From Kovacikia minuta CCNUW1 (lineage in GTDB: Bacteria > Cyanobacteriota > Cyanobacteriia > Leptolyngbyales > Leptolyngbyaceae), in contig NZ_CP083582.1 of the NCBI RefSeq assembly GCF_020091585.1, forward strand, positions 5,094,536 through 5,158,535: a DNA stretch of 64,000 bases, in the 5' to 3' direction. The notes beneath the pieces were generated by a model, which worked only from the letters and a program-made list of their open reading frames with translations, was not told the DNA's origin and did no database searches. Of this stretch, positions 1 to 64,000 are shown piece after piece. The position numbers and the translations under genes were made by a program. Position 1 is the stretch's first letter; every line of letters starts with the position of its first letter.

Positions 1-492
1 GTGGTCTTCAGACATTGCCATAGAATGACCCATTTGGGCATGCCATGCAACAGGGGTACTGGGGGCTTTGGGATACCAGGCACTCCGCCACTGCTTCATT
101 TGATTAATTTCTTTTGCCTGTGCCTGAATGATGTTTTGAGCAAGTTTTTTGAGTTCGGGACGCTGGGATTTTTGCACCACTTCCTGTGCCATGACGACTG
201 CACCTTCATGGTGTGGAATCATGCTATCGATAAATCGCAGATCAAATTCAGCATCCGCTGGACCTAGCTCCATCGTGCTGTGATCCATCATGCCACCGGG
301 TTTCATACCGTCGTGATGCATTCCACCCGTCGTGTTACCTGTTGGTTGACGATCGCCCGCATTGGTGGCTGTGGGGGTAGGGGCTTGAGCCTGGGTTTGG
401 GGAGGAGTGGAGCAGCCAGCCAGAACGTGACTAGAAGCCGCGATCGCCATTGCCAAACCTAAAAATTTAGCCTTTAAGTTGAGTGATTTCAT
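1..492 (-). CDS. DUF305 domain lipoprotein (3' end outside window)
   Basis: This gene reads leftward and is still open at base 1, so only the first 164 codons are visible. The N-terminus is a lipoprotein signal with lipobox LAGC (Cys at about residue 27), followed by a Pro/Thr/Ala linker and a Met/His-rich stretch (GGMHHDGM, GGMMDHSTM). A DUF305 core follows, with FIDSMIPHHEGAVVMAQ and a helix of polar repeats (QAQAKEINQMKQWRS). DUF305 proteins are ferritin-like helical proteins often found with copper-resistance genes; the Met/His richness suggests periplasmic Cu binding. It is divergent from the HMA chaperone/CopA genes and has its own MerR-type promoter (533-563), which supports a copper-stress role. 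Metal identity is inferred. Confidence 0.85.
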   Translation of the reverse strand, partial: MKSLNLKAKFLGLAMAIAASSHVLAGCSTPPQTQAQAPTPTATNAGDRQPTGNTTGGMHHDGMKPGGMMDHSTMELGPADAEFDLRFIDSMIPHHEGAVVMAQEVVQKSQRPELKKLAQNIIQAQAKEINQMKQWRSAWYPKAPSTPVAWHAQMGHSMAMSEDH

Positions 493-531
493 AATCTCTA
501 GCGACTCAGAGTTGGGTAAATCGTTTCTTTG

Positions 532-563
532 ATTTTGTCTTCTCCAGCTAACTGGAAAGTCAA
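532..563 (-). promoter_or_regulatory. MerR/CueR-type promoter-operator for the DUF305 gene
   Basis: Read on the minus strand: -35 TTGACT (563-558), a 19-bp spacer holding the dyad TCCAG-TTAG-CTGGA, and -10 ACAAAAT (538-532). The over-long 19-bp spacer with a dyad centred between -35 and -10 is the hallmark of promoters untwisted by MerR-family activators. It lies about 40 bp upstream of the DUF305 start and closely matches the operator in front of the divergent HMA gene. Confidence 0.72.
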
Positions 564-740
564 GGGTATAAGAAGAATCGGTTAAAGTTTTTGTTCCACA
601 AGCTCCGCAAACATTCGAACCCTACTGGTTTCCAGTGTTCCATAAATAAATAAAACCAGGATGAAATGTTCCACACTTGAGCACACAGGGATAAGGCTGA
701 AGACATCTCAAATTTTATTTGAAAAACATATAATATCCCC

Positions 741-772
741 TTGACTCTCCAGTCCCCTGGAGCCTTCAAGAT
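741..772 (+). promoter_or_regulatory. MerR/CueR-type promoter-operator for the copper operon
   Basis: -35 TTGACT (741-746), a 19-bp spacer containing the perfect inverted repeat CTCCAG-TCCC-CTGGAG (747-762), and a -10-like TCAAGAT (766-772). The layout matches CueR-class promoters of copA genes. It is 30 bp upstream of the HMA gene, whose AGGA ribosome site is at 789-792. The regulator gene is not in this window. The rest of 493-801 shows nothing else recognisable. Confidence 0.78.
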
Positions 773-801
773 GGAATTAACCTTACTCAGGATTTGTACC
801 C

Positions 802-999
802 ATGACTTTGCAACTTAAAGTTCCCAATATGGCGTGTTCGGCTTGCAGTGACACGATTACAAAAGCAATTAAGGCGATCGATCCGGCGGCAACCGTACAG
901 GCAGACCCCAAAACGAAGCGCGTTGAAGTGGACACCCAGGCATCGGAAACGATCATTCGAGATGCCATCACCACCGCTGGCTATACGGTTTCTGACTAG
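802..999 (+). CDS. Heavy-metal-associated (HMA) copper chaperone, CopZ/Atx1-like
   Basis: A 65-residue protein consisting of one HMA ferredoxin-like domain. The metal-binding loop is MACSAC (Cys 12 and 15), followed by an amphipathic helix and the VEVDTQ and GYTVSD strands usual in the family. It probably delivers Cu(I) to the P-type ATPase encoded 150 bp downstream. The ATG follows an AGGA site with about 9-nt spacing and sits directly behind the MerR-type promoter. The gap to copA (1000-1149) is low-complexity GGCAGA / CAATCTTC repeat sequence, so the two genes are probably co-transcribed. Confidence 0.9.
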   Translation: MTLQLKVPNMACSACSDTITKAIKAIDPAATVQADPKTKRVEVDTQASETIIRDAITTAGYTVSD

Positions 1000-1149
1000 A
1001 AAAAGGCAGAAGGCAGAGGGCAGAGGGCAGAAGGAAGGAGTCAGGAGTCAGGAGCTAGGGAAGATAGAATCAATCTCCAATCTTCAACCTCCAATCTTCA
1101 ATCTCTTCCCCCACTCCCCACTCCCCACCCTTTAATAGGAGAGCAACTG

Positions 1150-3402
1150 ATGGAAAACATTACATTGAAGCTGAAAGGGATGAGTTGTGCTTCCTGCGCG
1201 AACAATATTGAGGCGGCAATCCGCTCGGTCCCTGGTGTGAGTGAATGCGCGGTCAATTTTGCCACTGAGCAGGCAACGGTAAGCTACGACCCACACCGTA
1301 CCGATATTCAGGCGATTCAAACTGCTGTGGATGAAGCGGGATACGTGGCTTCTCCCCTGGAACAGGGCAGTTTGAATGAAGCAGAGGACGAGGAAAAAAC
1401 ATCCCGGCAGGCAGAAAACCAGGATTTGACCCGTAAAGTTTGGGTGGGGGGCATGATCAGCATCATTTTGCTGGTAGGTTCATTGCCCGCCATGATGGGA
1501 CTACCGATTCCGTTCATCCCCGGTTGGTTACACAACTTCTGGTTACAGGCAATCCTCACCGCTCCGGTGCAGTTCTGGTGTGGCAAAACCTTTTACATCA
1601 ACGCCTGGAAAGCCCTCAAGCGTCACACCGCAACAATGGATACTTTGATTGCCCTGGGAACCCTGGCAGCTTACTTCTATTCCTTATTTGTGACAATCAA
1701 TCCGGGCTTCCTGACCCAGCAAGGAATCACCCCCGGCGTTTATTTTGAGGTCTCGGCGATCGTCGTGACGCTGATTTTGTTGGGACGGTTGTTTGAGAAT
1801 CGGGCGAAGGGGCAAACCTCCGAAGCCATTCGCAAATTGATTGGGTTACAAGCCAAAACTGCCCGTGTGGTTCGTAACAATCAGGAAATGGATATCCCGA
1901 TCGCAGAAGTGGTTCTTGGCGATGTGATTCTAGTCCGTCCAGGGGAGAAAGTTCCAGTGGATGGGGAAATCATAGATGGTTCCTCCACCCTGGATGAATC
2001 GATGGTAACGGGGGAAAGTGTCCCGGTCAAAAAGCAAGTCGGCGATCAGGTAATTGGGGCAACACTTAACAAAACTGGTAGTTTCCAGTTCCGTGCTACC
2101 CGCATCGGTAAGGACACCTTTCTGGCTCAAATTGTCAAACTGGTGCAGCAGGCTCAAGGCTCAAAAGCCCCAATCCAACGATTGGCAGACCAGGTGACGG
2201 GTTGGTTTGTCCCGGTTGTGATTGCGATCGCGATCGCCACTTTCATTCTCTGGTACAACCTGATGGGCAATGTCACCCTGGCGTTGATTACCACCGTCGG
2301 CGTGTTGATTATTGCCTGCCCCTGTGCCCTGGGGTTAGCCACACCAACTTCGATCATGGTTGGCACGGGTAAAGGAGCCGAAAATGGCATTTTGATTAAA
2401 GGAGCTGAAAGCCTGGAATTGGCGCACAAAATCCAAACGATCGTGTTCGATAAAACCGGAACGTTGACTCAAGGTAAACCAACCGTTACCGATTTTATTA
2501 CCGTCAATGGCACTGCAAACGACAATGAACTGAAACTCATCCGGTTAGCTGCATCAGTTGAACGCAACTCCGAACATCCCCTGGCAGAAGCAGTGGTGCA
2601 ATATGCCAAAACTCAACAAGTCACCTTGTCGGATGTTGATGAATTTGAAGCGATCGCGGGCAGTGGGGTTCAGGGTACGGTTTCCGATCGTCTGATTCAG
2701 ATTGGCACCCATCGCTGGATGCAAGAATTGGGAATTGATACCCAGACGCTGGAACAACCCTGGGAACGCCTGGAATATCTTGGTAAAACCGTCATTTGGA
2801 TTGCCATTGATGGCAGGATAGAAGGCATTATGGGGATTGCAGATGCGCTTAAACCCTCCTCAGCAAATGCGGTGCGTGCTTTGCAACGGCTTGGGATGGA
2901 AGTGGTCATGCTTACTGGCGATAACCATCGCACCGCTGAGGTCATTGCCCGTGAAGTGGGGATTCAACGCATCTTGGCGGAAGTACGCCCCGATCAGAAA
3001 GCAGCAAAAGTCATTGAGCTTCAACGAGAAGGGAAGGTTATCGCGATGGTGGGAGATGGCATTAATGATGCCCCTGCCCTGGCTCAAGCGGATGTTGGCA
3101 TTGCCATTGGGACAGGAACCGATGTCGCGATCGCAGCCAGTGATATCACCTTAATTTCGGGAGACTTACAGGCAATTGTGACCGCGATCGAACTTTCCCA
3201 CGCCACGATTCGCAACATCCGGCAAAATCTCTTCTTTGCTTTTATCTACAACGTTGCCGGAATTCCGATCGCGGCAGGTATCCTCTTCCCTATCTTTGGC
3301 TGGCTGTTAAATCCCATCATCGCAGGTGGTGCAATGGCTTTCAGTTCTGTCTCTGTTGTCACCAATGCTTTGCGATTGCGAAACTTTCAACCCAAAACAT
3401 AA
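1150..3402 (+). CDS. copA: Copper-translocating P1B-type ATPase (CopA/CtaA-like)
   Basis: Membrane ATPase of 750 residues, the normal length for CopA with one HMA domain. Order: HMA domain with GMSCASCA (Cys 13 and 16), four N-terminal membrane helices, actuator motif TGES (about 287), the CPC metal site in helix 6 (390-392), phosphorylation site DKTGT (D434), nucleotide-domain SEHPLAEA (about 475), hinge GDGINDAP (about 634-642), then two C-terminal helices with YN and MAFSSVSVV motifs typical of Cu(I) ATPases. It exports or compartmentalises Cu(I). ATG follows AGGAG (1137-1141). The cupredoxin gene starts 11 bp after its stop, so the copper genes form one operon. Thylakoid versus plasma-membrane location cannot be told from sequence. 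Confidence 0.96.
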
Positions 3403-3413
3403 AGGACAGGATC

Positions 3414-3938
3414 ATGCTTAAAAAAGCAACATTTTTTGGAACGTTGGTAGGGTTGGGATTTCTGCTAGGAGCGATCTCCGGGGCGATCGCAGCCGAACCT
3501 GAGATGGGCACCATGAATGGAAATCCACCTCCACAAGTCAACCAATTTCAACGGATTGAGCAACACCCTGGTCATCGGATTGCCGTGACATTAGGTGGAT
3601 TAGGACTAATTGGCTTAGAACTTTGGTGGTTTCTGGGAAGTAAACCTAAGTCACGTCAGGCTACAGCAGCAGGTGGAATTCAGGAAGTTACCGTTACGGT
3701 AGATGGTGGATATGAACCGAGTCAAATTGTGGTCCGTGCGGGACAACCTGTGCGACTAAACTTCGATCGCAAAGATCCCAGCAGTTGTCTGGAAGCAGTT
3801 CGGTTTCCTGATTTTCGGATTGCTCAAGATTTGCCCCTGAACCAGGTGACGCCGATCGAATTTACCCCCGAAAAACCGGGGAGCTATGAATTTACCTGTG
3901 GCATGAATATGTTTCGAGGGATGATTGAGGTTCGGTAA
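3414..3938 (+). CDS. Membrane-anchored cupredoxin-domain protein
   Basis: A 174-residue protein with an N-terminal signal/TM segment (about 6-27), a second TM (LGGLGLIGLELWWFLG, about 57-72) and a C-terminal cupredoxin-like domain (about 85-174). The domain carries EFTPEKPGSYEFTCGMNMFRG, shown here in part as FTCGMNM, plus a Cys in DPSSCLEAVRF. The pattern fits the cupredoxin_1 group that follows or is fused to copper ATPases. It probably binds copper on the periplasmic or lumenal side. Position 11 bp after copA puts it in the copper operon. Its last 47 bases overlap the convergent ABC ATPase gene. Confidence 0.82.
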   Translation: MLKKATFFGTLVGLGFLLGAISGAIAAEPEMGTMNGNPPPQVNQFQRIEQHPGHRIAVTLGGLGLIGLELWWFLGSKPKSRQATAAGGIQEVTVTVDGGYEPSQIVVRAGQPVRLNFDRKDPSSCLEAVRFPDFRIAQDLPLNQVTPIEFTPEKPGSYEFTCGMNMFRGMIEVR

Positions 3939-4680
3939 TGCGACCGTCTTCTAGATAAACCACCCGATCGGCAACGTCAATAATGCGAGGATCATGGGTG
4001 ACGATCAGAACGGTACGATCGCGGTCTTTAGCCAGTTGTCGTAACAATTCAATCACGGTGTGCCCACTTTTGGAATCTAAAGAGGCTGTGGGTTCATCTG
4101 CCATAATCAGTTGGGGATTTCCTGCCAGGGCACGGGCGATCGCAACCCGCTGTTTTTGCCCGCCCGACAAATCTTTGGGTAATTGATTGGCTTTATCTGC
4201 CAGTCCAACTTCTTCCAGCAGGGTTTGGGCCTGGTGTTTGGCGGCAGATTTCCGAATTCCTTTCACATTCAGTGCCACCTCAATATTTTCCAGGGCAGTC
4301 AGGGCAGGAAACAGGTTAAAGCCTTGAAAAATAAACCCAATGTGATCGCGACGAAAGCGGGCAAGTTGTGATCGCGACAGGCGGGTAATTTCCTGCCCCA
4401 ACAGATGAACGCTACCCTCTGTAGGAGTCAACATGCCCGCCAAAATCGAGAGGAGTGTTGTCTTTCCCGATCCGGATGGTCCCATCAGCAGTTGCATATC
4501 ACCGCTTTGTACTGCCAGATCAATTTCCTTCAGTACCTGAAATTTCTCTGTCCCAGAACGAAACTCCATACTGACCCGATCCGCCACAATCGCATTGGAA
4601 AGCACCTTTGTAGAAGTCCAGGCGGGAGTAAATGCCGTTTGGGCTGGAGAATTTGCAATATCAAGCTGATAAGCAGTCAT
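3892..4680 (-). CDS. ABC transporter ATP-binding protein (DevA/MacB/LolD-type)
   Basis: ATPase subunit of 262 residues with a 30-residue N-terminal extension. Walker A GPSGSGKTT (67-75), Q-loop FIFQGFN, signature LSGGQ (171-175), Walker B LIMADEP (191-197) and switch His (THD, 228-230). The sequence resembles DevA of the DevBCA exporters and MacB/LolD proteins. Such ATPases need a FtsX-like permease and often a membrane-fusion protein, but neither neighbour encodes one: 5' of it lie about 830 bp without a recognisable gene, and its 3' end runs 47 bp into the opposing cupredoxin gene. It is therefore an orphan subunit here. Substrate unknown; a copper link is suggested only by position. Confidence 0.88.
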   Translation of the reverse strand: MTAYQLDIANSPAQTAFTPAWTSTKVLSNAIVADRVSMEFRSGTEKFQVLKEIDLAVQSGDMQLLMGPSGSGKTTLLSILAGMLTPTEGSVHLLGQEITRLSRSQLARFRRDHIGFIFQGFNLFPALTALENIEVALNVKGIRKSAAKHQAQTLLEEVGLADKANQLPKDLSGGQKQRVAIARALAGNPQLIMADEPTASLDSKSGHTVIELLRQLAKDRDRTVLIVTHDPRIIDVADRVVYLEDGRITEPQSSLETYSCHR

Positions 4681-5510
4681 TCGTTCACAGGTTTAATGTT
4701 TGTAAGTTTGACTGCCAAATGACGGAAAAGGTTCACCAAACGGAGCAATTTTTTTCTTTAACTTTGAATAATCCTGATAGCTCATTCTGCTAGATGTATT
4801 ACATACTTCCGCCAAAATGCTGATGCGAGAATTTACCGCAACTTTATATGAAACCCCTGAGTTCTTAATTAAGTATTTAGAGATTTAGGTTAAAAAGTAG
4901 GTAGCTTTGCTGTTGCATCGCAAACGTTAGAAAAAGATGACCTTTGCTTGATACATTCTGTCAATTTCAATCTCAGTATCCAAAAGCATCTTTGCATCTG
5001 CCCGGGTGTACTTCAGTGTTCTTGCGTACTTGCGTCTACCCTGGGGTGCCTTCAGAATTTTTTCTCGTCATCTGTCAGTTTTGACCGGACGAACTCAAAA
5101 TGGTTGCGAGTTATTTTTTGAACGTTTTCAGCCTTGTAGAAAATTTTTGCCAGAACACTTGGGCGATCGCTGTCCTGTTGGCAATAGGACTCTAATCACT
5201 TCCCAATTCAACAGATTAAGGCACCGAAACGGTTATCCCATCCTGTGGTAGATGACCCGTGTCAGGCAAGAACCCATCAGCGACTCAAGGTTTAGCGACA
5301 TCAACTGTTCTGACCATTGATGTCAATGGCAATATTTCATCCTTGATCCCTATTGATCGGGGACTGCTTTGCCTGGTTTTTTGTAACGGCTGTTGGCTTT
5401 TGTGCTTCAACCCAACCCTCAAAACCTCCAACTCTAAAATCTCCCATCTTTAATCTTCAATCTCCCAGTTCCCTGTTTTCGAATCCTTGTCCCCCATTTC
5501 CTTTCTCCTC
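4681..5510. other. Gene-poor spacer, about 830 bp
   Basis: It separates the ABC ATPase gene from the cellulose locus. Two short open frames (5006-5251 and 5259-5453, +) have no recognisable motif and no convincing ribosome site, so I do not call them. A HIP1 octamer is at about 5164, and a CAATCTTC/CCAACTCT-type repeat runs from about 5415 to 5470 just before the barrel gene. The promoter of the cellulose locus is probably here but I could not place it. Confidence 0.5.
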
Positions 5511-6986
5511 ATGCGATTTACCTGGCTAAGTCCCCTTTTTTTGGTGAGTGCGGTTTCTTGTGGTATTGCAGGGATAGATCTTTGTTTAACACTCCTTCCT
5601 GCCAGGGCAGAATTGCTCTCCCCAAGCCCATCGGAGCCAACTGCGACAGCAGAATTTTCGAGCACGCGTTTCTTACACATTCAACTGGATGATTCTCTGG
5701 CAACACAGAACCCTGTGCCCTCTTCTCCATTCTCCAGTCCTGCTGAAACGCCAGCGATCGCAGTTCAATTGGATCAATCCGTTCAACTGGATCAATCGGT
5801 TCAACTGAAACAATCAGTCGTCAGTTCCGTTGATGCATCATCAATCCAAGTTGCTCAAACGACCCCAGTTGATTCTCCCAGGCAGATTCCACCAGAAATT
5901 GTACCCGCAGAGGCTTCAGACTCTCTTCGATTAGCTCAAACCTCCCAACCATCGCCTTCCCAACCCTCTGAGAAAGTCCTCAAGGAGGGGAGTTTAGTTT
6001 TAGGCTCTCCCTACATTCGGTTCCAGGGCGTCTACCTCTTGCAGGGGGATGATTCCTCAGCACGGGCAAGGTTGACAGGGCTTTACCCGATTCTGCCCAA
6101 TTTGCTGTTTGGTGCAGAAGTCGATCTGACAACGGGCAATGCCTTCACTGATTCGCCCGGTACGGGGTTGAATTTGAATGAACTCTATCTTGCTTACTCT
6201 CCACCGAATCTTCCCAACCTGCGGTTTGTTGGCGGGTTGATGGATCTCACTTCCTATTTCGATCGCAATAGTTTTGCCAAAGATGGGACGACCCACTTTT
6301 TTAATCCGGTGTTTCAAACCAATCCGGCGTTGAGTGCGGCAAACATTGGTTCTCGTCCAGGCTTTTTGGTTAACTGGAGCGCAACCGACTATTTAGACAT
6401 AAAAGCCGCTGCCTTCTCTGCCAACCGCAATCTGGGGGATTTTGCCATTAACAGTTTTGCGGGGGAGATTGGCATCCGGTTTGACAATGCGATTATTCGT
6501 GGCACCTACGTCAACACAAAAGACAACGGTAGACGAACCGGATTCGATGAAATCTTTGCCATTCCTCGTGGCAACGGTGATTATGGGTTTCGCTATGGCG
6601 ATCGGGAAGAAGCCTTTGGGGTAAACGCTGAATACTACATTCCATCCATTCGCATGGGATTGTTTGGGCGGTACGGCAAGTACAACAACATCACCCTGGG
6701 CGAAGGCGGAGACACCTTTAGCGTTGGGGCTAATTTCCTGGATTTATTTATGCCCAAGGATCGGCTAGGTATCGGCTATGGACGGCAGTTATCTAACAGT
6801 GAGTTGCGGCGACAGTTAGGAGATAAGGTGCCCGATGTTCTGGAAGTGTTTTACGACTTCCAGGTGCTGCCAAATTTACGGGCAGGCGTGACGTTTCAGG
6901 AGCGGAATCAGTTTTCGGAAACCATTTTTGGCTTCCGGGTCAAAACCGAGTTTGATTTGGTGCCATTTAGGAGACCGTTTCGATGA
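5511..6986 (+). CDS. Outer-membrane beta-barrel protein of the cellulose locus
   Basis: Secreted protein of about 491 residues. A signal peptide ends near ARA-E, then a low-complexity Ser/Pro/Gln linker with the tandem motif QLDQSV (about residues 85-105), then a C-terminal region of alternating amphipathic strands rich in Gly, Tyr, Phe and Asn (GSPYIRFQGVYLL to FGFRVKTEFDLVPF) that reads as a porin-like barrel. ATG at 5511 is preferred over the upstream TTG at 5487 because it opens directly into the signal peptide. Its stop overlaps the start of the TPR gene (ATGA). In E. coli BcsC the TPR scaffold and export barrel are one chain; here this barrel plus the TPR protein probably supply both parts. 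The exact barrel family is not certain. Confidence 0.68.
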   Translation: MRFTWLSPLFLVSAVSCGIAGIDLCLTLLPARAELLSPSPSEPTATAEFSSTRFLHIQLDDSLATQNPVPSSPFSSPAETPAIAVQLDQSVQLDQSVQLKQSVVSSVDASSIQVAQTTPVDSPRQIPPEIVPAEASDSLRLAQTSQPSPSQPSEKVLKEGSLVLGSPYIRFQGVYLLQGDDSSARARLTGLYPILPNLLFGAEVDLTTGNAFTDSPGTGLNLNELYLAYSPPNLPNLRFVGGLMDLTSYFDRNSFAKDGTTHFFNPVFQTNPALSAANIGSRPGFLVNWSATDYLDIKAAAFSANRNLGDFAINSFAGEIGIRFDNAIIRGTYVNTKDNGRRTGFDEIFAIPRGNGDYGFRYGDREEAFGVNAEYYIPSIRMGLFGRYGKYNNITLGEGGDTFSVGANFLDLFMPKDRLGIGYGRQLSNSELRRQLGDKVPDVLEVFYDFQVLPNLRAGVTFQERNQFSETIFGFRVKTEFDLVPFRRPFR

Positions 6987-9265
6987 AGGATTTAAGAAAT
7001 AAGCTCGGTTGGTTGCTGCTTGTGGGGTGTTTGACCCTGGCTAGTTTGGGCGGAGTGGCGGCACAGGCCCAACCTGTACCCGCAGCGGTGAGTGAGGGGT
7101 ATGCCCTGTTAAAACGGGGTTGGGTGAATGATGCGATCGCTGCCTTTCAGCAAGCATTGCGACAAAATCCGAAATCGCTGGATGCCCGATTAGGGTTGGC
7201 GCTCGCCTACCAGCGAGCGGGACAGGACGCAAATGCGTGGCAAACTTACCAGCAAGTGTTAGCGCAAGATCCCAATAATCGGACTGCCCTTACAGCGGTG
7301 GGGGTTTTGGGTAGCTACCGTCCCGAATGGCAGGCGGAAGGGATTGCAGCCCTCACCACCCTGTTGCAACTAACCCCGAAGGATACCAATGCCCGCGCTC
7401 AACGGGCGTTGTTGCTGGGCTACCAGGGACTCTTTGGAGAGTCACTGGCGGACTACCAACTCTTATTGCAGAACAACCCCACCCCTGAAGTGATTCTGGG
7501 TGCAGCCCAGGTTTATACCTATAGTGGCAATTACACCCAGGCATTGACCCTATTTGACCGCTATCGGGCAACAGGACGATCGCTCCCAGACAACGCCATC
7601 ACAGCCTATGCCCTGACCTTGCAGGAAACGGGACAGGCAGCCCAGGCAGTCCAAATTCTGGAGGCACAGTTAAAGCAACGGAAATCGTTGGATGAGCGAT
7701 CGATCGAACTGCGGGCAGCACTGGCACGCGCCTATCAAGCAAATGGGCAATCGGAAGCAGCGTTAACCGTGTTGGAGCCGCTGCGAGGACAACCGAAAGC
7801 AACCCTGGCACGGGCACGGGCACTGAGTGCGATCGCCCGCAAAGAGGGAAATTCCCAGCGCTATCAGGAGGCGATTGACCTGTACCGGCAGGCCTTAAAC
7901 CAGACCCCCAATCCCTCACCTGGGTTAATCACCGAAGTTGCCGATGTGCTGAGTGAGCAGGCAGCAACGCAAAGTGAAGCCTTGCAACTGTATCAACAGT
8001 TGGCACAACAACAGCCCAATGACCAAAGCCTGATCGTCAAACGGTTAATTCTTTCCAACCAATTAGGGCAACTCTCCCGTACAGAATTGCGGCAACAGTT
8101 GCAAACCATTCTCCAATCCTTACCTGTGGGAGTGGCAGAGCGGCAAGCGATCGCGATCGCCCTGATCCGGTTAGACCCGCCTGATCCAGAATTACTTTCC
8201 CTGTATCAGACATTAGTCCAATCCGATGTGGATGTCCCTTTTCTTCACTTCCGCATTGCCCAAATGCAAATCCAGAAGGGCGATCTGGCAAGCGCAAAGC
8301 AGGCATTAGCAGCCTATCGTGCCACTCCCACGGGTTCCCAGGATCTGGCAACAGAATTGTTACTGGCGGAAATTGAGCGGCGCGAATCCAATCTAGAAGC
8401 CAGTGCCCAACGGTATGAAGCAATTATTGCCCGCAATCCGCCCAGTGCCGTGCTGCAAAATGCATTGTTTGGTCTGGCAAACATCCGCCGATCGCAGGGA
8501 CGGTTGGAAGAAGTGGTTCGCATCTACACCGACCTGCTGACGCGCAATCCCCAGGATGCACGGGCACAAATTGGGTTAATTAACCTGAACTATCAACTCA
8601 AACGAATTTCAACCGTAGAGGCAGAAGCCAAACTAGAAGAATGGTTAAATACCCATTCTCCGCTTGAACCCTATCCGGAGCTGTTTAGCCTGGTGGGAGC
8701 ACTCCCCCCCGACCCAAACCGGGAGCAACTTTACACCACATTACTGGCGCTTGACCCCAACAACATTGCAGTTGAGCGGCGATTGATTCAAGTCATTGCC
8801 CTCCGCGATCCAGCGGAGGCTCGCAGACGGGTTGATCAGGTTTTGGCCCGCGATCGCACCCGTATCGACAGTTACTTTGTCCAAGGTGAACTGGCGCAAG
8901 CCCTGGGTGACTTTGAGCTTGCCAACCAGGCCTATCAAACCATTCTGCAACAGCAACCAGACAACGTGGATGCGCTGTCTGCTCTGGCTGGGGTGCGCTT
9001 TCAACAGAAACGCTACCAGGAAGCGGAAGTGCTTTATCGACGAGTGCTGGTACTGCGTCCCAACGACCTGGAAACCCAGCGTATTCTGGCCGATCTGTAT
9101 CTGGCACAGGATCGACCAACCGCCGCTTTTCAGCAACTCAGACAAATTCAGCAAATCCAAATTGCCAACGGCACCCAAGATGCAGCGATCGCCGAACGGA
9201 TTCAGGACATTCAGCTTAACTTCCTGCGCCGACGGGGCTTCCAACCCAGCTGGGAACGTTATTGA
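6983..9265 (+). CDS. TPR-repeat periplasmic protein (BcsC N-terminal-like)
   Basis: A 760-residue protein: signal peptide (about 1-30, cleavage after AQA), then almost entirely tetratricopeptide repeats from about 33 to 745, for example AIAAFQQALRQNPKSLDARL and the C-terminal ALSALAGVRFQQKRYQEAEV. There is no C-terminal barrel, unlike full-length BcsC. It overlaps the preceding barrel gene by 4 nt, which implies translational coupling, and precedes the GH8, BcsB and BcsA genes. The likely role is a periplasmic scaffold passing glucan from BcsAB to the outer-membrane pore. Its stop is followed at once by a heptamer repeat array. Confidence 0.82.
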   Translation: MKDLRNKLGWLLLVGCLTLASLGGVAAQAQPVPAAVSEGYALLKRGWVNDAIAAFQQALRQNPKSLDARLGLALAYQRAGQDANAWQTYQQVLAQDPNNRTALTAVGVLGSYRPEWQAEGIAALTTLLQLTPKDTNARAQRALLLGYQGLFGESLADYQLLLQNNPTPEVILGAAQVYTYSGNYTQALTLFDRYRATGRSLPDNAITAYALTLQETGQAAQAVQILEAQLKQRKSLDERSIELRAALARAYQANGQSEAALTVLEPLRGQPKATLARARALSAIARKEGNSQRYQEAIDLYRQALNQTPNPSPGLITEVADVLSEQAATQSEALQLYQQLAQQQPNDQSLIVKRLILSNQLGQLSRTELRQQLQTILQSLPVGVAERQAIAIALIRLDPPDPELLSLYQTLVQSDVDVPFLHFRIAQMQIQKGDLASAKQALAAYRATPTGSQDLATELLLAEIERRESNLEASAQRYEAIIARNPPSAVLQNALFGLANIRRSQGRLEEVVRIYTDLLTRNPQDARAQIGLINLNYQLKRISTVEAEAKLEEWLNTHSPLEPYPELFSLVGALPPDPNREQLYTTLLALDPNNIAVERRLIQVIALRDPAEARRRVDQVLARDRTRIDSYFVQGELAQALGDFELANQAYQTILQQQPDNVDALSALAGVRFQQKRYQEAEVLYRRVLVLRPNDLETQRILADLYLAQDRPTAAFQQLRQIQQIQIANGTQDAAIAERIQDIQLNFLRRRGFQPSWERY

Positions 9266-9268
9266 CAC

Positions 9269-9392
9269 AGGTGGTAGGTGGTAGGTGGCAGGTGGTAGGT
9301 GGTAGGTGGTAGGTGGTAGGTGGTAGGTGGTAGGTGGCAGGTGGTAGGTGGTAGGTGGTAGGTGGTAGGTGGCAGGTGGTAGGTGGTAGGTG
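9269..9392. repeat. Heptanucleotide tandem repeat (GGTGGTA)n
   Basis: About 17-18 copies of the heptamer GGTGGTA, with occasional GGTGGCA variants, directly after the TPR gene stop. It is followed to about 9545 by degenerate CAAAACTT/CTCAATT-type heptamers. This is the short tandemly repeated repetitive (STRR) class known from filamentous cyanobacteria. The whole 9266-9566 spacer is repeat. Long open frames on the minus strand here arise from the repeat and are not genes. Confidence 0.95.
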
Positions 9393-9566
9393 CAAAATGC
9401 CATGCGAGTTTCACACAACCAACAATCAATGACCAACGCTCAACGCCCAATCACCAATGACCCATTCAAAACTTAAAACTCAAAACTCAATACTCAAAAC
9501 TCTCAAGTCTCAATTCTCAATTCTCAATTCTCAATTCCCAATTCTCCCCATCCCTCATCCTCAGTT

Positions 9567-10841
9567 ATGTTTCCCTTTCCCCAACGTCTCTGGCAATCCT
9601 TTCTGCCGCGCACTGTGATGATTGGTGCCCTCAGTTCACTGTTGAGTTTAGCTGGTTGTTTTTTTGCTCCTTCAATGGGGCAGATTCCTGAATGCCCAGA
9701 GAACTCGTCCGGTTCAGAAAAAACGCTGGTTGACCTGGCGCTACCCCAAGCTAGTGCAAATTTACCGTTGTTACAGGAGAGTTGGGTTGCCTACCGTCAA
9801 CGGTTTATTCAAGCTGATGGACGGGTGATCGATCGCGAAACGGGCGATCGCACCACATCCGAAGGGCAAGCCTATGCGATGTTGCGGGCAGTGTTAATTA
9901 ATGACCGGGATACATTCAGGCGCACATTAACCTGGGCAGAAAGTAACCTGGTTCGCAAAGATTCATCGGATAAGCGAATCGACCAACTGTGGGCGTGGAA
10001 ATGGGGCAACTCTGGACAGGGCTGGAAAATTCTGGATCAGAACTTTGCCAGTGATGCTGATCTGGATGCGGTGACTGCCCTGATTTTGGCAGCCCGTCGC
10101 TGGAACTGCCCTGCCTATCTACCCTTTGCCCGTGCCAAACTGAAGGACATTTGGAACCACTCCACTGCCCAGGTGGGCGATCGCCGCTATTTCCTGCCAG
10201 GACCCATGCCAGCCTTCTGGAATCAGCCCGATCGCCTGATTCTCAATCCTTCCTATCTGGCTCCCTATGCCTTCCGGTTGTTTGCCCAGGTTGACCCCGA
10301 CCACAATTGGATCAGCCTGGTTGATAGCAGTTATGAAGTGCTTCAGGCAGCTTCCACCCTCTCAAAAGTAGGGCTGCCCAGCGATTGGATTATGCTTGAT
10401 CCACAAACAAAGAAATTCGCTGCGGTATCCTTCGACCCATTGCAGAGTGTGTATAGCTTTAATGCCTACCGGGTCTGGTGGCGGGTAGCATTGGATGCAA
10501 ACTGGTTCCAAGAACCGCGCGCCAAAGCCTATCTAAGTCAGCACACCGCCCATCTAAAGCAACTCTGGCAGCAACAACAAAAAATTCCTGCCCGCCTTGA
10601 CCTGGAAGGCAAGCCGCTGGTGAATTACGAAGCGACTTCGCAATACGCCATGTTGTACACCGCTTTTCAACTGACCGATGCGGCGATCGCCAAACAAATC
10701 TATCAACGCAAACTGATGGTGCAATACCGGAATGGCTTCTGGGACAACAACTCGGCTTACTACAGCCAAAATCTTGCCTGGTTTGCATTACTACCATCTA
10801 CTCCGCCAACTCAGTTGATTGAGGTAGTAGGTGGTAGATGA
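9567..10841 (+). CDS. bcsZ: GH8 family lipoprotein (BcsZ-like endoglucanase, atypical base residue)
   Basis: A 424-residue protein with lipobox LAGC (Cys 31). It has the GH8 signature TTSEGQAYAML, whose Glu 99 is the expected catalytic acid, a WAWKWG segment, and ASDADLD (161-167), the conserved subsite -1 Asp motif. At the place where BcsZ/CelA enzymes have the base Asp (a YDAxR motif) this protein has SFNAYRV with Asn 299, so it may use another base, as proposed for other GH8 subgroups, or be a poor hydrolase. Such enzymes trim glucan during cellulose secretion. The C-terminal IEVVGGR is encoded by the GGTAGTAGGTGG repeat, so repeat sequence supplies the last residues and the stop. Confidence 0.85.
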   Translation: MFPFPQRLWQSFLPRTVMIGALSSLLSLAGCFFAPSMGQIPECPENSSGSEKTLVDLALPQASANLPLLQESWVAYRQRFIQADGRVIDRETGDRTTSEGQAYAMLRAVLINDRDTFRRTLTWAESNLVRKDSSDKRIDQLWAWKWGNSGQGWKILDQNFASDADLDAVTALILAARRWNCPAYLPFARAKLKDIWNHSTAQVGDRRYFLPGPMPAFWNQPDRLILNPSYLAPYAFRLFAQVDPDHNWISLVDSSYEVLQAASTLSKVGLPSDWIMLDPQTKKFAAVSFDPLQSVYSFNAYRVWWRVALDANWFQEPRAKAYLSQHTAHLKQLWQQQQKIPARLDLEGKPLVNYEATSQYAMLYTAFQLTDAAIAKQIYQRKLMVQYRNGFWDNNSAYYSQNLAWFALLPSTPPTQLIEVVGGR

Positions 10842-10903
10842 CAGGTGGTAGAGAGTTTTGAGTTTTAAGTTTTGAGTTTTAAGTTTTGAGTTTTAAGTTG
10901 CTC
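10826..10903. repeat. STRR repeats at the GH8-bcsB junction
   Basis: A short GGTAGTAGGTGGTAGA stretch that includes the GH8 stop codon, then about three alternating GTTTTGAGTTTTAA units. From about 10905 to 11038 the spacer is C/T-rich with CCCTCATCC repeats. It forms a spurious open frame upstream of the true bcsB start. Confidence 0.85.
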
Positions 10904-11047
10904 CCCACACCTTCCTCATCCCTCATCCCTCATCCCCCATCCCTCATCCCCCTCCCCCTTCTCCCCTCTGCCTTTTTATCCTTTAGCCTTCAGCCTTTAT
11001 CCTTTCCCCCTTCCCCCTTTCCCCCCTCTAACAAAGGTTCTTACTCT

Positions 11048-13385
11048 ATGAAGCTGCATTCTTCTCTTTTGGTTGCCTGTCTGCTTAGTTGTGGTTGGTT
11101 GGTTGGAGGAGAATCTGTCTCTGTAAGGGCGCAAAGCGAAGTGCCAACCTTCCGCCAGGATGCTACACCCACGGGAACTGAGCCTGACCCAACCAGCCCA
11201 CCTGCCACAAAGGACTCTGCCACAATTCCGCAGGAGCGATCGGTCAAAGCATTGCCAGGGGGGCAGTATGTGATGGAATTCAACCGCAGTCCGATCGTCG
11301 GCAATCGTTTGCAACTGCGGAGTATCTACGACGAGTCGCGCCTGCGGTTTACCCGTCCACGCAACTTAGATCCCAGAAAGGTTCAGATGATGCTGCGCTT
11401 TCGTCATTCGGCAGCTTTGTATGCTACCCGGTCTAATTTGACGGTGCTGGTGAATGGCACAAGCGTGGGCAGTGTACCGCTCAACAAAAAGCAAGGGGAA
11501 ATTGGGAATGCGGTTTTTGATATTCCTCCTAAACTGCTTCAGGACTATAACGAAGTCGTGATTGCAGCCCTACAAAATAATTCGCCTACCTGCACACAAG
11601 ACCCCTATGATCCGTCGCTGTGGACGGAGATTCTGCCCGACTCTAAGCTGGTGTTTGACTTCCAACCCCAGCCGATCGCCCTTAACTTTAACCGCTATCC
11701 ATTCCCGATTTTTGACAATCTGAGTTTGGAACCGAACCAGATTGCCTACCTGTTGCCCAAGGAGATGGATGAGTCCTGGCTGACGGCTACCAGTCGGTTT
11801 CAGACAGGGTTAGGGCGGTTTGCCCAATTTCGTCCTATGGATACTCGCCTGGTGAAGTCGGTCAATGAAGTAAAAGCGATCGATCGCCTGGTTGTCATTG
11901 GCACCCCCAAAGCCCAGCCGGGGTTGTCCTCCCTCAATTTGCCGCTTTCCCTCAAAGACAACCAACTGCGCGACGAAAAACAACAGGTGTTGCCAGCCGA
12001 CGTTGGGGTTTTGATGCTAACCACAACATCCGATGAACGGACGCCAGTGCTGGTGGCAACCGGAAATGGCCCACAAGGGGTGGCAAAAGCGGTGCAGTTT
12101 TTGTTGCAATCCCGTGATCGTCAGATCGGCACCGGACAGGTTGTGATAGTCAGACAGGTGACGGATGTTCCTTCGCCAGCACCACGGGACTGGTCTGGTT
12201 ACTTACCTGGGGGAAATTCCTTTCAACTCAAAGATTTAAGCACCTTTGACAACAAACCCTTTGCAGATGTGACAGTACGGGGGGCAGATGCGCCTGCGAT
12301 CGAATTTGACTTTCGTGCCTTGCCTGATGACAAGTTCCTATCAGGCAATGTTTTCAATTTGCACTATAGCTATGGTCCTCAGTTAAACCCCCAGACTTCT
12401 TTACTGGAAGTGCAACTAGACGGATTTCCGATCGCCGGTAAAAAGCTTGATTCGGTTGATGGTAGCAAACAGCAAATCCTGAAAGTTGAGCTGCCAGAAG
12501 ACCGGATTAAACCCAACTCTAAAATTCAGGTACGGTTTCAACTCGACCCGCGGGAACGCCGCTCCTGCAATCGCTCCGTCGATCAACAACTGTGGGGAAC
12601 AGTGCATGCCAGCACAGCCTTTCAGCTTAATCGCGAGAATAGCGCCCAGGTGCCCGACCTGAAGCTGCTGCAATTTGGCTATCCCTTTGCCGCCCCCCAG
12701 GATTTGTCGAGAACTGCGATCGTGGTACCGTCAACACCCACGGAAGCAGACTTGCTGTTGCTGCTGGAGTTCAGTGAACGGTTGGGGCGGGTCAGTCGAT
12801 CGGAATCGGTCAAACTGAATGTTTACCGAGCGAACAACCTGACACCCCAAGAACGAGATCAACGCCATCTGGTTGCAATTGGCAAACGGGACAATTTCCC
12901 CCTGCCAGAAGCGCTAGAATCAGAAGGATTTACCCTAAAAACCCTATTCGAACGCCAACGCGACAAAAGCCAGGTTCGCACCCTACCCGATGCGGAAGGC
13001 ATTGTCAAAGAAATCGTGTCTCCCTGGAATCGCGATCGGGTTCTACTCATTCTCAGCGGTCAGACCGAAGCCGGACTCGCTCAGGTGCGCGATCTGTTTC
13101 ACCAAGATCCCCTGTTCTTCCAATTACGAGAAGATACCGTTCTAATCAGCGCCATTGTTCCTGACCCCAACCCCTACGACCCCAACGCCTACAACCTGGA
13201 ATTTCTGCAACGTGCCAAACAAAATCGTCAACTCTCGGAAATGGGCTGGAAAGACCGACTCATATTCACCCTCAGCGACAGTTGGTTTGTTCTTTTCCCC
13301 GGCACTGTCATCCCTGGCATTAATGCTATATGGCGTATTTCAATCCTACTTGAAACGCTTTACCCACCAAGCGAAGAAGGAGTAA
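11048..13385 (+). CDS. bcsB: BcsB, cellulose synthase periplasmic subunit (one-base frameshift near the 3' end)
   Basis: Start chosen at 11048 (MKLHSSLLV signal peptide). The frame upstream to 10886 is repeat-derived. The protein follows BcsB: two rounds of carbohydrate-binding-like and flavodoxin-like domains, e.g. LRSIYDESRLRFTRP, LQDYNEVVIAALQ with CTQDPYDPSLWTEI, VATGNGPQGVAKAV, and RRSCNRSVDQQLWG. The published frame runs out at 13414 with a non-BcsB tail inside a mobile repeat. Dropping one base in the T4C4 run at 13293-13300 gives WFVLSPALSSLALML, YGVFQSYLKR and a stop at 13385: the normal C-terminal TM helix and basic tail needed to dock on BcsA. Restored length is 778 residues. Confidence 0.88.
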
Positions 13386-13402
13386 GGGGGAAGAGAATTA
13401 TG

Positions 13403-13502
13403 ATACCCATTTGAATTGAAAACGCGACAGATCGGGTAGGGGCGTTTGGCCAAACGCCCTTACAGGATGTTGATGTGCCACGAAGCCTATTTAATTGGGT
13501 AT
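13403..13502. repeat. Palindromic mini-element, ATACCC family, copy 1
   Basis: A 100-bp element starting ATACCCATTTGAATTG and ending TTAATTGGGTAT, so the ends are inverted repeats. The centre is the palindrome GGGCGTTTGGCCAAACGCCC. A near-identical 100-bp copy is at 59617-59716 and related but diverged copies are at 46001-46140 and about 33134-33200. No coding capacity. The apparent stop of the frameshifted bcsB frame lies inside it. Confidence 0.88.
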
Positions 13503-13529
13503 GAGTTATGCGTTTTGAGCCTTATTAAT

Positions 13530-13652
13530 TACGAATTCAAAACTCAAAACTTGAAACTCATCATCCATCATTCACAATTCAAATTCACAGTCAACAACTC
13601 AAAACTTAGAACTTAAAACTCAAAACTTAAAACTCAAAACTCAAAACTTACC
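13530..13652. repeat. STRR (AAAACTC/AAAACTT) repeats before bcsA
   Basis: Runs of AACTCAA/AAACTTA heptamers fill the bcsB-bcsA gap after the ATACCC element. It is the third repeat-filled junction in the cellulose locus. Confidence 0.85.
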
Positions 13653-13663
13653 CCCCCTTCCCC

Positions 13664-16232
13664 ATGTTCCCCACCCGTCAATTTAACCGTTCCCCTGTTC
13701 GATCGCCGATTAAACGCAGCCAACTGAATAGTTTATTGGTCGAGCGTATTCCCCAGGCGTTTGATCACATTTTGCGATGGCTCGATCGCCGCCAGCATCA
13801 GATACTGATTGTGGCATTGCTATGGTTAGCGATTCCTTTGATCATCAAGCGGTCTGCCGTCTGGCAACAGGGCATTATGGCAGTTGCCCTGGCTGCGATG
13901 GGATTACTGATCCTGCGACTGGAAGAAAATCAGGAAAATCGTCGTGTTAGTGAACAGTTGCATCTGCTATTGATCATGCTGAGTGTGCTGGCAACGTTGC
14001 GCTACTGGTATTACCGCACCAATTACACGCTCAACTTTGATGGTTGGTTAAATACATTTTTTTGTTTGCTTCTGTACACAGCAGAATTTTATGCGATCGT
14101 TACGTTAATCCTTGCCTATTTTCAAACATTGAAGATCAGCGATCGCAAATCCGTTGATCTGTCTGGCGTTCCCGAAGCGCAGTGGTTTAGCGTTGATGTC
14201 TACAATCCCAACCTACAACGAAGACATCGAAATTGTTCGCAAAACAGTGCTAGGTGCCTTAGCAACCGATTATCCTGCTGATAAAAGGCAGGTCTACATC
14301 CTGGATGATGGGCGCAAATACCCAGAACGGCGAGAACAACTTCAACAGATGTGCGAAGAACTGGGTTGCACCCTGCTGACACGGGAGAATAACGATCACG
14401 CCAAAGCTGGAAACATCAACACGGCACTTGAAAAAACCCAGGGTGATCTGGTGCTGATTTTAGACTGCGACCACATTCCAGCCCGTTGCTTTCTTAAGGA
14501 AACCGTTGGCTTTTTTCTGAATCCCAAAGTTGCCCTGGTGCAACCCCCCCACTGGTTCTACAATCCCGAACCGTTTGAGCGGAACCTGTTAACCCGTGGT
14601 CGGGTACCCGTGGGGAATGAGCTGTTTTACAAGATTTTGCAAAAAGGGAACGATACCTGGAATGCCGCTTTCTTTTGCGGTTCTGCTGCCGTGATCCGAC
14701 GAGAATATGTCCGGGAAATTGGTGGTATCGCCACAGAGACCGTTACCGAAGATTGCCATACGTCCCTGCGGCTCCATTCCTTGGGGTTTGAAACCGTTTA
14801 CTACGACAAAATTATGGTTGCGGGGCTGGCTCCCGAAAAATTTTCTGCCTACGTTGGGCAACAGGTGCGCTGGGCAAGGGGAATGGCACAAATTCTAAGG
14901 CTCGAAAATCCCCTTTTCAACCGCAAACTAAAACTCAGGCTGTCTCAGCGAATTTGTTATTTCAGCGCCACTTCCCACTTTTTCTTTGGGTTTCCGCGCC
15001 TGATGTATGTGGTTGCACCCGTACTATATTTACTGCTAGGAATCAACTCAGTCAGGGGGTTGGGGTTAGAAACCCTGTTTTATGTGTTACCCCACATCAT
15101 GCTGTCTATGCAAACGAACCACATTCCTTACAAGAATGTCCGGTTCTCGTTCTGGAATGAAATTTATGAGTTTGCCATGTCATTTCAGGCGGGAATTGTC
15201 ACGTTGTTAGCGTTGATTAATCCCAAGCTCGGTTCGTTTAACGTGACCGATAAGGGGCTACAGGTGACGGAACGCAGTTTTGATTTAGACAGCGTTCGTT
15301 ACCTGGTGATTTTGGCAGCAATCACGGCAGCTTCCCTGTTAGCGGTTCCCTTCTGGTTAATCATCAGTCCCCAAGATACTCAGGCGGTTTTGATCAATGC
15401 CGCATGGAGTGTATTTAATTTGTTCTTGTTGCTGGCAGCCTGTCTGGTTGCTTTTGAACAACCACAACTACGGGGAGCGCATCGGTTGCCCCGTAAGTTG
15501 GCGGTTACGATTCATAGCGAAAACCAGTCCTGGACGGGAGTAACCGTCAATGTAAGCGAAACCGGGGCACGGATTTTGTTGGATGAGTGGCCCAATATTC
15601 CTGATGAAGTACGGGTCGAACTCGTGGGTGACTACGGCGCAAAAGCTTTGCTGGATGCCCATGTGGTGCGGGCAACTGCAACCAGCAAGTTGCAAGCCGT
15701 ATTAGCGGTAAATTTTGTCAACCCCAGTCGAACCCAATTGGATGATTTGATTACAGTGCTTTATTCGGATGTTAAGGAGTGGTATTCCCAGAAGCGCAAG
15801 GAAGCAGATAATCCGATCGCATCTTTCCGGTTCATCGCGACCAGTCTCAAGCGAGTGTTTCAGGAATTCCGTCCCGAAAGTGGGGTGCGGGTAAGAAAGC
15901 AGGTACGGGCGATCGCCCAACTGTACTGGGAAGGATGGGAAGGAGAATCTTACAGCGGCATGATTACCGAAATCAGTACGCGTGATTTGCGGTTGGAACT
16001 GGAAACCAGTGAAATTCCCAATCTGGAATTATTGGAATCAACTCAACCAACGCTAGGATTACTTGTAGCCCAAGACGCAAACGATTCATCGCCAAAAAGT
16101 TTGGTGGCAGAAGTGCAAAATGTGAGTGTCTTAACCGATTCCAGCAATCGCACGATTCTAGAACTCACCTTTCCAACCGCCCTCGATCGTCAGCAGAAAA
16201 GCAAAATTAAACAACTGCTGGGATCGCTGTAA
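13664..16232 (+). CDS. bcsA: BcsA, cellulose synthase catalytic subunit with PilZ domain (one-base frameshift)
   Basis: Restored length is 855 residues, typical of BcsA. Two N-terminal TM regions lead into the GT2 domain: IPTYNED, LDDGRK, the DxD in LDCDHIP, TED in TVTEDCHTS and Q(Q)xRW in QQVRWARG. After more TM helices come FxVTxKG (FNVTDKG, the gating loop) and a PilZ domain with RGAHR (RxxxR) and NVSETG (NxSxxG), so c-di-GMP binding looks intact. The reading frame breaks at 14203-14204: one extra A turns DVY-IPTYNED into a premature end at 14281. The second half alone is open from 14154. It polymerises UDP-glucose and threads glucan through the inner membrane with BcsB. Confidence 0.92.
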
Positions 16233-17217
16233 ATGATTGATGCCTGACACTGGACGCCTACCATCTAACCCCTGTTTCCCTTCTACCCTTTGCCCTCAAT
16301 GGACTACACTCCATTAAATGAAGAATGACCGATGGATTACTAATTCTTTATGAAAACTATGTAAAGTTTCTATAAAAACAACCAGTGCAACCGCCATTTG
16401 TATTAAACTCCTTGCGTAATAGCAATACAAGCAACACAATTTAATGTAACTCGATCCTGGTAATCACTCATTGCCCGTTGAATCGTCTTTATTGTGTTGG
16501 CTCAAAGCTTGAGCATACTATTCCCCACTGCCCCTAATATTCTTAGGGGTCTGGTTTCCAATGCTCTAAAAAGCGGGAATCATAAAGGGAATAGAAACGC
16601 TTTGTTTGAGGCGCTTAAATGATGGTTGAAAAATCATCTTTATCAATAAGAATCAGGGTTCCATTGCTTTAGTTTGACAAAACAGTATTTTCAATTACCT
16701 TTGAATTTTGGTCGTGAAAAATACTGTAATTTGTTACGTTTGCCTGTTAATATCTCGAAAGATTGTGAAGATTTTTCATCTTTCGCTAGAAATATGTATC
16801 CCCTTTTGAAGCGAGATCTGGGGGGAAAGTTGATCTAGTTAAACGCTAATCAGCTCATCATTGTTTATCGGGGTTTATTCATGCAATCATCTACCATTGG
16901 TGCGAGGGTTTACGGGTTTGCAGGGCTTATTGCTATCTCTACAGCCTCTTTCAATTCAAGTCCCTGGCGAGACCCAATTGAGCGATTTTGACTCACTGTG
17001 CAGAATTTTTTGATGGAAATTTTCCTGATCATTCTGCTTAAGAATTGCGCGGTATATCAATAGCTTTGAAGTGATATTGACTTCTGACGATTCTGCTTGT
17101 CAGAAGAAGGCATTGAGGTGTTTCATCAACTCGAAAGATTGGTGATTTTGCCAAGCTGCCGATCGTTGTCGTGCCTTTGTTTAAGAACCATTTGAAGTAA
17201 TTATTGAGGGGGATCTT
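16233..17217. other. AT-rich spacer, about 985 bp
   Basis: It contains a hairpin CCCCTAA-TATTC-TTAGGGG at 16531-16549 without a clear U-tract, and one possible 36-codon reading frame (16881-16991). It presumably holds the promoter of the cytochrome cassette. No tandem repeats and no protein motif are recognisable. Confidence 0.5.
16881..16991 (+). CDS. Possible small ORF, 36 residues
   Basis: ATG at 16881 follows GGGG with about 7-nt spacing and opens a 36-residue frame: MQSSTIGARVYGFAG, a hydrophobic run, then SPWRDPIERF. No family recognised. It could be a leader peptide or chance. It lies 226 bp upstream of the cytochrome gene. Conservation in related genomes would decide it. Confidence 0.2.
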   Translation: MQSSTIGARVYGFAGLIAISTASFNSSPWRDPIERF

Positions 17218-18292
17218 GTGCCCAGGCGATTTAGTTTTCGTTCTAAGCTCCTGGTTTTTCTAGCAAGTATTGTTCTACCAATCGCGCTTGCTTGGGGCTG
17301 TTCATCTACCCAACCCACCAACCCATCAGCCAGTTCGCCGAGTTCCAGTCCGCTACCTGTTTCCAGTTCGCCTAGCAGCAAAGATGCCAGCTTGGCGATG
17401 GAAATTGGTAAAGGGATTATTGCAGCCTGCCCAATTGCCGATCCTGGAGATGAAAAAGCACGTGACCAGTGTGGTGAAAAGCTTGCCAAGCTTGAAGTAT
17501 TCCGTGATTCAGTCGGTGAAGAGGTTCTTTGGGGAGGGCAGAAGGAGGCTGGTTTATACGTTCTCAAAGAGAACCATTTGACGGCTTTTGACCCTCTAGT
17601 TTGGCGGCGAACCTATCTCTCCACATTCATGTTTTCAGGGGAACCCAGCGTGGAGGAAAAAGATGGTTTAACCGTGGTTCATTTGCCGATTCATTTCCGC
17701 AATAAGCTTGATATCGGCTCTTTCCCTTACCCCTTCTGGCACTCCAACAAAAAGTGGACCTCCTACCAGCAAGCTAAAGAATTGCTGCTGGTGATGAAGG
17801 ATGGAAAGGTTAAGGGAGCGATGCGATCGGCGGATAAAGACCCCCAACGCCCGATGGTGAAACATGAATGGGATGGGCAATGGAGGTGGACAGATACTTC
17901 AGGACAACAGGAACCGAAAGTGGTTCTCTACAAATACCTCTTCTCTGAAGCAAATCCCCATGTAAAAAGCCTGGATACTGCCTATCGTGCCTTTGAGGTA
18001 GAAATGCGGGAGCATTCCTGTGCAAGTCTGTCATAGCCCCCATAATGCCAATGAGATGAACCCCTTAGTGCTTCTAAACTACCCCAACCAGGCTCTCACC
18101 TTACGGCATGAAACGGTTCGTCAGATTAAAGAAAATCTGATGCCACCCCCCAATGGTATCCCCAACCCAGCAGAACGCCAGAAGGTGATTAAGCTAGCCG
18201 AAGCATTTGCCAAAGCGGGTGATCAGGCACTTGCCTTCGAGGGTGAGAAGTCTGCACAGGCGGCAATATCAAAATCATCCAGTGGCAGTTAG
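17218..18292 (+). CDS. c-type cytochrome lipoprotein (one-base frameshift inside the heme motif)
   Basis: The GTG start follows GAGGGG. The restored protein is 357 residues. It has a lipoprotein signal ending WGC, a Ser/Pro linker, then a largely uncharacterised domain (about 60-265) with LTAFDPLVWRRTYLSTFMF, HLPIHFRNKLDIG and YPFWHSNKKWTSYQ. The C-terminal segment holds a CASCHS heme-attachment site followed by a Met in NLMPPPNG, a plausible sixth ligand. As printed, the frame stops at 18036 because an extra C at 18028 splits CxxCH; the rest is open from 18020. It is followed by PepSY-type and Rieske genes, suggesting a periplasmic electron-transfer role. Partner and substrate unknown. Confidence 0.75.
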
Positions 18293-18295
18293 TCG

Positions 18296-18375
18296 ATCGA
18301 ATAACCTGCATGGGTGGGTGACGGATGAAACCCGGCAATTTGCGCAGATGCTGGGTTTCATCCCCCCACCTCAAC
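18296..18375. repeat. Diverged GAATTAAATAAC-type palindromic repeat (partial)
   Basis: GAATAACCTGCATGGGTGGGT and a GATGAAACCC...GGGTTTCATC inverted repeat follow the cytochrome stop. It resembles the complete element at 48631-48739 but its right end is missing. The hairpin could also act as an mRNA 3' structure. Confidence 0.55.
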
Positions 18376-18432
18376 GGACAACAACCTCCATAAATGACAA
18401 ATCATCATGCATTTACCTGTAGGAGAGGAAAG

Positions 18433-18756
18433 ATGAAAATCAGTAGTGCTTTTCGCCGCTACCATCGACAAGTTGCAGTGCTTACCTGTTTACCGCTGGC
18501 ATTAACTGTTATTACAGGAACAGCCTACCCAATTTTTGATGAATGGCTTTCGCTCCATAAAGTTGCTGGATTTCTTCTCAAGATTCATTCCGGCAGCATT
18601 TTTGGACTGGGAGCGATCTACCCCCTTTTGAATGGTCTGAGCTTAATTGGGCTATTGGTTACAGGGTTGAGCATGACCAGCTTATTTCGGAAAAAACGCT
18701 CGATCGTTGCCGTCCCAGTTGAGCAATCGAAGGAAGAGAAAGAATTGGTGCATTAG
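18433..18756 (+). CDS. Small PepSY-associated-type membrane protein
   Basis: A 107-residue protein with an ATG directly behind AGGAGAGG. Hydrophobic segments at about 14-34 and 50-85 (FGLGAIYPLLNGLSLIGLLV) and the LxxHSGSIFGL pattern resemble PepSY-associated TM proteins; a charged cytoplasmic tail follows. These often sit with cytochromes or ferric reductases. It is 141 bp after the cytochrome gene and 23 bp before the Rieske gene, most likely in the same operon. One of its histidines (H40, H47) could bind heme, but that is speculation. Confidence 0.7.
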   Translation: MKISSAFRRYHRQVAVLTCLPLALTVITGTAYPIFDEWLSLHKVAGFLLKIHSGSIFGLGAIYPLLNGLSLIGLLVTGLSMTSLFRKKRSIVAVPVEQSKEEKELVH

Positions 18757-18779
18757 CAAAACTAGACCTGAAGGATTTT

Positions 18780-19211
18780 ATGGATCGGCGTACATTTTGC
18801 AATTGGGTGAGTCTGGGTTTGCTGGCAAATTCGATGCCAATGGCGATCGCTGCCTGCTCCTCCAATAACACGGAAGCTGCCACGAATGAGTTTCGGCAGA
18901 TTGGGACAATGGCTGAATTAGAAAAGGAGGGTCAAATCTTAAATCAACAAAATGCTGGCTCCCCCATATTGGTTGTGCGAGACTCAACCAATCCCACTAC
19001 TCCAGTTGCGATCAATCCTACCTGCACCCACCGGGATTGTGTCGTTAACTGGGACAAGCAACAAAATCTTTTCCTCTGTAACTGCCACGAGTCTAAATTT
19101 GACACAACTGGTAAAGTCCTGGGGCCTCCAGCAGAGGAACCCCTCACGACCTATCGGGTGAAAGTAGACGGCGATCGCATTTTTGTCAGTAATTCAGCCA
19201 CAAATGCCTGA
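18780..19211 (+). CDS. Rieske [2Fe-2S] lipoprotein
   Basis: A 143-residue protein. The N-terminus MDRRTFCNW...IAAC has a twin-Arg-like start and a lipobox (Cys 26), so it is probably exported folded and lipid-anchored. Rieske motif 1 is CTHRDC (82-87) and motif 2 is CNCHESKF (from 100). The cluster ligands would be Cys82, His84, Cys100 and His103, with Cys87-Cys102 as the disulphide. LGPPAEEPL corresponds to the Pro loop. It differs from PetC, which has a full TM helix. It ends the cytochrome-PepSY-Rieske cassette and probably exchanges electrons with the cytochrome. Confidence 0.9.
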   Translation: MDRRTFCNWVSLGLLANSMPMAIAACSSNNTEAATNEFRQIGTMAELEKEGQILNQQNAGSPILVVRDSTNPTTPVAINPTCTHRDCVVNWDKQQNLFLCNCHESKFDTTGKVLGPPAEEPLTTYRVKVDGDRIFVSNSATNA

Positions 19212-19309
19212 GCGCGTGCCGTCAGGATGGGGGAAATCGGTTATAGCCCTCCTTAATGGGTGTGCTCATATCATTTGTTGAGCGTAGGCGACCGATCTGG
19301 AGCAGGCGA

Positions 19310-19365
19310 AAGGCGAAGGGGAAAAGGGTTAAACGACAATGAGCACCCCTTTCGCCTTTTTCCTT
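19310..19365 (+). terminator. Candidate terminator downstream of the Rieske gene
   Basis: AAGGCGAAGGGG (19310-19321) pairs with CCCCTTTCGCCTT (19346-19358) with one bulge, and a broken T-rich run (TTTTCCTTT) follows. It is about 100 bp after the Rieske stop. The loop is long, so confidence is modest. Confidence 0.4.
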
Positions 19366-19635
19366 TAGCCCTTCGCCCCTAACGGATTTGTCACTTCTCC
19401 AATTTAAGTTGGTATTACATCTGCCCTCACCCTAAATCCCTCGCCCAAAATGGGCGAGGGACTTTGAATCTGGCTCCCCGTCTCCTTTCATGGGAGAAGG
19501 GGTTGGGGGATGAAGGTGATTCGACATGCAAGATCAACGACTGCCAGGCTAAGCGGCGCTAGGAACCAGGGTTAAGAAGTCGGGTAGCCAGGGGAAGACC
19601 GCAATTCTGGATTCTAACTCCTGGGTCCTGGATTC

Positions 19636-19727
19636 TATAGCGATCCTATCTGGATTGTGAAAGGGCTTTCCCTCCGGGAAAGCGTTTCACAACTCTCCTT
19701 TTTCACAAATGATTCAAGACTGCTATA
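19636..19727 (+). repeat. TATAGC-family MITE, copy A
   Basis: A 92-bp element with ends TATAGCGATCC and GACTGCTATA (imperfect inverted repeats) and an inner hairpin TTTCCCTCCGGGAAA. An inverted, nearly identical copy is at 33209-33299; diverged copies are at 52131-52218 and 57866-57958. The TA-rich ends suggest mobilisation by a Tc1/IS630-type transposase (inference). Confidence 0.85.
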
Positions 19728-19755
19728 TGTTCTAACTAGTAACCATAGGTTTAAT

Positions 19756-19783
19756 CGCAACACAGTGTGTTGCGACACTTTTT
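19756..19783. terminator. Strong palindrome followed by T-run
   Basis: CGCAACACA-G-TGTGTTGCG (19756-19774) followed by ACACTTTTTAATT. It could be a factor-independent terminator of an unseen upstream transcript or a dyad operator. No gene ends nearby. Confidence 0.4.
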
Positions 19784-20161
19784 AATTCTGCATGTAGAAT
19801 TACATAGATTACGACGAACTTAACATGACTGTAAGAAACTTGCAGAAGTCTACCGTGAGAACTCTTATTAAAAATGGTATTCCCTTAAAGATTCAGTTAA
19901 CCTGAGTCGGTGCCATTGTCAACGATGGATGAGGGATAGGAATATATACTTCAGTTAAGGTGCAACACATAGATTACAGATTCACAAATTACGGTCTATT
20001 ACAGGTCTAATTTCAGGGTTAAGGTCAGGGTTATCCTTCCCGTGTTGAAGAAATGGAATTAGAGAAATCGAAGTAGAAATCGATCGTTGCATCTTCCCGC
20101 TGCGAAATCTGCCCCTGGCATTAGGGCTAACAGAAGCTGTCTACCCGTACAAATGGGGTTA

Positions 20162-20266
20162 CTAGAACGCCAGTACAGAAACCGGGTTTCTTCTGTGAGA
20201 TGCTCAATTTTCGTTGAATATCCTCACCAGAAACCCGGTTTCTCGAAATACTGTCCCGATGCTCTA
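20162..20266. repeat. CTAGA-family palindromic repeat, copy 1
   Basis: A 105-bp element CTAGAACGCCAGTACAGAAA ... GATGCTCTAG with the inner inverted repeat AGAAACCCGG / CCGGGTTTCT. A close copy is at 59498-59604. Non-coding. Confidence 0.82.
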
Positions 20267-20609
20267 GATCTACCGGATCGGATCGACCAGAATTGGCGTT
20301 GACAGGGTTCTCCTATCTACCCGACGATGACTGCTGACTGTGAATCGAGATCTCAGTTAATGGTGCATCGCTGCAAACTTGCTGAGAGATCCCATGAACC
20401 TGGATCGGGGTTCAAAATCTAAACTGCTTGTAATTGTCCTATCTCTACGATCGTCGTCCGTCAATTTTCTAATTGATGAACAGGAAATCAGGGGTGGTGA
20501 TTTTGGGAGTTTTCCAGATCCCCAAAAATCTTGACAAACCAGTAGGGCAATTGAAGTATTTGCTAATCCGTAAAACACTATTGGGCGAAGGATTTCCTTT
20601 CTCGTCAAG

Positions 20610-21860
20610 ATGTTTACCGTGCTGAGACATATTGAATCTCTCAAGAATTTAGAGCAGCTTCAATTTAGTGGTCAACTGTTGTGGACTAACCCAGCAGGGC
20701 AACACTGGAGCTTCTATCTATCCCAAGGTTTCATTATTTGTGCAACCGGGGGTGTTCATCCGGTGAGGCGGTGGAGAAGAAATTTAGCCACCTATTGTCC
20801 CCGGATGCCGAACCACAGAATTGGATGGCAGTTTCACTTAGCAAATTGTGATCCTGCAACGCTCACGTTTGGTTGGGAATATGCCCTATTAAGTTTATGG
20901 GTAGCACAGCAGGATATTACTTCTGAGCAAGCAGCCAAAATGATTCGTGCTTCCATCGTTGAGGTGTTGTTTGATGCTGCCCAGGCGGTGGATGTAACGG
21001 AGCAAATTCGACAAGATTCTTCGTTCTCAACTCAACTTAGCTTAATTCAGATAGCAGCAGCGATCGGAGAAGCACAACTCCTCTGGCAATCCTGGGAAAT
21101 GGCTAATCTTGCTGCCTATTCGCCGAATCAGGCACCTATGATTAAACAACCGGAGCAACTGCGAAAACATAGCTCGGTGGAATCCTATCAAAATCTGGTT
21201 GAGTTACTGAATGGTCAGAAGACGCTACGAGAATTGGCAATCAAGATGCAACGCAACATTGTAGAAGTTGCCTCTTCGCTGCTTCCCTTTGTGCAGTTGG
21301 GATGGGTCGAATTCCTCTCTGTCGCCGACCAACCCGCCCCGATTTACCGAGGAGATTCTGTTAAAGCACCACTGCCTTCAACTCCCTCCCAGGAGGCAAC
21401 GACTCTTCAATGGGTCACAACTTCGCCGCCCGCCTCTACCCCAGAGGTTACAACTTCCCAGGGGGCACTGGTTGCCTGTGTAGATGACAGTGCTCTAGTG
21501 CTGAAGATGATGGAACAGTTGCTGACTTCGGTTGGCTATCAGTTTTTGGGCGTGGACGATGGTTTGCGGGCGATCGGCATTCTATTGGCACGTAAGCCAG
21601 ATTTCATTTTTCTAGATTTGGTGATGCCAAATACGAACGGATATGAAATTTGTGAGCAATTACGGAAACTTTCCTGTTTCCGCAACACTCCGATTGTAAT
21701 TTTGACCGGGAATGATGGCTATGCCAACCGTCTCCGATCGAGTTTTGTCGGAGCATCCGAGTTTCTCAGTAAACCTTTAGATGCTGGCGCAGTACTCAGC
21801 GTCATCCGTAAACATTTAGAGCAGGGTGTGACTCGTCTTTCTGTGACGACCGATCGCTAA
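20610..21860 (+). CDS. PATAN-REC response regulator (PixG/TaxP1/PatA-like), locus 1
   Basis: A 416-residue protein. Residues about 1-110 form a PATAN (PatA N-terminal) domain (LQFSGQLLW, YLSQGFIICATGG), followed by a helical region. A C-terminal CheY-like receiver (about 288-405) has acidic pocket DDSA, phospho-acceptor Asp in FLDLVMPN, Thr in ILTGND and Lys in FLSKPLD. It begins the first pix/tax locus in the order known from Synechocystis pixG-pixH-pixI-pixJ-pixL. It is probably an output regulator of type IV pilus motility (phototaxis or chemotaxis). The start is the first ATG in frame; no strong ribosome site. Confidence 0.88.
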   Translation: MFTVLRHIESLKNLEQLQFSGQLLWTNPAGQHWSFYLSQGFIICATGGVHPVRRWRRNLATYCPRMPNHRIGWQFHLANCDPATLTFGWEYALLSLWVAQQDITSEQAAKMIRASIVEVLFDAAQAVDVTEQIRQDSSFSTQLSLIQIAAAIGEAQLLWQSWEMANLAAYSPNQAPMIKQPEQLRKHSSVESYQNLVELLNGQKTLRELAIKMQRNIVEVASSLLPFVQLGWVEFLSVADQPAPIYRGDSVKAPLPSTPSQEATTLQWVTTSPPASTPEVTTSQGALVACVDDSALVLKMMEQLLTSVGYQFLGVDDGLRAIGILLARKPDFIFLDLVMPNTNGYEICEQLRKLSCFRNTPIVILTGNDGYANRLRSSFVGASEFLSKPLDAGAVLSVIRKHLEQGVTRLSVTTDR

Positions 21861-21899
21861 CCGACCCCATTTTCTACTGACTATTCACAAGGTAAAACC

Positions 21900-22266
21900 A
21901 TGCGTACCGCGCTTGTTGTCGAGGATTCCTTAACAGACATGCAAATCCTCACCCGTTGTTTGCAGCAGGGAGGAATTAATGTTTTGGTAGCCCAAAGTGG
22001 AGAAGAGCCCGATCGCTGCTATTGCCAGACAAAAACCGGATGTCATCATCCTGGATATTGTTCTACCCGGTTGTAGTGGATTTGAAGTTTGCCGCGAACT
22101 GAAAGCAAAAGCGGATACCAGCAACATTCCGGTCGTCATTTGCTCCACAAAGGGGGGGGAAATGGATAAATTTTGGGGTATGAAACAGGGAGCAGATGCT
22201 TACCTGGCTAAGCCCATTGATCAGGATGAACTTGTACGCACGGTTAAACAGTTGATCAAAAGTTAA
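21900..22266 (+). CDS. Single-domain response regulator (PixH/CheY-like), locus 1 (one-base frameshift)
   Basis: The restored 121-residue protein is a stand-alone receiver: LVVEDS pocket, phospho-acceptor in ILDIVLPG, VICSTKG and the Lys in YLAKPID. It is truncated as printed because one extra C lies in the CCC at 22008-22010. Removing it joins AQSGEEP to IAAIARQKPDVI. It lies 39 bp after the PATAN-REC gene and 16 bp before cheW, so it is within the operon. It is the counterpart of PixH/PilH-type regulators that modulate phosphate flow from the CheA kinase. Confidence 0.86.
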
Positions 22267-22282
22267 GCTGAAGCGCAAATCA

Positions 22283-22846
22283 ATGTCTGACTCCTTATCG
22301 GCACTGAATCTTAAATCGATGCCTGTACGGATGCAAAATCCGGCATCTGTTCCCCCCTCAACCAATAAAGAACAATTCCTGCGGCTCCACCTTGCACCCG
22401 ATACCAATGCCCTTTTACCCCTTATTCAAATGGCTGAGGTGTTAACGATTCCAATGGGTGAAATTGTGCCCATGCCACACATGCCTGCCTGGGTTATGGG
22501 TGTTTACAACTGGCGGGGTGAAATTCTCTGGATTGTCGATTTGGGACATCTCTGTGGACTGACACCCTGGTACGAACAGGCAACCAATATTTCAGCCCAT
22601 AAAGTAGTTGTGCTGCGTGTTCAGGACACGAATACAACCCATCCCAAAAGCCAGTTGCTAGGACTGGTGGTTGATCAAGTTGAAGATATTGAGTGGTGCG
22701 ATGTGGAAATGATTCAGGCTCTGCCCCTGTCTAATGTGGCTCCTGAATTAGCGAGATTGCTGCATGGATATTGGTGGAAATCGAATGACGATATGTTAGC
22801 GGTTCTGAATGGAGCCGCCATTCTTAGAGCCATGCCAAAGCAATAA
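22283..22846 (+). CDS. CheW-domain adaptor (PixI-like), locus 1
   Basis: A 187-residue protein with a single CheW (SH3-like) domain: LPLIQMAEVLTIPMGEIVPM, MPAWVMGVYNWRGEILWIVDL and LGLVVDQVEDIEW. It couples the downstream MCPs to the CheA kinase. The N-terminal about 35 residues are low complexity. Position between the receiver and the first MCP matches pixI. Confidence 0.9.
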   Translation: MSDSLSALNLKSMPVRMQNPASVPPSTNKEQFLRLHLAPDTNALLPLIQMAEVLTIPMGEIVPMPHMPAWVMGVYNWRGEILWIVDLGHLCGLTPWYEQATNISAHKVVVLRVQDTNTTHPKSQLLGLVVDQVEDIEWCDVEMIQALPLSNVAPELARLLHGYWWKSNDDMLAVLNGAAILRAMPKQ

Positions 22847-23005
22847 ATTTCGGCACAGGGCAAATCGGGCTTTGGTCGTTTGAGTGCGATCGCGCTTAAA
22901 CCTCCCCCCTTACAAAATCGGGACAACAGGGTGTCGTCTACGTCTCTCGATGCGCTCTCTGGTTTATCGGGTAACCACCCCCCTATTGTTAACGAGGTTT
23001 ATAGC

Positions 23006-25873
23006 ATGGCTCAGATTCCCTTTAAGCCTTCTCTCCAAAACTCTTCCCAGGCAACTGATACAGAGTTTGATGACATTCAAGCGACCGATCGAGGGATGAC
23101 AAGCGGATCTCTCGGTTCTCCCGTTCATCCAGACCTCTTCTATCGCGGGCAAAAAGTGACTTCCTTGCCAGAACAGGAAGCAGGAATTCCATTTGCTCGC
23201 CAGGGGCAAGGTGTGCGTCACCGCTGGAAGGGACTCAGTATCAGGGCAAAAGCAACCATTCTGGCAATTGTGATGGGTACAACTCCCGTGGTGGCAATTG
23301 GAGCGATCGCCTATTACTTTGCGAACCAATCCATCACCGAGCAGATCAAACAGGCGGAAAGAAACCGTGCAATGCAGCTTGCCAACGAAATCAACGTATT
23401 CATGGCAGACCGCTTTGCAGATATTCAATTGCTGGGTCAATTCCCGGTCTTTACAAATTCGAAGGTTTATTCCGATATTTCGAGTGAAGACAAAGTAGCC
23501 TTACTCGATCAATACACGAAGTTGTATGGGGTATACAATAGCGTCGCCTTCTTCAATCTCGATGGAGAGGCGGTAGTGCAAGCGCAGGGAAGCCCGGTTC
23601 CCAACCATAAAACGCGAGACTATTTCCAGCGGGTAATAAAAACAGGCGCACCCACCATTAACCCTCCATCGGTTTCCAGAACAACGGGAACCCTGAGTAT
23701 GCACCTCGCCGCGCCCGTCAAAGATTCCAGCACGGGTGAATTGAAAGGCGTGGTGCGCTTTCAATTACCGGTAAAAGGTCTGGATAAAGTTGCCCAGGAT
23801 TACGCCACCGAAGGCGATAAATATTTTCTGATTGATAATAGCGGTAAGTACTTCCTGGCTTCTGGAAATAAAGCAAGAATTGGTAAACCTGCCGCAGCAC
23901 ACTTTGCAAAATATGCGCAACTTCAAAGTTCACAAAATGGTGGTTCAGTTCTGGATTACGATCCCGATGATGGCTCCGAGCAATTGTTGACCTATGTCCC
24001 TTTAAAGGATCTGGCAGGGCTACCAGAACTAGATTTTGGGGTATTAATTGCCAGTGATGTCAAAACTGTTTTTGCAGCCCAACGCCGATTGCTGTGGATT
24101 ATCTCATTGGGAACAGCCGTGACGGCATTGCTGGTTGCTGTTACCGCATCCATCCTGGCAAACCGTGCGACCCGCCCAATTTTAGTGGCAGCAGATGCCG
24201 TAGAAAAAATTGGTCAGGGAGACCTTGATACCCGTCTGCAATTCCAGGGAACGGACGAAATTGCAGTTCTGGGGTCTAACATCAACCAGATGGCTGAGCA
24301 ACTGGCAGCCTCATTAGAAGCCCTTACCTTTGATGCCGCGCAGGAACGGTTGCTAACCGCAGCAAAAGGGTCACGTGTGCTACAAGCTGAAGATTTGCAA
24401 GAGATCTTCGATCACACCCTGGCAGGAACACGCACGTTCATGCAATTAGACCGGATTGTTATCTATCGCTTCCATGATGGCTCAACCGGAGGAGGAGTCA
24501 TCTCAGAATCGGTGGGTGAGGCCTGGTCAAGTGCCCTTGCAAAAAATGTTAACGACGCCTGCATTTCCCAGGAAGTCCGTCAAGCATACCGCCAGGGTCA
24601 TATTGTTGTGGCAAATGACGTGACTGAGGCAGGATTTGATCCAGCCCATGTGGAGTTGTTGCAAACCCTGGAAGTTAAGGCAAGCCTGATTGTTCCCATT
24701 CTCAGTGGAGGTCGGTTGTATGGCTTGCTAATTGCCCACTCCTGCGCGGAAACCCGCCAGTGGCAACAGTTTGAAATTAATTTCCTGCAACAGTTAAGTG
24801 AGGAGTTGGGGCTTTCTATCTACCGGGTCGAGTTGCTTGAGCAAACCACCAACCTGGCGGCAGAACAGCGCCAACTGAAAGAGAATTTGCAAAAGCGGGC
24901 GCTGGAGTTGCTTCAGGAGGTTGATCCGATCAGTCAAGGAGATTTGACAACCCGGGCGAAGGTAACGGCGGATGAAATTGGGACGATCGCAGACTCGTAC
25001 AACGCTACCGTCAGTAACTTGCGGAGAATTGTGTTGCAGGTGCAGGAAGCCGCCAACCAGGTGACGGCGACCACCAGCGTCAGCGAAACCTCCGTTCAGT
25101 CGCTGTCGCAAGAAGCATTGCGCCAGGCTGAGGAAATTGCCAAGGCACTGGAGGTTGCCAGGACAATGACGACCACCGTGCAAGAGGTGGCAGCCAACGC
25201 GGAGGAAGCCAAAATAGCCGTACAACAAGCGGCTAAAACGGTGGAAGAAGGGGATGCTGCCATGACTCGAACCGTTGATGGGTTCCAATCGATCCGGTCA
25301 ACGGTGGCAGAAACGGCAGAAAAAGTAAAACACCTGGGTGAGTCCTCCGAAAAGATTTCCGCTGTCGTCGAGTTGATTAGTGCTTTTGCGGCGCAAACGA
25401 ACATGCTGGCATTGAATGCGTCGATCGAAGCATCCAGAGCGGGTGAAGAAGGTCGCGGATTTGCCGTTGTTGCCGATGAAGTACGAACCCTGGCACGACA
25501 ATCGGCGGAAGCAACGGAAGAAATTCGCAAACTGATTGCCAGCATTCAGGCAGAAACCAGGGAAGTGGTCACTGCAATGGAAACAGGAACAGAGCAGGTA
25601 ACCATCGGAACAAAACTCGTAGATGAAACCCGCACCCGACTGAACAAAATTACAGCAACCAGTTTTCAAATCAGTCAGCTTGTTGCCTCGATCGCGCAAG
25701 CAACGGTTGTTCAATCTCAGGCATCTGAGACGGTCAGTCAAACGATGAAGGATGTGGCTGCGATCGCAAACCAAACGTCTACAGAAGTGAATCAGGTTTC
25801 ATCTTCATTCAATCAATTACGAAAGGTGGCACAAGCTCTGGAAGAAAGCGTTGGTCAATTCAAAGTGAGTTAG
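23006..25873 (+). CDS. Methyl-accepting chemotaxis protein with dCache, GAF and HAMP (PixJ-like), locus 1
   Basis: 955 residues from ATG 23006, which has GAGG 8 nt upstream; the frame also extends to GTG 22880. Order: disordered N-terminus, TM1 (about 85-110), dCache-like sensor (about 115-355), TM2 (about 365-385), HAMP, one phytochrome-like GAF (about 445-610), a second HAMP-like linker, and an MCP signalling domain with [10 protein letters not shown] and [12 protein letters not shown]. In the GAF the canonical bilin Cys is replaced by Ala (DPAHVELL), so thioether chromophore attachment there is unlikely, though a Cys remains in NDACI. It is probably a pilus-motility receptor. Its hairpin is closely related to the next gene. 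Confidence 0.9.
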
Positions 25874-25976
25874 GAGCGAGATTACCATCAAGCGATTCAT
25901 TCATTTCAGCAATCTTCAAATTAATCAGTGACATTGCCGTAGCCCCTTCATTTCTTCCTTCAGTGAGGTTTCCTCT

Positions 25977-28520
25977 GTGACTCAGTTTTCCCCTGACCCT
26001 AATTCCCAAAGTGCTCTTGACACCAACGGCTCTAGCGATCGATATATCTCCCTGCCGACCACTCTTAGACCAGGTGACAGACGCCAACGCATCTCAGCAG
26101 GCGATCGCCCAACCATGAATCAACCCAAATTGGCTTCTGATGCTAACCTGCCGTCAAAGCAACCCTTATCCTATCAGCCTGATTCCATCCCTCTTAAAAG
26201 GCGCAAATCCTCAATTCAACAGCGGTTTCTTGATTTACCGATTCGAAGTAAGCAATTTATTGCTTTGTTTACGTCTGAGGTCATCTCTGTGATTGGCTTA
26301 GTAGGTGTCGGGGCGATATTAATTGTTGCGGGTGGTCGCAGCCAACTGGTTCAGCAGGCAAAATCTGAGCTAGTGGTAACCGGAATTAACTACAACATCA
26401 AAATCAATCAGATGGGTTTTGGTTTTCGGGGTCAGGCAGATAATGCTGCAATCATTGCTGCTGCCAACGCTGTTGCCACAAAAGAACCACTGAGTTCTGA
26501 TCTCATGGTGCAGGTTCGAAAAATCCTCCAGAATGAAGTCAAAGCACGAAATATTGAGTTCGCCACTTTAGTCGATAAAAATGCAAAAATCATCGTCAAT
26601 GCAAACGCAAATCGTGAGGGAGAGCGGTTCGACCCAAACAACCTGGTGAGCCGTGTTCTAAAAGAGCCTCAACAAATTAAATCGAGCGAGATCGTGAGTT
26701 GGTCTGAGGTTGCCAAAGAGTCCCCTCCCCTCCCCAAGGAGTTTTCTGGTCAGGATGCTTTAGTACGCTACACCGTTACGCCAGTTAAAAATCCGACTAC
26801 GGAAACAGTCATTGGGGCACTCGTTTCTGGCGACATCGTAAATCGTAAGATGCCGATCGTCAGTAACACCGTGGAAGCTTTTGGAGGGGGTTACAGTGCG
26901 GTTTACCTTCGCCAACCGACTGGAACATTTACTCTGGCAACAGCGTTAGATCAGGGGCAGGCACCCAATTTAGAACAAGCCAAACCGAACGTTGCGCTGC
27001 CTGATAACGCACTGCTAGAAGATGCAGTGAAGGCAGACGGACAGCCCGTGACAAAGCGTGTGCAGATGGGTGGGCAGACCTACACAATGGCTGCCAGAGC
27101 GCTAAAAAATTCTGCGGGTCAACCGATTGCCGTTTTACTGCGAGGAACCCCGGAGAAATCCCTGAATGCATTGATCAAAGATAACCTGCTGTTGCAACTC
27201 GTGGTGACAATCCTGGCGATCGCCGTCAATGTTCTACTGGCGATCCTGCTGGGGCGGGCGATCTCCAAACCGATTAAGGATCTACAGCAAACAACACAGC
27301 AATTTTCTGAAGGTGATTTTCAGGCACGCGCCGAGGTTGTTTCAGCCGATGAAGTGGGTCAGTTAGCCATTGCATTTAATACAATGGCTGACCGAATTGA
27401 GACCAGTATGGACGAAATCCGACGCAAAGAAATTCTTCTGGCAGAAACAGCCCAACAAGCCCGCCAGGAAGCAGAAGCAGCCAGTTGGGAAGCTGAGAGT
27501 TTGGCACAAGAGCAGCGTCAGCAAAAAGAAGAACTACAAAAACGTGCGTTAGAACTACTGCAAGAGATCGCCCCCATCAGCCAGGGAGATCTCACAATTG
27601 CAGCGAAGGTAACGGATGACGAAATCGGGACGATCGCAGACTCCTACAACACCACCGTTGAAAGTTTACGCAAGATTGTGGTTCAGGTGCAGGCAGCAGT
27701 GAATCAGGTCACTGAAGCTACCAACCAAAACGATACCTATATTCAGGAACTCTCCACAGAAGCTTCCCGGCAGGTAGCAGAAATTGCGATCGCCCTTGAC
27801 CGTGTGAAAGAAATGACCGAGGTTGCACAAGCCGTTGCAATGAATGCCGAGCAAGCAAAAGTCGTTGTGCAACAGGCAACTCAAACTGTGGAAGCTGGCG
27901 ACGCCGCAATGGACAGAACCGTTGACGGAATTCGGGCAATCCGGGTAACGGTAGCGGAAACTGCCAAGAAGGTAAAACACCTGGGAGAATCTTCCCAAAA
28001 GATTTCCACGGTTGTGGAACTGATTAGCAACTTTGCAGAGCAAACCAAAATGCTGGCGCTGAATGCGTCGATTGAAGCCGCACTGGCGGGTGAAGAAGGT
28101 CGAGGCTTTGCCGTTGTTGCTGACGAAGTGCGGGCACTGGCACGACAATCTGCGGAGGCGACAGAAGAAATTCGCAAACTGGTTGCCAGCATTCAGGCAG
28201 AAACCAATGAAGTGGTTGCAGCAATGGAATCGGGGACGGAGCAGGTCGTGAGTGGGACAAAACTGGTAGACGAAACCCGCCAAAGCCTGAACAAAATCAC
28301 GATCGCCAGTAGCCAGATTAGCCAATTGGTTGGAGCGATTGCCCAGGCAACCATCGTCCAGTCGCAAGCCTCCGACGCCGTAACCCAAACCATGCAAGAC
28401 ATTGCCGCGATCGCTAACAAAACCTCCACCGAAACCAGTCAGTTTTCATCCTCCTATGAACAACTCCGAAAAGTTGCTCAAACCCTGCAAGCAGAAGTCG
28501 GTCAATTCAAAGTGAGCTAA
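25977..28520 (+). CDS. Methyl-accepting chemotaxis protein with periplasmic Cache-like sensor, locus 1
   Basis: 847 residues; the GTG start follows GAGG. A TM helix (about 100-120), a periplasmic Cache-like sensor (about 125-405), a second TM (about 407-430), HAMP ([15 protein letters not shown] onward), coiled coil, a second HAMP-like segment and the MCP hairpin ([22 protein letters not shown]). There is no GAF domain. It occupies the position of the second receptor gene of the Synechocystis pix locus (sll0042/pixJ2). The repeated segment ISQGDLT plus [10 protein letters not shown], shared with the preceding MCP, shows the two arose by duplication. Confidence 0.9.
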
Positions 28521-28539
28521 TTCAAGGCAGAAGGAAATA

Positions 28540-28700
28540 GGTGGTAGGTGGTAGGTGGTAGGTGGTAGGTGGTAGGTGGTAGGTATTATTCTTCATCCCC
28601 CCTCACTCCCCCTCCCCCCTCACTCCCCTCCCCCATCCCCCATCCCTCATCCCCCCTCACTCCCCCTCCCCCATCCCCCTTCACTCCCCCTCCCCCCTGA
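28540..28700. repeat. STRR repeats between MCP and cheA, locus 1
   Basis: About six GGTGGTA heptamers (28540-28583), then C-rich CCCCTCACTCCC/CATCCC units up to the cheA start. It is the same repeat class as in the cellulose locus and gives spurious open frames. Confidence 0.9.
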
Positions 28701-28703
28701 CCT

Positions 28704-31700
28704 ATGGCAATCAACTCTGATATTCGCGATCAAGCTTATCAGTTCTTTGTGGAAGAGGCTCCTGAATTATTACAGGTGCTTGAGTCGGGGTTATTGACCC
28801 TGACTCAAGCCCATAGTATTACCGAAATCCACAGCTTGATGCGGGCTGCCCATTCCATTAAAGGAGGAGCCGCCAGCGTAGGGCTAGAAGCGATCGCCAC
28901 CCTGGCTCACCGCTTAGAAGCCATTTTTAAGGTGCTCTATGGGGAGACATTAACGATCGATACTGAACTGGAGAACCAATTACTACAAGCCTTTGACTGT
29001 CTCAAATTACCCTTAATGGAGCAGATCACGAGGGGTTCTTTTGATCCGGAGGCAGCCCTGGCGATCGCCGATCCCATTTTTTTACAAATTGAAGCCCGCT
29101 GTGGAGATGCCCTCGCCCAGGCTGATAGTTACATTGCCAGCTCTACCGACTTAGGGCATAGACATGGTTTCCTCTATTTTTGAAGTAGATGTCGTCCAGG
29201 GGTTAGAGCGTCTAGCAAGTGTGGTTGCAAGCCCTCAGGACTTTGAAGTAGCAGGAGAATTGCGGGCACAGGCAGAAATCTTTGCAGGGTTTGCCGAGTT
29301 GCTCCGTCTGCCCGAATTTGGTGCCATCGCTGAAACCGTTCAACACGCACTCAATGCCCACCCAGAACAGGCTCTAGAAATTACAAAATTGGCACTTGTC
29401 GATTTTGAACAGAGCAGACAGGCAATCATGGCAGGCAATCGGACTCAGGGGATCGGTCCTTCTGTGGTCTTAGTCGAGTTGGCAAATCCCGCTGGCATAA
29501 CCCCCCCCTTGCCGAGCAGCAGACCGTTAATGGAATCCGTAGACAAGGGAGAAACAGCGATCGACGCGATCGAAATGGCGATTCCCCAATTGGAAAATAT
29601 TTTTGGCAGTCCTGCGTTTGAGATCGAAACGATTCAGCTTTTTTCAGATTCAGACGTTTCTGTGGTGTCTGAATTTGACTCCTCCCATCTCAGGGATCGG
29701 CACGAAATGGAATCGATGGATGCCCCAGAAACCCTAGAGGCAGCCGTTCAGTCGATCGAGAAAATTTTTGGTAACTTGCCTCCGCTTCAAAACGGGGCTG
29801 CATCACCCGTTCAAGCAGAATCTCCAAATCCAACTCCGTCTCAGGCTGGCAGTCTGGTTCCCTCAGAAAACAACTTAAGCCGTGCCCTGCAAGTCAGCCC
29901 ATCCACAGACCTGTACCATGCCGCAGAAGAACAATTTACCCAGGAACTAACCTACGTCCGCCAAATTGAAACACCTGCCGCTCCAAGCCTAACGGTTCGA
30001 GTTGATGCAGACCGATTAGAACGGATGAATAATCTGGTAGGTGAACTGGCAATCAACCGGGATGGTCTTTCGCTTCAAAATGAACAGCTTCAAGGAGCAC
30101 TGCGGGCGTTACTGAATCGATTTACACGTTTTCAAGATCGGGTCAACCAGTTACGAGAACTCTCCGATCAGATGCTTGTTGCTCCAGAGCGCTACGGCTA
30201 CGCCACCACAGGCACCGCTTTCGAACAAAACGGGATCGCAGGGCTTCAGAAATCCCTGACTAGCCGCTCTCTCCCAACTACCTATCCTTCCACCTTTTCT
30301 CTTCCTGCTGCGGCTGAGTTCGATCCCCTGGAAATGGATAGCTACAATGCGTTGCACTCCCAGCTTCAGGAAATCCTTGAAGATATGGTGCCCCTGGAAG
30401 AAATCGTTGATGACATTTCGCTGTTTACAAAACAATCCAATCAAACGCTGGAACAACAGCGACACATGTTATCTCGTCTGCGGGATGAGTTGATCTGGGC
30501 ACGCATGTTACCACTGGGCGAAATTTTAAGTCGGTTTCCACGGGTTTTGCGGGATCTCTCTACGGCATACCACAAACCTACGGATTTAAAGCTGACAGGA
30601 ACAGGAGTGCTGGTAGAAAAAGCGATTCTAGAAAAACTCTACGATCCATTGCTGCACCTGCTGCGGAATGCCTTTGACCACGGGATTGAACCGCCCCAGA
30701 TTCGACGCCAGCGCGGGAAACCAGAAAAAGGGCAGATTGAAATTCGGGCATACCACAAGGGAAATCAGACGGTTATTGAAGTGAATGATGATGGTCAAGG
30801 GTTAAACCTGGAGCGGATTCGCAATCGAGCGCTTGAATTAGGCTGGTTATCCGTTGAACAACTCGCTGAAACTTCTCCCGCCCAACTCTGTGAGCTAATT
30901 TTTGAACCCGGATTTTCAACGGCACTCCAGGTAAATGAACTTTCTGGACGGGGAGTGGGGTTGGATGTGGTGCGATCGCAACTGCGCTCAATTAAGGGCA
31001 CCGTAAGTGTTAAGTTTTCCCCTGGAAAGGGCACCACCTTTACGCTTCATCTGCCACTAACCCTGACCATTGCCAAATTAATTGTCTGCTTAGCTGGCTC
31101 TGCCGCTCTCGCCCTGCCCACAGATGGGGTTGAAGAAATCTTGACTCCCCTTTCTGGAAACATCCGCCAATCAGGCTCACAACGTTTCCTGTTATGGCGC
31201 GAACAAATCATTCCCGTTTACCGGTTGGCTAACCTGGTGGACTACCATTGCCCCTTACCAGAAGTCAGTTCCAGTAAATCATTTGCGGCAGTCTCCACGC
31301 CCAAATCCTGGGCATTACCCATGCTTGTTTTACGGGGAGAGCAACAAATTTTTGCCCTGGAGGTCGATCGCCTGATTACCGAACAAGAGCTTGTCATTAA
31401 ACCTTTCAGTTCAACAATTACTCCCCCCAGTTATACCTACGGCTGCTCCATCCTGGGAGATGGCAGTTTGATTCCGGTGATTGATGGCATTGCCCTACTG
31501 AACCAGAAACTCCATCAAAGTATGGCAGCGATCGCAGATGAATCAAAACCACTCCCAGTCATTCAAGGTGAGATTTCACCCGATCGCCCAATTCCACCTG
31601 CAATCAAAGCCGCTCAAACTCCTACCATTTTGGTGGTGGATGATTCTGCCACACTCCGCAGAACGCTGGTTCTCTCCTTAAAGCGGGCAGGTTTTCGAGT

Positions 31701-31995
31701 TTTGCAGGCACAGGATGGACGCGAGGCAATTAATCAACTGCAACAAAACACATCGGTACAACTGATTATTTGCGACATCGAAATGCCCAACATGAATGGT
31801 TTTGAATTTCTCACCTACCGTCGCCAGGATTCCCAACTCTCAAAAATTCCTGTCGTCATGCTTACCTCCCGTAGCAACGAAAAGCACCGTTGGCTGGCAA
31901 CCCAATTAAATGCAGCCGCTTATTTCACCAAGCCTTATCTGGAACAAGAGTTTCTAGCTAAGCTCAAAAAAATTATTCAAATCGGGCATTCGTGA
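28704..31995 (+). CDS. CheA-type hybrid kinase with receiver (PixL/TaxAY-like), locus 1 (one-base frameshift)
   Basis: Restored length 1096 residues. Hpt domain with AAHSIKGG (His50), a second degenerate Hpt-like region, P3 dimerisation helix (DRLERMNNLVGELA), HATPase with N-box LLRNAFDHGIE, VNDDGQGL and GRGVGLDVV, CheW domain, and a C-terminal receiver with VVDDS and CDIEMPNMNG (Asp near residue 1024). It is printed as two frames, 28704-29183 and 29164-31995, because of an extra G in GGG at 29155-29157. Removing it gives STDLGIDMVSSIFEVDVV, matching the undisturbed paralogue at 40986. The kinase should phosphorylate the PixG/PixH-like receivers. Confidence 0.9.
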
Positions 31996-32159
31996 TTGGT
32001 AATTCGTAACTCACAATTATTGAGTTGTTGGCAACTAGTAATCAGTAATTGGTTGGAGGCTTCTACTGACACCTGCCACTTGACCGCTAATACTTTTCCA
32101 GTCTTTATCCTCTATCCTTTATCCTTTCCCCACCCCCTACCCTCTACTCCTTGCTTCTC

Positions 32160-32675
32160 ATGAATAACTATCTTGCCAGTTCAACTTTTGACAGTGCGAA
32201 ACAGCGTAATCATCAGCAAGCTACCCAATCTCTCCACTTGATTGTTTTTGACATTGGAAATCTCAAATTGGCTGTACCGATTCAGTTTACTTACAAAGTT
32301 GCCAACTATAGCTCTGTGCATGGCAGTGGTCTTAATCACATGGGCGTCACCCATGTCGATAATCTTGAAATAACCGTTGTCGATCTGCATCGACGGCTGT
32401 TTAAATCCGATCAAACGGATGAATTTTCCCCTGATAACTGCCTGGTTATTGTCCAAAATTCAATGGGAGAACTCTGTGGCGTACCCAGTGCAAATGCGCC
32501 AACATTAATGGAAGTACCACTATCGATGATTCGTGCCTTACCTCCCTCCTATCGTCGATCGGACACACTGGATATTGCCAGCCATGTTGCGGTCATTCCG
32601 CAAGCATCGTCAACACTTACTCTCTTTTTGCTCGATGTTGATCAACTCTTGTCAAGTTCCCTCAAACTGCAATAG
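32160..32675 (+). CDS. Distal CheW-like protein, locus 1
   Basis: 171 residues from the ATG at 32160; an in-frame TTG at 32151 is less likely. One CheW-like domain: LIVFDIGNLKLAVPI, MGVTHVDNLEITVVDL, LVIVQNSMGELCGV, and a C-terminal LFLLDVDQLL. It is diverged from the proximal CheW (22283). It ends locus 1, about 165 bp after cheA, and is followed by a clear terminator. A gene of the same type ends locus 2. Confidence 0.78.
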   Translation: MNNYLASSTFDSAKQRNHQQATQSLHLIVFDIGNLKLAVPIQFTYKVANYSSVHGSGLNHMGVTHVDNLEITVVDLHRRLFKSDQTDEFSPDNCLVIVQNSMGELCGVPSANAPTLMEVPLSMIRALPPSYRRSDTLDIASHVAVIPQASSTLTLFLLDVDQLLSSSLKLQ

Positions 32676-32721
32676 GCACCTGATCAAACCCTACTCCATT
32701 GCCTACTTGTCGTTACTGAAT

Positions 32722-32767
32722 AGCAGGATAATTTAGAGCAGCATTTCAAATTATCCTGCTACTTTTT
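32722..32767 (+). terminator. Factor-independent terminator of locus 1
   Basis: A perfect 13-bp stem AGCAGGATAATTT (32722-32734) / AAATTATCCTGCT (32748-32760) with a 13-nt loop, followed by ACTTTTT. It is 47 bp after the distal CheW stop. Confidence 0.8.
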
Positions 32768-32774
32768 ATCCTTA

Positions 32775-33130
32775 GAGAATGCTTAAAAAGGTATGGACTG
32801 TAAGATGCAACACTCAGAGATCCCCCCCCCCCCCCTTAAAAAAGGCTACCGTGTACACACAAGTCGGAAATCTGTGAACACAAGTCCTGAAACCCTTGCT
32901 CTGCCTCAACTTTGGAAATTGGCTGAAATCTCAATAATCTCGGCTTATTGAGAACCGGCAACGAGAAATCAAGGTTGTGGAGGATCAGGTTTTCGGAAAA
33001 CGAATCAGCGATCGACTTGTGTGTACACCGTAGCTTAAAAAAGGGGGAAACAGGCTTAAAGTCCCCCTCATTAAGGGGACTTAGGGGATCGCATCTTTGC
33101 TACCGACAGTAGGACTTTTCAAACACCCTC
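32775..33130. mobile_element. Outer palindromic element, copy 1, carrying a nested insertion
   Basis: Ends GAGAATGCTTAAAAAGG and CTTTTCAAACACCCTC are imperfect inverted repeats. The inner arms are C-rich and G-rich (a 14-C run at 32822-32835 against GGGGGA). A second copy is at 58184-58543. Both are interrupted at the same point by the same 188-bp element. Confidence 0.85.
32846..33033. mobile_element. Nested 188-bp MITE-like insertion, copy 1
   Basis: Terminal inverted repeats CTACCGTGTACACACAAGTC and its near complement ending GTGTGTACACCGTAG match at 20 of 21 positions. The flanks show a duplicated CTTAAAAAAGG on both sides, a likely 10-11-bp target duplication. No open frame of note. As far as I can compare by eye, it is base-for-base identical to 58255-58442. 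Confidence 0.88.
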
Positions 33131-33208
33131 TTATACCAAATTCAAATTGGAAACGTGACAGATACCTGTAGGGGTTGGGCAATGCTCAACCTCTAACCGA
33201 GCCTTGAC

Positions 33209-33299
33209 ATAGCAGTCCTGAATCATTTGTGAAAAAGGAGAGTTGTGAAAGTCTTTCCCTCCGGGAAAGCCCTTTCACAATCCAGATAGGATCGCTATA
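33209..33299 (-). repeat. TATAGC-family MITE, copy B (inverted)
   Basis: A 91-bp inverted copy of 19636-19727, with the same TTTCCCTCCGGGAAA core and ends ATAGCAGTCC / GGATCGCTATA. Confidence 0.85.
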
Positions 33300-33498
33300 C
33301 ACCCCAAAATCTATTTGACTTGTTGTTGGACTCAGCAATTTGGCTGAGCTGATTACGTAGATACTTAGATCGGAAATTAATTCTCCAGTTTACCCATCCA
33401 ATTTGCTGAATTTACCGCTTTATCTTTATTTCAGCTTTATTCCTATTTCTGAGTCTTTATTAATTTATTATTGATTGATTTAATCTGTCTGCTAGGCT

Positions 33499-33652
33499 AG
33501 GTAGAAATAGCGGAAGATTTCTACGCCTTATTAGGGATCTGATTGAAGGGATACACTACCAATCCAACGTTACACCAGGTAGAAATAGCGGAGATCTCTA
33601 AACATATTAAGGATTTCATTTAGGGGATGCACTGCCAGTCCAAATTCCGTAG
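33499..33652 (+). repeat. Imperfect 78-bp tandem repeat upstream of locus 2
   Basis: AGGTAGAAATAGCGGA begins two adjacent units at 33499 and 33577. Each continues with a diverged but alignable ATTAGGGAT...GGGATACACTACCAATCC / TTAAGGATT...GGGGATGCACTGCCAGTCC. It lies about 400 bp upstream of the locus 2 PATAN-REC gene. It may be regulatory or part of a non-coding RNA. Confidence 0.7.
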
Positions 33653-34050
33653 GTTTCTGTTGCATCAACAACGAACCTGCGTGGGTGCTGAGTTCCCATT
33701 GCGCTTAGTTCTTTCAGAATCGGTAGATCGAAAACGAGAACCTACAGATTGTGGCATCAGCGGAATGTCCGCACTTGAATAGTTGAGATAGCAATTCCGC
33801 AGTTGATCTGTAATCTACTGAGGATGATCAAAGCAATGCTTTAACCATCCTCTTAGCTTGGTTGTACAGCAATGTTTTCGTAATTTTACTACCCAGAATA
33901 TTAATTTAATTGATCTCAGTTTCTAACAGTTATACCTATCTCAGGATTTGAGCCGTTTTAGCGATTTACCCTATCTAGAAGCTGAATAATCCTGTCCTTA
34001 AGGTCACAATCTCTCGTGTGTAAACTGGAACCAAACTAAAGCAAAGCCAA

Positions 34051-35127
34051 ATGAACATCGTCTCCTTAACTAGCTATAATCCACCTCGAAGATTACATCC
34101 ACTCAGCTTGTTGGCTCAAATTACCAGCCGCAAAACAACAGGATGTTTGCGTGTACTGAATGAATCAACAACCTGGTCAATTTATTTAGATCAGGGAGAG
34201 TTGATCTACGCCACAAGTTCTGTTGATCCATTTGAACGACTCGATCGCCATTTACGCCAGTTGAGCCGCCAAGTTCCTACCATTGTCAGTGCGGTACGGG
34301 TTCAGGTGCGGCTAATGTTTGAAAATATCCCAGAGAGCCAATCTAATTTCAGTCCTGACTACCGGGCAATCTGCTGGTTAGTCGAGCAGCAATACTTGAG
34401 TTCGGAACAAGCCGTTAGCTTGATTGGCGAATTAGCGAAAGAAGTGATTGAATCATTTCTGTTAATTAGTGAGGGAAATTATGAGGTAATTGAGCGGGAA
34501 AAATTTGAGCAATGGATCAAATTGAGCCAGCTCGATTTACGATCGCTGGCTGAGCAATGTCAAAGTCGGTTACGACAATACCAAACTACAGGTAAATTAC
34601 CCACTTTACCGGGTAGAAAAGCTGAGTCTATGCCCGGAAATCAGCCTAAACTTCCCCAATCTCCCACAGCCGCAAGCAACCCAACCCAATCGGGTTATTC
34701 CCCCTCAGCAACACCAGGAAATGGCGCGAAAAGCAAGCCAGGGACAGAGAAGCTTTTGAAAGAAAAGTACACGATTGTGTGCGTTGATGATAGCCCAACG
34801 GTTCTACAAGCTATCAAAGCTTTTCTAGACGATACGAGTTTTTCTGTAGTGATGGTTAACGATCCTGTTAGAGCATTAATGCAGGTCATTCGGAGTAAGC
34901 CCGACCTGATTTTGATGGATGTTGGCATGCCCAATTTAGATGGATATGAACTGTGCGGATTGCTCAGAAGAAACCAGGCATTTAAGGCAACTCCAATCAT
35001 TATGGTGACAGGACACACTGGATTTATCGATCGGGCAAAGGCAAAACTTGCAGGCGCATCGGGCTATTTGACGAAACCCTTTACCCAGCCAGAACTGCTG
35101 AAGATCGTGTTTAAGCATTTGAATTAA
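34051..35127 (+). CDS. PATAN-REC response regulator (PixG/PatA-like), locus 2
   Basis: 358 residues. An N-terminal PATAN domain (TTGCLRVLN, SIYLDQGELIYATSS, then the helical WLVEQQYLSSEQA segment), a Pro/Ser/Gly linker (about 190-235) and a receiver (about 240-358) with CVDDSP, phospho-acceptor in LMDVGMPNLDG, VTGHTG and LTKPFT. It is paralogous to 20610-21860 and opens the second locus. No strong ribosome site precedes the ATG. Confidence 0.88.
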   Translation: MNIVSLTSYNPPRRLHPLSLLAQITSRKTTGCLRVLNESTTWSIYLDQGELIYATSSVDPFERLDRHLRQLSRQVPTIVSAVRVQVRLMFENIPESQSNFSPDYRAICWLVEQQYLSSEQAVSLIGELAKEVIESFLLISEGNYEVIEREKFEQWIKLSQLDLRSLAEQCQSRLRQYQTTGKLPTLPGRKAESMPGNQPKLPQSPTAASNPTQSGYSPSATPGNGAKSKPGTEKLLKEKYTIVCVDDSPTVLQAIKAFLDDTSFSVVMVNDPVRALMQVIRSKPDLILMDVGMPNLDGYELCGLLRRNQAFKATPIIMVTGHTGFIDRAKAKLAGASGYLTKPFTQPELLKIVFKHLN

Positions 35128-35263
35128 ACCAATCAGCGATCAGGAGTTAGGAATTAGGAACTGGGAGCTAGGAAGCGGGAAGATCATCGTCAGTAACAAC
35201 TGAGATCTGAGATCTGAGAACTAAACGCACACAATTCTGTATGTCTTTTGAGGGAAGCGAAGG

Positions 35264-35641
35264 ATGAATATCACGTTAATGGCAACAATTCTAATCGTAG
35301 AAGATACACCTTCTGAGATGGAATTAATCAGCCATTTTCTCAGGGAAAGTGGTTATATCGTTATCCATGCTGTCAGCGGCAGGGAGGCTTTGGATAAAGC
35401 GGTTGAGCAAAAACCAGATGTGATCATTTCTGATGTTGTCATGCCAGGAATGAGTGGATTTGAGCTTTGTCGCAGTCTTAAGAAGCACCCCGTTACAGAG
35501 AAGGTTCCAATTATTTTATCGACTTCCAAAAACCAGGAGATCGATCGCCTTTGGGGTATGAAACAGGGCGCAGATGCTTATATCACTAAACCCTTTACAC
35601 GGGAACAACTTGTGCATGCAGTCAAATCGGTTATTGGTTGA
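35264..35641 (+). CDS. Single-domain response regulator (PixH-like), locus 2
   Basis: A 125-residue receiver: VEDTP pocket, phospho-acceptor in IISDVVMPGMSG, STSKNQE and Lys in YITKPFT. AGGGAAG (35251-35257) fits the ATG at 35264; MATILIVED (35279) is an alternative start. It is the intact paralogue of the frameshifted 21900-22266 gene (both share DRLWGMKQGADAY-type wording near the C-terminus) and helps confirm that frame. Confidence 0.9.
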   Translation: MNITLMATILIVEDTPSEMELISHFLRESGYIVIHAVSGREALDKAVEQKPDVIISDVVMPGMSGFELCRSLKKHPVTEKVPIILSTSKNQEIDRLWGMKQGADAYITKPFTREQLVHAVKSVIG

Positions 35642-35645
35642 ACGA

Positions 35646-36158
35646 ATGAATTCCATCGCACTCAACTCCACAGGGCTGGTGTTACATTCTGAGCGTCCCC
35701 AAAAAGTCCTGGGAGATGCTTATCTTAAGTTTCAGTTAGACTCAAAAACTGCTGCTGTTTTGTTGATGAAACAGGTGCAAGAAGTCCACATCTTGCCGAC
35801 CAATCGCCTGACTCCCATCCCCAATATGCCCGCCTGTGTGATGGGTTTAATGAGTCGCCGTAGTCGCGTATTGTGGGTGATTGATCTGGCACAGATGTTA
35901 AAAATACAACCGCTCAACGCCCTAACTCAACAATACAACGTAGTGATTTTGCAACCTGGAGTGGTGTCTATCGGTGCCCTTGTTCATCGCATTGATGGCA
36001 TGACCTGGCTTCAACCAGAACAGATCCAACCTCCTCCAAATCACTTCCCTCCCGGTTTAGTCACGCATTTAAAAGGATGTGTACTGCAAGAGAAAGAAAT
36101 TTTACTGGTGCTGGACGCCGAAGCAGTGATGCGATCGCCCCTGTTGCATCAGCCCTAA
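35646..36158 (+). CDS. CheW-domain adaptor (PixI-like), locus 2
   Basis: 170 residues from ATG 35646, 4 bp after the receiver stop. CheW domain with VQEVHILPTNRLTPIPNMPA, VMGLMSRRSRVLWVIDL and GALVHRIDGMTWL. The frame extends upstream into the receiver gene, but that part is not CheW-like. It is expected to bridge the tetra-GAF MCP and the second CheA. Confidence 0.9.
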   Translation: MNSIALNSTGLVLHSERPQKVLGDAYLKFQLDSKTAAVLLMKQVQEVHILPTNRLTPIPNMPACVMGLMSRRSRVLWVIDLAQMLKIQPLNALTQQYNVVILQPGVVSIGALVHRIDGMTWLQPEQIQPPPNHFPPGLVTHLKGCVLQEKEILLVLDAEAVMRSPLLHQP

Positions 36159-36341
36159 CCCCATCCCCCATCCCCTATTCCTTATCCCCCTTGCGACAGC
36201 GGTACTGACAAAGATCAGGACCTGCTGAACGGTTGAAATGGTTCTATTTCGGTCATTCCTCTGCCTTCTGCCCCCTGCCTTCTGCCTTTTGCTATACCAA
36301 TGCCCTCCTTCCCCCTCTTTCTATCCCCGTGAGATGTAGTT

Positions 36342-39300
36342 ATGGTTCACCCACTCAATCCACCTAGTCGCAACAACAATCCAGGGCAATCCCAGTTCAT
36401 TTCTCCTATGGATACGATGATTCCCAAAAGTATCAGCCAGCCTGTTAGTGAAGACAACCATTTTCAAACAACCGACATTAACGGTCATCACAACACTGCA
36501 CCTAATGTGCCTCCCAATAACGCTTCCACTTCGCCTAAACAGTTTGAAGATCATCCTTTTGAAAATTCGGCGGCACCAACAAGTCCTTCGCTGCGACGGC
36601 AACTTTTGACGACAATTTTGCCCTGGGCGTTAGTGCCATTGGGAGTTGTTGGGATTTTGAGCCAGGTGCTGACTGGGCAAAGTAATGACCAGCAAACAGA
36701 AAAGAATTTAGAGAACCAATCCTTAACTGCAAGTCGTGCGATCGAAAATGCTGTTAAAACGGTAAAGGCAATTCCAGCAATGGTTGCCCCCGATCCAGCA
36801 GTGGTAGAATTTTCCCGTTCGACAGCCAATGAGGTTGAGCAAAGTGGGTTGAGCCGTCTCTCTCCAGCAGAGGCAGCAGCGGCACTGGCTGCAAACAATC
36901 CGCTGCCTGCGAACCGATCGCTGGACAATTATTTGAAGCGGATTGTCGATACCAGACAACTGACAGAACTGCTGATCACGGAACAACATGGTTTCCAAAT
37001 TGCTGCCAGTCGCCCTTCTGCCGACCTGGTAAAACAGGATGAAACCTGGTGGCAAACTGTTAAAAAGCAGGGAAGTGCTATCGAACCCATGCTGGATGCC
37101 AGCGGAAAAGTGACAGGAATTAACATCGGACAGGCGATAACTGACCCCAGTTCTAACCAATTTTTAGGAGCGGTACGCGGTCGATTGTCCCTGACCGATT
37201 TAGGAAAAACCCTGGATTTACTCAAGACAACCCTGACTGGCTCACAACAAATGCAACTGTTGAGCTTAACCGATCGGGGGATGAAATCGATCGCGACCCT
37301 GACAGCAGATGGACAGAACAAGCCCGTGGAGGTTGCAGGGGGGGAAGCCGTTGCCCAAAAAGCGGCGGCATTAATTGCCCAATTGAACAACACCCAGGCG
37401 AGTTCAGGCAAGACCGATCTGCCAACCCACTCAATTACAGATGCAAACGGCAACCGCATATTACTAACTTCCTTTAGCCAGAACGGCAGACAATACACGC
37501 TGGCAACCATTCCCAACACAAATTGGGTTGCTGTTGCCTCCATCGCTCAGTCTGAAATCGGAATCACGGGGCAAAACTGGGTCTGGATTTTTGCATCGAT
37601 GATTCTGCTGGCGACGGGATTTGTTGCGCTTGCCGTTTCTCGGTCTGCCCGCCAAATTTCACTGCCACTTAGCGACCTGGTTCAGGCTTTAGAACAGATA
37701 TCAGCGGGCAACATGAACGTTTACGTCAAACCCAAGGGCAGCGGCGAAACCCAGAAGCTCGCCCAAACCTTCAACGGACTGGTCACGCACTTAAAGAAGG
37801 TACTACAAACGCAAAGTGAAGCGCTCAACCAGGCTCAGTTTTATGCTGATCTGGCTCACTTCGCTGCCCTGGGCGATAACCAGGCTGTTTTTAACCTTGC
37901 GGTGCAAGTGGCAAAAAGCCATCTTACGGCTGATCGGATGGTGATTTACAGCTTTGAACCCGATTGGAGTGGGACGATCGTCGCTGAAGCCGTTGATCCC
38001 GGTTGGCCCAAAGCTTTAAGAGATAGAATTACAGACCCCTGCATTCCCAAACAAACCCTGGAGCAATACCGTAAAGGACGATTCATTGCAACGAACGATG
38101 TGCAAAAGTCTGCCTATTCCGCTGCCCACATGCAACTGTTGCAGCGATTAGAAGTCAAAGCAAACCTGGTCGTCCCCATTGTTTCCAGCGATCGCCTGTT
38201 AGGGCTAATTGTTGCCCATCAGTGCTCTAATCCACGGGTTTGGCAGCAAGCAGACATTAACTTTTTACGGGAACTTGCAACTCAGATTGGTTTAGCACTG
38301 ACGGGCGTTACACTGGCTGCCCAAAGGAGTGCAGATACCGAGCGGCTGAGGCTGCTCAGCAAAATGGTCAGTAATATGCGTCAGTCCTTAAAGCGAGAGG
38401 ACATCCTGAGAACTGCCGTCAATGAACTTCGAGAAGCACTCAGTACCGATCGGGTGATTGTTTACTGGTTTAATCCTGACTGGAGTGGAACCGTCATTGC
38501 TGAATCTGTAGGGGTTGCCTGGAAAAGAATCCTGGGAGAAACCGTCAACGATCCATTCCGGGAGGGGTTAACTGAACAGTACCGAAATGGGCGGGTACGG
38601 GCAATGAATGATATCGCCCATGAGAACATCACCGATTGCCACCGTGACATTCTCGATGGCTTTGAGATCAAAGCCAATATCGTTGCGCCGATCGTGCAAA
38701 ACAATCAACTTCTGGGGTTACTCTGTGCCCACCAGTGTGTTGGTCCACGCAAGTGGGAGGACGAAGAAATTGATCTATTTAGCCAATTTGCAACCCAACT
38801 TGGCTTTGCCCTGGAACAAGCCAAACTGTTTACGCAGCAGGAAGAAGCTGCAAAACGTGCCCATCAGCTCAATGAGATCACCTTCCACATGCGTGAATCA
38901 CTAGATCGGGAGCAAATCTTTAGCACCGTCGTTAATGACACACGGGAAATGCTGGAAGCAGACCGGGCAATTGTTTACTTGTTTGATCAGGATTGGAAAG
39001 GAACGATTGTTGCTGAGTCCGTTGGACAGAAATGGCCCCCTGCATTGAACGCCAATATTGCCGATCCCTGCTTTGCTCGTAATTATATGGAAAAGTATCG
39101 GAAAGGGCGGGTACAGGCACTTTCCAATATCTATGAAGCCAAATTAGATCCATGCTATATGGGTCAGCTTGAGCCATTTGAGGTCAAAGCAAATATCGTT
39201 GCCCCGATTCTGGCCGAAAGTGAGCTTCTGGGTTTACTCTGTGTTCACCAGTGTTCTGGCTCCCGCCTGTGGCAAGAAACTGAAATTAACTTCCTGCGTC

Positions 39301-40899
39301 AGGTGGCAATTCAACTCGGATTTGCACTGGATCAAACCAACCTGCTAAAACGCCAGGAGGAAGCAACAAAACGCGCCCGCCAGCTGAATGAAATTACCTT
39401 CCACCTGCGCGATTCGTTTGATCATCAGCAAATTTTCAACGCCGTTACACGGGAAACACGGGAAGCGCTGGAAACCGATCGCGTCCTGATCTACCTGTTT
39501 GATCAAAGCTGGCAGGGGACGATCGTTGCGGAGTCGGTTGGCAAGGGTTGGCCCATCGCATTGGGTGCCAATATTGCTGACCCTTGCTTTGCCGAGTCCT
39601 ACCTCGAAAAATATCGCCGGGGGCGGGTTCACGCGATTACAGATATTAATGCTGCCCATCTAGACCCCTGCTACCGGGGGCAGCTCGTACCATTTGAGGT
39701 CAAAGCAAACATCGTCGCGCCGATTCTGGTGGAAGAGAATCTGCTCGGTTTGCTAGTTGCCCATCAATGCTCCAGTCCGCGCCCCTGGCAGGAAACAGAA
39801 ATTAACTTCTTAAAACAGGTGGCGATTCAGCTTGGGTTTGCCCTGGAGCAAGCCAATCTGTTTATCCAAAAGGAACAGGTTTCCCAGGAACAACGCCAGC
39901 AAAAAGAAGCTCTGCAACTCCAATTGGTAGAACTGTTGAGCGATGTTGAAGGTGCAGCCAGCGGCGATCTGACCGTTCATGCCGATGTCACCGCAGGCGA
40001 AATTGGGACGGTCGCTGACTTCTTTAACTCGATCGTGGAAAATCTACGCCAGATTGTGACCCAAGTGAAACAGTCTGCATTGCGAGTGAGCGCTTCGGTT
40101 GGCGAAAACGAACAATCTATCCGCCAGTTAGCCAACGAAGCCCTGAAGCAAGTAGAGGAAACGACTCTAGCGTTGAACTCCGTAGAGGAAATGACCCAAT
40201 CGATTCAGGCAGTTGCCGATCGTGCCCAACAGGCAGCAGACGTTAGCCGAATGGCAGCAGCAACCGCAGAAACAGGGGGTGTCGCAATGGATCTAACGGT
40301 TCAAAACATTCTCAACCTGCGGGAAACGATCGGTGAAACTGCAAAGAAAGTAAAGCGCCTGGGTGAGTCCTCTCAACAGATTTCCAAAGTTGTCTCCCTG
40401 ATTAACCAAATTGCCCTGCAAACAAACCTACTGGCAATCAATGCAGGAATTGAGGCTGCCCGTGCTGGCGAGCAAGGACAGGGGTTTGCGGTTGTGGCTG
40501 AGGAAGTGGGTGAACTGGCTGCCCGTTCCGCTGTTGCAACCCAGGAGATTGAGCAAATTGTGGATGCCATTCAACGGGAAACCAGCGAAGTAGTTGAAGC
40601 AATGGAACTGGGAACAACCCAGGTCGTTGAAGGTACACGCCTGGTAGGAGATGCCAGACAAAGTTTGGAACACATTCTGGAAGTCTCGCGCCAGATCGAT
40701 CAACTGGTGCAGGCAATCTCTGATACAACCGTTTCCCAGGTACAAACATCCCAGGCAATTACAAGCTTGATGCAAGAGGTGGCGCAGGTCTCCGGGGCGC
40801 ACATCTGATTCCTCGATATTGGTCTCCAATGCCCTGCATCAAACGGCTGAAATTGCTCGCGAGTTAGAAGCATCGGTCGAGACGTTCAAAGTGGGGTAG
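36342..40899 (+). CDS. Tetra-GAF methyl-accepting protein, candidate cyanobacteriochrome photoreceptor (one-base frameshift at 3' end)
   Basis: Restored length 1518 residues. Disordered N-terminus, TM1 (about 95-112), Cache-like periplasmic sensor, TM2 (about 412-432), HAMP, four phytochrome-class GAF domains (starting about 500, 670, 845 and 1017), coiled coil, then the MCP hairpin ([21 protein letters not shown]). GAF1 lacks the canonical Cys (SAAHMQLL). GAF2 has TDCH (Cys766-His767). GAF3 and GAF4 have DPCF (Cys910, Cys1082) and DPCY (Cys938, Cys1110) exactly 28 residues apart, the spacing seen in DXCF cyanobacteriochromes. An extra G in 40794-40797 ends the printed frame at 40808; without it the frame continues as [18 protein letters not shown] to VETFKVG and a stop at 40899. 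Confidence 0.88.
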
Positions 40900-40902
40900 C
40901 TG

Positions 40903-40946
40903 AAAGCGATGAGCTAAAAGCGTTATCTGCCAAAGCTCATCGCTTT
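40903..40946 (+). other. Intercistronic hairpin between the MCP and cheA, locus 2
   Basis: A perfect 13-bp stem AAAGCGATGAGCT (40903-40915) / AGCTCATCGCTTT (40934-40946) with an 18-nt loop and no T-run. It lies just after the restored MCP stop and 40 nt before cheA. It may stabilise processed mRNA ends or set relative expression. Confidence 0.6.
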
Positions 40947-40985
40947 AAGAATCGTCCCTGCAATCACTCACTATTGGACAGAAAC

Positions 40986-43900
40986 ATGTCACACGATAAG
41001 GAACTTGAAATCCAGCGTCAGTTTCTCGATGAAGCGCAGGAGTATCTAAGTACACTGGAGTCTGCCGTGTTGGGATTAGCCAGCAGCCGGATCGATGGGC
41101 AAAAAATTAACGCGGCGTTGCGGGCTGCCCACTCCATCAAAGGGGGGGCGGGCATGATGGGCTTTCATACCTTGAGTGATCTGGCGCACCGTTTGGAAGA
41201 TTCCTTCAAAGTGTTGAAAACGCAAAAACAGTCGATCACAGTCGATTCAGACCTGGAGCATCTCTTGCTGTCTGGGGTAGATTGTCTGCGTTATGAGATT
41301 CATTCCAAGCGCGAAGTCGATCTCAGGGGCGATCGCCTCTCACCCTTGATCGATTACCACTGGCTAGAGACCCAGGCAAACCCGATTTTTGATCAACTGC
41401 ATCAACGGCTGGGAGAACCCCAGGCAGAGGATGCCGTTTCCGTCCTCGCCTCTGAAGAAAGCCAGGATATCCTACCCGTTTTGTTTGAAACTGAGGTAGA
41501 GGGTAGTCTGCAACGGTTAGAAACGGTTCTGGCAGCCCCCGGAAAACCCTTGCTACAAGAGGAACTGGCAATTCTGGCACAGGAATTAGGGGGTTTAGGA
41601 GAAATGCTCCAGCTCAGCCCGTTTAGCCAGCTGTGTGAATCTGTGGGACAGGCCATCGCCACCTACCCCAGTGAAGCAGAAGCCATTGCCCAGGCAGCGC
41701 TTCAGTCCTGGCGGCGATCGCAAGCATTAATTTTGACGGGTCAGGTTGACCTGTTGCCAACCGAGATCGAGTTTGCCCCTGATGTCAGCTCAACTGAGCA
41801 ACTGCAAGCAGAACCCTTTGAGCCATTTGATCAACGGGAAGAATTTTTGGATGATTCGGAACAAATCATTGAGCAACTGAATGAACAACTGAATGAATAC
41901 TCGATCGAACCATCCCTTGAGCAATCGATCGAACCATCCCTTGAGCAACCGATTGAACCACCGCAGGAAACCCCGGTTGAATGGGAACTACCCTCTGTTC
42001 TTATCTCTCCTACACCGGTGCCCCTGATTCAGGAACCTGCTCCCTCTGCCAGACAGACGCGATCGGTGGGAACTTCACAGGTGACCGATTTCAAAGTATT
42101 AGAAGTCAAATCTGATCCATCTTCTGATGCTGCCGAAGAAGACCCAGATGCCACAGTACGGGTTCCGATCAAACAACTGAATCGACTCAATGATTTGCTG
42201 GGCGAACTGACGATCGAACGTAACGCCCTTGATCTGTATTTGAAACGTTTGCGTAATCTATCCCAAAGCCTTAAACGTCGAGTTCAGATCCTCGATCAGT
42301 CCAACGCTCAAATGCGAACTGCCTACGATCGCAAGAATTTTAGATTGCCAATTTTAGACTTCAAATTCTCTTCTCCTGGGAAATCCGTTAAATTCTTGAA
42401 AGCGGCTGAGCTTGATCCCAAACTTCACACCCCACACCCCACATCCCACACCCCACACCCCACACCCCACTCCAACGACTTCGATACCCTCGAAATGGAT
42501 CGGTATGATGACCTGCATCTGCTGTCTCAACAGGTGATGGAAACCATCGTTCAAATTCAGGAAGTAAGCAGTGATATTGAACTCAGCCTGGATGATTCTG
42601 AACAAGCCACCCGCAACCTGAATAAAACTGCCAGACAAATGCAGACCAGCCTGACGCAGGTTCGCATGCGCCCCCTGTCGGATATTGTCGATCGCTTCCC
42701 CAGAGCATTGCGCGAGCTTTGCCTGCAACATGGCAAGAAAGCCAAACTCAGTTTGCTGGGAAGCAACACCCTGATCGATCGCAACATTCTGGAAGCCCTC
42801 AACGATCCCCTCATGCATCTACTCCGCAATGCGTTCGATCATGGCATTGAAGCTCCCGAAGTGCGCATTGCCCACAGTAAACCCGAAGAAGGAACGATCG
42901 AAATTCGCGCATTTCATCAGGGAAACCGGACCTTCATTACCTTACGAGACGATGGGGGTGGCATTCCCGTAGACAAGATCCGCAATCGCGCTGAACAGAT
43001 GGGGCTAGACCCGACATTATTAGCGGCTGCCAGCGACGAAGAACTATTGTCATTGATTTTTGAACCCGGATTTAGCACCGCTGACCAGGTAACCTCCTTG
43101 TCCGGTCGAGGGGTCGGCATGGATGTGGTTCGAAACAGCTTGCAGCAGGTACGGGGAGAGATTAAAGTCGATACCCAGTTGGAAGTTGGCACAACGTTCA
43201 CCATCTCTGTCCCCCTGACCCTCTCGGTGGTGCGCGTCTTGCTGGTTGAAAGTAATGGCATGATGTTGGCTTTCCCCACCGACACAATCAGCGAAATGAT
43301 TACCCTGCGACCAGAAGAGGTGATGAACACTGCTGGCAGTGAAGTGTTTGCCTGGGGTGAGGCGATCGTCCAACTGATTGTCCTATCCCGCTGGCTAGAG
43401 TTTCGCTGCCCTCGTCAACCCAACACCTCAGAAACACCCCCCAACATCAATGCCCCCACCGTTCTGATGGTGAGTCAGGGAAATCAACTGGTTGGCATTC
43501 AGGTCGATCGCTGCTGGGGAGAACAGGAAGTCGCCGTGCGTCGTGTTGATTCAATCATTTCCATGCCCCCCGGCTTTACCAACTGCACCATTATGGGAGA
43601 TGGTCGTGTCGTCCCCCTGGTCAATGTCCCCGAACTGCTGCACTGGATTACAAGCTATGGCTGGTCCCCCACTCCCCAGCCATCCCCAATGCTATCCAGC
43701 CAACCGAGTTTGACTCCCACAGCCTATCCACTCATCAGCCCTGCCACTCCCCCCTCCCTCCCTCCCCAAAAAGCCACCATTCTTGTTGTGGATGACTCAA
43801 TCAACGTTCGTCGCTTCCTGGCTTTGACTTTAGAAAAAGCGGGCTATCAGGTCGAGCAGGCAAAAGATGGTCAGGATGCCCTGGAGCGGCTTCAACGAGG

Positions 43901-44153
43901 ACTGCACGTCCAGGCTGTTATCTGTGATATTGAAATGCCTCGCCTGGATGGATATGGCTTTTTAGCAAAAGTGAAAGCCAAACCAACCCTGGAACATCTA
44001 CCGATCATCATGCTCACGTCTCGTAGTGGAGACAAACATCGCCAGCTTGCCATGAACCTGGGAGCCACTGCCTATTTCTCCAAACCCTATAACGAACAAA
44101 CCCTACTCCGAAATCTAGAACAAATTCTGGGTATCAATGTACCCGTTGGATAA
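40986..44153 (+). CDS. CheA-type hybrid kinase with receiver (PixL/TaxAY-like), locus 2
   Basis: 1055 residues from ATG 40986; a TTG at 40974 is possible. Hpt with AAHSIKGG (His49), a degenerate second Hpt-like region, an acidic linker with tandem SIEPSLEQ units, P3 dimerisation (LNRLNDLLGELTIERN), HATPase (LLRNAFDHGIEAP, LRDDGGGI, GRGVGMDVV), CheW domain and C-terminal receiver (VVDDSINVR, CDIEMPRLDG, Asp about 980). A CCCCACA-type heptamer array at 42425-42474 is translated in frame as HTPHPT units inside the P3 insert. It is the full-length paralogue of 28704-31995. Confidence 0.93.
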   Translation: MSHDKELEIQRQFLDEAQEYLSTLESAVLGLASSRIDGQKINAALRAAHSIKGGAGMMGFHTLSDLAHRLEDSFKVLKTQKQSITVDSDLEHLLLSGVDCLRYEIHSKREVDLRGDRLSPLIDYHWLETQANPIFDQLHQRLGEPQAEDAVSVLASEESQDILPVLFETEVEGSLQRLETVLAAPGKPLLQEELAILAQELGGLGEMLQLSPFSQLCESVGQAIATYPSEAEAIAQAALQSWRRSQALILTGQVDLLPTEIEFAPDVSSTEQLQAEPFEPFDQREEFLDDSEQIIEQLNEQLNEYSIEPSLEQSIEPSLEQPIEPPQETPVEWELPSVLISPTPVPLIQEPAPSARQTRSVGTSQVTDFKVLEVKSDPSSDAAEEDPDATVRVPIKQLNRLNDLLGELTIERNALDLYLKRLRNLSQSLKRRVQILDQSNAQMRTAYDRKNFRLPILDFKFSSPGKSVKFLKAAELDPKLHTPHPTSHTPHPTPHSNDFDTLEMDRYDDLHLLSQQVMETIVQIQEVSSDIELSLDDSEQATRNLNKTARQMQTSLTQVRMRPLSDIVDRFPRALRELCLQHGKKAKLSLLGSNTLIDRNILEALNDPLMHLLRNAFDHGIEAPEVRIAHSKPEEGTIEIRAFHQGNRTFITLRDDGGGIPVDKIRNRAEQMGLDPTLLAAASDEELLSLIFEPGFSTADQVTSLSGRGVGMDVVRNSLQQVRGEIKVDTQLEVGTTFTISVPLTLSVVRVLLVESNGMMLAFPTDTISEMITLRPEEVMNTAGSEVFAWGEAIVQLIVLSRWLEFRCPRQPNTSETPPNINAPTVLMVSQGNQLVGIQVDRCWGEQEVAVRRVDSIISMPPGFTNCTIMGDGRVVPLVNVPELLHWITSYGWSPTPQPSPMLSSQPSLTPTAYPLISPATPPSLPPQKATILVVDDSINVRRFLALTLEKAGYQVEQAKDGQDALERLQRGLHVQAVICDIEMPRLDGYGFLAKVKAKPTLEHLPIIMLTSRSGDKHRQLAMNLGATAYFSKPYNEQTLLRNLEQILGINVPVG
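42425..42474 (+). repeat. In-frame heptamer (CACCCCA)n array inside cheA, locus 2
   Basis: About seven CACCCCA/CATCCCA heptamers encode HTPHPTSHTPHPTPHS in the insert between the P3 helices. It is the same kind of sequence found in intergenic STRR arrays (e.g. 1110-1130) and is open here because 21-nt units keep frame. Confidence 0.85.
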
Positions 44154-44157
44154 ACCG

Positions 44158-44691
44158 ATGACCCATTCCCTTGCTCCGCGATCGCGGCGGCTCAAGTCCG
44201 ACCAACTAGAGGCAAACCGCCACTTGATTGTGTTTTCTCTGCGGCAAGAAAGGTTTGCTTTACCCGTTCAGGCGGCTCAGAAAGTGATTCCCATCAGTAA
44301 CCTGCGTGGGTATATACCAGGTTGCGATAGCCATTTGATCCTTCAGCAGAATTATCGAATCCCCGTCATCAACATCGAACAACAAATCTTTGGGAGTTCT
44401 ACCCCTCAAAATCTTCTTGCTGCTGGTTCTACCCTCCCTTCCACGCAACCCAGCTTGAACCCAATTCTAGAAAGCTACTTACTGGTGATTCAAAATCTTC
44501 AAGGCGAGGTTTTGGGGCTACCGATCGCAACTCAGCCCATCCTACAGCGCATACCAGAATCAGCCTTTGCCCCAATTTCAGCTACCAGCCTAAACAATGT
44601 CAATATCCGCTATGTCAGCGCTCTGATCACTCTGCCTCAAAACCAGTCACCCATCTTTCTACTCAACCTCAGTCAGCTTTTTTTTCCATAA
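44158..44691 (+). CDS. Distal CheW-like protein, locus 2
   Basis: 177 residues from ATG 44158, 4 bp after cheA; an in-frame ATG at 44137 overlaps cheA. CheW-like fold: LIVFSLRQERFALPVQ, YRIPVINIEQQIFG, LVIQNLQGEVLGLPIA, and a C-terminal IFLLNLSQLFF. It is the counterpart of the distal CheW of locus 1 (32160). Confidence 0.75.
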   Translation: MTHSLAPRSRRLKSDQLEANRHLIVFSLRQERFALPVQAAQKVIPISNLRGYIPGCDSHLILQQNYRIPVINIEQQIFGSSTPQNLLAAGSTLPSTQPSLNPILESYLLVIQNLQGEVLGLPIATQPILQRIPESAFAPISATSLNNVNIRYVSALITLPQNQSPIFLLNLSQLFFP

Positions 44692-44748
44692 GCGATTGAC
44701 AATCATCAAACTCAAAACTCAAAACTTTCTACCCCTTACTCTCTAAAG

Positions 44749-45897
44749 ATGAATATCTACCACCTTCTACAACAATACGCAGCAGGAGAACGAGACTTTA
44801 GCGGTATCGATTTGAGTCGGGCCGTCTTAAATGGAGTTGACCTGCAACGGGCTGATTTTTGGCAGGCAATCCTGCAAGGAGCTGACTTAAGTTGGGCAAA
44901 TTTAGCCAGGACAAATTTGCGAGAAGCCGCACTTCAGGCAGCCAATCTCAGGGGTGCGATCTTGACAGGTGCGGATCTAAGATTTGCAAACCTGCGGGGG
45001 GCAATTGTTGATGAAGCAAATCTGCACCATGCCCTTTATGACCCAAACACTCAATTTCCTCCAGATTTTGCCCCTGACGCAGCGGGTGCTTACCGAATTG
45101 CTCCTGGTAGTCTGTTATCAGATGCGGATCTGCAAGGAGCTGACTTGAGTGGGGCTGACTTGAGCGCTGCTAATTTAAGGAAGGCAAATCTTCAACACGC
45201 AGGTCTATTTGGTGTCAATTTCAAGCAAGCCAAGCTAAACCATGCCGATTTACAAGCAACAGATTTAAGTGAAGCGAACTTATCTCAGGCAGATCTGAGA
45301 AGTAGTAATTTGCAGGAAGCAAACCTACATGGAGCCAATTTGCACCGCGCCAACCTGAAGGGAGCAGATCTTCGGGGTGCAAACCTGACTGATGCAGATC
45401 TAACCAAATGCAATTTATTCGGAGTTGACTTTCGGGGTGCGCTCATGCGATCGATTCATTTGCAAGGAGCCGTTTACGATGATGCGACTCAGTTTCCCGA
45501 CCAGTTTAACCCTGCCAGCTTAGGCGCATACCGCATCGCATCTGTAGTTGATCTACGAAATATCGATTTAAGCCAATTGAACCTGGCTGGTGCAAACCTA
45601 TCTGGTGCAAACCTGGCTGGTGCAAACCTGTCTGCTGTAGATTTATCGAGTGCCGATTTATCCAATGCAGATTTGTTTGGTGTAACACTATCAAATGCGG
45701 ATCTATCAAATACCAACCTGTTTGGTGCCGATTTGTCCAACGCAGATCTATCTAGAGTCGAGCTATGGGGAACAAACCTGAGTGAGGCAATCCTGACTGG
45801 CACAAAATTCACTCAGTCAAATCTTTGGGGAGCTGATTTAACTGGAACAGATTTGAGTAATGCAGTTCTAGCCGACAGCGTAGGAGGGAAGGGTTAA
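44749..45897 (+). CDS. Pentapeptide-repeat protein
   Basis: 382 residues, almost wholly A(D/N)LXX pentapeptide repeats, predicted to form right-handed quadrilateral beta-helices. Two repeat blocks are each interrupted by a similar insert, NTQFPPDFAPDAAGAYRI and ATQFPDQFNPASLGAYRI, showing internal duplication. The N-terminal helix MNIYHLLQQYAAGERDF is the usual cyanobacterial lead-in. No signal peptide, so cytoplasmic. It lies 57 bp after the distal CheW through a CAAAACTC repeat and may be read with locus 2. Function unknown. Confidence 0.9.
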   Translation: MNIYHLLQQYAAGERDFSGIDLSRAVLNGVDLQRADFWQAILQGADLSWANLARTNLREAALQAANLRGAILTGADLRFANLRGAIVDEANLHHALYDPNTQFPPDFAPDAAGAYRIAPGSLLSDADLQGADLSGADLSAANLRKANLQHAGLFGVNFKQAKLNHADLQATDLSEANLSQADLRSSNLQEANLHGANLHRANLKGADLRGANLTDADLTKCNLFGVDFRGALMRSIHLQGAVYDDATQFPDQFNPASLGAYRIASVVDLRNIDLSQLNLAGANLSGANLAGANLSAVDLSSADLSNADLFGVTLSNADLSNTNLFGADLSNADLSRVELWGTNLSEAILTGTKFTQSNLWGADLTGTDLSNAVLADSVGGKG

Positions 45898-46000
45898 GGG
45901 AGAGGGTGATGGTACACCCGGCACTCAATATCCCATACCCCATGTTGATGCCATGTGCCTCACTTGAATAAGAATTACTATCCGCTGTTTATTCAAACTC

Positions 46001-46140
46001 ATACCCAATTAAGTTGAAAATAAGACAAATGTCTGTAGGGGCGGGTTTAGCCAGTAAACGATCAATTTGAACCAAAAATCTCAACAAAACCCGCCCCTAC
46101 AATTGTTCGCATTTGCCCAGAAGTTCGTTTGAATTGGTAT
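46001..46140. repeat. ATACCC-family palindromic element, diverged long copy
   Basis: ATACCCAATTAAGTTG ... GAATTGGTAT with long inner arms TGTAGGGGCGGGTTT / AAACCCGCCCCTACA. It fills much of the 279-bp gap between the convergent pentapeptide and lipoprotein genes and could also stop transcription in both directions. Confidence 0.75.
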
Positions 46141-46176
46141 CAGAACTCGAAATTCAAAACTTAAAACGTCCCCTGC

Positions 46177-46923
46177 CTACTTGAGAAATTCTTGAGGACT
46201 GGCGGGGGCATTCGTTTGACGATTTTTGGGAAATTCCAGTTTGTAGGGAGGTTGGGATTCGGGTGGCATCAGAAATCGGTTTCCCCAACCTCCATTAATC
46301 TCTTCAGGTCGCGAACTGAGCGGCATTTTGTTGTCGATCGGTGGAGCGATCGCCTGGGTTTGGCTGGCCTGAACATACTGCTGTCCATCAGCTGTTGTCT
46401 GAATCAAACGATGATTCAACTTCAGATTTTGTTTGGCTAACTGTTCTTCCAGGGTTTTCAACTGATCGACCTGTCCGGCAGGCGCAACGGTTGCCAGAAA
46501 AACCACCTCTTTGGTTGGCTCAAAGTTTGTTTTCAAACGGGATTGGTCAAACTGCCAGGCTTCCTGCAACCGACCATTGGGCGCAGTTTGCCATAGATTG
46601 AGGGTCGCCTGCCAGGTTCCTTGTTTCACCTCAACCAACTGATAATCCAGAATGGAATACGTCGGGTTTGGTTTCAAATTCTTTGATGCTTGATCCGCTG
46701 CATACAGGTAACGCACTGCCGCGATCGCAACTTTGCTTTTGTCGGGAAGATCCGTATTCCCAGCGATCGCATAGGTTCCCTTTGAATTTTCAGTAATGCG
46801 GATCTCGAAATCGGCATCTGCCATCTGTCGGGACAATGCTTCTTTCAACTGAGTACAACCCGTCCCCACTGCCAACAGAAATACCAAACTCAAACAACCG
46901 CGAACAGAATAAATCAAACTCAT
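46177..46923 (-). CDS. Uncharacterised lipoprotein
   Basis: 248 residues. Signal peptide with lipobox VGTGC (Cys 23). The mature part begins with a mixed alpha/beta segment (DADFEIRITENSKGTYAIAG, AAVRYLYAAD, DYQLVEVKQGTWQATLNLWQ) and ends in a Pro/Gln/Asn-rich tail. No family recognised. It is 33 bp downstream of the secreted pentapeptide gene on the same strand, so the two probably form a pair at the cell envelope. Confidence 0.72.
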   Translation of the reverse strand: MSLIYSVRGCLSLVFLLAVGTGCTQLKEALSRQMADADFEIRITENSKGTYAIAGNTDLPDKSKVAIAAVRYLYAADQASKNLKPNPTYSILDYQLVEVKQGTWQATLNLWQTAPNGRLQEAWQFDQSRLKTNFEPTKEVVFLATVAPAGQVDQLKTLEEQLAKQNLKLNHRLIQTTADGQQYVQASQTQAIAPPIDNKMPLSSRPEEINGGWGNRFLMPPESQPPYKLEFPKNRQTNAPASPQEFLK

Positions 46924-46956
46924 AAAACAATTCCTAATTCTTAATTCTTAATTTTT

Positions 46957-47661
46957 CTAATAGGGAACAGTACCCTGATAGCTATTGCCATCTGGCATAA
47001 TTGCCCATTCCAACCGGACCTTACTCAAATCCGTATTTCTCAACTTTGCCCGAAACAAATTGGCATACCGTAAATCCGCTCCGTTCAGATCAGCGTTGAC
47101 CAGCGTTGCATCTGTCAAAATTGCTCCATAAAGGCTGGCACGGTTTAAATTCGTTCGTTCAAGTTGGGCAAAACTGAGGTTTGCATCCCGCAATTCTGCG
47201 TTCTCAAAACTTGTCTCTTTCAGGATGGTTCTAGAAAGGCTGGTATTCAAAAGTTGAGTATGATTCAAATTAGCTCTTGTTAAATTGGCTTCATTTAAAT
47301 CTGCGCCTTGCAAATTTGTATGGGCTAAATTGGCTTGATTCAACTTTGCATGACTCAAAATTGTGTTGATCAGCTTGGCATGGGACAAATTTGCCCCAGT
47401 CAAGTTTGCACCGCTCAAATCGACATTGCTTAAATCGGTTTTACTCAAATCAACGCCACTGAGATTGCACTTCACACATTTCCTGGTTTGCCGCAATCGC
47501 TCAACGCTACTGGCTGGGGTCAGCACCAAATGTTCCGCTCCCCGAATTGCTTTCATTGCGTTAGCCATCAATTGAGGCTGGGAAGTTTGCTTCAATAGAT
47601 AGAAGGTGCCTAAAACAGTGGCAGTCGATGCAGTTATGACCAAAACAATCTTCAGGTTCAT
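46957..47661 (-). CDS. Membrane-anchored pentapeptide-repeat protein
   Basis: 234 residues. One N-terminal TM/signal anchor (about 4-24), a spacer, then KCVKCNLSGVDLS, a CxxC entering a run of about 25 pentapeptides (ADLXX/ANLXX) to near the C-terminus (VPY). The CxxC-pentapeptide join is common in cyanobacterial secreted repeat proteins. It is likely periplasmic or lumenal. It lies upstream of and in line with the lipoprotein gene. Function unknown. Confidence 0.85.
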   Translation of the reverse strand: MNLKIVLVITASTATVLGTFYLLKQTSQPQLMANAMKAIRGAEHLVLTPASSVERLRQTRKCVKCNLSGVDLSKTDLSNVDLSGANLTGANLSHAKLINTILSHAKLNQANLAHTNLQGADLNEANLTRANLNHTQLLNTSLSRTILKETSFENAELRDANLSFAQLERTNLNRASLYGAILTDATLVNADLNGADLRYANLFRAKLRNTDLSKVRLEWAIMPDGNSYQGTVPY

Positions 47662-47881
47662 TTTCTTAGCAGAACCTATTATTTAATCAGTAATCATTAC
47701 ATCTTTCATACAGCGGAAAACCTATCCGGACGGCCCAAATAAACTTTTAGTAAAGTTGAGAAAAAAACAAGTAATTCAAAATAGATTGAAGATTCTATTA
47801 AAAGGGTTTTTGGATGTTGAGAAATTTGAATTGTGAACTCTAAAATTTATAGTAAATCTAGGCAAGCTAACATTTTTTCCT

Positions 47882-48556
47882 ATGAGTAGCACTTCCCTCA
47901 AAAATATTTTCGTGCCGACCCTGTTAACCTCAAGTGTTTTTTTTTACGTGCTCCTATCAGCATGTAATCTTGCCCAGTTAAAATCATTAGCCGATTCTCC
48001 TCCACTTCCCACAAATCGGCTGCAATATATTTCAACGAAAGAAACCAAAGATCTCACGATTCGTAATGTAGGTTTCTGTATTTTAGCAAGTGTGGGAGCA
48101 GGATTAGTGATTGCTGAACTCTCCCGAAAGCTCCAACAAAACGGATGGAGAGTCCCCCAATTAGGCAAGCAGCAAATCCAACAATCCGTTTTTCAGCTTA
48201 CAGAAAGTCAAAAAGTTCAAACAGAATTTTCAACGGAAGTATCAAGCGCCCTGGAAACCGATACCCTTCCTTCCCATCCCAGTGAAACTGAAATCCATTC
48301 TGACCAAACTGCTTTAACAATCCAGCCACAGGGGCAAACCTGCCGTATCCGGGTACCTCATCTGCAACAAAGCTTGTTTGCTATTCAGTTAGAGGGGCAG
48401 TATTACAGTTTTACCAGAGCAGAAAAAAATCGAGAGAAAGCGCTCAACACCGTAGCAAGATTATTCGATCGCGGCGATCGTGCCATTATCACCCACACTT
48501 CTAACAAATATGCAATTTGGATCTGGCAACCCCAGGTTGAATTTGATCAGGGCTGA
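47882..48556 (+). CDS. Uncharacterised membrane protein
   Basis: 224 residues. Two hydrophobic segments (about 10-30, ending SACN, and 61-80, ILASVGAGLVIAEL), then a helical linker and a C-terminal soluble domain (about 155-220: CRIRVPHLQQSLFAIQLEGQ, YYSFTRAEKNREKAL, AIWIWQPQVEF). No family recognised; the style is that of cyanobacterial hypothetical proteins. The ATG has no obvious ribosome site. It is divergent from the pentapeptide gene at 47661. Confidence 0.65.
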   Translation: MSSTSLKNIFVPTLLTSSVFFYVLLSACNLAQLKSLADSPPLPTNRLQYISTKETKDLTIRNVGFCILASVGAGLVIAELSRKLQQNGWRVPQLGKQQIQQSVFQLTESQKVQTEFSTEVSSALETDTLPSHPSETEIHSDQTALTIQPQGQTCRIRVPHLQQSLFAIQLEGQYYSFTRAEKNREKALNTVARLFDRGDRAIITHTSNKYAIWIWQPQVEFDQG

Positions 48557-48630
48557 GAAAAACAAAATCCACTGCTTTAGAATAGCGGTCAGCAGTCAGC
48601 GATCAGCTTGAAACTGAGGCTAAGGATCGC

Positions 48631-48739
48631 GAATTAAATAACCTGCGTAGGTTGGGTTGAAGTATGAAGCCCAACACCCCCGCAGATGTTGGGTTTCGCA
48701 GACTCAACCCAACCTACAAAAGTCGATGTTATTTAATTC
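48631..48739. repeat. Palindromic repeat with GAATTAAATAAC ends
   Basis: A 109-bp element with perfect 12-bp terminal inverted repeats GAATTAAATAAC / GTTATTTAATTC and inner arms GTAGGTTGGGTT / AACCCAACCTAC. A partial relative is at 18296-18375. It occupies the middle of the 414-bp spacer 48557-48970, which otherwise has AGCGGTCAGCAGTCAGC-type short repeats at about 48588. Confidence 0.82.
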
Positions 48740-48970
48740 TTGTTCCTAAGTGGATGAAGAAACTGAATTCTCCTGGGGTCGGGCTTCAGCTATCAGCATT
48801 CCATCAGCGCTGGTAGCTCAAGGCTGTTCGCTGAATGCCGATCGCTCCTTAGCAAAGCGCAACGAACTTGATTAAAAAATTTACATCCTCTTGTGGATTT
48901 AACTGAGGTTTTTTTGGGGGTTTGGAGGCTAAAGTAGGCGAAGGATTTTGTAGTGTTAGGAACAAAGTGA

Positions 48971-49411
48971 ATGAGTATTTTGCACAAACGATTGACTCTG
49001 CTTTCAGCGATCGCAACCCTCAGTGTCTTCGCTGTTAGCTGTAGCGAAAGCAAAGTCGCCCAGTGCAATAAAGTCAGCGCTGTTGTCAACAAAGCTGCCA
49101 ACGAAACACAAGCCATTGGTAAGAGCAACAATCCCGATAAAATGGCGGAATTGTCTAAAGCTGCGGATACCGTTGACCAATATGCCAAGGAACTAGAAGC
49201 CGTTCAGGTGACGGACGAAAAGCTCAAAGGGCTTCAGGCCAGCTTTGTCAAAATGTACCGGGACACGAGTAAATCGAGCCGGGAACTGGTTGCCGCAGCG
49301 AAGGCGAAAAATGTTCCAACAGTCAAAACTTCTCTACAGTCCTTGCAAACTGCCACCAGCAAAGAAACGACCCTGGTTAATGACTTTAACCAATACTGCC
49401 GAGGGAAATAA
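48971..49411 (+). CDS. Small lipoprotein of unknown function
   Basis: 146 residues: signal peptide with lipobox AVSC (Cys 24), then a mostly helical mature part with two later cysteines (CNKVSAVVNKA at 34 and the C-terminal QYCRGK) that could form a disulphide linking the ends. Repeated amphipathic helices (SKAADTVDQYAKELEAVQ) suggest a helical bundle. It resembles short cyanobacterial lipoproteins without assigned function. Confidence 0.75.
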   Translation: MSILHKRLTLLSAIATLSVFAVSCSESKVAQCNKVSAVVNKAANETQAIGKSNNPDKMAELSKAADTVDQYAKELEAVQVTDEKLKGLQASFVKMYRDTSKSSRELVAAAKAKNVPTVKTSLQSLQTATSKETTLVNDFNQYCRGK

Positions 49412-49536
49412 GAGAAAATTATGAATTAAGAGTTTTGAATTTTGAATTAAGCGTGTTGAGCTACACCCAATCAGAGGGATAAATCCTTTTTCATCATTTT
49501 CTATTCATCATTCAAAATTCTTAATTCCCTTACCCC

Positions 49537-50100
49537 TCAAGACGCCTGGCTTTCTTGCCAGTCCGTCTCATCCTGCACAACCTGCCGTTTGAGATGGACA
49601 TTTTTCAGGTGTTTCTTAACCGTGTCCGGTGCAATGTAAAGCATTGCCGCAATTTCTTTGTAGGAACAACCAGAACGCCGCAGCAACCAAACCTCGGTTT
49701 CACGGGGAGTTAGATCCCATTTTTGGGCTTCGGTAACCGCTAACCCCAGTGTTGCCTGGTTTTGATCTTGAAGCCTGAGTAAAACACAGGGACGTTGTAC
49801 TAACTCTAACGGCAGCCATTGTGCCCGAATTCGAAATCGAGTTTCCGGTGTTGCCGCTTCTGATTCAATGGTGATTGAACGATCGCCGTATAAGTCACGG
49901 CTTTCAACTAATGCCTCGTAGGCACGCTGAATTTCCGTAGGCAAAAATGCTTTGTCTTCTTTGGATAATTGAGCACAGATCGATTGCGCTGTCGCATTCG
50001 TGTAGATGATTTCTTGTTGATCGGTCACAACAACAATGCCATCGACAAAACCTTCAAGCACTGCTTGAAGAAAAGCATCGGGTTCTTCTGAATATTTCAT
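49537..50100 (-). CDS. PAS-LuxR type transcriptional regulator
   Basis: 187 residues from ATG 50100; the frame also reaches GTG 50106. An N-terminal PAS-like domain (about 10-110: FLQAVLEGFVDGIVVVTD, IIYTNATAQSIC, then RFRIRAQWLPL) joins a C-terminal LuxR/GerE helix-turn-helix (LTPRETEVWLLRRSGCSYKE, IAAMLYIAPDTVKKHLKNVH). There is no receiver domain, so the signal is sensed by the PAS domain or a partner. Target genes unknown; no adjacent gene on the same strand indicates a regulon. Confidence 0.86.
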   Translation of the reverse strand: MKYSEEPDAFLQAVLEGFVDGIVVVTDQQEIIYTNATAQSICAQLSKEDKAFLPTEIQRAYEALVESRDLYGDRSITIESEAATPETRFRIRAQWLPLELVQRPCVLLRLQDQNQATLGLAVTEAQKWDLTPRETEVWLLRRSGCSYKEIAAMLYIAPDTVKKHLKNVHLKRQVVQDETDWQESQAS

Positions 50101-50106
50101 GTTCAC

Positions 50107-50772
50107 TGGGGGGCTAAATGAACAGTAGATGACTTTTGAGCCAAATTGCAGTCAACAGGCCTTTCCTCACGCCAAAATTTGTTTGGTTATGAAACCACTT
50201 ATCGCTTTAGTTTCAAACTTTTTCTTCAAACACCTTATTTATCCAAACCTCAATCGCAAGATCCGGACGGATACGAATTCAATTTGGGTCACAACATCGA
50301 CTTCCAGGACAGGTGACTGAAGTTTGAAAATTTGTAACCATTTTCCATCACCGACGCACAACTTTTAGACACAAAGAGGACAGCCCACACTCCCCACTCC
50401 CGATTGTCTGGTCAGAAACGAATGGTTTCCTCACGAACTGGCGCACTCATTCAGGATGGAAATTGCGGCAATTTCTTATACCGATTCCCTCCATTGTTAT
50501 ATCAATCCCTCTACCATCCCAACTCATCAAAATGGGTGAACGATCGCTGGAATAAACGTACTAAAACCAGTTTGATTTCGATAAACTGCTCAAATTTTGG
50601 GCTGCATTCTAAGAAACCTCAGCTTCCAGGGATACAGTACCCATGTTCTCATTACAGAAGCGATAAGCTAAACACGGAAAACAATTGAACCCTGATTGGC
50701 TCATAATATTCATCTTTGTTTACAACCATAGTATTCTCTAGAATAAATACGAAAATACGATTTAACAGTCCT
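50107..50772. other. Spacer, about 665 bp, between divergent genes
   Basis: No convincing gene. Short open frames at 50129-50320 and 50404-50688 (+) lack motifs and ribosome sites. It contains divergent promoters for the PAS-LuxR gene and psb32 that I cannot pinpoint. Confidence 0.45.
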
Positions 50773-51496
50773 ATGAAATCGCTTCTCAACCAACTCCACG
50801 GCTGGAGCAGCTTACTTCGACGGTTGTTCCTGTCGTTCGCAACTTTAGTCCTGGTCATGCAACTGGTGGCCGCCCCTGTTTACGCAATTGGGGCATCTGA
50901 AATTCCCGAACCCGATCCTGGAATCTGGGTGGTTGATAAAGCCGAAATTTTAAGCCGAGCCAATGAGAGCAAAATTAATACTGAATCTGAATGCCCTGGC
51001 AGAAAAAACCGGGTACGAAGTTCATTTCGTCACCATTCACCGTCTGGATTATGACGAAACTGCCCAGAGTTTTGCTGACGAGCTGTTTGAGAAGTGGTTT
51101 ACAACGCCGGAGAGTCGGGCAAATCAAACGCTCCTGGTGATTGATAACCTGACCAACAACACAGGCATTCACACGGGCGAAAAGGTGAAGGAAATCATGC
51201 CAGATGAGATTGCCAGAAGCGTGGCCCAGGAAACAGTGCTGATTCCTTTGAAAGAAGGGAATAGGTATAATCAGGCGTTTCTGGGAGCGAGCGATCGTTT
51301 GGTTGCGGTTTTATCGGGTAGACCTGATCCGGGTCCCCCCGAATTGGAGGATAACGTTCAGGTTGAAGGCACCTTTGCGACCCGTGAAGAAACTCAATCC
51401 AGTAATGCAACTTTTTGGGTGATTACATTTTTGGTCGTTGCTACGATCGTGCCCATGGCAACCTATTATTTCTATTTGTATTTGCAGTCACGCTAG
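50773..51496 (+). CDS. psb32: Psb32-like TPM-domain protein (one-base frameshift)
   Basis: Restored length 240 residues: signal peptide (about 1-40, APVYA), TPM domain starting PEPDPGIWVVDKAEIL and continuing with EVHFVTIHRLDYDETAQSFA, then FEKWFTTPES, LLVIDN and AFLGASDRLVAVLSG, and a C-terminal TM helix (TFWVITFLVVATIVPMATYY). This matches cyanobacterial Psb32, a thylakoid protein linked to photosystem II protection and repair. It is printed as two overlapping frames (to 51054 and from 50963) because of an extra T at 50986. Without it INTE joins LNALAEKTGYEV. Alternative: another TPM-domain protein. Confidence 0.84.
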
Positions 51497-51510
51497 GCTG
51501 GTTATCGGTG

Positions 51511-51565
51511 TCAGGTGCCAGATGCCCAGGTGTCAGGTTCAGGTGTCAGGTGTCAAGTGATCGTT
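51511..51565. repeat. STRR (GGTGTCA)n
   Basis: Degenerate GGTGTCA heptamers after the psb32 stop, followed to about 51660 by CTAGCTCCTAGCC-type repeats. Confidence 0.75.
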
Positions 51566-51665
51566 TGGTTGTCCCACTTAAAAGGTAGAATCTTACCTCG
51601 TGGCTCTCGTTTCCTGTTCCCGAATACCTCCTAATCCCTAGCTCCTAGCCTCTAGCTCCTGCAAT

Positions 51666-52091
51666 CTAATCCTGCACATACTCCTGCCCGTTGAATAGCG
51701 CTGCCTCTGCCCGTTGAAACTCACGCCCCAGGTAGGCGGCGTGATCCAGAAAGGTAATTGGGCAGGGTTTATTTTGCTCAAAAATCTGAACACAGATTTC
51801 CTTAGCAGTTCTGCCCCTGTAGATTGCGTCAGGAGAACGCTCTACCTTACCCCGTGTGGGGATGGGTTCCCCTGTTTCGGGGTCACAGGCTAAGCCGCGA
51901 TCGTTAATCACGTTTGTAAAGTGCTTAGCATAAATTAGCTTTTCATCCCGATCCAGATAAATAATGAAATATCCACCAGGGTCGAGTTCTATATAACGCT
52001 TAGAAAGTTTTTGATCAATTTCAGTTGCAATTGTAATGGTCTGCTCTGTCGTGGTCACGATCCTTACCCAAAAGATTTTGTAAACCTGCAT
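51666..52091 (-). CDS. DUF4346-type protein
   Basis: About 141 residues if started at ATG 52091; a GTG at 52058 (just before TTTEQT) is also plausible. The open frame extends to 52157 but that part lies in a TATAGC-family MITE. Conserved blocks: RYIELDPGGYFIIYLDRDEK, LIYAKHFTNVINDRGLACDP, ETGEPIPTRGK, GRTAKEICVQIFE, DHAAYLGREFQRAEAAL and GQEYVQD. This is the DUF4346 family widespread in cyanobacteria and also found fused to dihydropteroate-synthase-like proteins elsewhere. Molecular function unknown. Confidence 0.85.
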   Translation of the reverse strand: MQVYKIFWVRIVTTTEQTITIATEIDQKLSKRYIELDPGGYFIIYLDRDEKLIYAKHFTNVINDRGLACDPETGEPIPTRGKVERSPDAIYRGRTAKEICVQIFEQNKPCPITFLDHAAYLGREFQRAEAALFNGQEYVQD

Positions 52092-52130
52092 ACATCTTAA
52101 ACGAATCATCCAATCTGGCGATCTGACCGA

Positions 52131-52218
52131 TCGCGATCCGATTTGGATTGTGAGCAAGGATTCTATCGAAATCCTTGCTCACAAAGCTTCTCCAACTCAC
52201 ACCTGATTGAGGCTTGTC
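52131..52218 (+). repeat. TATAGC-family MITE, copy D (diverged)
   Basis: GATCCGATTTGGATTGTGAGCAAGGAT, shown in part, with inner hairpin GCAAGGAT...ATCCTTGC and right end GAGGCTTGTCC, alignable to the copy at 57866-57958. A further fragment TTCACAAATGATTCAGAACTGCTACA is at about 52327. These fill much of the 52092-52551 spacer. Confidence 0.65.
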
Positions 52219-52551
52219 CTAAATTAGGAAAGCCCAATCCGGAAATCGCCCAAATAGAAAGATAGAAACGGTTTTAGTATCGAAAAAATGACATCCTGCT
52301 TGGGCATTTTCTCGATAGCTTCTCATTTCACAAATGATTCAGAACTGCTACAAGTAATAAAGAGGGTGAGTCTCGTTTGATGATGGGTGATAGCCCCTTG
52401 ATTTCATCTGCGCTTTATTGTTTTTTTACAAGGTACTGTACACAATCTGGCTCGACAGCAGCCATCTAGAGTCAGAAAAATCTGACCGTTGTTTCAGTTA
52501 TTCCTGACATCTAGGGAACGCTAACTGTTGTTGCGAGGTATCCTCAAAACG

Positions 52552-53091
52552 ATGATGAATTCTTTTATTCCCAACGAAATTGCGGTCGCTCCCAATCCTC
52601 TGGCATTAACGCCAAATTTGAAGCTGACAACCATTCCCATTGACGCTTATACCTGTTTCGAGCTGTGGATTCCGGCAAACATCCTGCTGTTGCCAGAGGA
52701 GGCGATGCTGTTGAAAGGCGATCGTTCCCGTTTAGAGGAAATTTGCGCCCGCTTGACCTGGTTGGTGGGGGCAAGGTTTGTCGGTAACGAAAGCCAAACT
52801 CCCCCAGTTCTAATCTATGACTGGCGCGAAGTTCAAAGCCAGATCCGAACTCTGAGTGAAGACTTTAATGCGATCGGCGTTACCTATCTGCCGCAGGCAA
52901 TTAGCCCGGATGCTGAAGATGACATTTCCCCTTCCTGGACTTTACGCCCACCCAGTTGGAATATCTCCCTGCTAAGCCTGAAACCTGTTAGCAGTGGCTT
53001 TGGGCTTGAAATACTCCCCTTCAGCCTGTCAATTTCGCTAGGAGAGTCCGTTACCAGGCGTGAAAAAGGGGCTGCCATTTTAATTGATTAG
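52552..53091 (+). CDS. Hypothetical cytoplasmic protein
   Basis: 179 residues from ATG 52552; an in-frame TTG is at 52528. No signal peptide or TM. Visible features: CFELWIPANILLLPEEAMLL, EEICARLTWLVGARFVGN, a YDWREVQSQIRTL helix and DISPSWTLRPPSWNI. No family recognised. It ends 52 bp before the nucleoside hydrolase ATG, so the two may be co-transcribed. Confidence 0.65.
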   Translation: MMNSFIPNEIAVAPNPLALTPNLKLTTIPIDAYTCFELWIPANILLLPEEAMLLKGDRSRLEEICARLTWLVGARFVGNESQTPPVLIYDWREVQSQIRTLSEDFNAIGVTYLPQAISPDAEDDISPSWTLRPPSWNISLLSLKPVSSGFGLEILPFSLSISLGESVTRREKGAAILID

Positions 53092-53143
53092 TTTACAGGT
53101 AAAAGAGGGGTACCCTGTACCTGTAACCTGTCCTCCAATTCCT

Positions 53144-54079
53144 ATGGCTGCCAAACCCATCATTATTGACTGTGATCCCGGAGCAGATGATGCGATCGCC
53201 CTATTTCTGGCGCTTGCCCCCACTGCATCGCTGGATGTGCTGGGCATTACCACCGTTGCCGGTAATGTTCCTCTGGGTTTGACCCAAAGAAACGCTCGCC
53301 AAATCTGTGAGCTGGCGGGGCGATCAGATTTACCTATCTATGCAGGTTGCCCCCGTCCCCTTTTGCGTCCGTTGCTGACAGCGGAAGAAGTCCACGGCAA
53401 AACCGGACTGGATGGAATTACCTTACCAGAACCGCAAATGCCCCTTCAAAAAAGCCACGCGGTTCATTTTTTGATTCAAACGTTGATGGAGTCATCCGGG
53501 GAGATTACCCTTGCTACGCTGGGTCCGTTGACCAATCTTGCCGTTGCCATTATCCAACAACCTGCAATCTGCACTCGGATCAAGGAAATTGTAGTGATGG
53601 GGGGAGCTATCACTCAGGGAAATGTGACCCCCTCCGCCGAATTCAACTTCTATGTCGATCCCCACGCTGCCCAGGTGGTTTGTACAGCAGGCATCCCGTT
53701 GACTCTGATTAACCTGGATGTAACCCATCAAGCGATCGCGACTCCCACCCGCATGGCAGCGATTCGGGCACTCAACACCCCTATTAGTACTGCCACCCTT
53801 GGGCTGTTGCAACACTACGGTGCTTTCGACATGCAACGTTATGGCACATCGGGTCCGTTCCTGCACGATCCCTGCGTAATTGCTTACCTGTTACAACCCG
53901 AACTGTTTACCTGTCGTCCTGCCTACATCGAGATTGAGACGACCAGCGAATTAACGATCGGGCGAACGGTCGTAGACAGGTGGCAGTCCACTGATCGCGC
54001 CCCCAATGCAAATGTTGCCCTATCGATTAATGCAGAAGGATTTTACCAACTGCTGACGCGATCGCTGGCTGAAGCGTAG
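53144..54079 (+). CDS. Inosine/uridine-preferring nucleoside hydrolase
   Basis: 311 residues. The IU-NH signature DCDPGADDA (9-17) supplies the Ca2+-binding Asp cluster; VAGNVPL, TLGPLTNLAVAI, VVMGGAITQGNVTPSAEFNF (Asn and Glu ligands) and LHDPCVIAYLL (C-terminal Asp ligand) complete the active site. It hydrolyses the N-glycosidic bond of purine and/or pyrimidine ribosides in salvage. ATG 53144 directly precedes the first strand; the frame upstream to 53084 is not conserved-looking. Confidence 0.94.
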   Translation: MAAKPIIIDCDPGADDAIALFLALAPTASLDVLGITTVAGNVPLGLTQRNARQICELAGRSDLPIYAGCPRPLLRPLLTAEEVHGKTGLDGITLPEPQMPLQKSHAVHFLIQTLMESSGEITLATLGPLTNLAVAIIQQPAICTRIKEIVVMGGAITQGNVTPSAEFNFYVDPHAAQVVCTAGIPLTLINLDVTHQAIATPTRMAAIRALNTPISTATLGLLQHYGAFDMQRYGTSGPFLHDPCVIAYLLQPELFTCRPAYIEIETTSELTIGRTVVDRWQSTDRAPNANVALSINAEGFYQLLTRSLAEA

Positions 54080-54160
54080 TGTTCGGGCATTCCCCACCCT
54101 CCCCTCTTTCATCCACCCATCCACCCCCTTCACCTGGGATTTTATTTATCCACTCATCCC

Positions 54161-54541
54161 CTATGGCTCCGGCTTACTGGCAGGAAAGCTTTGAGGTGGG
54201 GGCAATTGACTCCCAGAAGTTGAACTTTGCAGGAAGACGAATGCACTGCCCAAAAATACGACACCACCAAAAACCGCAAACAGCCACGGGTAGCCGGAAA
54301 CCTTGAAATCGCGCCAAAGCCTTGCCAGGGGGCGACTTTCTCGACGCAACATCTGTTCAGAGAGCAGTGGTTTCAGCGTGAACGGATCTCGAACATAATG
54401 ACCGCTCCAGCTCACAACCAATCGCTCACGGCAATACTGACACATCAATAGCCCTTTCAGTAACTTGTGGGGTTTCACTGCACCAGTACGATGGCAAATG
54501 GGGCAATTCGGGAAAGGCGAGTTAAAGGTCTGAGCATCCAT
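54161..54541 (-). CDS. Small zinc-ribbon membrane protein
   Basis: 126 residues. Two CxxC pairs (CPICH at about 13-17 and CQYCRE at about 34-39) form a likely zinc ribbon. A basic middle region is followed by one TM helix (WLFAVFGGVVFLGSAFVFL, about 88-106) and a Ser/Pro tail. Function unknown. It converges on the nucleoside hydrolase with about 80 bp of C-rich repeat between. Confidence 0.72.
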   Translation of the reverse strand: MDAQTFNSPFPNCPICHRTGAVKPHKLLKGLLMCQYCRERLVVSWSGHYVRDPFTLKPLLSEQMLRRESRPLARLWRDFKVSGYPWLFAVFGGVVFLGSAFVFLQSSTSGSQLPPPQSFPASKPEP

Positions 54542-55050
54542 TCGAATAATCTTCCCTGGTCTACCTACTTCGATATCAGTTTGTGACTCAGTTTGTTATT
54601 TGTAGTTATCAGAATTTATCTTTGGAAACTTCTAGGAACAAGCATAGCAAGCCCTGTTGGAGTGTACACTAGATATACGACCTTCAAGATTATTCTTAAA
54701 ATTATTTCCTGAATTTTTATTCTCGTTGGGGATACTTGTTTCCGGTTTTTCTGGAAAGAGGCAATGGAGAAGATGGTTCAGGAAAGCTGCCATCCAAATA
54801 CTCCGTTTGCCACCTGTCAGGTGCCTTTGTCTTAAGGGCTTTTGCCTTTTCAGTTGGCTGAGCCACTTGGTTTAGTTAAACGCTGCTGCATTTATGCATG
54901 GGAGTCAGGTTAACCGGAATCGGGTGGTTATTGTTGCCATGTTTAGCTTTTTAGCTTCGCGTAGCAGCAGCAATCTTTGCTGGCTCGCTGTTAAATCGTT
55001 TCCCTGTCACAAAATAGTCCGCGTATCACTCTCGTTTTCCTACCTGTCGA
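54542..55050. other. Spacer, about 510 bp, between divergent genes
   Basis: No convincing gene. Open frames at 54657-54875 and 54894-55235 (+) look random. It presumably carries the promoters of the zinc-ribbon gene and the ClC gene. Confidence 0.45.
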
Positions 55051-56976
55051 ATGACTGCTACCCCTTCCTCAAATACCCTGGTGCCAGAAAAAACGGACTA
55101 TCGGTTGCCAACCGCTTCCCTTGCAAGTACGCTCAATCGGTTACAGCTCTCTCCAGAAACAGTGGTGCTGATCCTGGCGCTGGTGATCGGCAGTGGAACG
55201 GGGCTGGCAGTTGTTCTGTTCCACTATTTGATTGAGAAAATTCATAGCCTCATGTTAGAGGGGGTAATGGGGGTAATTGCTCCCTGGGGTGCCTGGACTC
55301 TAGCCTGCATTCCCCTCCTGGGTGGTTTAGTGGTTGGTGTCATGCGCTGGCGCTGGCAGGATTTTGGTCCTGGGATTTCGTCTCTCATTTCGGCAGAACC
55401 GGGAACTCCGACTGTTTCCCCCGATCGTGCTACCGCAAAAGCAGTTGCCGCATCAGTTTCCTTGGGTTCAGGGGCTTCCCTTGGGCCTGAAGGTCCCAGC
55501 GTTGAAATTGGAGCAAATATTGGCTGGATGTTAGGTCAGGCATTACAGGTATCCCAGGAACGGCAGCGATTGCTGCTGGGAGCAGGAGCCGCCGCTGGCT
55601 TAGCTGCCGGGTTCAATGCTCCCATTGCAGGCATATTTTTTGCCCTCGAAGTTGTTCTGGGCACTACCTTTGCCACTTCAGCCGTAAGTGTGGTTCTACT
55701 GGCTGCGGTTGTTGCCGCCCTGATTGCCCAAATTGGCTTGGGAGGGCAACCCGCTTTCACCCTCCCCGTCTATGAGGTACGAAGTCTGCTGGAACTGCCC
55801 CTATATATTGGGCTAGGCTTATTTGCCAGCTTGGTTTCGATCGCCTACACCCAGGCAATCCGGTTGGCACAGCATTTTTTTCAAGGACAAATCAGCGGCT
55901 TTGGATGGATGGAACGGGTGCCCATCTTGCTTCGCCCGGCGATGGGTGGGCTTTGTGTCGGGCTGGTTGCACTTCTGTTTCCCCAGATTCTTGGCATTGG
56001 GTATGAAACCATTGAAGCGATGCTGCGGGATGTGCAGTTTCCAGTCCTCTTGCTATTAGGCTTACTTGTGATCAAGCTGGCAATGACCGCAGTTAGCCTG
56101 GGCAGTGGACTTGTGGGGGGGTTGTTTGCACCCGCGATGTTCCTGGGAGCTTCTTTGGGAGCTGCCTACGGCAAACTGTTGGCGATCGTGCTGCCCCTTG
56201 CTCCTGGCAGTATTGCGGCTCCTCCTGCCTACGCGATGGTGGGAATGGCAGCAGTTTTGGCAGCCAGTGCCCGTGCCCCTTTAACCGCAATTTTGTTGCT
56301 GTTTGAGTTAACCCGCGACTACCGCATTATCCTACCGTTGATGGCAGCAGTTGGCTTGAGTGCCTGGCTAATTGAACGGTTAAAGCCCATCGCTCGCAAT
56401 GCCGCTACCCTCCAGTCAACCGGGCTAAGTATGCAGCCTGACCAGAGTTCTAAAGTGCTGCTTCAGTTGCCAGTATTTCAAGCCATGCATCCGGATTTTT
56501 TAGCACTTCCTGCTTCCCTGTCGGTATTACAGGCTGGGCTTGCCTTAACCCGTCATCAATCCTACAGTGCCCTGGTGGTTGATGACGCTCATCAATTGGT
56601 TGGAATTGTGACCTTGCAGGATATCCGCCGCGCCATTTCCCATTGGGAACAGGAAGTAAATGTTCATCTAGAACAGGAATTTCCAGTTAGTCTGAAGAGT
56701 CAGAAGTTAGGCGAAATTTGCACAAAAGATTTAGTTTATATCTACCAGGATGAGCCAATTTCTGAAGCCCTGACGCGAATGGCAGCGCGAGGACTACGGC
56801 AACTTCCGGTTGTCGATCGGGAGAACCCCCGCCACATTCTGGGACTCCTTGAGCAAGAGAGAATTGACCTGATAGCCGGACTGGCTATGGTCAGACAAGC
56901 ACTCCATCCCTATCTGGAAACAACTCCTCCCCTGGAATCGCTTAGCTTGCCTGCCTCTAAACAGTCTGCTGCTTAG
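55051..56976 (+). CDS. ClC-family anion channel/transporter with CBS pair
   Basis: 641 residues: ClC membrane domain (about 35-450) and two C-terminal CBS domains (about 480-610). Filter motifs: GPGIS (106-110) at the GSGIP position, so Pro replaces the central Ser; GPEGPSVE (from 145) keeps the gating Glu (E147); NAPIAGIFFALEVVLG has Val where exchangers have the internal proton Glu. Val at that place is typical of ClC channels, and Pro in the GxGIP motif is linked to nitrate preference in plant AtCLCa. The anion and mode are therefore uncertain. The CBS pair suggests nucleotide control. Single gene. Confidence 0.93.
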   Translation: MTATPSSNTLVPEKTDYRLPTASLASTLNRLQLSPETVVLILALVIGSGTGLAVVLFHYLIEKIHSLMLEGVMGVIAPWGAWTLACIPLLGGLVVGVMRWRWQDFGPGISSLISAEPGTPTVSPDRATAKAVAASVSLGSGASLGPEGPSVEIGANIGWMLGQALQVSQERQRLLLGAGAAAGLAAGFNAPIAGIFFALEVVLGTTFATSAVSVVLLAAVVAALIAQIGLGGQPAFTLPVYEVRSLLELPLYIGLGLFASLVSIAYTQAIRLAQHFFQGQISGFGWMERVPILLRPAMGGLCVGLVALLFPQILGIGYETIEAMLRDVQFPVLLLLGLLVIKLAMTAVSLGSGLVGGLFAPAMFLGASLGAAYGKLLAIVLPLAPGSIAAPPAYAMVGMAAVLAASARAPLTAILLLFELTRDYRIILPLMAAVGLSAWLIERLKPIARNAATLQSTGLSMQPDQSSKVLLQLPVFQAMHPDFLALPASLSVLQAGLALTRHQSYSALVVDDAHQLVGIVTLQDIRRAISHWEQEVNVHLEQEFPVSLKSQKLGEICTKDLVYIYQDEPISEALTRMAARGLRQLPVVDRENPRHILGLLEQERIDLIAGLAMVRQALHPYLETTPPLESLSLPASKQSAA

Positions 56977-57111
56977 GGTTTGCTACAGCAATTCAATTTG
57001 AGTTGTGAGAAGCGTTTTCAGCATCAGCCATCAGCAGTTAGGGACTCGCTGAAAAATACATCCCGCTTTCATCCACCCCCTTCAAGCTGGGATTGTTTTT
57101 GCCCACCCATG

Positions 57112-57158
57112 CCTTAGCGGTCAGCGAGAAGCCGATAGCTACCTGCTGACCGCTAAGG
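57112..57158. terminator. Bidirectional hairpin between convergent ClC and cyAbrB genes
   Basis: A perfect 14-bp stem CCTTAGCGGTCAGC (57112-57125) / GCTGACCGCTAAGG (57145-57158) with a 19-nt loop, between two converging stop codons. The T-run is weak on both sides. Confidence 0.5.
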
Positions 57159-57211
57159 AATTCAATTTTGCCCCCAACCGATTTGGGGTTGCTTTCTCTC
57201 TAATTCGTAGA

Positions 57212-57604
57212 TTACTCTTCGTCTTCCTCGTTTTGATCAAGCTGTTTTAGATGAATATGCTTACGCCCCAGGGAAATTTCAAATTCATCACCCGGTCTAA
57301 GATCCATTTGTTTGGTGTAGGCTGCTCCAATGAGCAAGTTACCGTTTGACTGAACACTAATTCGATAACTGGCACTTCGCCCACCACGCCCATTTACAGC
57401 TTGCTTGCCGTCTAGCTCGATTCCTTCAGCGTCAATGAGCGCATTCAGAAATTTCATCATATTGACTCGTTCTACACCGTTTTTCGTAACTGTGTAGTAG
57501 CCGCACTCTCTTGCCTTTTGCTCTTTACTATAATTCTCCAGTTCCTTGACTTTCTTGAGCAGCGCTTCACCCGTCAATGGCTCAATCTTCTTCTTTTTAG
57601 ACAT
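57212..57604 (-). CDS. cyAbrB-family transcriptional regulator
   Basis: 130 residues: N-terminal Lys-rich start, LTGEALLKKVKELENYSKEQ, KARECGYYTVTKNGVERVNM, FLNALIDAEG, and a C-terminal AbrB-like swapped-hairpin domain (GRGGRSASYRISVQSNGNLL, GAAYTKQMDLRPGDEFEIS) ending in an acidic tail. This is the two-part cyanobacterial AbrB family (as sll0822/sll0359 in Synechocystis and CalA in Anabaena), global regulators of carbon and nitrogen metabolism and cell differentiation. It has its own promoter in the 970-bp upstream spacer. Confidence 0.94.
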   Translation of the reverse strand: MSKKKKIEPLTGEALLKKVKELENYSKEQKARECGYYTVTKNGVERVNMMKFLNALIDAEGIELDGKQAVNGRGGRSASYRISVQSNGNLLIGAAYTKQMDLRPGDEFEISLGRKHIHLKQLDQNEEDEE

Positions 57605-57865
57605 TAACTTAACTCGAAATTGCGTGGAGAGGGTTTTACTTTTGCCGATATTTGTCAGCGAGTGGCAATGATTATCAGCAATGTATAAAAGGCAGAAACC
57701 TTAGCTTTACGTTAGCTGATGAGATCATACTACACTGATCTCATTATTTTTCTAGCCCCTTGTTGAATTCCCAGCCAGAGCAAGATAATAGTTTAGACCT
57801 GACATAAGCCTATCCCCTCTTATCGTTGTGTATTCTTTATTAATGTCTACCTTCTAAATATTTGT

Positions 57866-57958
57866 TATGGCAGTCCTAAATCAGTTGTGAGATGGAGAGG
57901 CTTTTTGAACAGGGATTTCGATGGAACCCTTGCTCACAATCCAAACAGGATCGCTATA
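57866..57958 (-). repeat. TATAGC-family MITE, copy C (diverged)
   Basis: TATGGCAGTCC ... GGATCGCTATA, 93 bp. The hairpin core is AGGGATTTCGATGGAACCCT rather than the CCGGG core of copies A and B. It belongs to the same subfamily as 52131-52218. Confidence 0.75.
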
Positions 57959-58183
57959 GTAGTCACCGACTAGATAAAGCTAAGAAATGAACGATCAAGT
58001 AGAGATCGATCGCATGCTATGGATCTATCCCTTTCTATCTAATTAAAGCATCGCTATATGTAGCAGCAGAATCAGTATAAGAGGATATTTGAGCATTATC
58101 GAAAGCTTTTCTCTGAGAGCCTAGCATTTAGCAAAGAAGTTTTCAAACAATTGCAAAAAACCTGTTGTAAGCCCTTTGCCTAA

Positions 58184-58543
58184 GAGCATGTTTGAAAAGG
58201 TATGGACTGTCAGATACAACACTCAGAGATCCCCCCTACCCCCCCTTAAAAAGGCTACCGTGTACACACAAGTCGGAAATCTGTGAACACAAGTCCTGAA
58301 ACCCTTGCTCTGCCTCAACTTTGGAAATTGGCTGAAATCTCAATAATCTCGGCTTATTGAGAACCGGCAACGAGAAATCAAGGTTGTGGAGGATCAGGTT
58401 TTCGGAAAACGAATCAGCGATCGACTTGTGTGTACACCGTAGCCTTAAAAAGGGGGGAAACAGGCTTAAATCCCCCCTGATTAAGGGGGACCTAGGGGGA
58501 TCGCATCTTTGCTACCGACAGTAGGACTTTTCAAACACCCTCT
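58184..58543. mobile_element. Outer palindromic element, copy 2, carrying a nested insertion
   Basis: GAGCATGTTTGAAAAGG ... CTTTTCAAACACCCTC inverted ends, same architecture as 32775-33130 but with many base differences in the outer arms. It ends 31 bp from the truncated HTH gene. Confidence 0.85.
58255..58442. mobile_element. Nested 188-bp MITE-like insertion, copy 2
   Basis: Same inverted ends as 32846-33033 and, by eye, identical over 188 bp. The flanking duplication here is CCTTAAAAAGG, slightly different from copy 1, and it sits at the same point and orientation in the outer element. Confidence 0.88.
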
Positions 58544-58574
58544 AACACCTGCCGCCTGTTCTAACTGCCCTTCT

Positions 58575-59000
58575 CTAACTTTTTAATCGCTTCAAATAAT
58601 CCCAACCTCGTTGGGGCCACACTGATCTGCCAGTTTTTTGGGCAATCCAACGGGCAACCTTGGGACCAGACCACTCCCCTCCCTCTGGAGGAGGGCTTTT
58701 TAGGATATGTCGAAGTTCTTGTTGCTGTTCAGGGGTCAAGAGCGATCGCGGTGAAGGCTGTCTTTTCTGACTCCGATTTTGGATTGCAGACGGACCTTCA
58801 CGGTTGTAGCGGCGCACAATTTCTTTAGCATAGTCATAGTTCAAGCCCACGACCTGGGCTGCTTGCTTAATCGTCCACCGTTGGGAAATCAGGTGAATCA
58901 AATGCCAGCGACGGGCTTCAGTCGTATCTTGTGCCTGACGATAGAGACGTTTGATCTCTTCAAACGTTAAATGTGGATTGAGGTGGGCTTTTGGTGGCAT
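58575..59000 (-). CDS. Stand-alone winged-HTH protein (IS630-type transposase N-terminal part)
   Basis: 141 residues from ATG 59000; the frame further upstream is repeat-derived. Two helix-turn-helix units: ARRWHLIHLISQRWTIKQAA with VVGLNYDYAKEIVRRYNREG, then LTPEQQQELRHILKSPPPEG, WSGPKVARWIAQKTGRSVW and WDYLKRLKS. This matches the DNA-binding half of IS630/Tc1-like transposases, but the DDE half is missing; the outer mobile element begins 31 bp after the stop. It is either a domesticated DNA-binding protein or a truncated transposase. Confidence 0.75.
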   Translation of the reverse strand: MPPKAHLNPHLTFEEIKRLYRQAQDTTEARRWHLIHLISQRWTIKQAAQVVGLNYDYAKEIVRRYNREGPSAIQNRSQKRQPSPRSLLTPEQQQELRHILKSPPPEGGEWSGPKVARWIAQKTGRSVWPQRGWDYLKRLKS

Positions 59001-59150
59001 GCCCTCAGCTCGTGACCGATGGGGTAATGGGAAGGAAGGGGGGAGGGGAGAGGAGGCAGGGATCAGGGGGCAGGGGCAAGCTTCCAATGCCCAGCAGCCA
59101 ATGACGAATGACCCGTGACCAATGGTGAATGGCTAATCCCTGCATCAGCT

Positions 59151-59402
59151 CTAAAGAATATACTCAGGACGAGCAATATCGTAGTAAGCGTAGTGATAGC
59201 CGGGTGATGCCTGCTGGGTGGTTTGACTCCGGGGAGAAACGTAAGAATAGTCAATCGGAGCACTTTCATAGACCGGTTCGACATCAACAGGATAGGTATT
59301 GACTTCGTAAGCCTGAGCATGACCAGGCTGACCCATGACAGCCGTAGTACCAAGGGCGATCGCCGTTGCTGGGATCAGGTTTTTTGCAGATAGTCGTTTC
59401 AT
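59151..59402 (-). CDS. Small secreted protein, unknown function
   Basis: 83 residues from ATG 59402: signal peptide (MKRLSAKNLIPATAIALG, likely cut after AQA) and a 50-residue mature part rich in Tyr, Pro and Val (YEVNTYPVDVEPVYESAPID, YSYVSPR, YHYAYYDIARPEYIL). Upstream ATGs at 59414 and 59423 are possible. No family recognised. The Tyr-rich mature part is unusual. Confidence 0.6.
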   Translation of the reverse strand: MKRLSAKNLIPATAIALGTTAVMGQPGHAQAYEVNTYPVDVEPVYESAPIDYSYVSPRSQTTQQASPGYHYAYYDIARPEYIL

Positions 59403-59497
59403 AGGTGAGTCCATCGGGAGCACGATTACGCTTCATTTATCTGGAAATTTCTGTGTTTTCCGGATAAAACTCTGGTGGCTGCATGAAAGTTCACCTT

Positions 59498-59604
59498 CTA
59501 GAACGCCGGTACAGAAACCGGGTTTCTGCTGTGAGATGCTCAATTTTCGCTGAATATCCTCACCAGAAACCCGGATGTCCCGAAATACTGTACCGATGCT
59601 CTAG
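59498..59604. repeat. CTAGA-family palindromic repeat, copy 2
   Basis: A 107-bp copy of 20162-20266 with a few substitutions. It is immediately followed by an ATACCC-family element. Confidence 0.82.
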
Positions 59605-59616
59605 GAGGGAGTTCTA

Positions 59617-59716
59617 ATACCCATTTGAATTGAAAACGCGACCGATCGGGTAGGGGCGTTTGGCCAAACGCCCTTACAGGATGTTGATGGGCCACGAAGA
59701 CGATTTAATTGGGTAT
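59617..59716. repeat. ATACCC-family palindromic mini-element, copy 2
   Basis: A 100-bp near-identical copy of 13403-13502, with the same GGGCGTTTGGCCAAACGCCC centre. Confidence 0.88.
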
Positions 59717-59795
59717 GAAATGCAAAATTTTTCCTCAGCCCTCAGCGCTCAGTTCTTAACTCAAACCTTAAAACTCAAAACTGCACCTGCATCTC

Positions 59796-62000
59796 TCAAC
59801 GCAGATCGACACCAAAATCCCGCGTGTAGGAGTCAAGCCCTGGTATGGAGCCATTGGGTAGGGAAATCGATTGGCGATCGATCAACGGATAGGCAGGATC
59901 AGCCCGATCCCGATCCGCAGCGGCAAGGGGGGGAGTTGGTTTGGATTTTTTGCCGATTTGCTGGCGTTGTTTCACCTTATACTCAGCAATTTTTTCCCGC
60001 GCCTGGGAGTAGGCATCGGTTCCCAGGGGAATTTTGCTCAATGTTACCAATGCCGCTCGAAAATTTTTCTTGTTTGCCTGCTGATTTGCCTTCTTCAGCC
60101 AGAAATTTGCCCAGGCGTTCAGTTTGTCTGTGTACTCAGCCGTTTTTTCTTGAATTTTGCTGTCCAGGGAAGTACCGGAGGGCGCTTTTTCCAGGGAAGT
60201 CAGAGCGCCCTGAAAATTGCGGGCGATCGCCTGACTGTAAGCCGTAGCCAGCCAATTTTCTGCTTGAATTTTTTGCTTGCGGATGTATTCCTGTATTTTC
60301 TGCTGTGCTTTGGTATAGACAGTGGTGCCCTCAGGAATCTTTTGCAGGTGCGCAATCGCTCCGCTAAAGTCCTTTACAATCGCTCGATCGTAGGCTCTTT
60401 GAAGATTGACGACTGCCTGAATTTGCTGCTTTTCCGTATACTCCTGAATTTTTTCACTGGCTTTTGTGTGAAGTGGAGCCGCCTCAGGAATTTGCTTGAG
60501 GGTTGTCAATGCTGCCCCAAAATCACGAACGATCGCCCTGTCATAGGCGGTATGCAGCGTTTTCTCAGTCTCAGAATTAGCTTTTTCCGTTGCTTGCTGC
60601 ACTAAGCTTTCAGATTGCTGTTTCCAATAGTCCACCTTGGGCAATTTCTCTGCCAGTCGCAGCACCTCCAGCCACTGCCCCTGAGCAAACGCAGCTTCCA
60701 TTGCCTGAAACTGGGTCGCACCCTGCTGCCAGTTTTTTTGCCAGCGGGCGATGGCAGCACGGGCGGGCTTATACGCCTTACTATTAACCGAGATCGACTC
60801 CGCCAAACTGATTGCCTGGGGAAGTTGACCAGACTGATATTGCTTAGTGGCATTTTGCAGAACCTGGGGACCCTGGTCCGACTGATCAGGCGGATTGACC
60901 AACACCACATAACCACAGACCGTTGCCGACAGAACCGCGCCAACCCCCACCCCAACTAGCAAAGATGTTCCAGCCGTTTCCACATTCGCAACGGACTGTT
61001 TCAGTTGGGGGTAGACCTGGGGCTCTACCTGAGCAGCATACAACGCCGCACCGGATTCCACCGGACTCAACGGGTAGGGTTCAGGATGGGACCAATCAAA
61101 TCCTTCAGCAACGGTATGGGTCGCTTGAAGCAGCCGATGGAGGTCATCCAATGCCTCGATCGCAGACCCATAGCGTTTGTTATAGTCATGCCGCACCATG
61201 CGGGTAAGGAGTTCCATTAGCCCCTGATGCAGATCCGATTCTGTGTTGTGACAGTAGGATTGCCAGAGGATCTCCCCACTCTCCGAATCCACTGGAAACA
61301 ACATGGGATGAATTCCCGTCAGCGCCTGGATTGCAATCATCCCGATCGCGTACACATCGCTGGCAGGATAGGGCATCCCCTGAATTTGTTCCAACGGTTG
61401 GTATGCCTGACTTGTTGTTTCAACTCCTTGAACGGGTTGTTCATGCAACGACATCAGTGCCAGATGGATCTGTTTGATGCTGTCAAAATTCACCAGCATC
61501 AATTTGCCATCCTGCATACGCCGCAGCAGGTTGTCAGGTTTGAGGTTGCCATGCCGGATTCCCTGACTGTGGGCAAATGCTAATGGCTCCAAACATTCCA
61601 ACAATAGATGGGCAACCTGGTCTTCACGCCAGGGTTTCTCTGGGTGCAACTCCACACTCAGGGGATAGCCGCTAACAAATTCTTGCACCAGATAGAATCC
61701 CTGCTGATCCTCAAAGTAAGCCAGCAGATGGGGAATCTGATCGTGATCGGCTAGTTTTTCCAACAGCGCCGCTTCTCTGACAAACAGGTGCCTGATTGCA
61801 TCCTGGTATTCAGACTCAATATTGATTGGGTTAACGTGCTGGATGATGCATTGGGGTTGGCTGGGACGGCGCGTATCTTGTGCCAGGTAAGTTTGTCCCC
61901 AGACACCGGTGCTCAACATTTGGAGTACCCGATATCGCCCATCGAGCAATTCTTCCAACTCCAGGCAGTTCATTCCGTCACGAGATAGCAAATTTGTCAT
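59796..62000 (-). CDS. Serine/threonine protein kinase-like protein, predicted pseudokinase, with C-terminal repeats
   Basis: 734 residues. Kinase-like domain (about 20-290): GRYRVLQMLSTGVWGQTYLA glycine loop; the VAIK Lys is Gln (IIQHVNP); HRDxKxxN reads HGNLKPDNLL; DFG reads NFDS; PASDVYAIGMIAIQALTG corresponds to subdomain IX. With all three catalytic residues changed it is unlikely to phosphorylate. A TM helix (about 350-370, VGVGVGAVLSATVCGYVVLV) follows, then an extracytoplasmic region with about five 42-residue helical repeats of the type AYDRAIVKDFSGAIAHLQKI plus YTKAQQKIQEY. It may be a scaffold or sensor. ATG 62000; GTG 62003 is an alternative. Confidence 0.85.
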   Translation of the reverse strand: MTNLLSRDGMNCLELEELLDGRYRVLQMLSTGVWGQTYLAQDTRRPSQPQCIIQHVNPINIESEYQDAIRHLFVREAALLEKLADHDQIPHLLAYFEDQQGFYLVQEFVSGYPLSVELHPEKPWREDQVAHLLLECLEPLAFAHSQGIRHGNLKPDNLLRRMQDGKLMLVNFDSIKQIHLALMSLHEQPVQGVETTSQAYQPLEQIQGMPYPASDVYAIGMIAIQALTGIHPMLFPVDSESGEILWQSYCHNTESDLHQGLMELLTRMVRHDYNKRYGSAIEALDDLHRLLQATHTVAEGFDWSHPEPYPLSPVESGAALYAAQVEPQVYPQLKQSVANVETAGTSLLVGVGVGAVLSATVCGYVVLVNPPDQSDQGPQVLQNATKQYQSGQLPQAISLAESISVNSKAYKPARAAIARWQKNWQQGATQFQAMEAAFAQGQWLEVLRLAEKLPKVDYWKQQSESLVQQATEKANSETEKTLHTAYDRAIVRDFGAALTTLKQIPEAAPLHTKASEKIQEYTEKQQIQAVVNLQRAYDRAIVKDFSGAIAHLQKIPEGTTVYTKAQQKIQEYIRKQKIQAENWLATAYSQAIARNFQGALTSLEKAPSGTSLDSKIQEKTAEYTDKLNAWANFWLKKANQQANKKNFRAALVTLSKIPLGTDAYSQAREKIAEYKVKQRQQIGKKSKPTPPLAAADRDRADPAYPLIDRQSISLPNGSIPGLDSYTRDFGVDLR

Positions 62001-62154
62001 CACAGTACTCTCGGTATATCGGCTCAGGAATCGCTAGAGTTTCGATATACTGATTCCTTCTGCGATCGCAGCCCAATCTCCGGAATCCCCCCCTTAAAAT
62101 TTTCTGTTGATTCGTTACGAATTTTTCCCCAAATGGAAAGTGAGGGGAGAAGGC

Positions 62155-62216
62155 AGAGGGAGTAGGTGTCAGGTGTCAGGTGTCAGGAAAGGATAAAGGA
62201 TGAAGGATAAAGGATA
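62155..62216. repeat. STRR (AGGTGTC)n and (AAAGGAT)n
   Basis: AGGTGTC heptamers (about 62165-62188) then AAAGGAT/GAAGGAT heptamers in the 62001-62272 spacer between two minus-strand genes. Confidence 0.8.
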
Positions 62217-62272
62217 AAAACAATCTCATTATCATCACCCCATCACCCCATCACATCCTCACTCCTCACTTT

Positions 62273-62902
62273 CTAAAACCGATACCCAAAGCCAAACTGC
62301 ACCTTTACGGGAAAAGTTTCCTTGATGGTGGGGGCATTGAGTTGATACTGGGCGTCCCCATAGATCACAACCTTATCGCTGACAGCGGCTTCTGCCCCCG
62401 CAGTCACAATGACTGCGTTTTGATTGGTTAACTCTGCGCTTTTGTCTTTGGCGTTCGCAAAGGAGTAGCCTGCACCTGCATAAATGTTCATATTGCGAGC
62501 GATCGCCAGATCATAGGAAAGGGTTGGCTGCACCACACTCGTTTCAGGACCAATAAATGCCTTCCCTCTCAAAGAAAACGGCAAACTACCCAAATCAACC
62601 CGTCCCTGAAGCCCCTGGCTGTTGAGTCCGGGAGTTCCAGGGGAACCCAATTGGGGGGTTGTTCCATAAATAGGTTGGGAAGACGCATTTTCGATCGCCT
62701 GGTTAAACACCCAACTGGCAGGAGAACCGGTCTGTTGCAAAAAATCCTGCCCCAATCCCAACACGTTGTTTGCATCAACCGTGATCCCGATGTAGCTTCC
62801 TGAGAGTCCATTGGGTTGGGCGATCGCCGTATTTGCCAGCCAGAAAGGGGCACCAGCCGAAGCAGCGATGGCAACAGCGACGGTCAAGGAACATTTATTC
62901 AT
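62273..62902 (-). CDS. Outer-membrane beta-barrel (porin-like) protein
   Basis: 209 residues: signal peptide (cut after AIAQ), then an extracellular-type segment (SGSYIGITVDANNVLGLGQD) and an eight-stranded-like barrel pattern (VVQPTLSYDLAIARNMNIYA, GAGYSF, AVIVTAGAEAAVSDKVVIYG, DAQYQL, VKVQFGFGYRF) ending in aromatic Phe, the usual outer-membrane assembly signal. It resembles small cyanobacterial OmpA-like barrel proteins. Function unknown. Confidence 0.8.
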   Translation of the reverse strand: MNKCSLTVAVAIAASAGAPFWLANTAIAQPNGLSGSYIGITVDANNVLGLGQDFLQQTGSPASWVFNQAIENASSQPIYGTTPQLGSPGTPGLNSQGLQGRVDLGSLPFSLRGKAFIGPETSVVQPTLSYDLAIARNMNIYAGAGYSFANAKDKSAELTNQNAVIVTAGAEAAVSDKVVIYGDAQYQLNAPTIKETFPVKVQFGFGYRF

Positions 62903-63109
62903 AACAACTGTCTAAGGGAGAAGGGTGAGATCTGTTCTGTACGCCATGCTATAGGAGGGTTCGGAATACGCTCCGGTGGTTTACAAAACTTCGCATTCAG
63001 GACATACAGGATTTCGGTAATTGGTAATCGGTCATCAGCAATTGGGTTCTTTGAAATCCGATTGTTGGTTCTGACTGCCAGTTACCGCTTACTTTTTCCA
63101 CCCCCCGCT

Positions 63110-64000
63110 CTACAAATCTGACCACAACCGGGCTTTTCGTAAGATGAACTGCATCAAGGTTTCTTGACGAGAGATAATATCGGCTCTGCCATCCATTCCG
63201 GGTTGCAGCGGGTATTGTTGGTTATTTCGGGTCAGGTAAGGTTGGTCAGGTTGAATCGTCACTTCATAGAAGGTGAAGGCTCCGTTCCCACTGTCTTGAA
63301 CGGTTGTGACATCGGGGGCGATCGCCTTTACCGTCCCTTTCAGTACGCCGTAGTCAGGATAGGGATAAGCCGATATGCGCATCTGGGCTGGCTGCCCCAG
63401 GGTCACACGGCTAATATCCTGGGCGGCAACCCGCGCCTTCACCAGCAGGGGCGAATCCTTAGGAACGATCTGGGCGATCGTATCTCCTAACCTCACAGCC
63501 TGTCCGGGGTTACGAACCTCTAACTTTAAGATTGTGCCGTCGGCGGGTGCCCGGATGACCTGCTTATCGATTTCTGCACTAACCCGTTGCAGGGCATCTT
63601 CGTCATAGCCGATTTGATTTTGCAACCCGACCCGTTGCTGTAACAAACGGTCGCGCTGGGCGCTTGATCGTTTCCCATTCGGCGACTGAAGTTGCTTATT
63701 GATCCCATCTAATTGAGCTTTGTACCGCTTGATGTAGCCTTGCAGGGCAGTTTGGCGAACTTCCAAAGCTTCCAGACGGGCACGATCGATCACATTTACC
63801 TCAGCAATGACCGCGCCCTGCTGGACAGGTTGATTTTCCTGCACTTTAATTTCGCTGACGGTACCTTCGATCGCAGATTGAACGACACTTAATTCCCTTG
63901 CCGGACGCACACTTGCAGGAGCCTGTACGGTCACGTTGTACTGAATGACCCCAGACAGCGCAACCATGCCACCCACCGTCCCAGCCAAAAGCAACCCTCC
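63110..64000 (-). CDS. HlyD-family membrane-fusion (adaptor) protein, 5' end outside window
   Basis: 297 visible codons; the frame is open at the window end. It contains the end of the TM anchor (LLAGTVGGMVALSGVIQYNV), a lipoyl half-motif (EGTVSEIKVQENQPVQQGAV), a coiled-coil hairpin (about 75-150), the second lipoyl half (IRAPADGTILKLEVRNPGQA), a beta-barrel domain (VKARVAAQDISRVTLGQPAQ) and a membrane-proximal tail ending QFILRKARLWSDL. This fits adaptors of type I secretion or peptidase-ABC exporters, whose ATPase gene would be expected just outside to the right. Confidence 0.9.
   Translation of the reverse strand, partial: GGLLLAGTVGGMVALSGVIQYNVTVQAPASVRPARELSVVQSAIEGTVSEIKVQENQPVQQGAVIAEVNVIDRARLEALEVRQTALQGYIKRYKAQLDGINKQLQSPNGKRSSAQRDRLLQQRVGLQNQIGYDEDALQRVSAEIDKQVIRAPADGTILKLEVRNPGQAVRLGDTIAQIVPKDSPLLVKARVAAQDISRVTLGQPAQMRISAYPYPDYGVLKGTVKAIAPDVTTVQDSGNGAFTFYEVTIQPDQPYLTRNNQQYPLQPGMDGRADIISRQETLMQFILRKARLWSDL

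Follow-up and report, generated by a model that had tools for sequence, protein, structure and literature searches.

How many bilins can a single chemotaxis-type receptor hold, and through which cysteines would they be bound? The question is raised by a gene on the forward strand (36342..40808) of the window, the whole stretch of 64,000 nucleotides analysed here. The initial annotation took its 1488-residue product for an MCP with four GAF domains and a graded set of cyanobacteriochrome (CBCR) cysteines, which may hold two or three bilins of different colour class. In our analysis, the product is best explained as a PixJ-type phototaxis or photophobotaxis receptor whose four CBCR GAF domains each have at least one cysteine of the bilin-ligating type, a reading to which we give a probability of roughly two in three. 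Papers cited below by PMC number are cited for those parts of their text that were available.

A pixJ-like gene among pix-like neighbours

Using Pfam, we found HAMP, four GAF stretches and MCPsignal in the product, in agreement with the annotated tetra-GAF MCP. An N-terminal region is followed by the HAMP domain (residues 436-485, 37647..37796), the four GAF domains and the MCP signalling domain (residues 1300-1483, 40239..40790), with the HAMP and MCP borders as given by Pfam. HAMP, CBCR GAFs and a C-terminal MCP are the domains by which PixJ is recognized. Upstream, on the same strand, lie genes for a PixG-like response regulator with a receiver and a DUF4388 domain, which we take to be PATAN (34051..35127), a PixH-like CheY receiver protein (35264..35641) and a PixI-like CheW protein (35574..36158). 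Downstream, also on the forward strand, are the genes of a PixL-like CheA hybrid kinase with Hpt, HATPase, CheW and receiver domains (40974..44153) and of a second CheW-like protein (44137..44691). The neighbours thus include the PATAN/DUF4388-receiver, CheY, CheW and CheA proteins expected of a PixJ operon. They correspond to PixG, PixH, PixI, PixJ and PixL, which a review describes for tax1 of Synechocystis (PMC5812497). The setting recurs among relatives: DUF4388-receiver, CheY and CheW genes lie upstream in L037 and L042, DUF4388-receiver and CheW genes upstream and a CheA gene downstream in L047, and a CheW gene upstream in L035. Judging by its domains and neighbours, the receptor gene probably serves the light-guided steering of movement.

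Genes for PCB and PEB synthesis are present in the genome. Matches above the NCBIfam cut-offs were obtained for phycocyanobilin:ferredoxin oxidoreductase and for two enzymes of the PEB branch, presumably PcyA, PebA and PebB, and there are two heme oxygenases. The genome also has six T2SSE-type ATPase matches, which are only candidate pilus motors.

GAF is a general ligand-binding fold, and the four domains could be ordinary sensors of cyclic nucleotides or other ligands. We regard this as very improbable. The best solved-structure match was TePixJ for GAF1 (136 bits), GAF3 (147 bits) and GAF4 (150 bits) and PPHK for GAF2 (142 bits), whereas phytochromes reached at most 76 bits with any of the four. 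All four are nearer to CBCR GAFs than to phytochromes, and the placement of the whole set outside the CBCR clade, which was to count against the annotation, is not what we found. The chromophore-type cysteines and the Asp motif are retained, and the pix operon setting likewise speaks against other ligands.

We listed all 12 cysteines of the product. C567 in GAF1, C766 in GAF2, C910/C938 in GAF3 and C1082/C1110 in GAF4 stand at bilin-type sites; the last five had been numbered exactly. All three cysteine complements (second only, first only, both) are present in the single chain, and in the trees described below its GAFs belong to three CBCR lineages. The idea of several colour classes in one receptor therefore stands at the level of lineage. 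The estimate of two or three bilins does not: since GAF1 has a second cysteine of its own and the DXCIP motif, up to four bilins could be held per receptor, with GAF1 to GAF4 as the candidate sites.

The first GAF domain

GAF1 (residues 490-665, 37809..38336) had been annotated as lacking the canonical cysteine, and this is correct: the residue 28 positions past C567 is Ala595 (38124..38126), and the next is the conserved His596. What had been overlooked is C567 itself (38040..38042), which occupies the DXCF position within D-P-C-I-P. A Cys-less GAF1 is ruled out by C567, and a graded set that begins with a non-bilin GAF1 is unsupported as stated, because the domain has the second cysteine and the DXCIP motif (D-X-C-I-P, no canonical Cys). 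C567 is thus the candidate for the sole bilin-ligating cysteine. The DXCIP lineage of CBCRs was reportedly described by Fushimi in 2016. Its members have no canonical cysteine (PMC6628166, PMC5578081), attach the bilin via the second cysteine only, and green is the colour absorbed by their dark state (PMC5578081).

For an IQ-TREE phylogeny, 100 rows were sampled from 320, comprising 314 unique GAFs and six references (TePixJ, AnPixJg2, NpR6012g4, the NpR3784-derived miRFP670nano, PPHK and 8k9o, titled RcaE). GAF1 fell into a clade of 29 DXCI GAFs (29/29 rows, SH-aLRT 97), in a tree that includes the motif columns by which the DXCI class was set, and within it into a ten-row PixJ subclade (SH-aLRT 100). 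In a FastTree phylogeny that omits the columns around both cysteines, the DXCI clade was monophyletic with a support of 0.978. This clade, taken as the span of seven chosen seeds, has 94 members. By motif and tree position, GAF1 belongs with GAFs that share the motif of the published DXCIP lineage. The predicted, chromophore-free model of GAF1 has a pLDDT of 86, and its best PDB match is TePixJ 4fof.

Does GAF1 then bind a bilin? It could instead be a blind structural or dimerisation GAF, with bilins on GAF2-4 only and C567 as a leftover or redox cysteine. In Synechocystis PixJ1, PCB is carried on the second GAF only (review PMC5812497). The canonical cysteine, the usual stable anchor, is missing in 94/94 clade members, a count that draws on loci L035-L113 (the best 80 of 227 relatives) and leans towards loss of that cysteine, because one of the two peptide patterns used for fetching these loci disallows Cys at the canonical site. 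For this reason we also counted the members found by no motif at all: the canonical cysteine was present in 0/18, the second cysteine in 18/18 and the following His in 18/18. More conserved than C567 is C628, a residue with no known role as bilin ligand: it is among seven GAF1 columns invariant in 93/93 clade members, while the C567 column comes 15th in conservation (91/93).

However, the second cysteine is kept at the C567 position in 92 of the 94 members and lost in two, and Asp565 and His596 are each kept in 91/93. Eight chosen pocket-type columns are identical to TePixJ in 87/93 DXCI GAFs, a figure that leans upwards since the columns were picked from those highly conserved in this clade. 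GAFs that lost the canonical cysteine outside the DXCI clade look different: among 16 of them, ten of which come from a clade already devoid of the second cysteine, that cysteine is retained in two and absent in 14, and all eight columns are found in none and seven in two. Bilin attachment has also been reported for DXCIP GAFs (PMC5578081). A blind GAF1 seems unlikely to us on these counts, and GAF1 may also be light-sensing through C567.

The position of such domains is constant in the frames counted. In 88/88 non-redundant frames, no CBCR-type GAF precedes that of the DXCI clade; some of these frames are cut by locus ends and so could hide an upstream GAF. When frames are counted with repeats, 47/100 combine DXCI with one DXCF GAF (24 with Tyr and 23 with His) and 23/100 have DXCI alone. 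The window also encodes a second MCP, which has a single GAF.

The PixJ subclade contains 18 GAF1 rows, for which 17 frames were counted, as L036 is split over two frames and was omitted. In 17/17 frames, a DXCIP GAF comes first and a DXCF GAF with Cys-Tyr is the last one visible; in L006 and L007, the frame breaks off behind GAF number four. We found no report of this layout in the literature searched, which bears little on priority, as most CBCR papers lay outside the search. It is conceivable, at somewhat less than even odds, that PixJ-type receptors in their first GAF, and the second MCP in its only GAF, have a conserved bilin sensor that uses the second cysteine only, in which case this polypeptide would hold four bilins in all three linkage modes. 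If GAF1 binds a bilin via C567, each PixJ chain would weigh two or more kinds of bilin state against each other. This would bear on the open puzzle of how light of many colours can redirect cells through a blue/green receptor (PMC5812497).

Middle and last GAF domains

GAF3 (residues 838-1008, 38853..39365) and GAF4 (residues 1010-1182, 39369..39887) are 70% identical. Both have the motifs DPCF and DPCY, with a second and a canonical cysteine exactly 28 residues apart (C910/C938 and C1082/C1110), as had been annotated. The same spacing is found in 142/154 two-Cys GAFs collected here and, as read from the alignment, in TePixJ, and a separation of about 28 residues is the mark of DXCF domains. 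In the tree made after leaving out the motif columns, GAF3 and GAF4 belong to a DXCF clade with 64 members, all of which have both cysteines. The Tyr that stands in place of His right after both canonical cysteines had also been noticed. It cannot be called a rare trait, since the residue is Tyr in 39/64 clade members and His in 25/64. In miRFP670nano, where this His was engineered to Tyr, the new residue stacks on biliverdin (PMC6336887), so Tyr there is compatible with a covalent bilin. Teal-type DXCF GAFs have been tied to a beta2 Phe and a helix-4 Phe together (PMC5240096); in GAF3 and GAF4, the helix-4 residue is Phe but the beta2 residue is Ile. With the beta2 Phe missing, a blue dark state and a greenish photoproduct would be the plain expectation. 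By their motifs and clade, both domains are DXCF CBCRs of the ordinary dual-Cys kind.

GAF2 (residues 666-835, 38337..38846) has only the canonical cysteine, C766 (38637..38639) of the annotated TDCH. As had been stated, it has no DXCF cysteine; the cause is one missing residue (DP-F, residues 737-739), not a substitution. In the 100-row IQ-TREE, it lies among 15 DP-F/M-REG GAFs (SH-aLRT 98), one of which, from L017, has a Cys in the deleted-Cys column. This group adjoins another that is mostly CHCE at the canonical site (joint support 83); in the FastTree phylogeny made with the motif columns omitted, the REG set of 25 has a support of only 0.50. At E <=1e-50, a GAF2-like match was present in at least 50 of the 291 genomes searched in the class; in each genome, only the top 9 or 12 candidates were scored. 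Such GAFs also occur in tandem, with three in L120, L121 and L124 and four in L122.

Photosensing could be confined to GAF3 and GAF4, with GAF2 on its way to losing the bilin, as in orthologues. The DXCF cysteine is gone, and in the larger Cys-deletion clade, also delimited with the motif columns left out, the canonical cysteine is lost too in 10/63 members. In L151, a further relative with 60% identity in GAF1, the canonical cysteine of the second GAF is replaced by Arg (SDRH), and the second cysteine of the third GAF is lost. GAF2 itself, however, retains C766 and the following His and matches TePixJ at all eight chosen pocket-type columns, and the canonical cysteine is kept in 53/63 members of its clade. 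We thus consider a bilin-losing GAF2 improbable, more so than a blind GAF1, and prefer a GAF2 that carries its bilin on C766.

The colour of GAF2 is a guess, since its group contains none of the six references of the tree. Slr1393g3, JSC1_58120g3 and Anacy_2551g3, which are outside the tree, score below PPHK with the GAF2-group profile. The gate motif of XRG red/green CBCRs is W-X-D-X-X-L (PMC11284453). In GAF2, Val stands both at the gate-Trp site and at beta2, and the helix-4 residue is Phe; the residue at the gate rules out an assignment to XRG. The gate Val and the top PPHK score hinted at the NpR3784 lineage, which was rejected because GAF2 forms a separate clade in IQ-TREE.

Among the orthologues, the middle of PixJ is variable. 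Middle GAFs are absent in some, for example L042 and L047. A single middle GAF with neither cysteine is present in L039, L040, L041 and L044, and such a GAF together with a DXCF GAF in L043, L045 and L046. L035 has a CHCE-type and a DXCF GAF; REG and DXCF GAFs, in either order, form the middle of the PixJ in this window and those of L006, L007 and L037. Evolution between GAFs with and without a bilin, as had been suggested, is thus not visible within this protein, but the middle domains of its orthologues show it. Fixed end domains with a variable middle let the gain and loss of bilin linkage be tracked in one receptor family.

Proposed action and known systems

From the sequence, lineages, operon and PCB/PEB genes, we infer bilin attachment, colours, summing and the direction of signalling as follows. 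In GAF1, C567 would be the only attachment point of the bilin, and the dark state would be one that absorbs green. In GAF2, PCB would be bound solely by C766, with no C10 adduct, and the domain would probably be a longer-wavelength switch, from red/orange to green if our guess is right. In GAF3 and GAF4, C938 and C1110 would anchor PCB or phycoviolobilin (PVB), and C910 and C1082 would add reversibly to C10, giving a blue dark state and a greenish photoproduct. The four GAF states would be summed on the MCP domain and on PixL, the CheA encoded next to it, and PixL would phosphorylate PixG and PixH, by which the type IV pili would be biased.

Synechocystis PixJ1/TaxD1 and TePixJ are likewise MCP-type CBCRs with a blue/green GAF, and the Synechocystis gene belongs to a pixG-H-I-J-L type operon, as here (PMC5812497). 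PixJ1 has two GAFs and the present receptor four, the additions being the Cys-deleted GAF2 and a duplicated DXCF GAF. The Phormidium lacuna PixJ homologue WP_087710364.1 also has four GAFs and a C-terminal MCP (PMC8794177), a likeness by domains alone. PtxD (NpF2164) of Nostoc punctiforme is another multi-colour, multi-GAF MCP in a che-like cluster; unlike the present receptor, it has seven GAFs, two of them with bilin on the second cysteine, and the available part of the review mentions no DXCIP module (PMC5812497). The DXCIP lineage shares with GAF1 the motif and the absence of the canonical cysteine (PMC5578081, PMC6628166); here such a domain opens a series of four GAFs within a PixJ. NpR3784 and PPHK GAFs resemble GAF2 in having no second cysteine and Val at the gate-Trp position, but where the second-Cys residue is deleted in GAF2, PPHK and the NpR3784-derived sequences carry Tyr, and the clades differ. 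PixJ proteins with one to five GAFs are known (PMC13383048), and the four-GAF layout is not new. What distinguishes this receptor is the presence of all three cysteine complements in one chain, together with the evidence for a first GAF that is not simply blind.

An additional cysteine across the GAF classes

In the pixJ-like product (36342-40808, forward strand), residue 628 is an additional Cys within the motif AHQC. Among the GAF domains that we collected, the equivalent Cys was found in all 93 DXCI GAFs, nearly all of which carry the second Cys without the canonical one, and in 153 of 154 two-Cys GAFs. It is also present in the clade from which the DXCF-site Cys has been deleted (52/53) and in the degenerate GAFs that lost the canonical Cys outside the DXCI clade (13/16). 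In two PDB chains of the reference TePixJ, this site is occupied by Ala.

Related GAF domains

Using domain assignment, we identified a second MCP at 22880-25873 (forward strand), composed of dCache, HAMP, one GAF and MCP. The sequence of this GAF (motifs DACIS and AH) retains the second Cys and has lost the canonical one, and in the tree it falls into the DXCI clade alongside GAF1 of PixJ. An amino-acid permease lies within about 1 kb downstream in all three relatives that were inspected (L077, L108 and L111).

Cys-deleted, REG-type GAFs like PixJ GAF2 occur three or four in tandem in the frames of loci L120, L121, L122 and L124, with 63–68% identity to PixJ GAF2. Another protein of the same genome (L114, C1:6410200-6412400) has GAFs in the order DXCI, DXCF-CH, DXCF-CH.

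Neighboring genes

Shortly downstream of the pix operon are two pentapeptide-repeat proteins (44749-45897, forward strand; 46957-47661, reverse strand). The window that holds the light and taxis genes also contains a cellulose-synthesis-like cluster (6983-16232, forward strand), to which domain assignment gave a TPR protein, a GH8 glycosidase, BcsB and a BcsA-type synthase with PilZ.

Domain assignment also revealed a second chemosensory cluster adjoining the pix operon (20610-32675, forward strand). It encodes a DUF4388-receiver, a CheY remnant, CheW, two MCPs, a separate Hpt protein, CheA and CheW. Reading of the frames showed that a CheY-like receiver (21882-22266, forward strand) is divided, one frame encoding its start and another the remainder; either the gene is disrupted or the assembly is wrong at this point. 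The cluster resembles a Pil/Hmp-type motility set.
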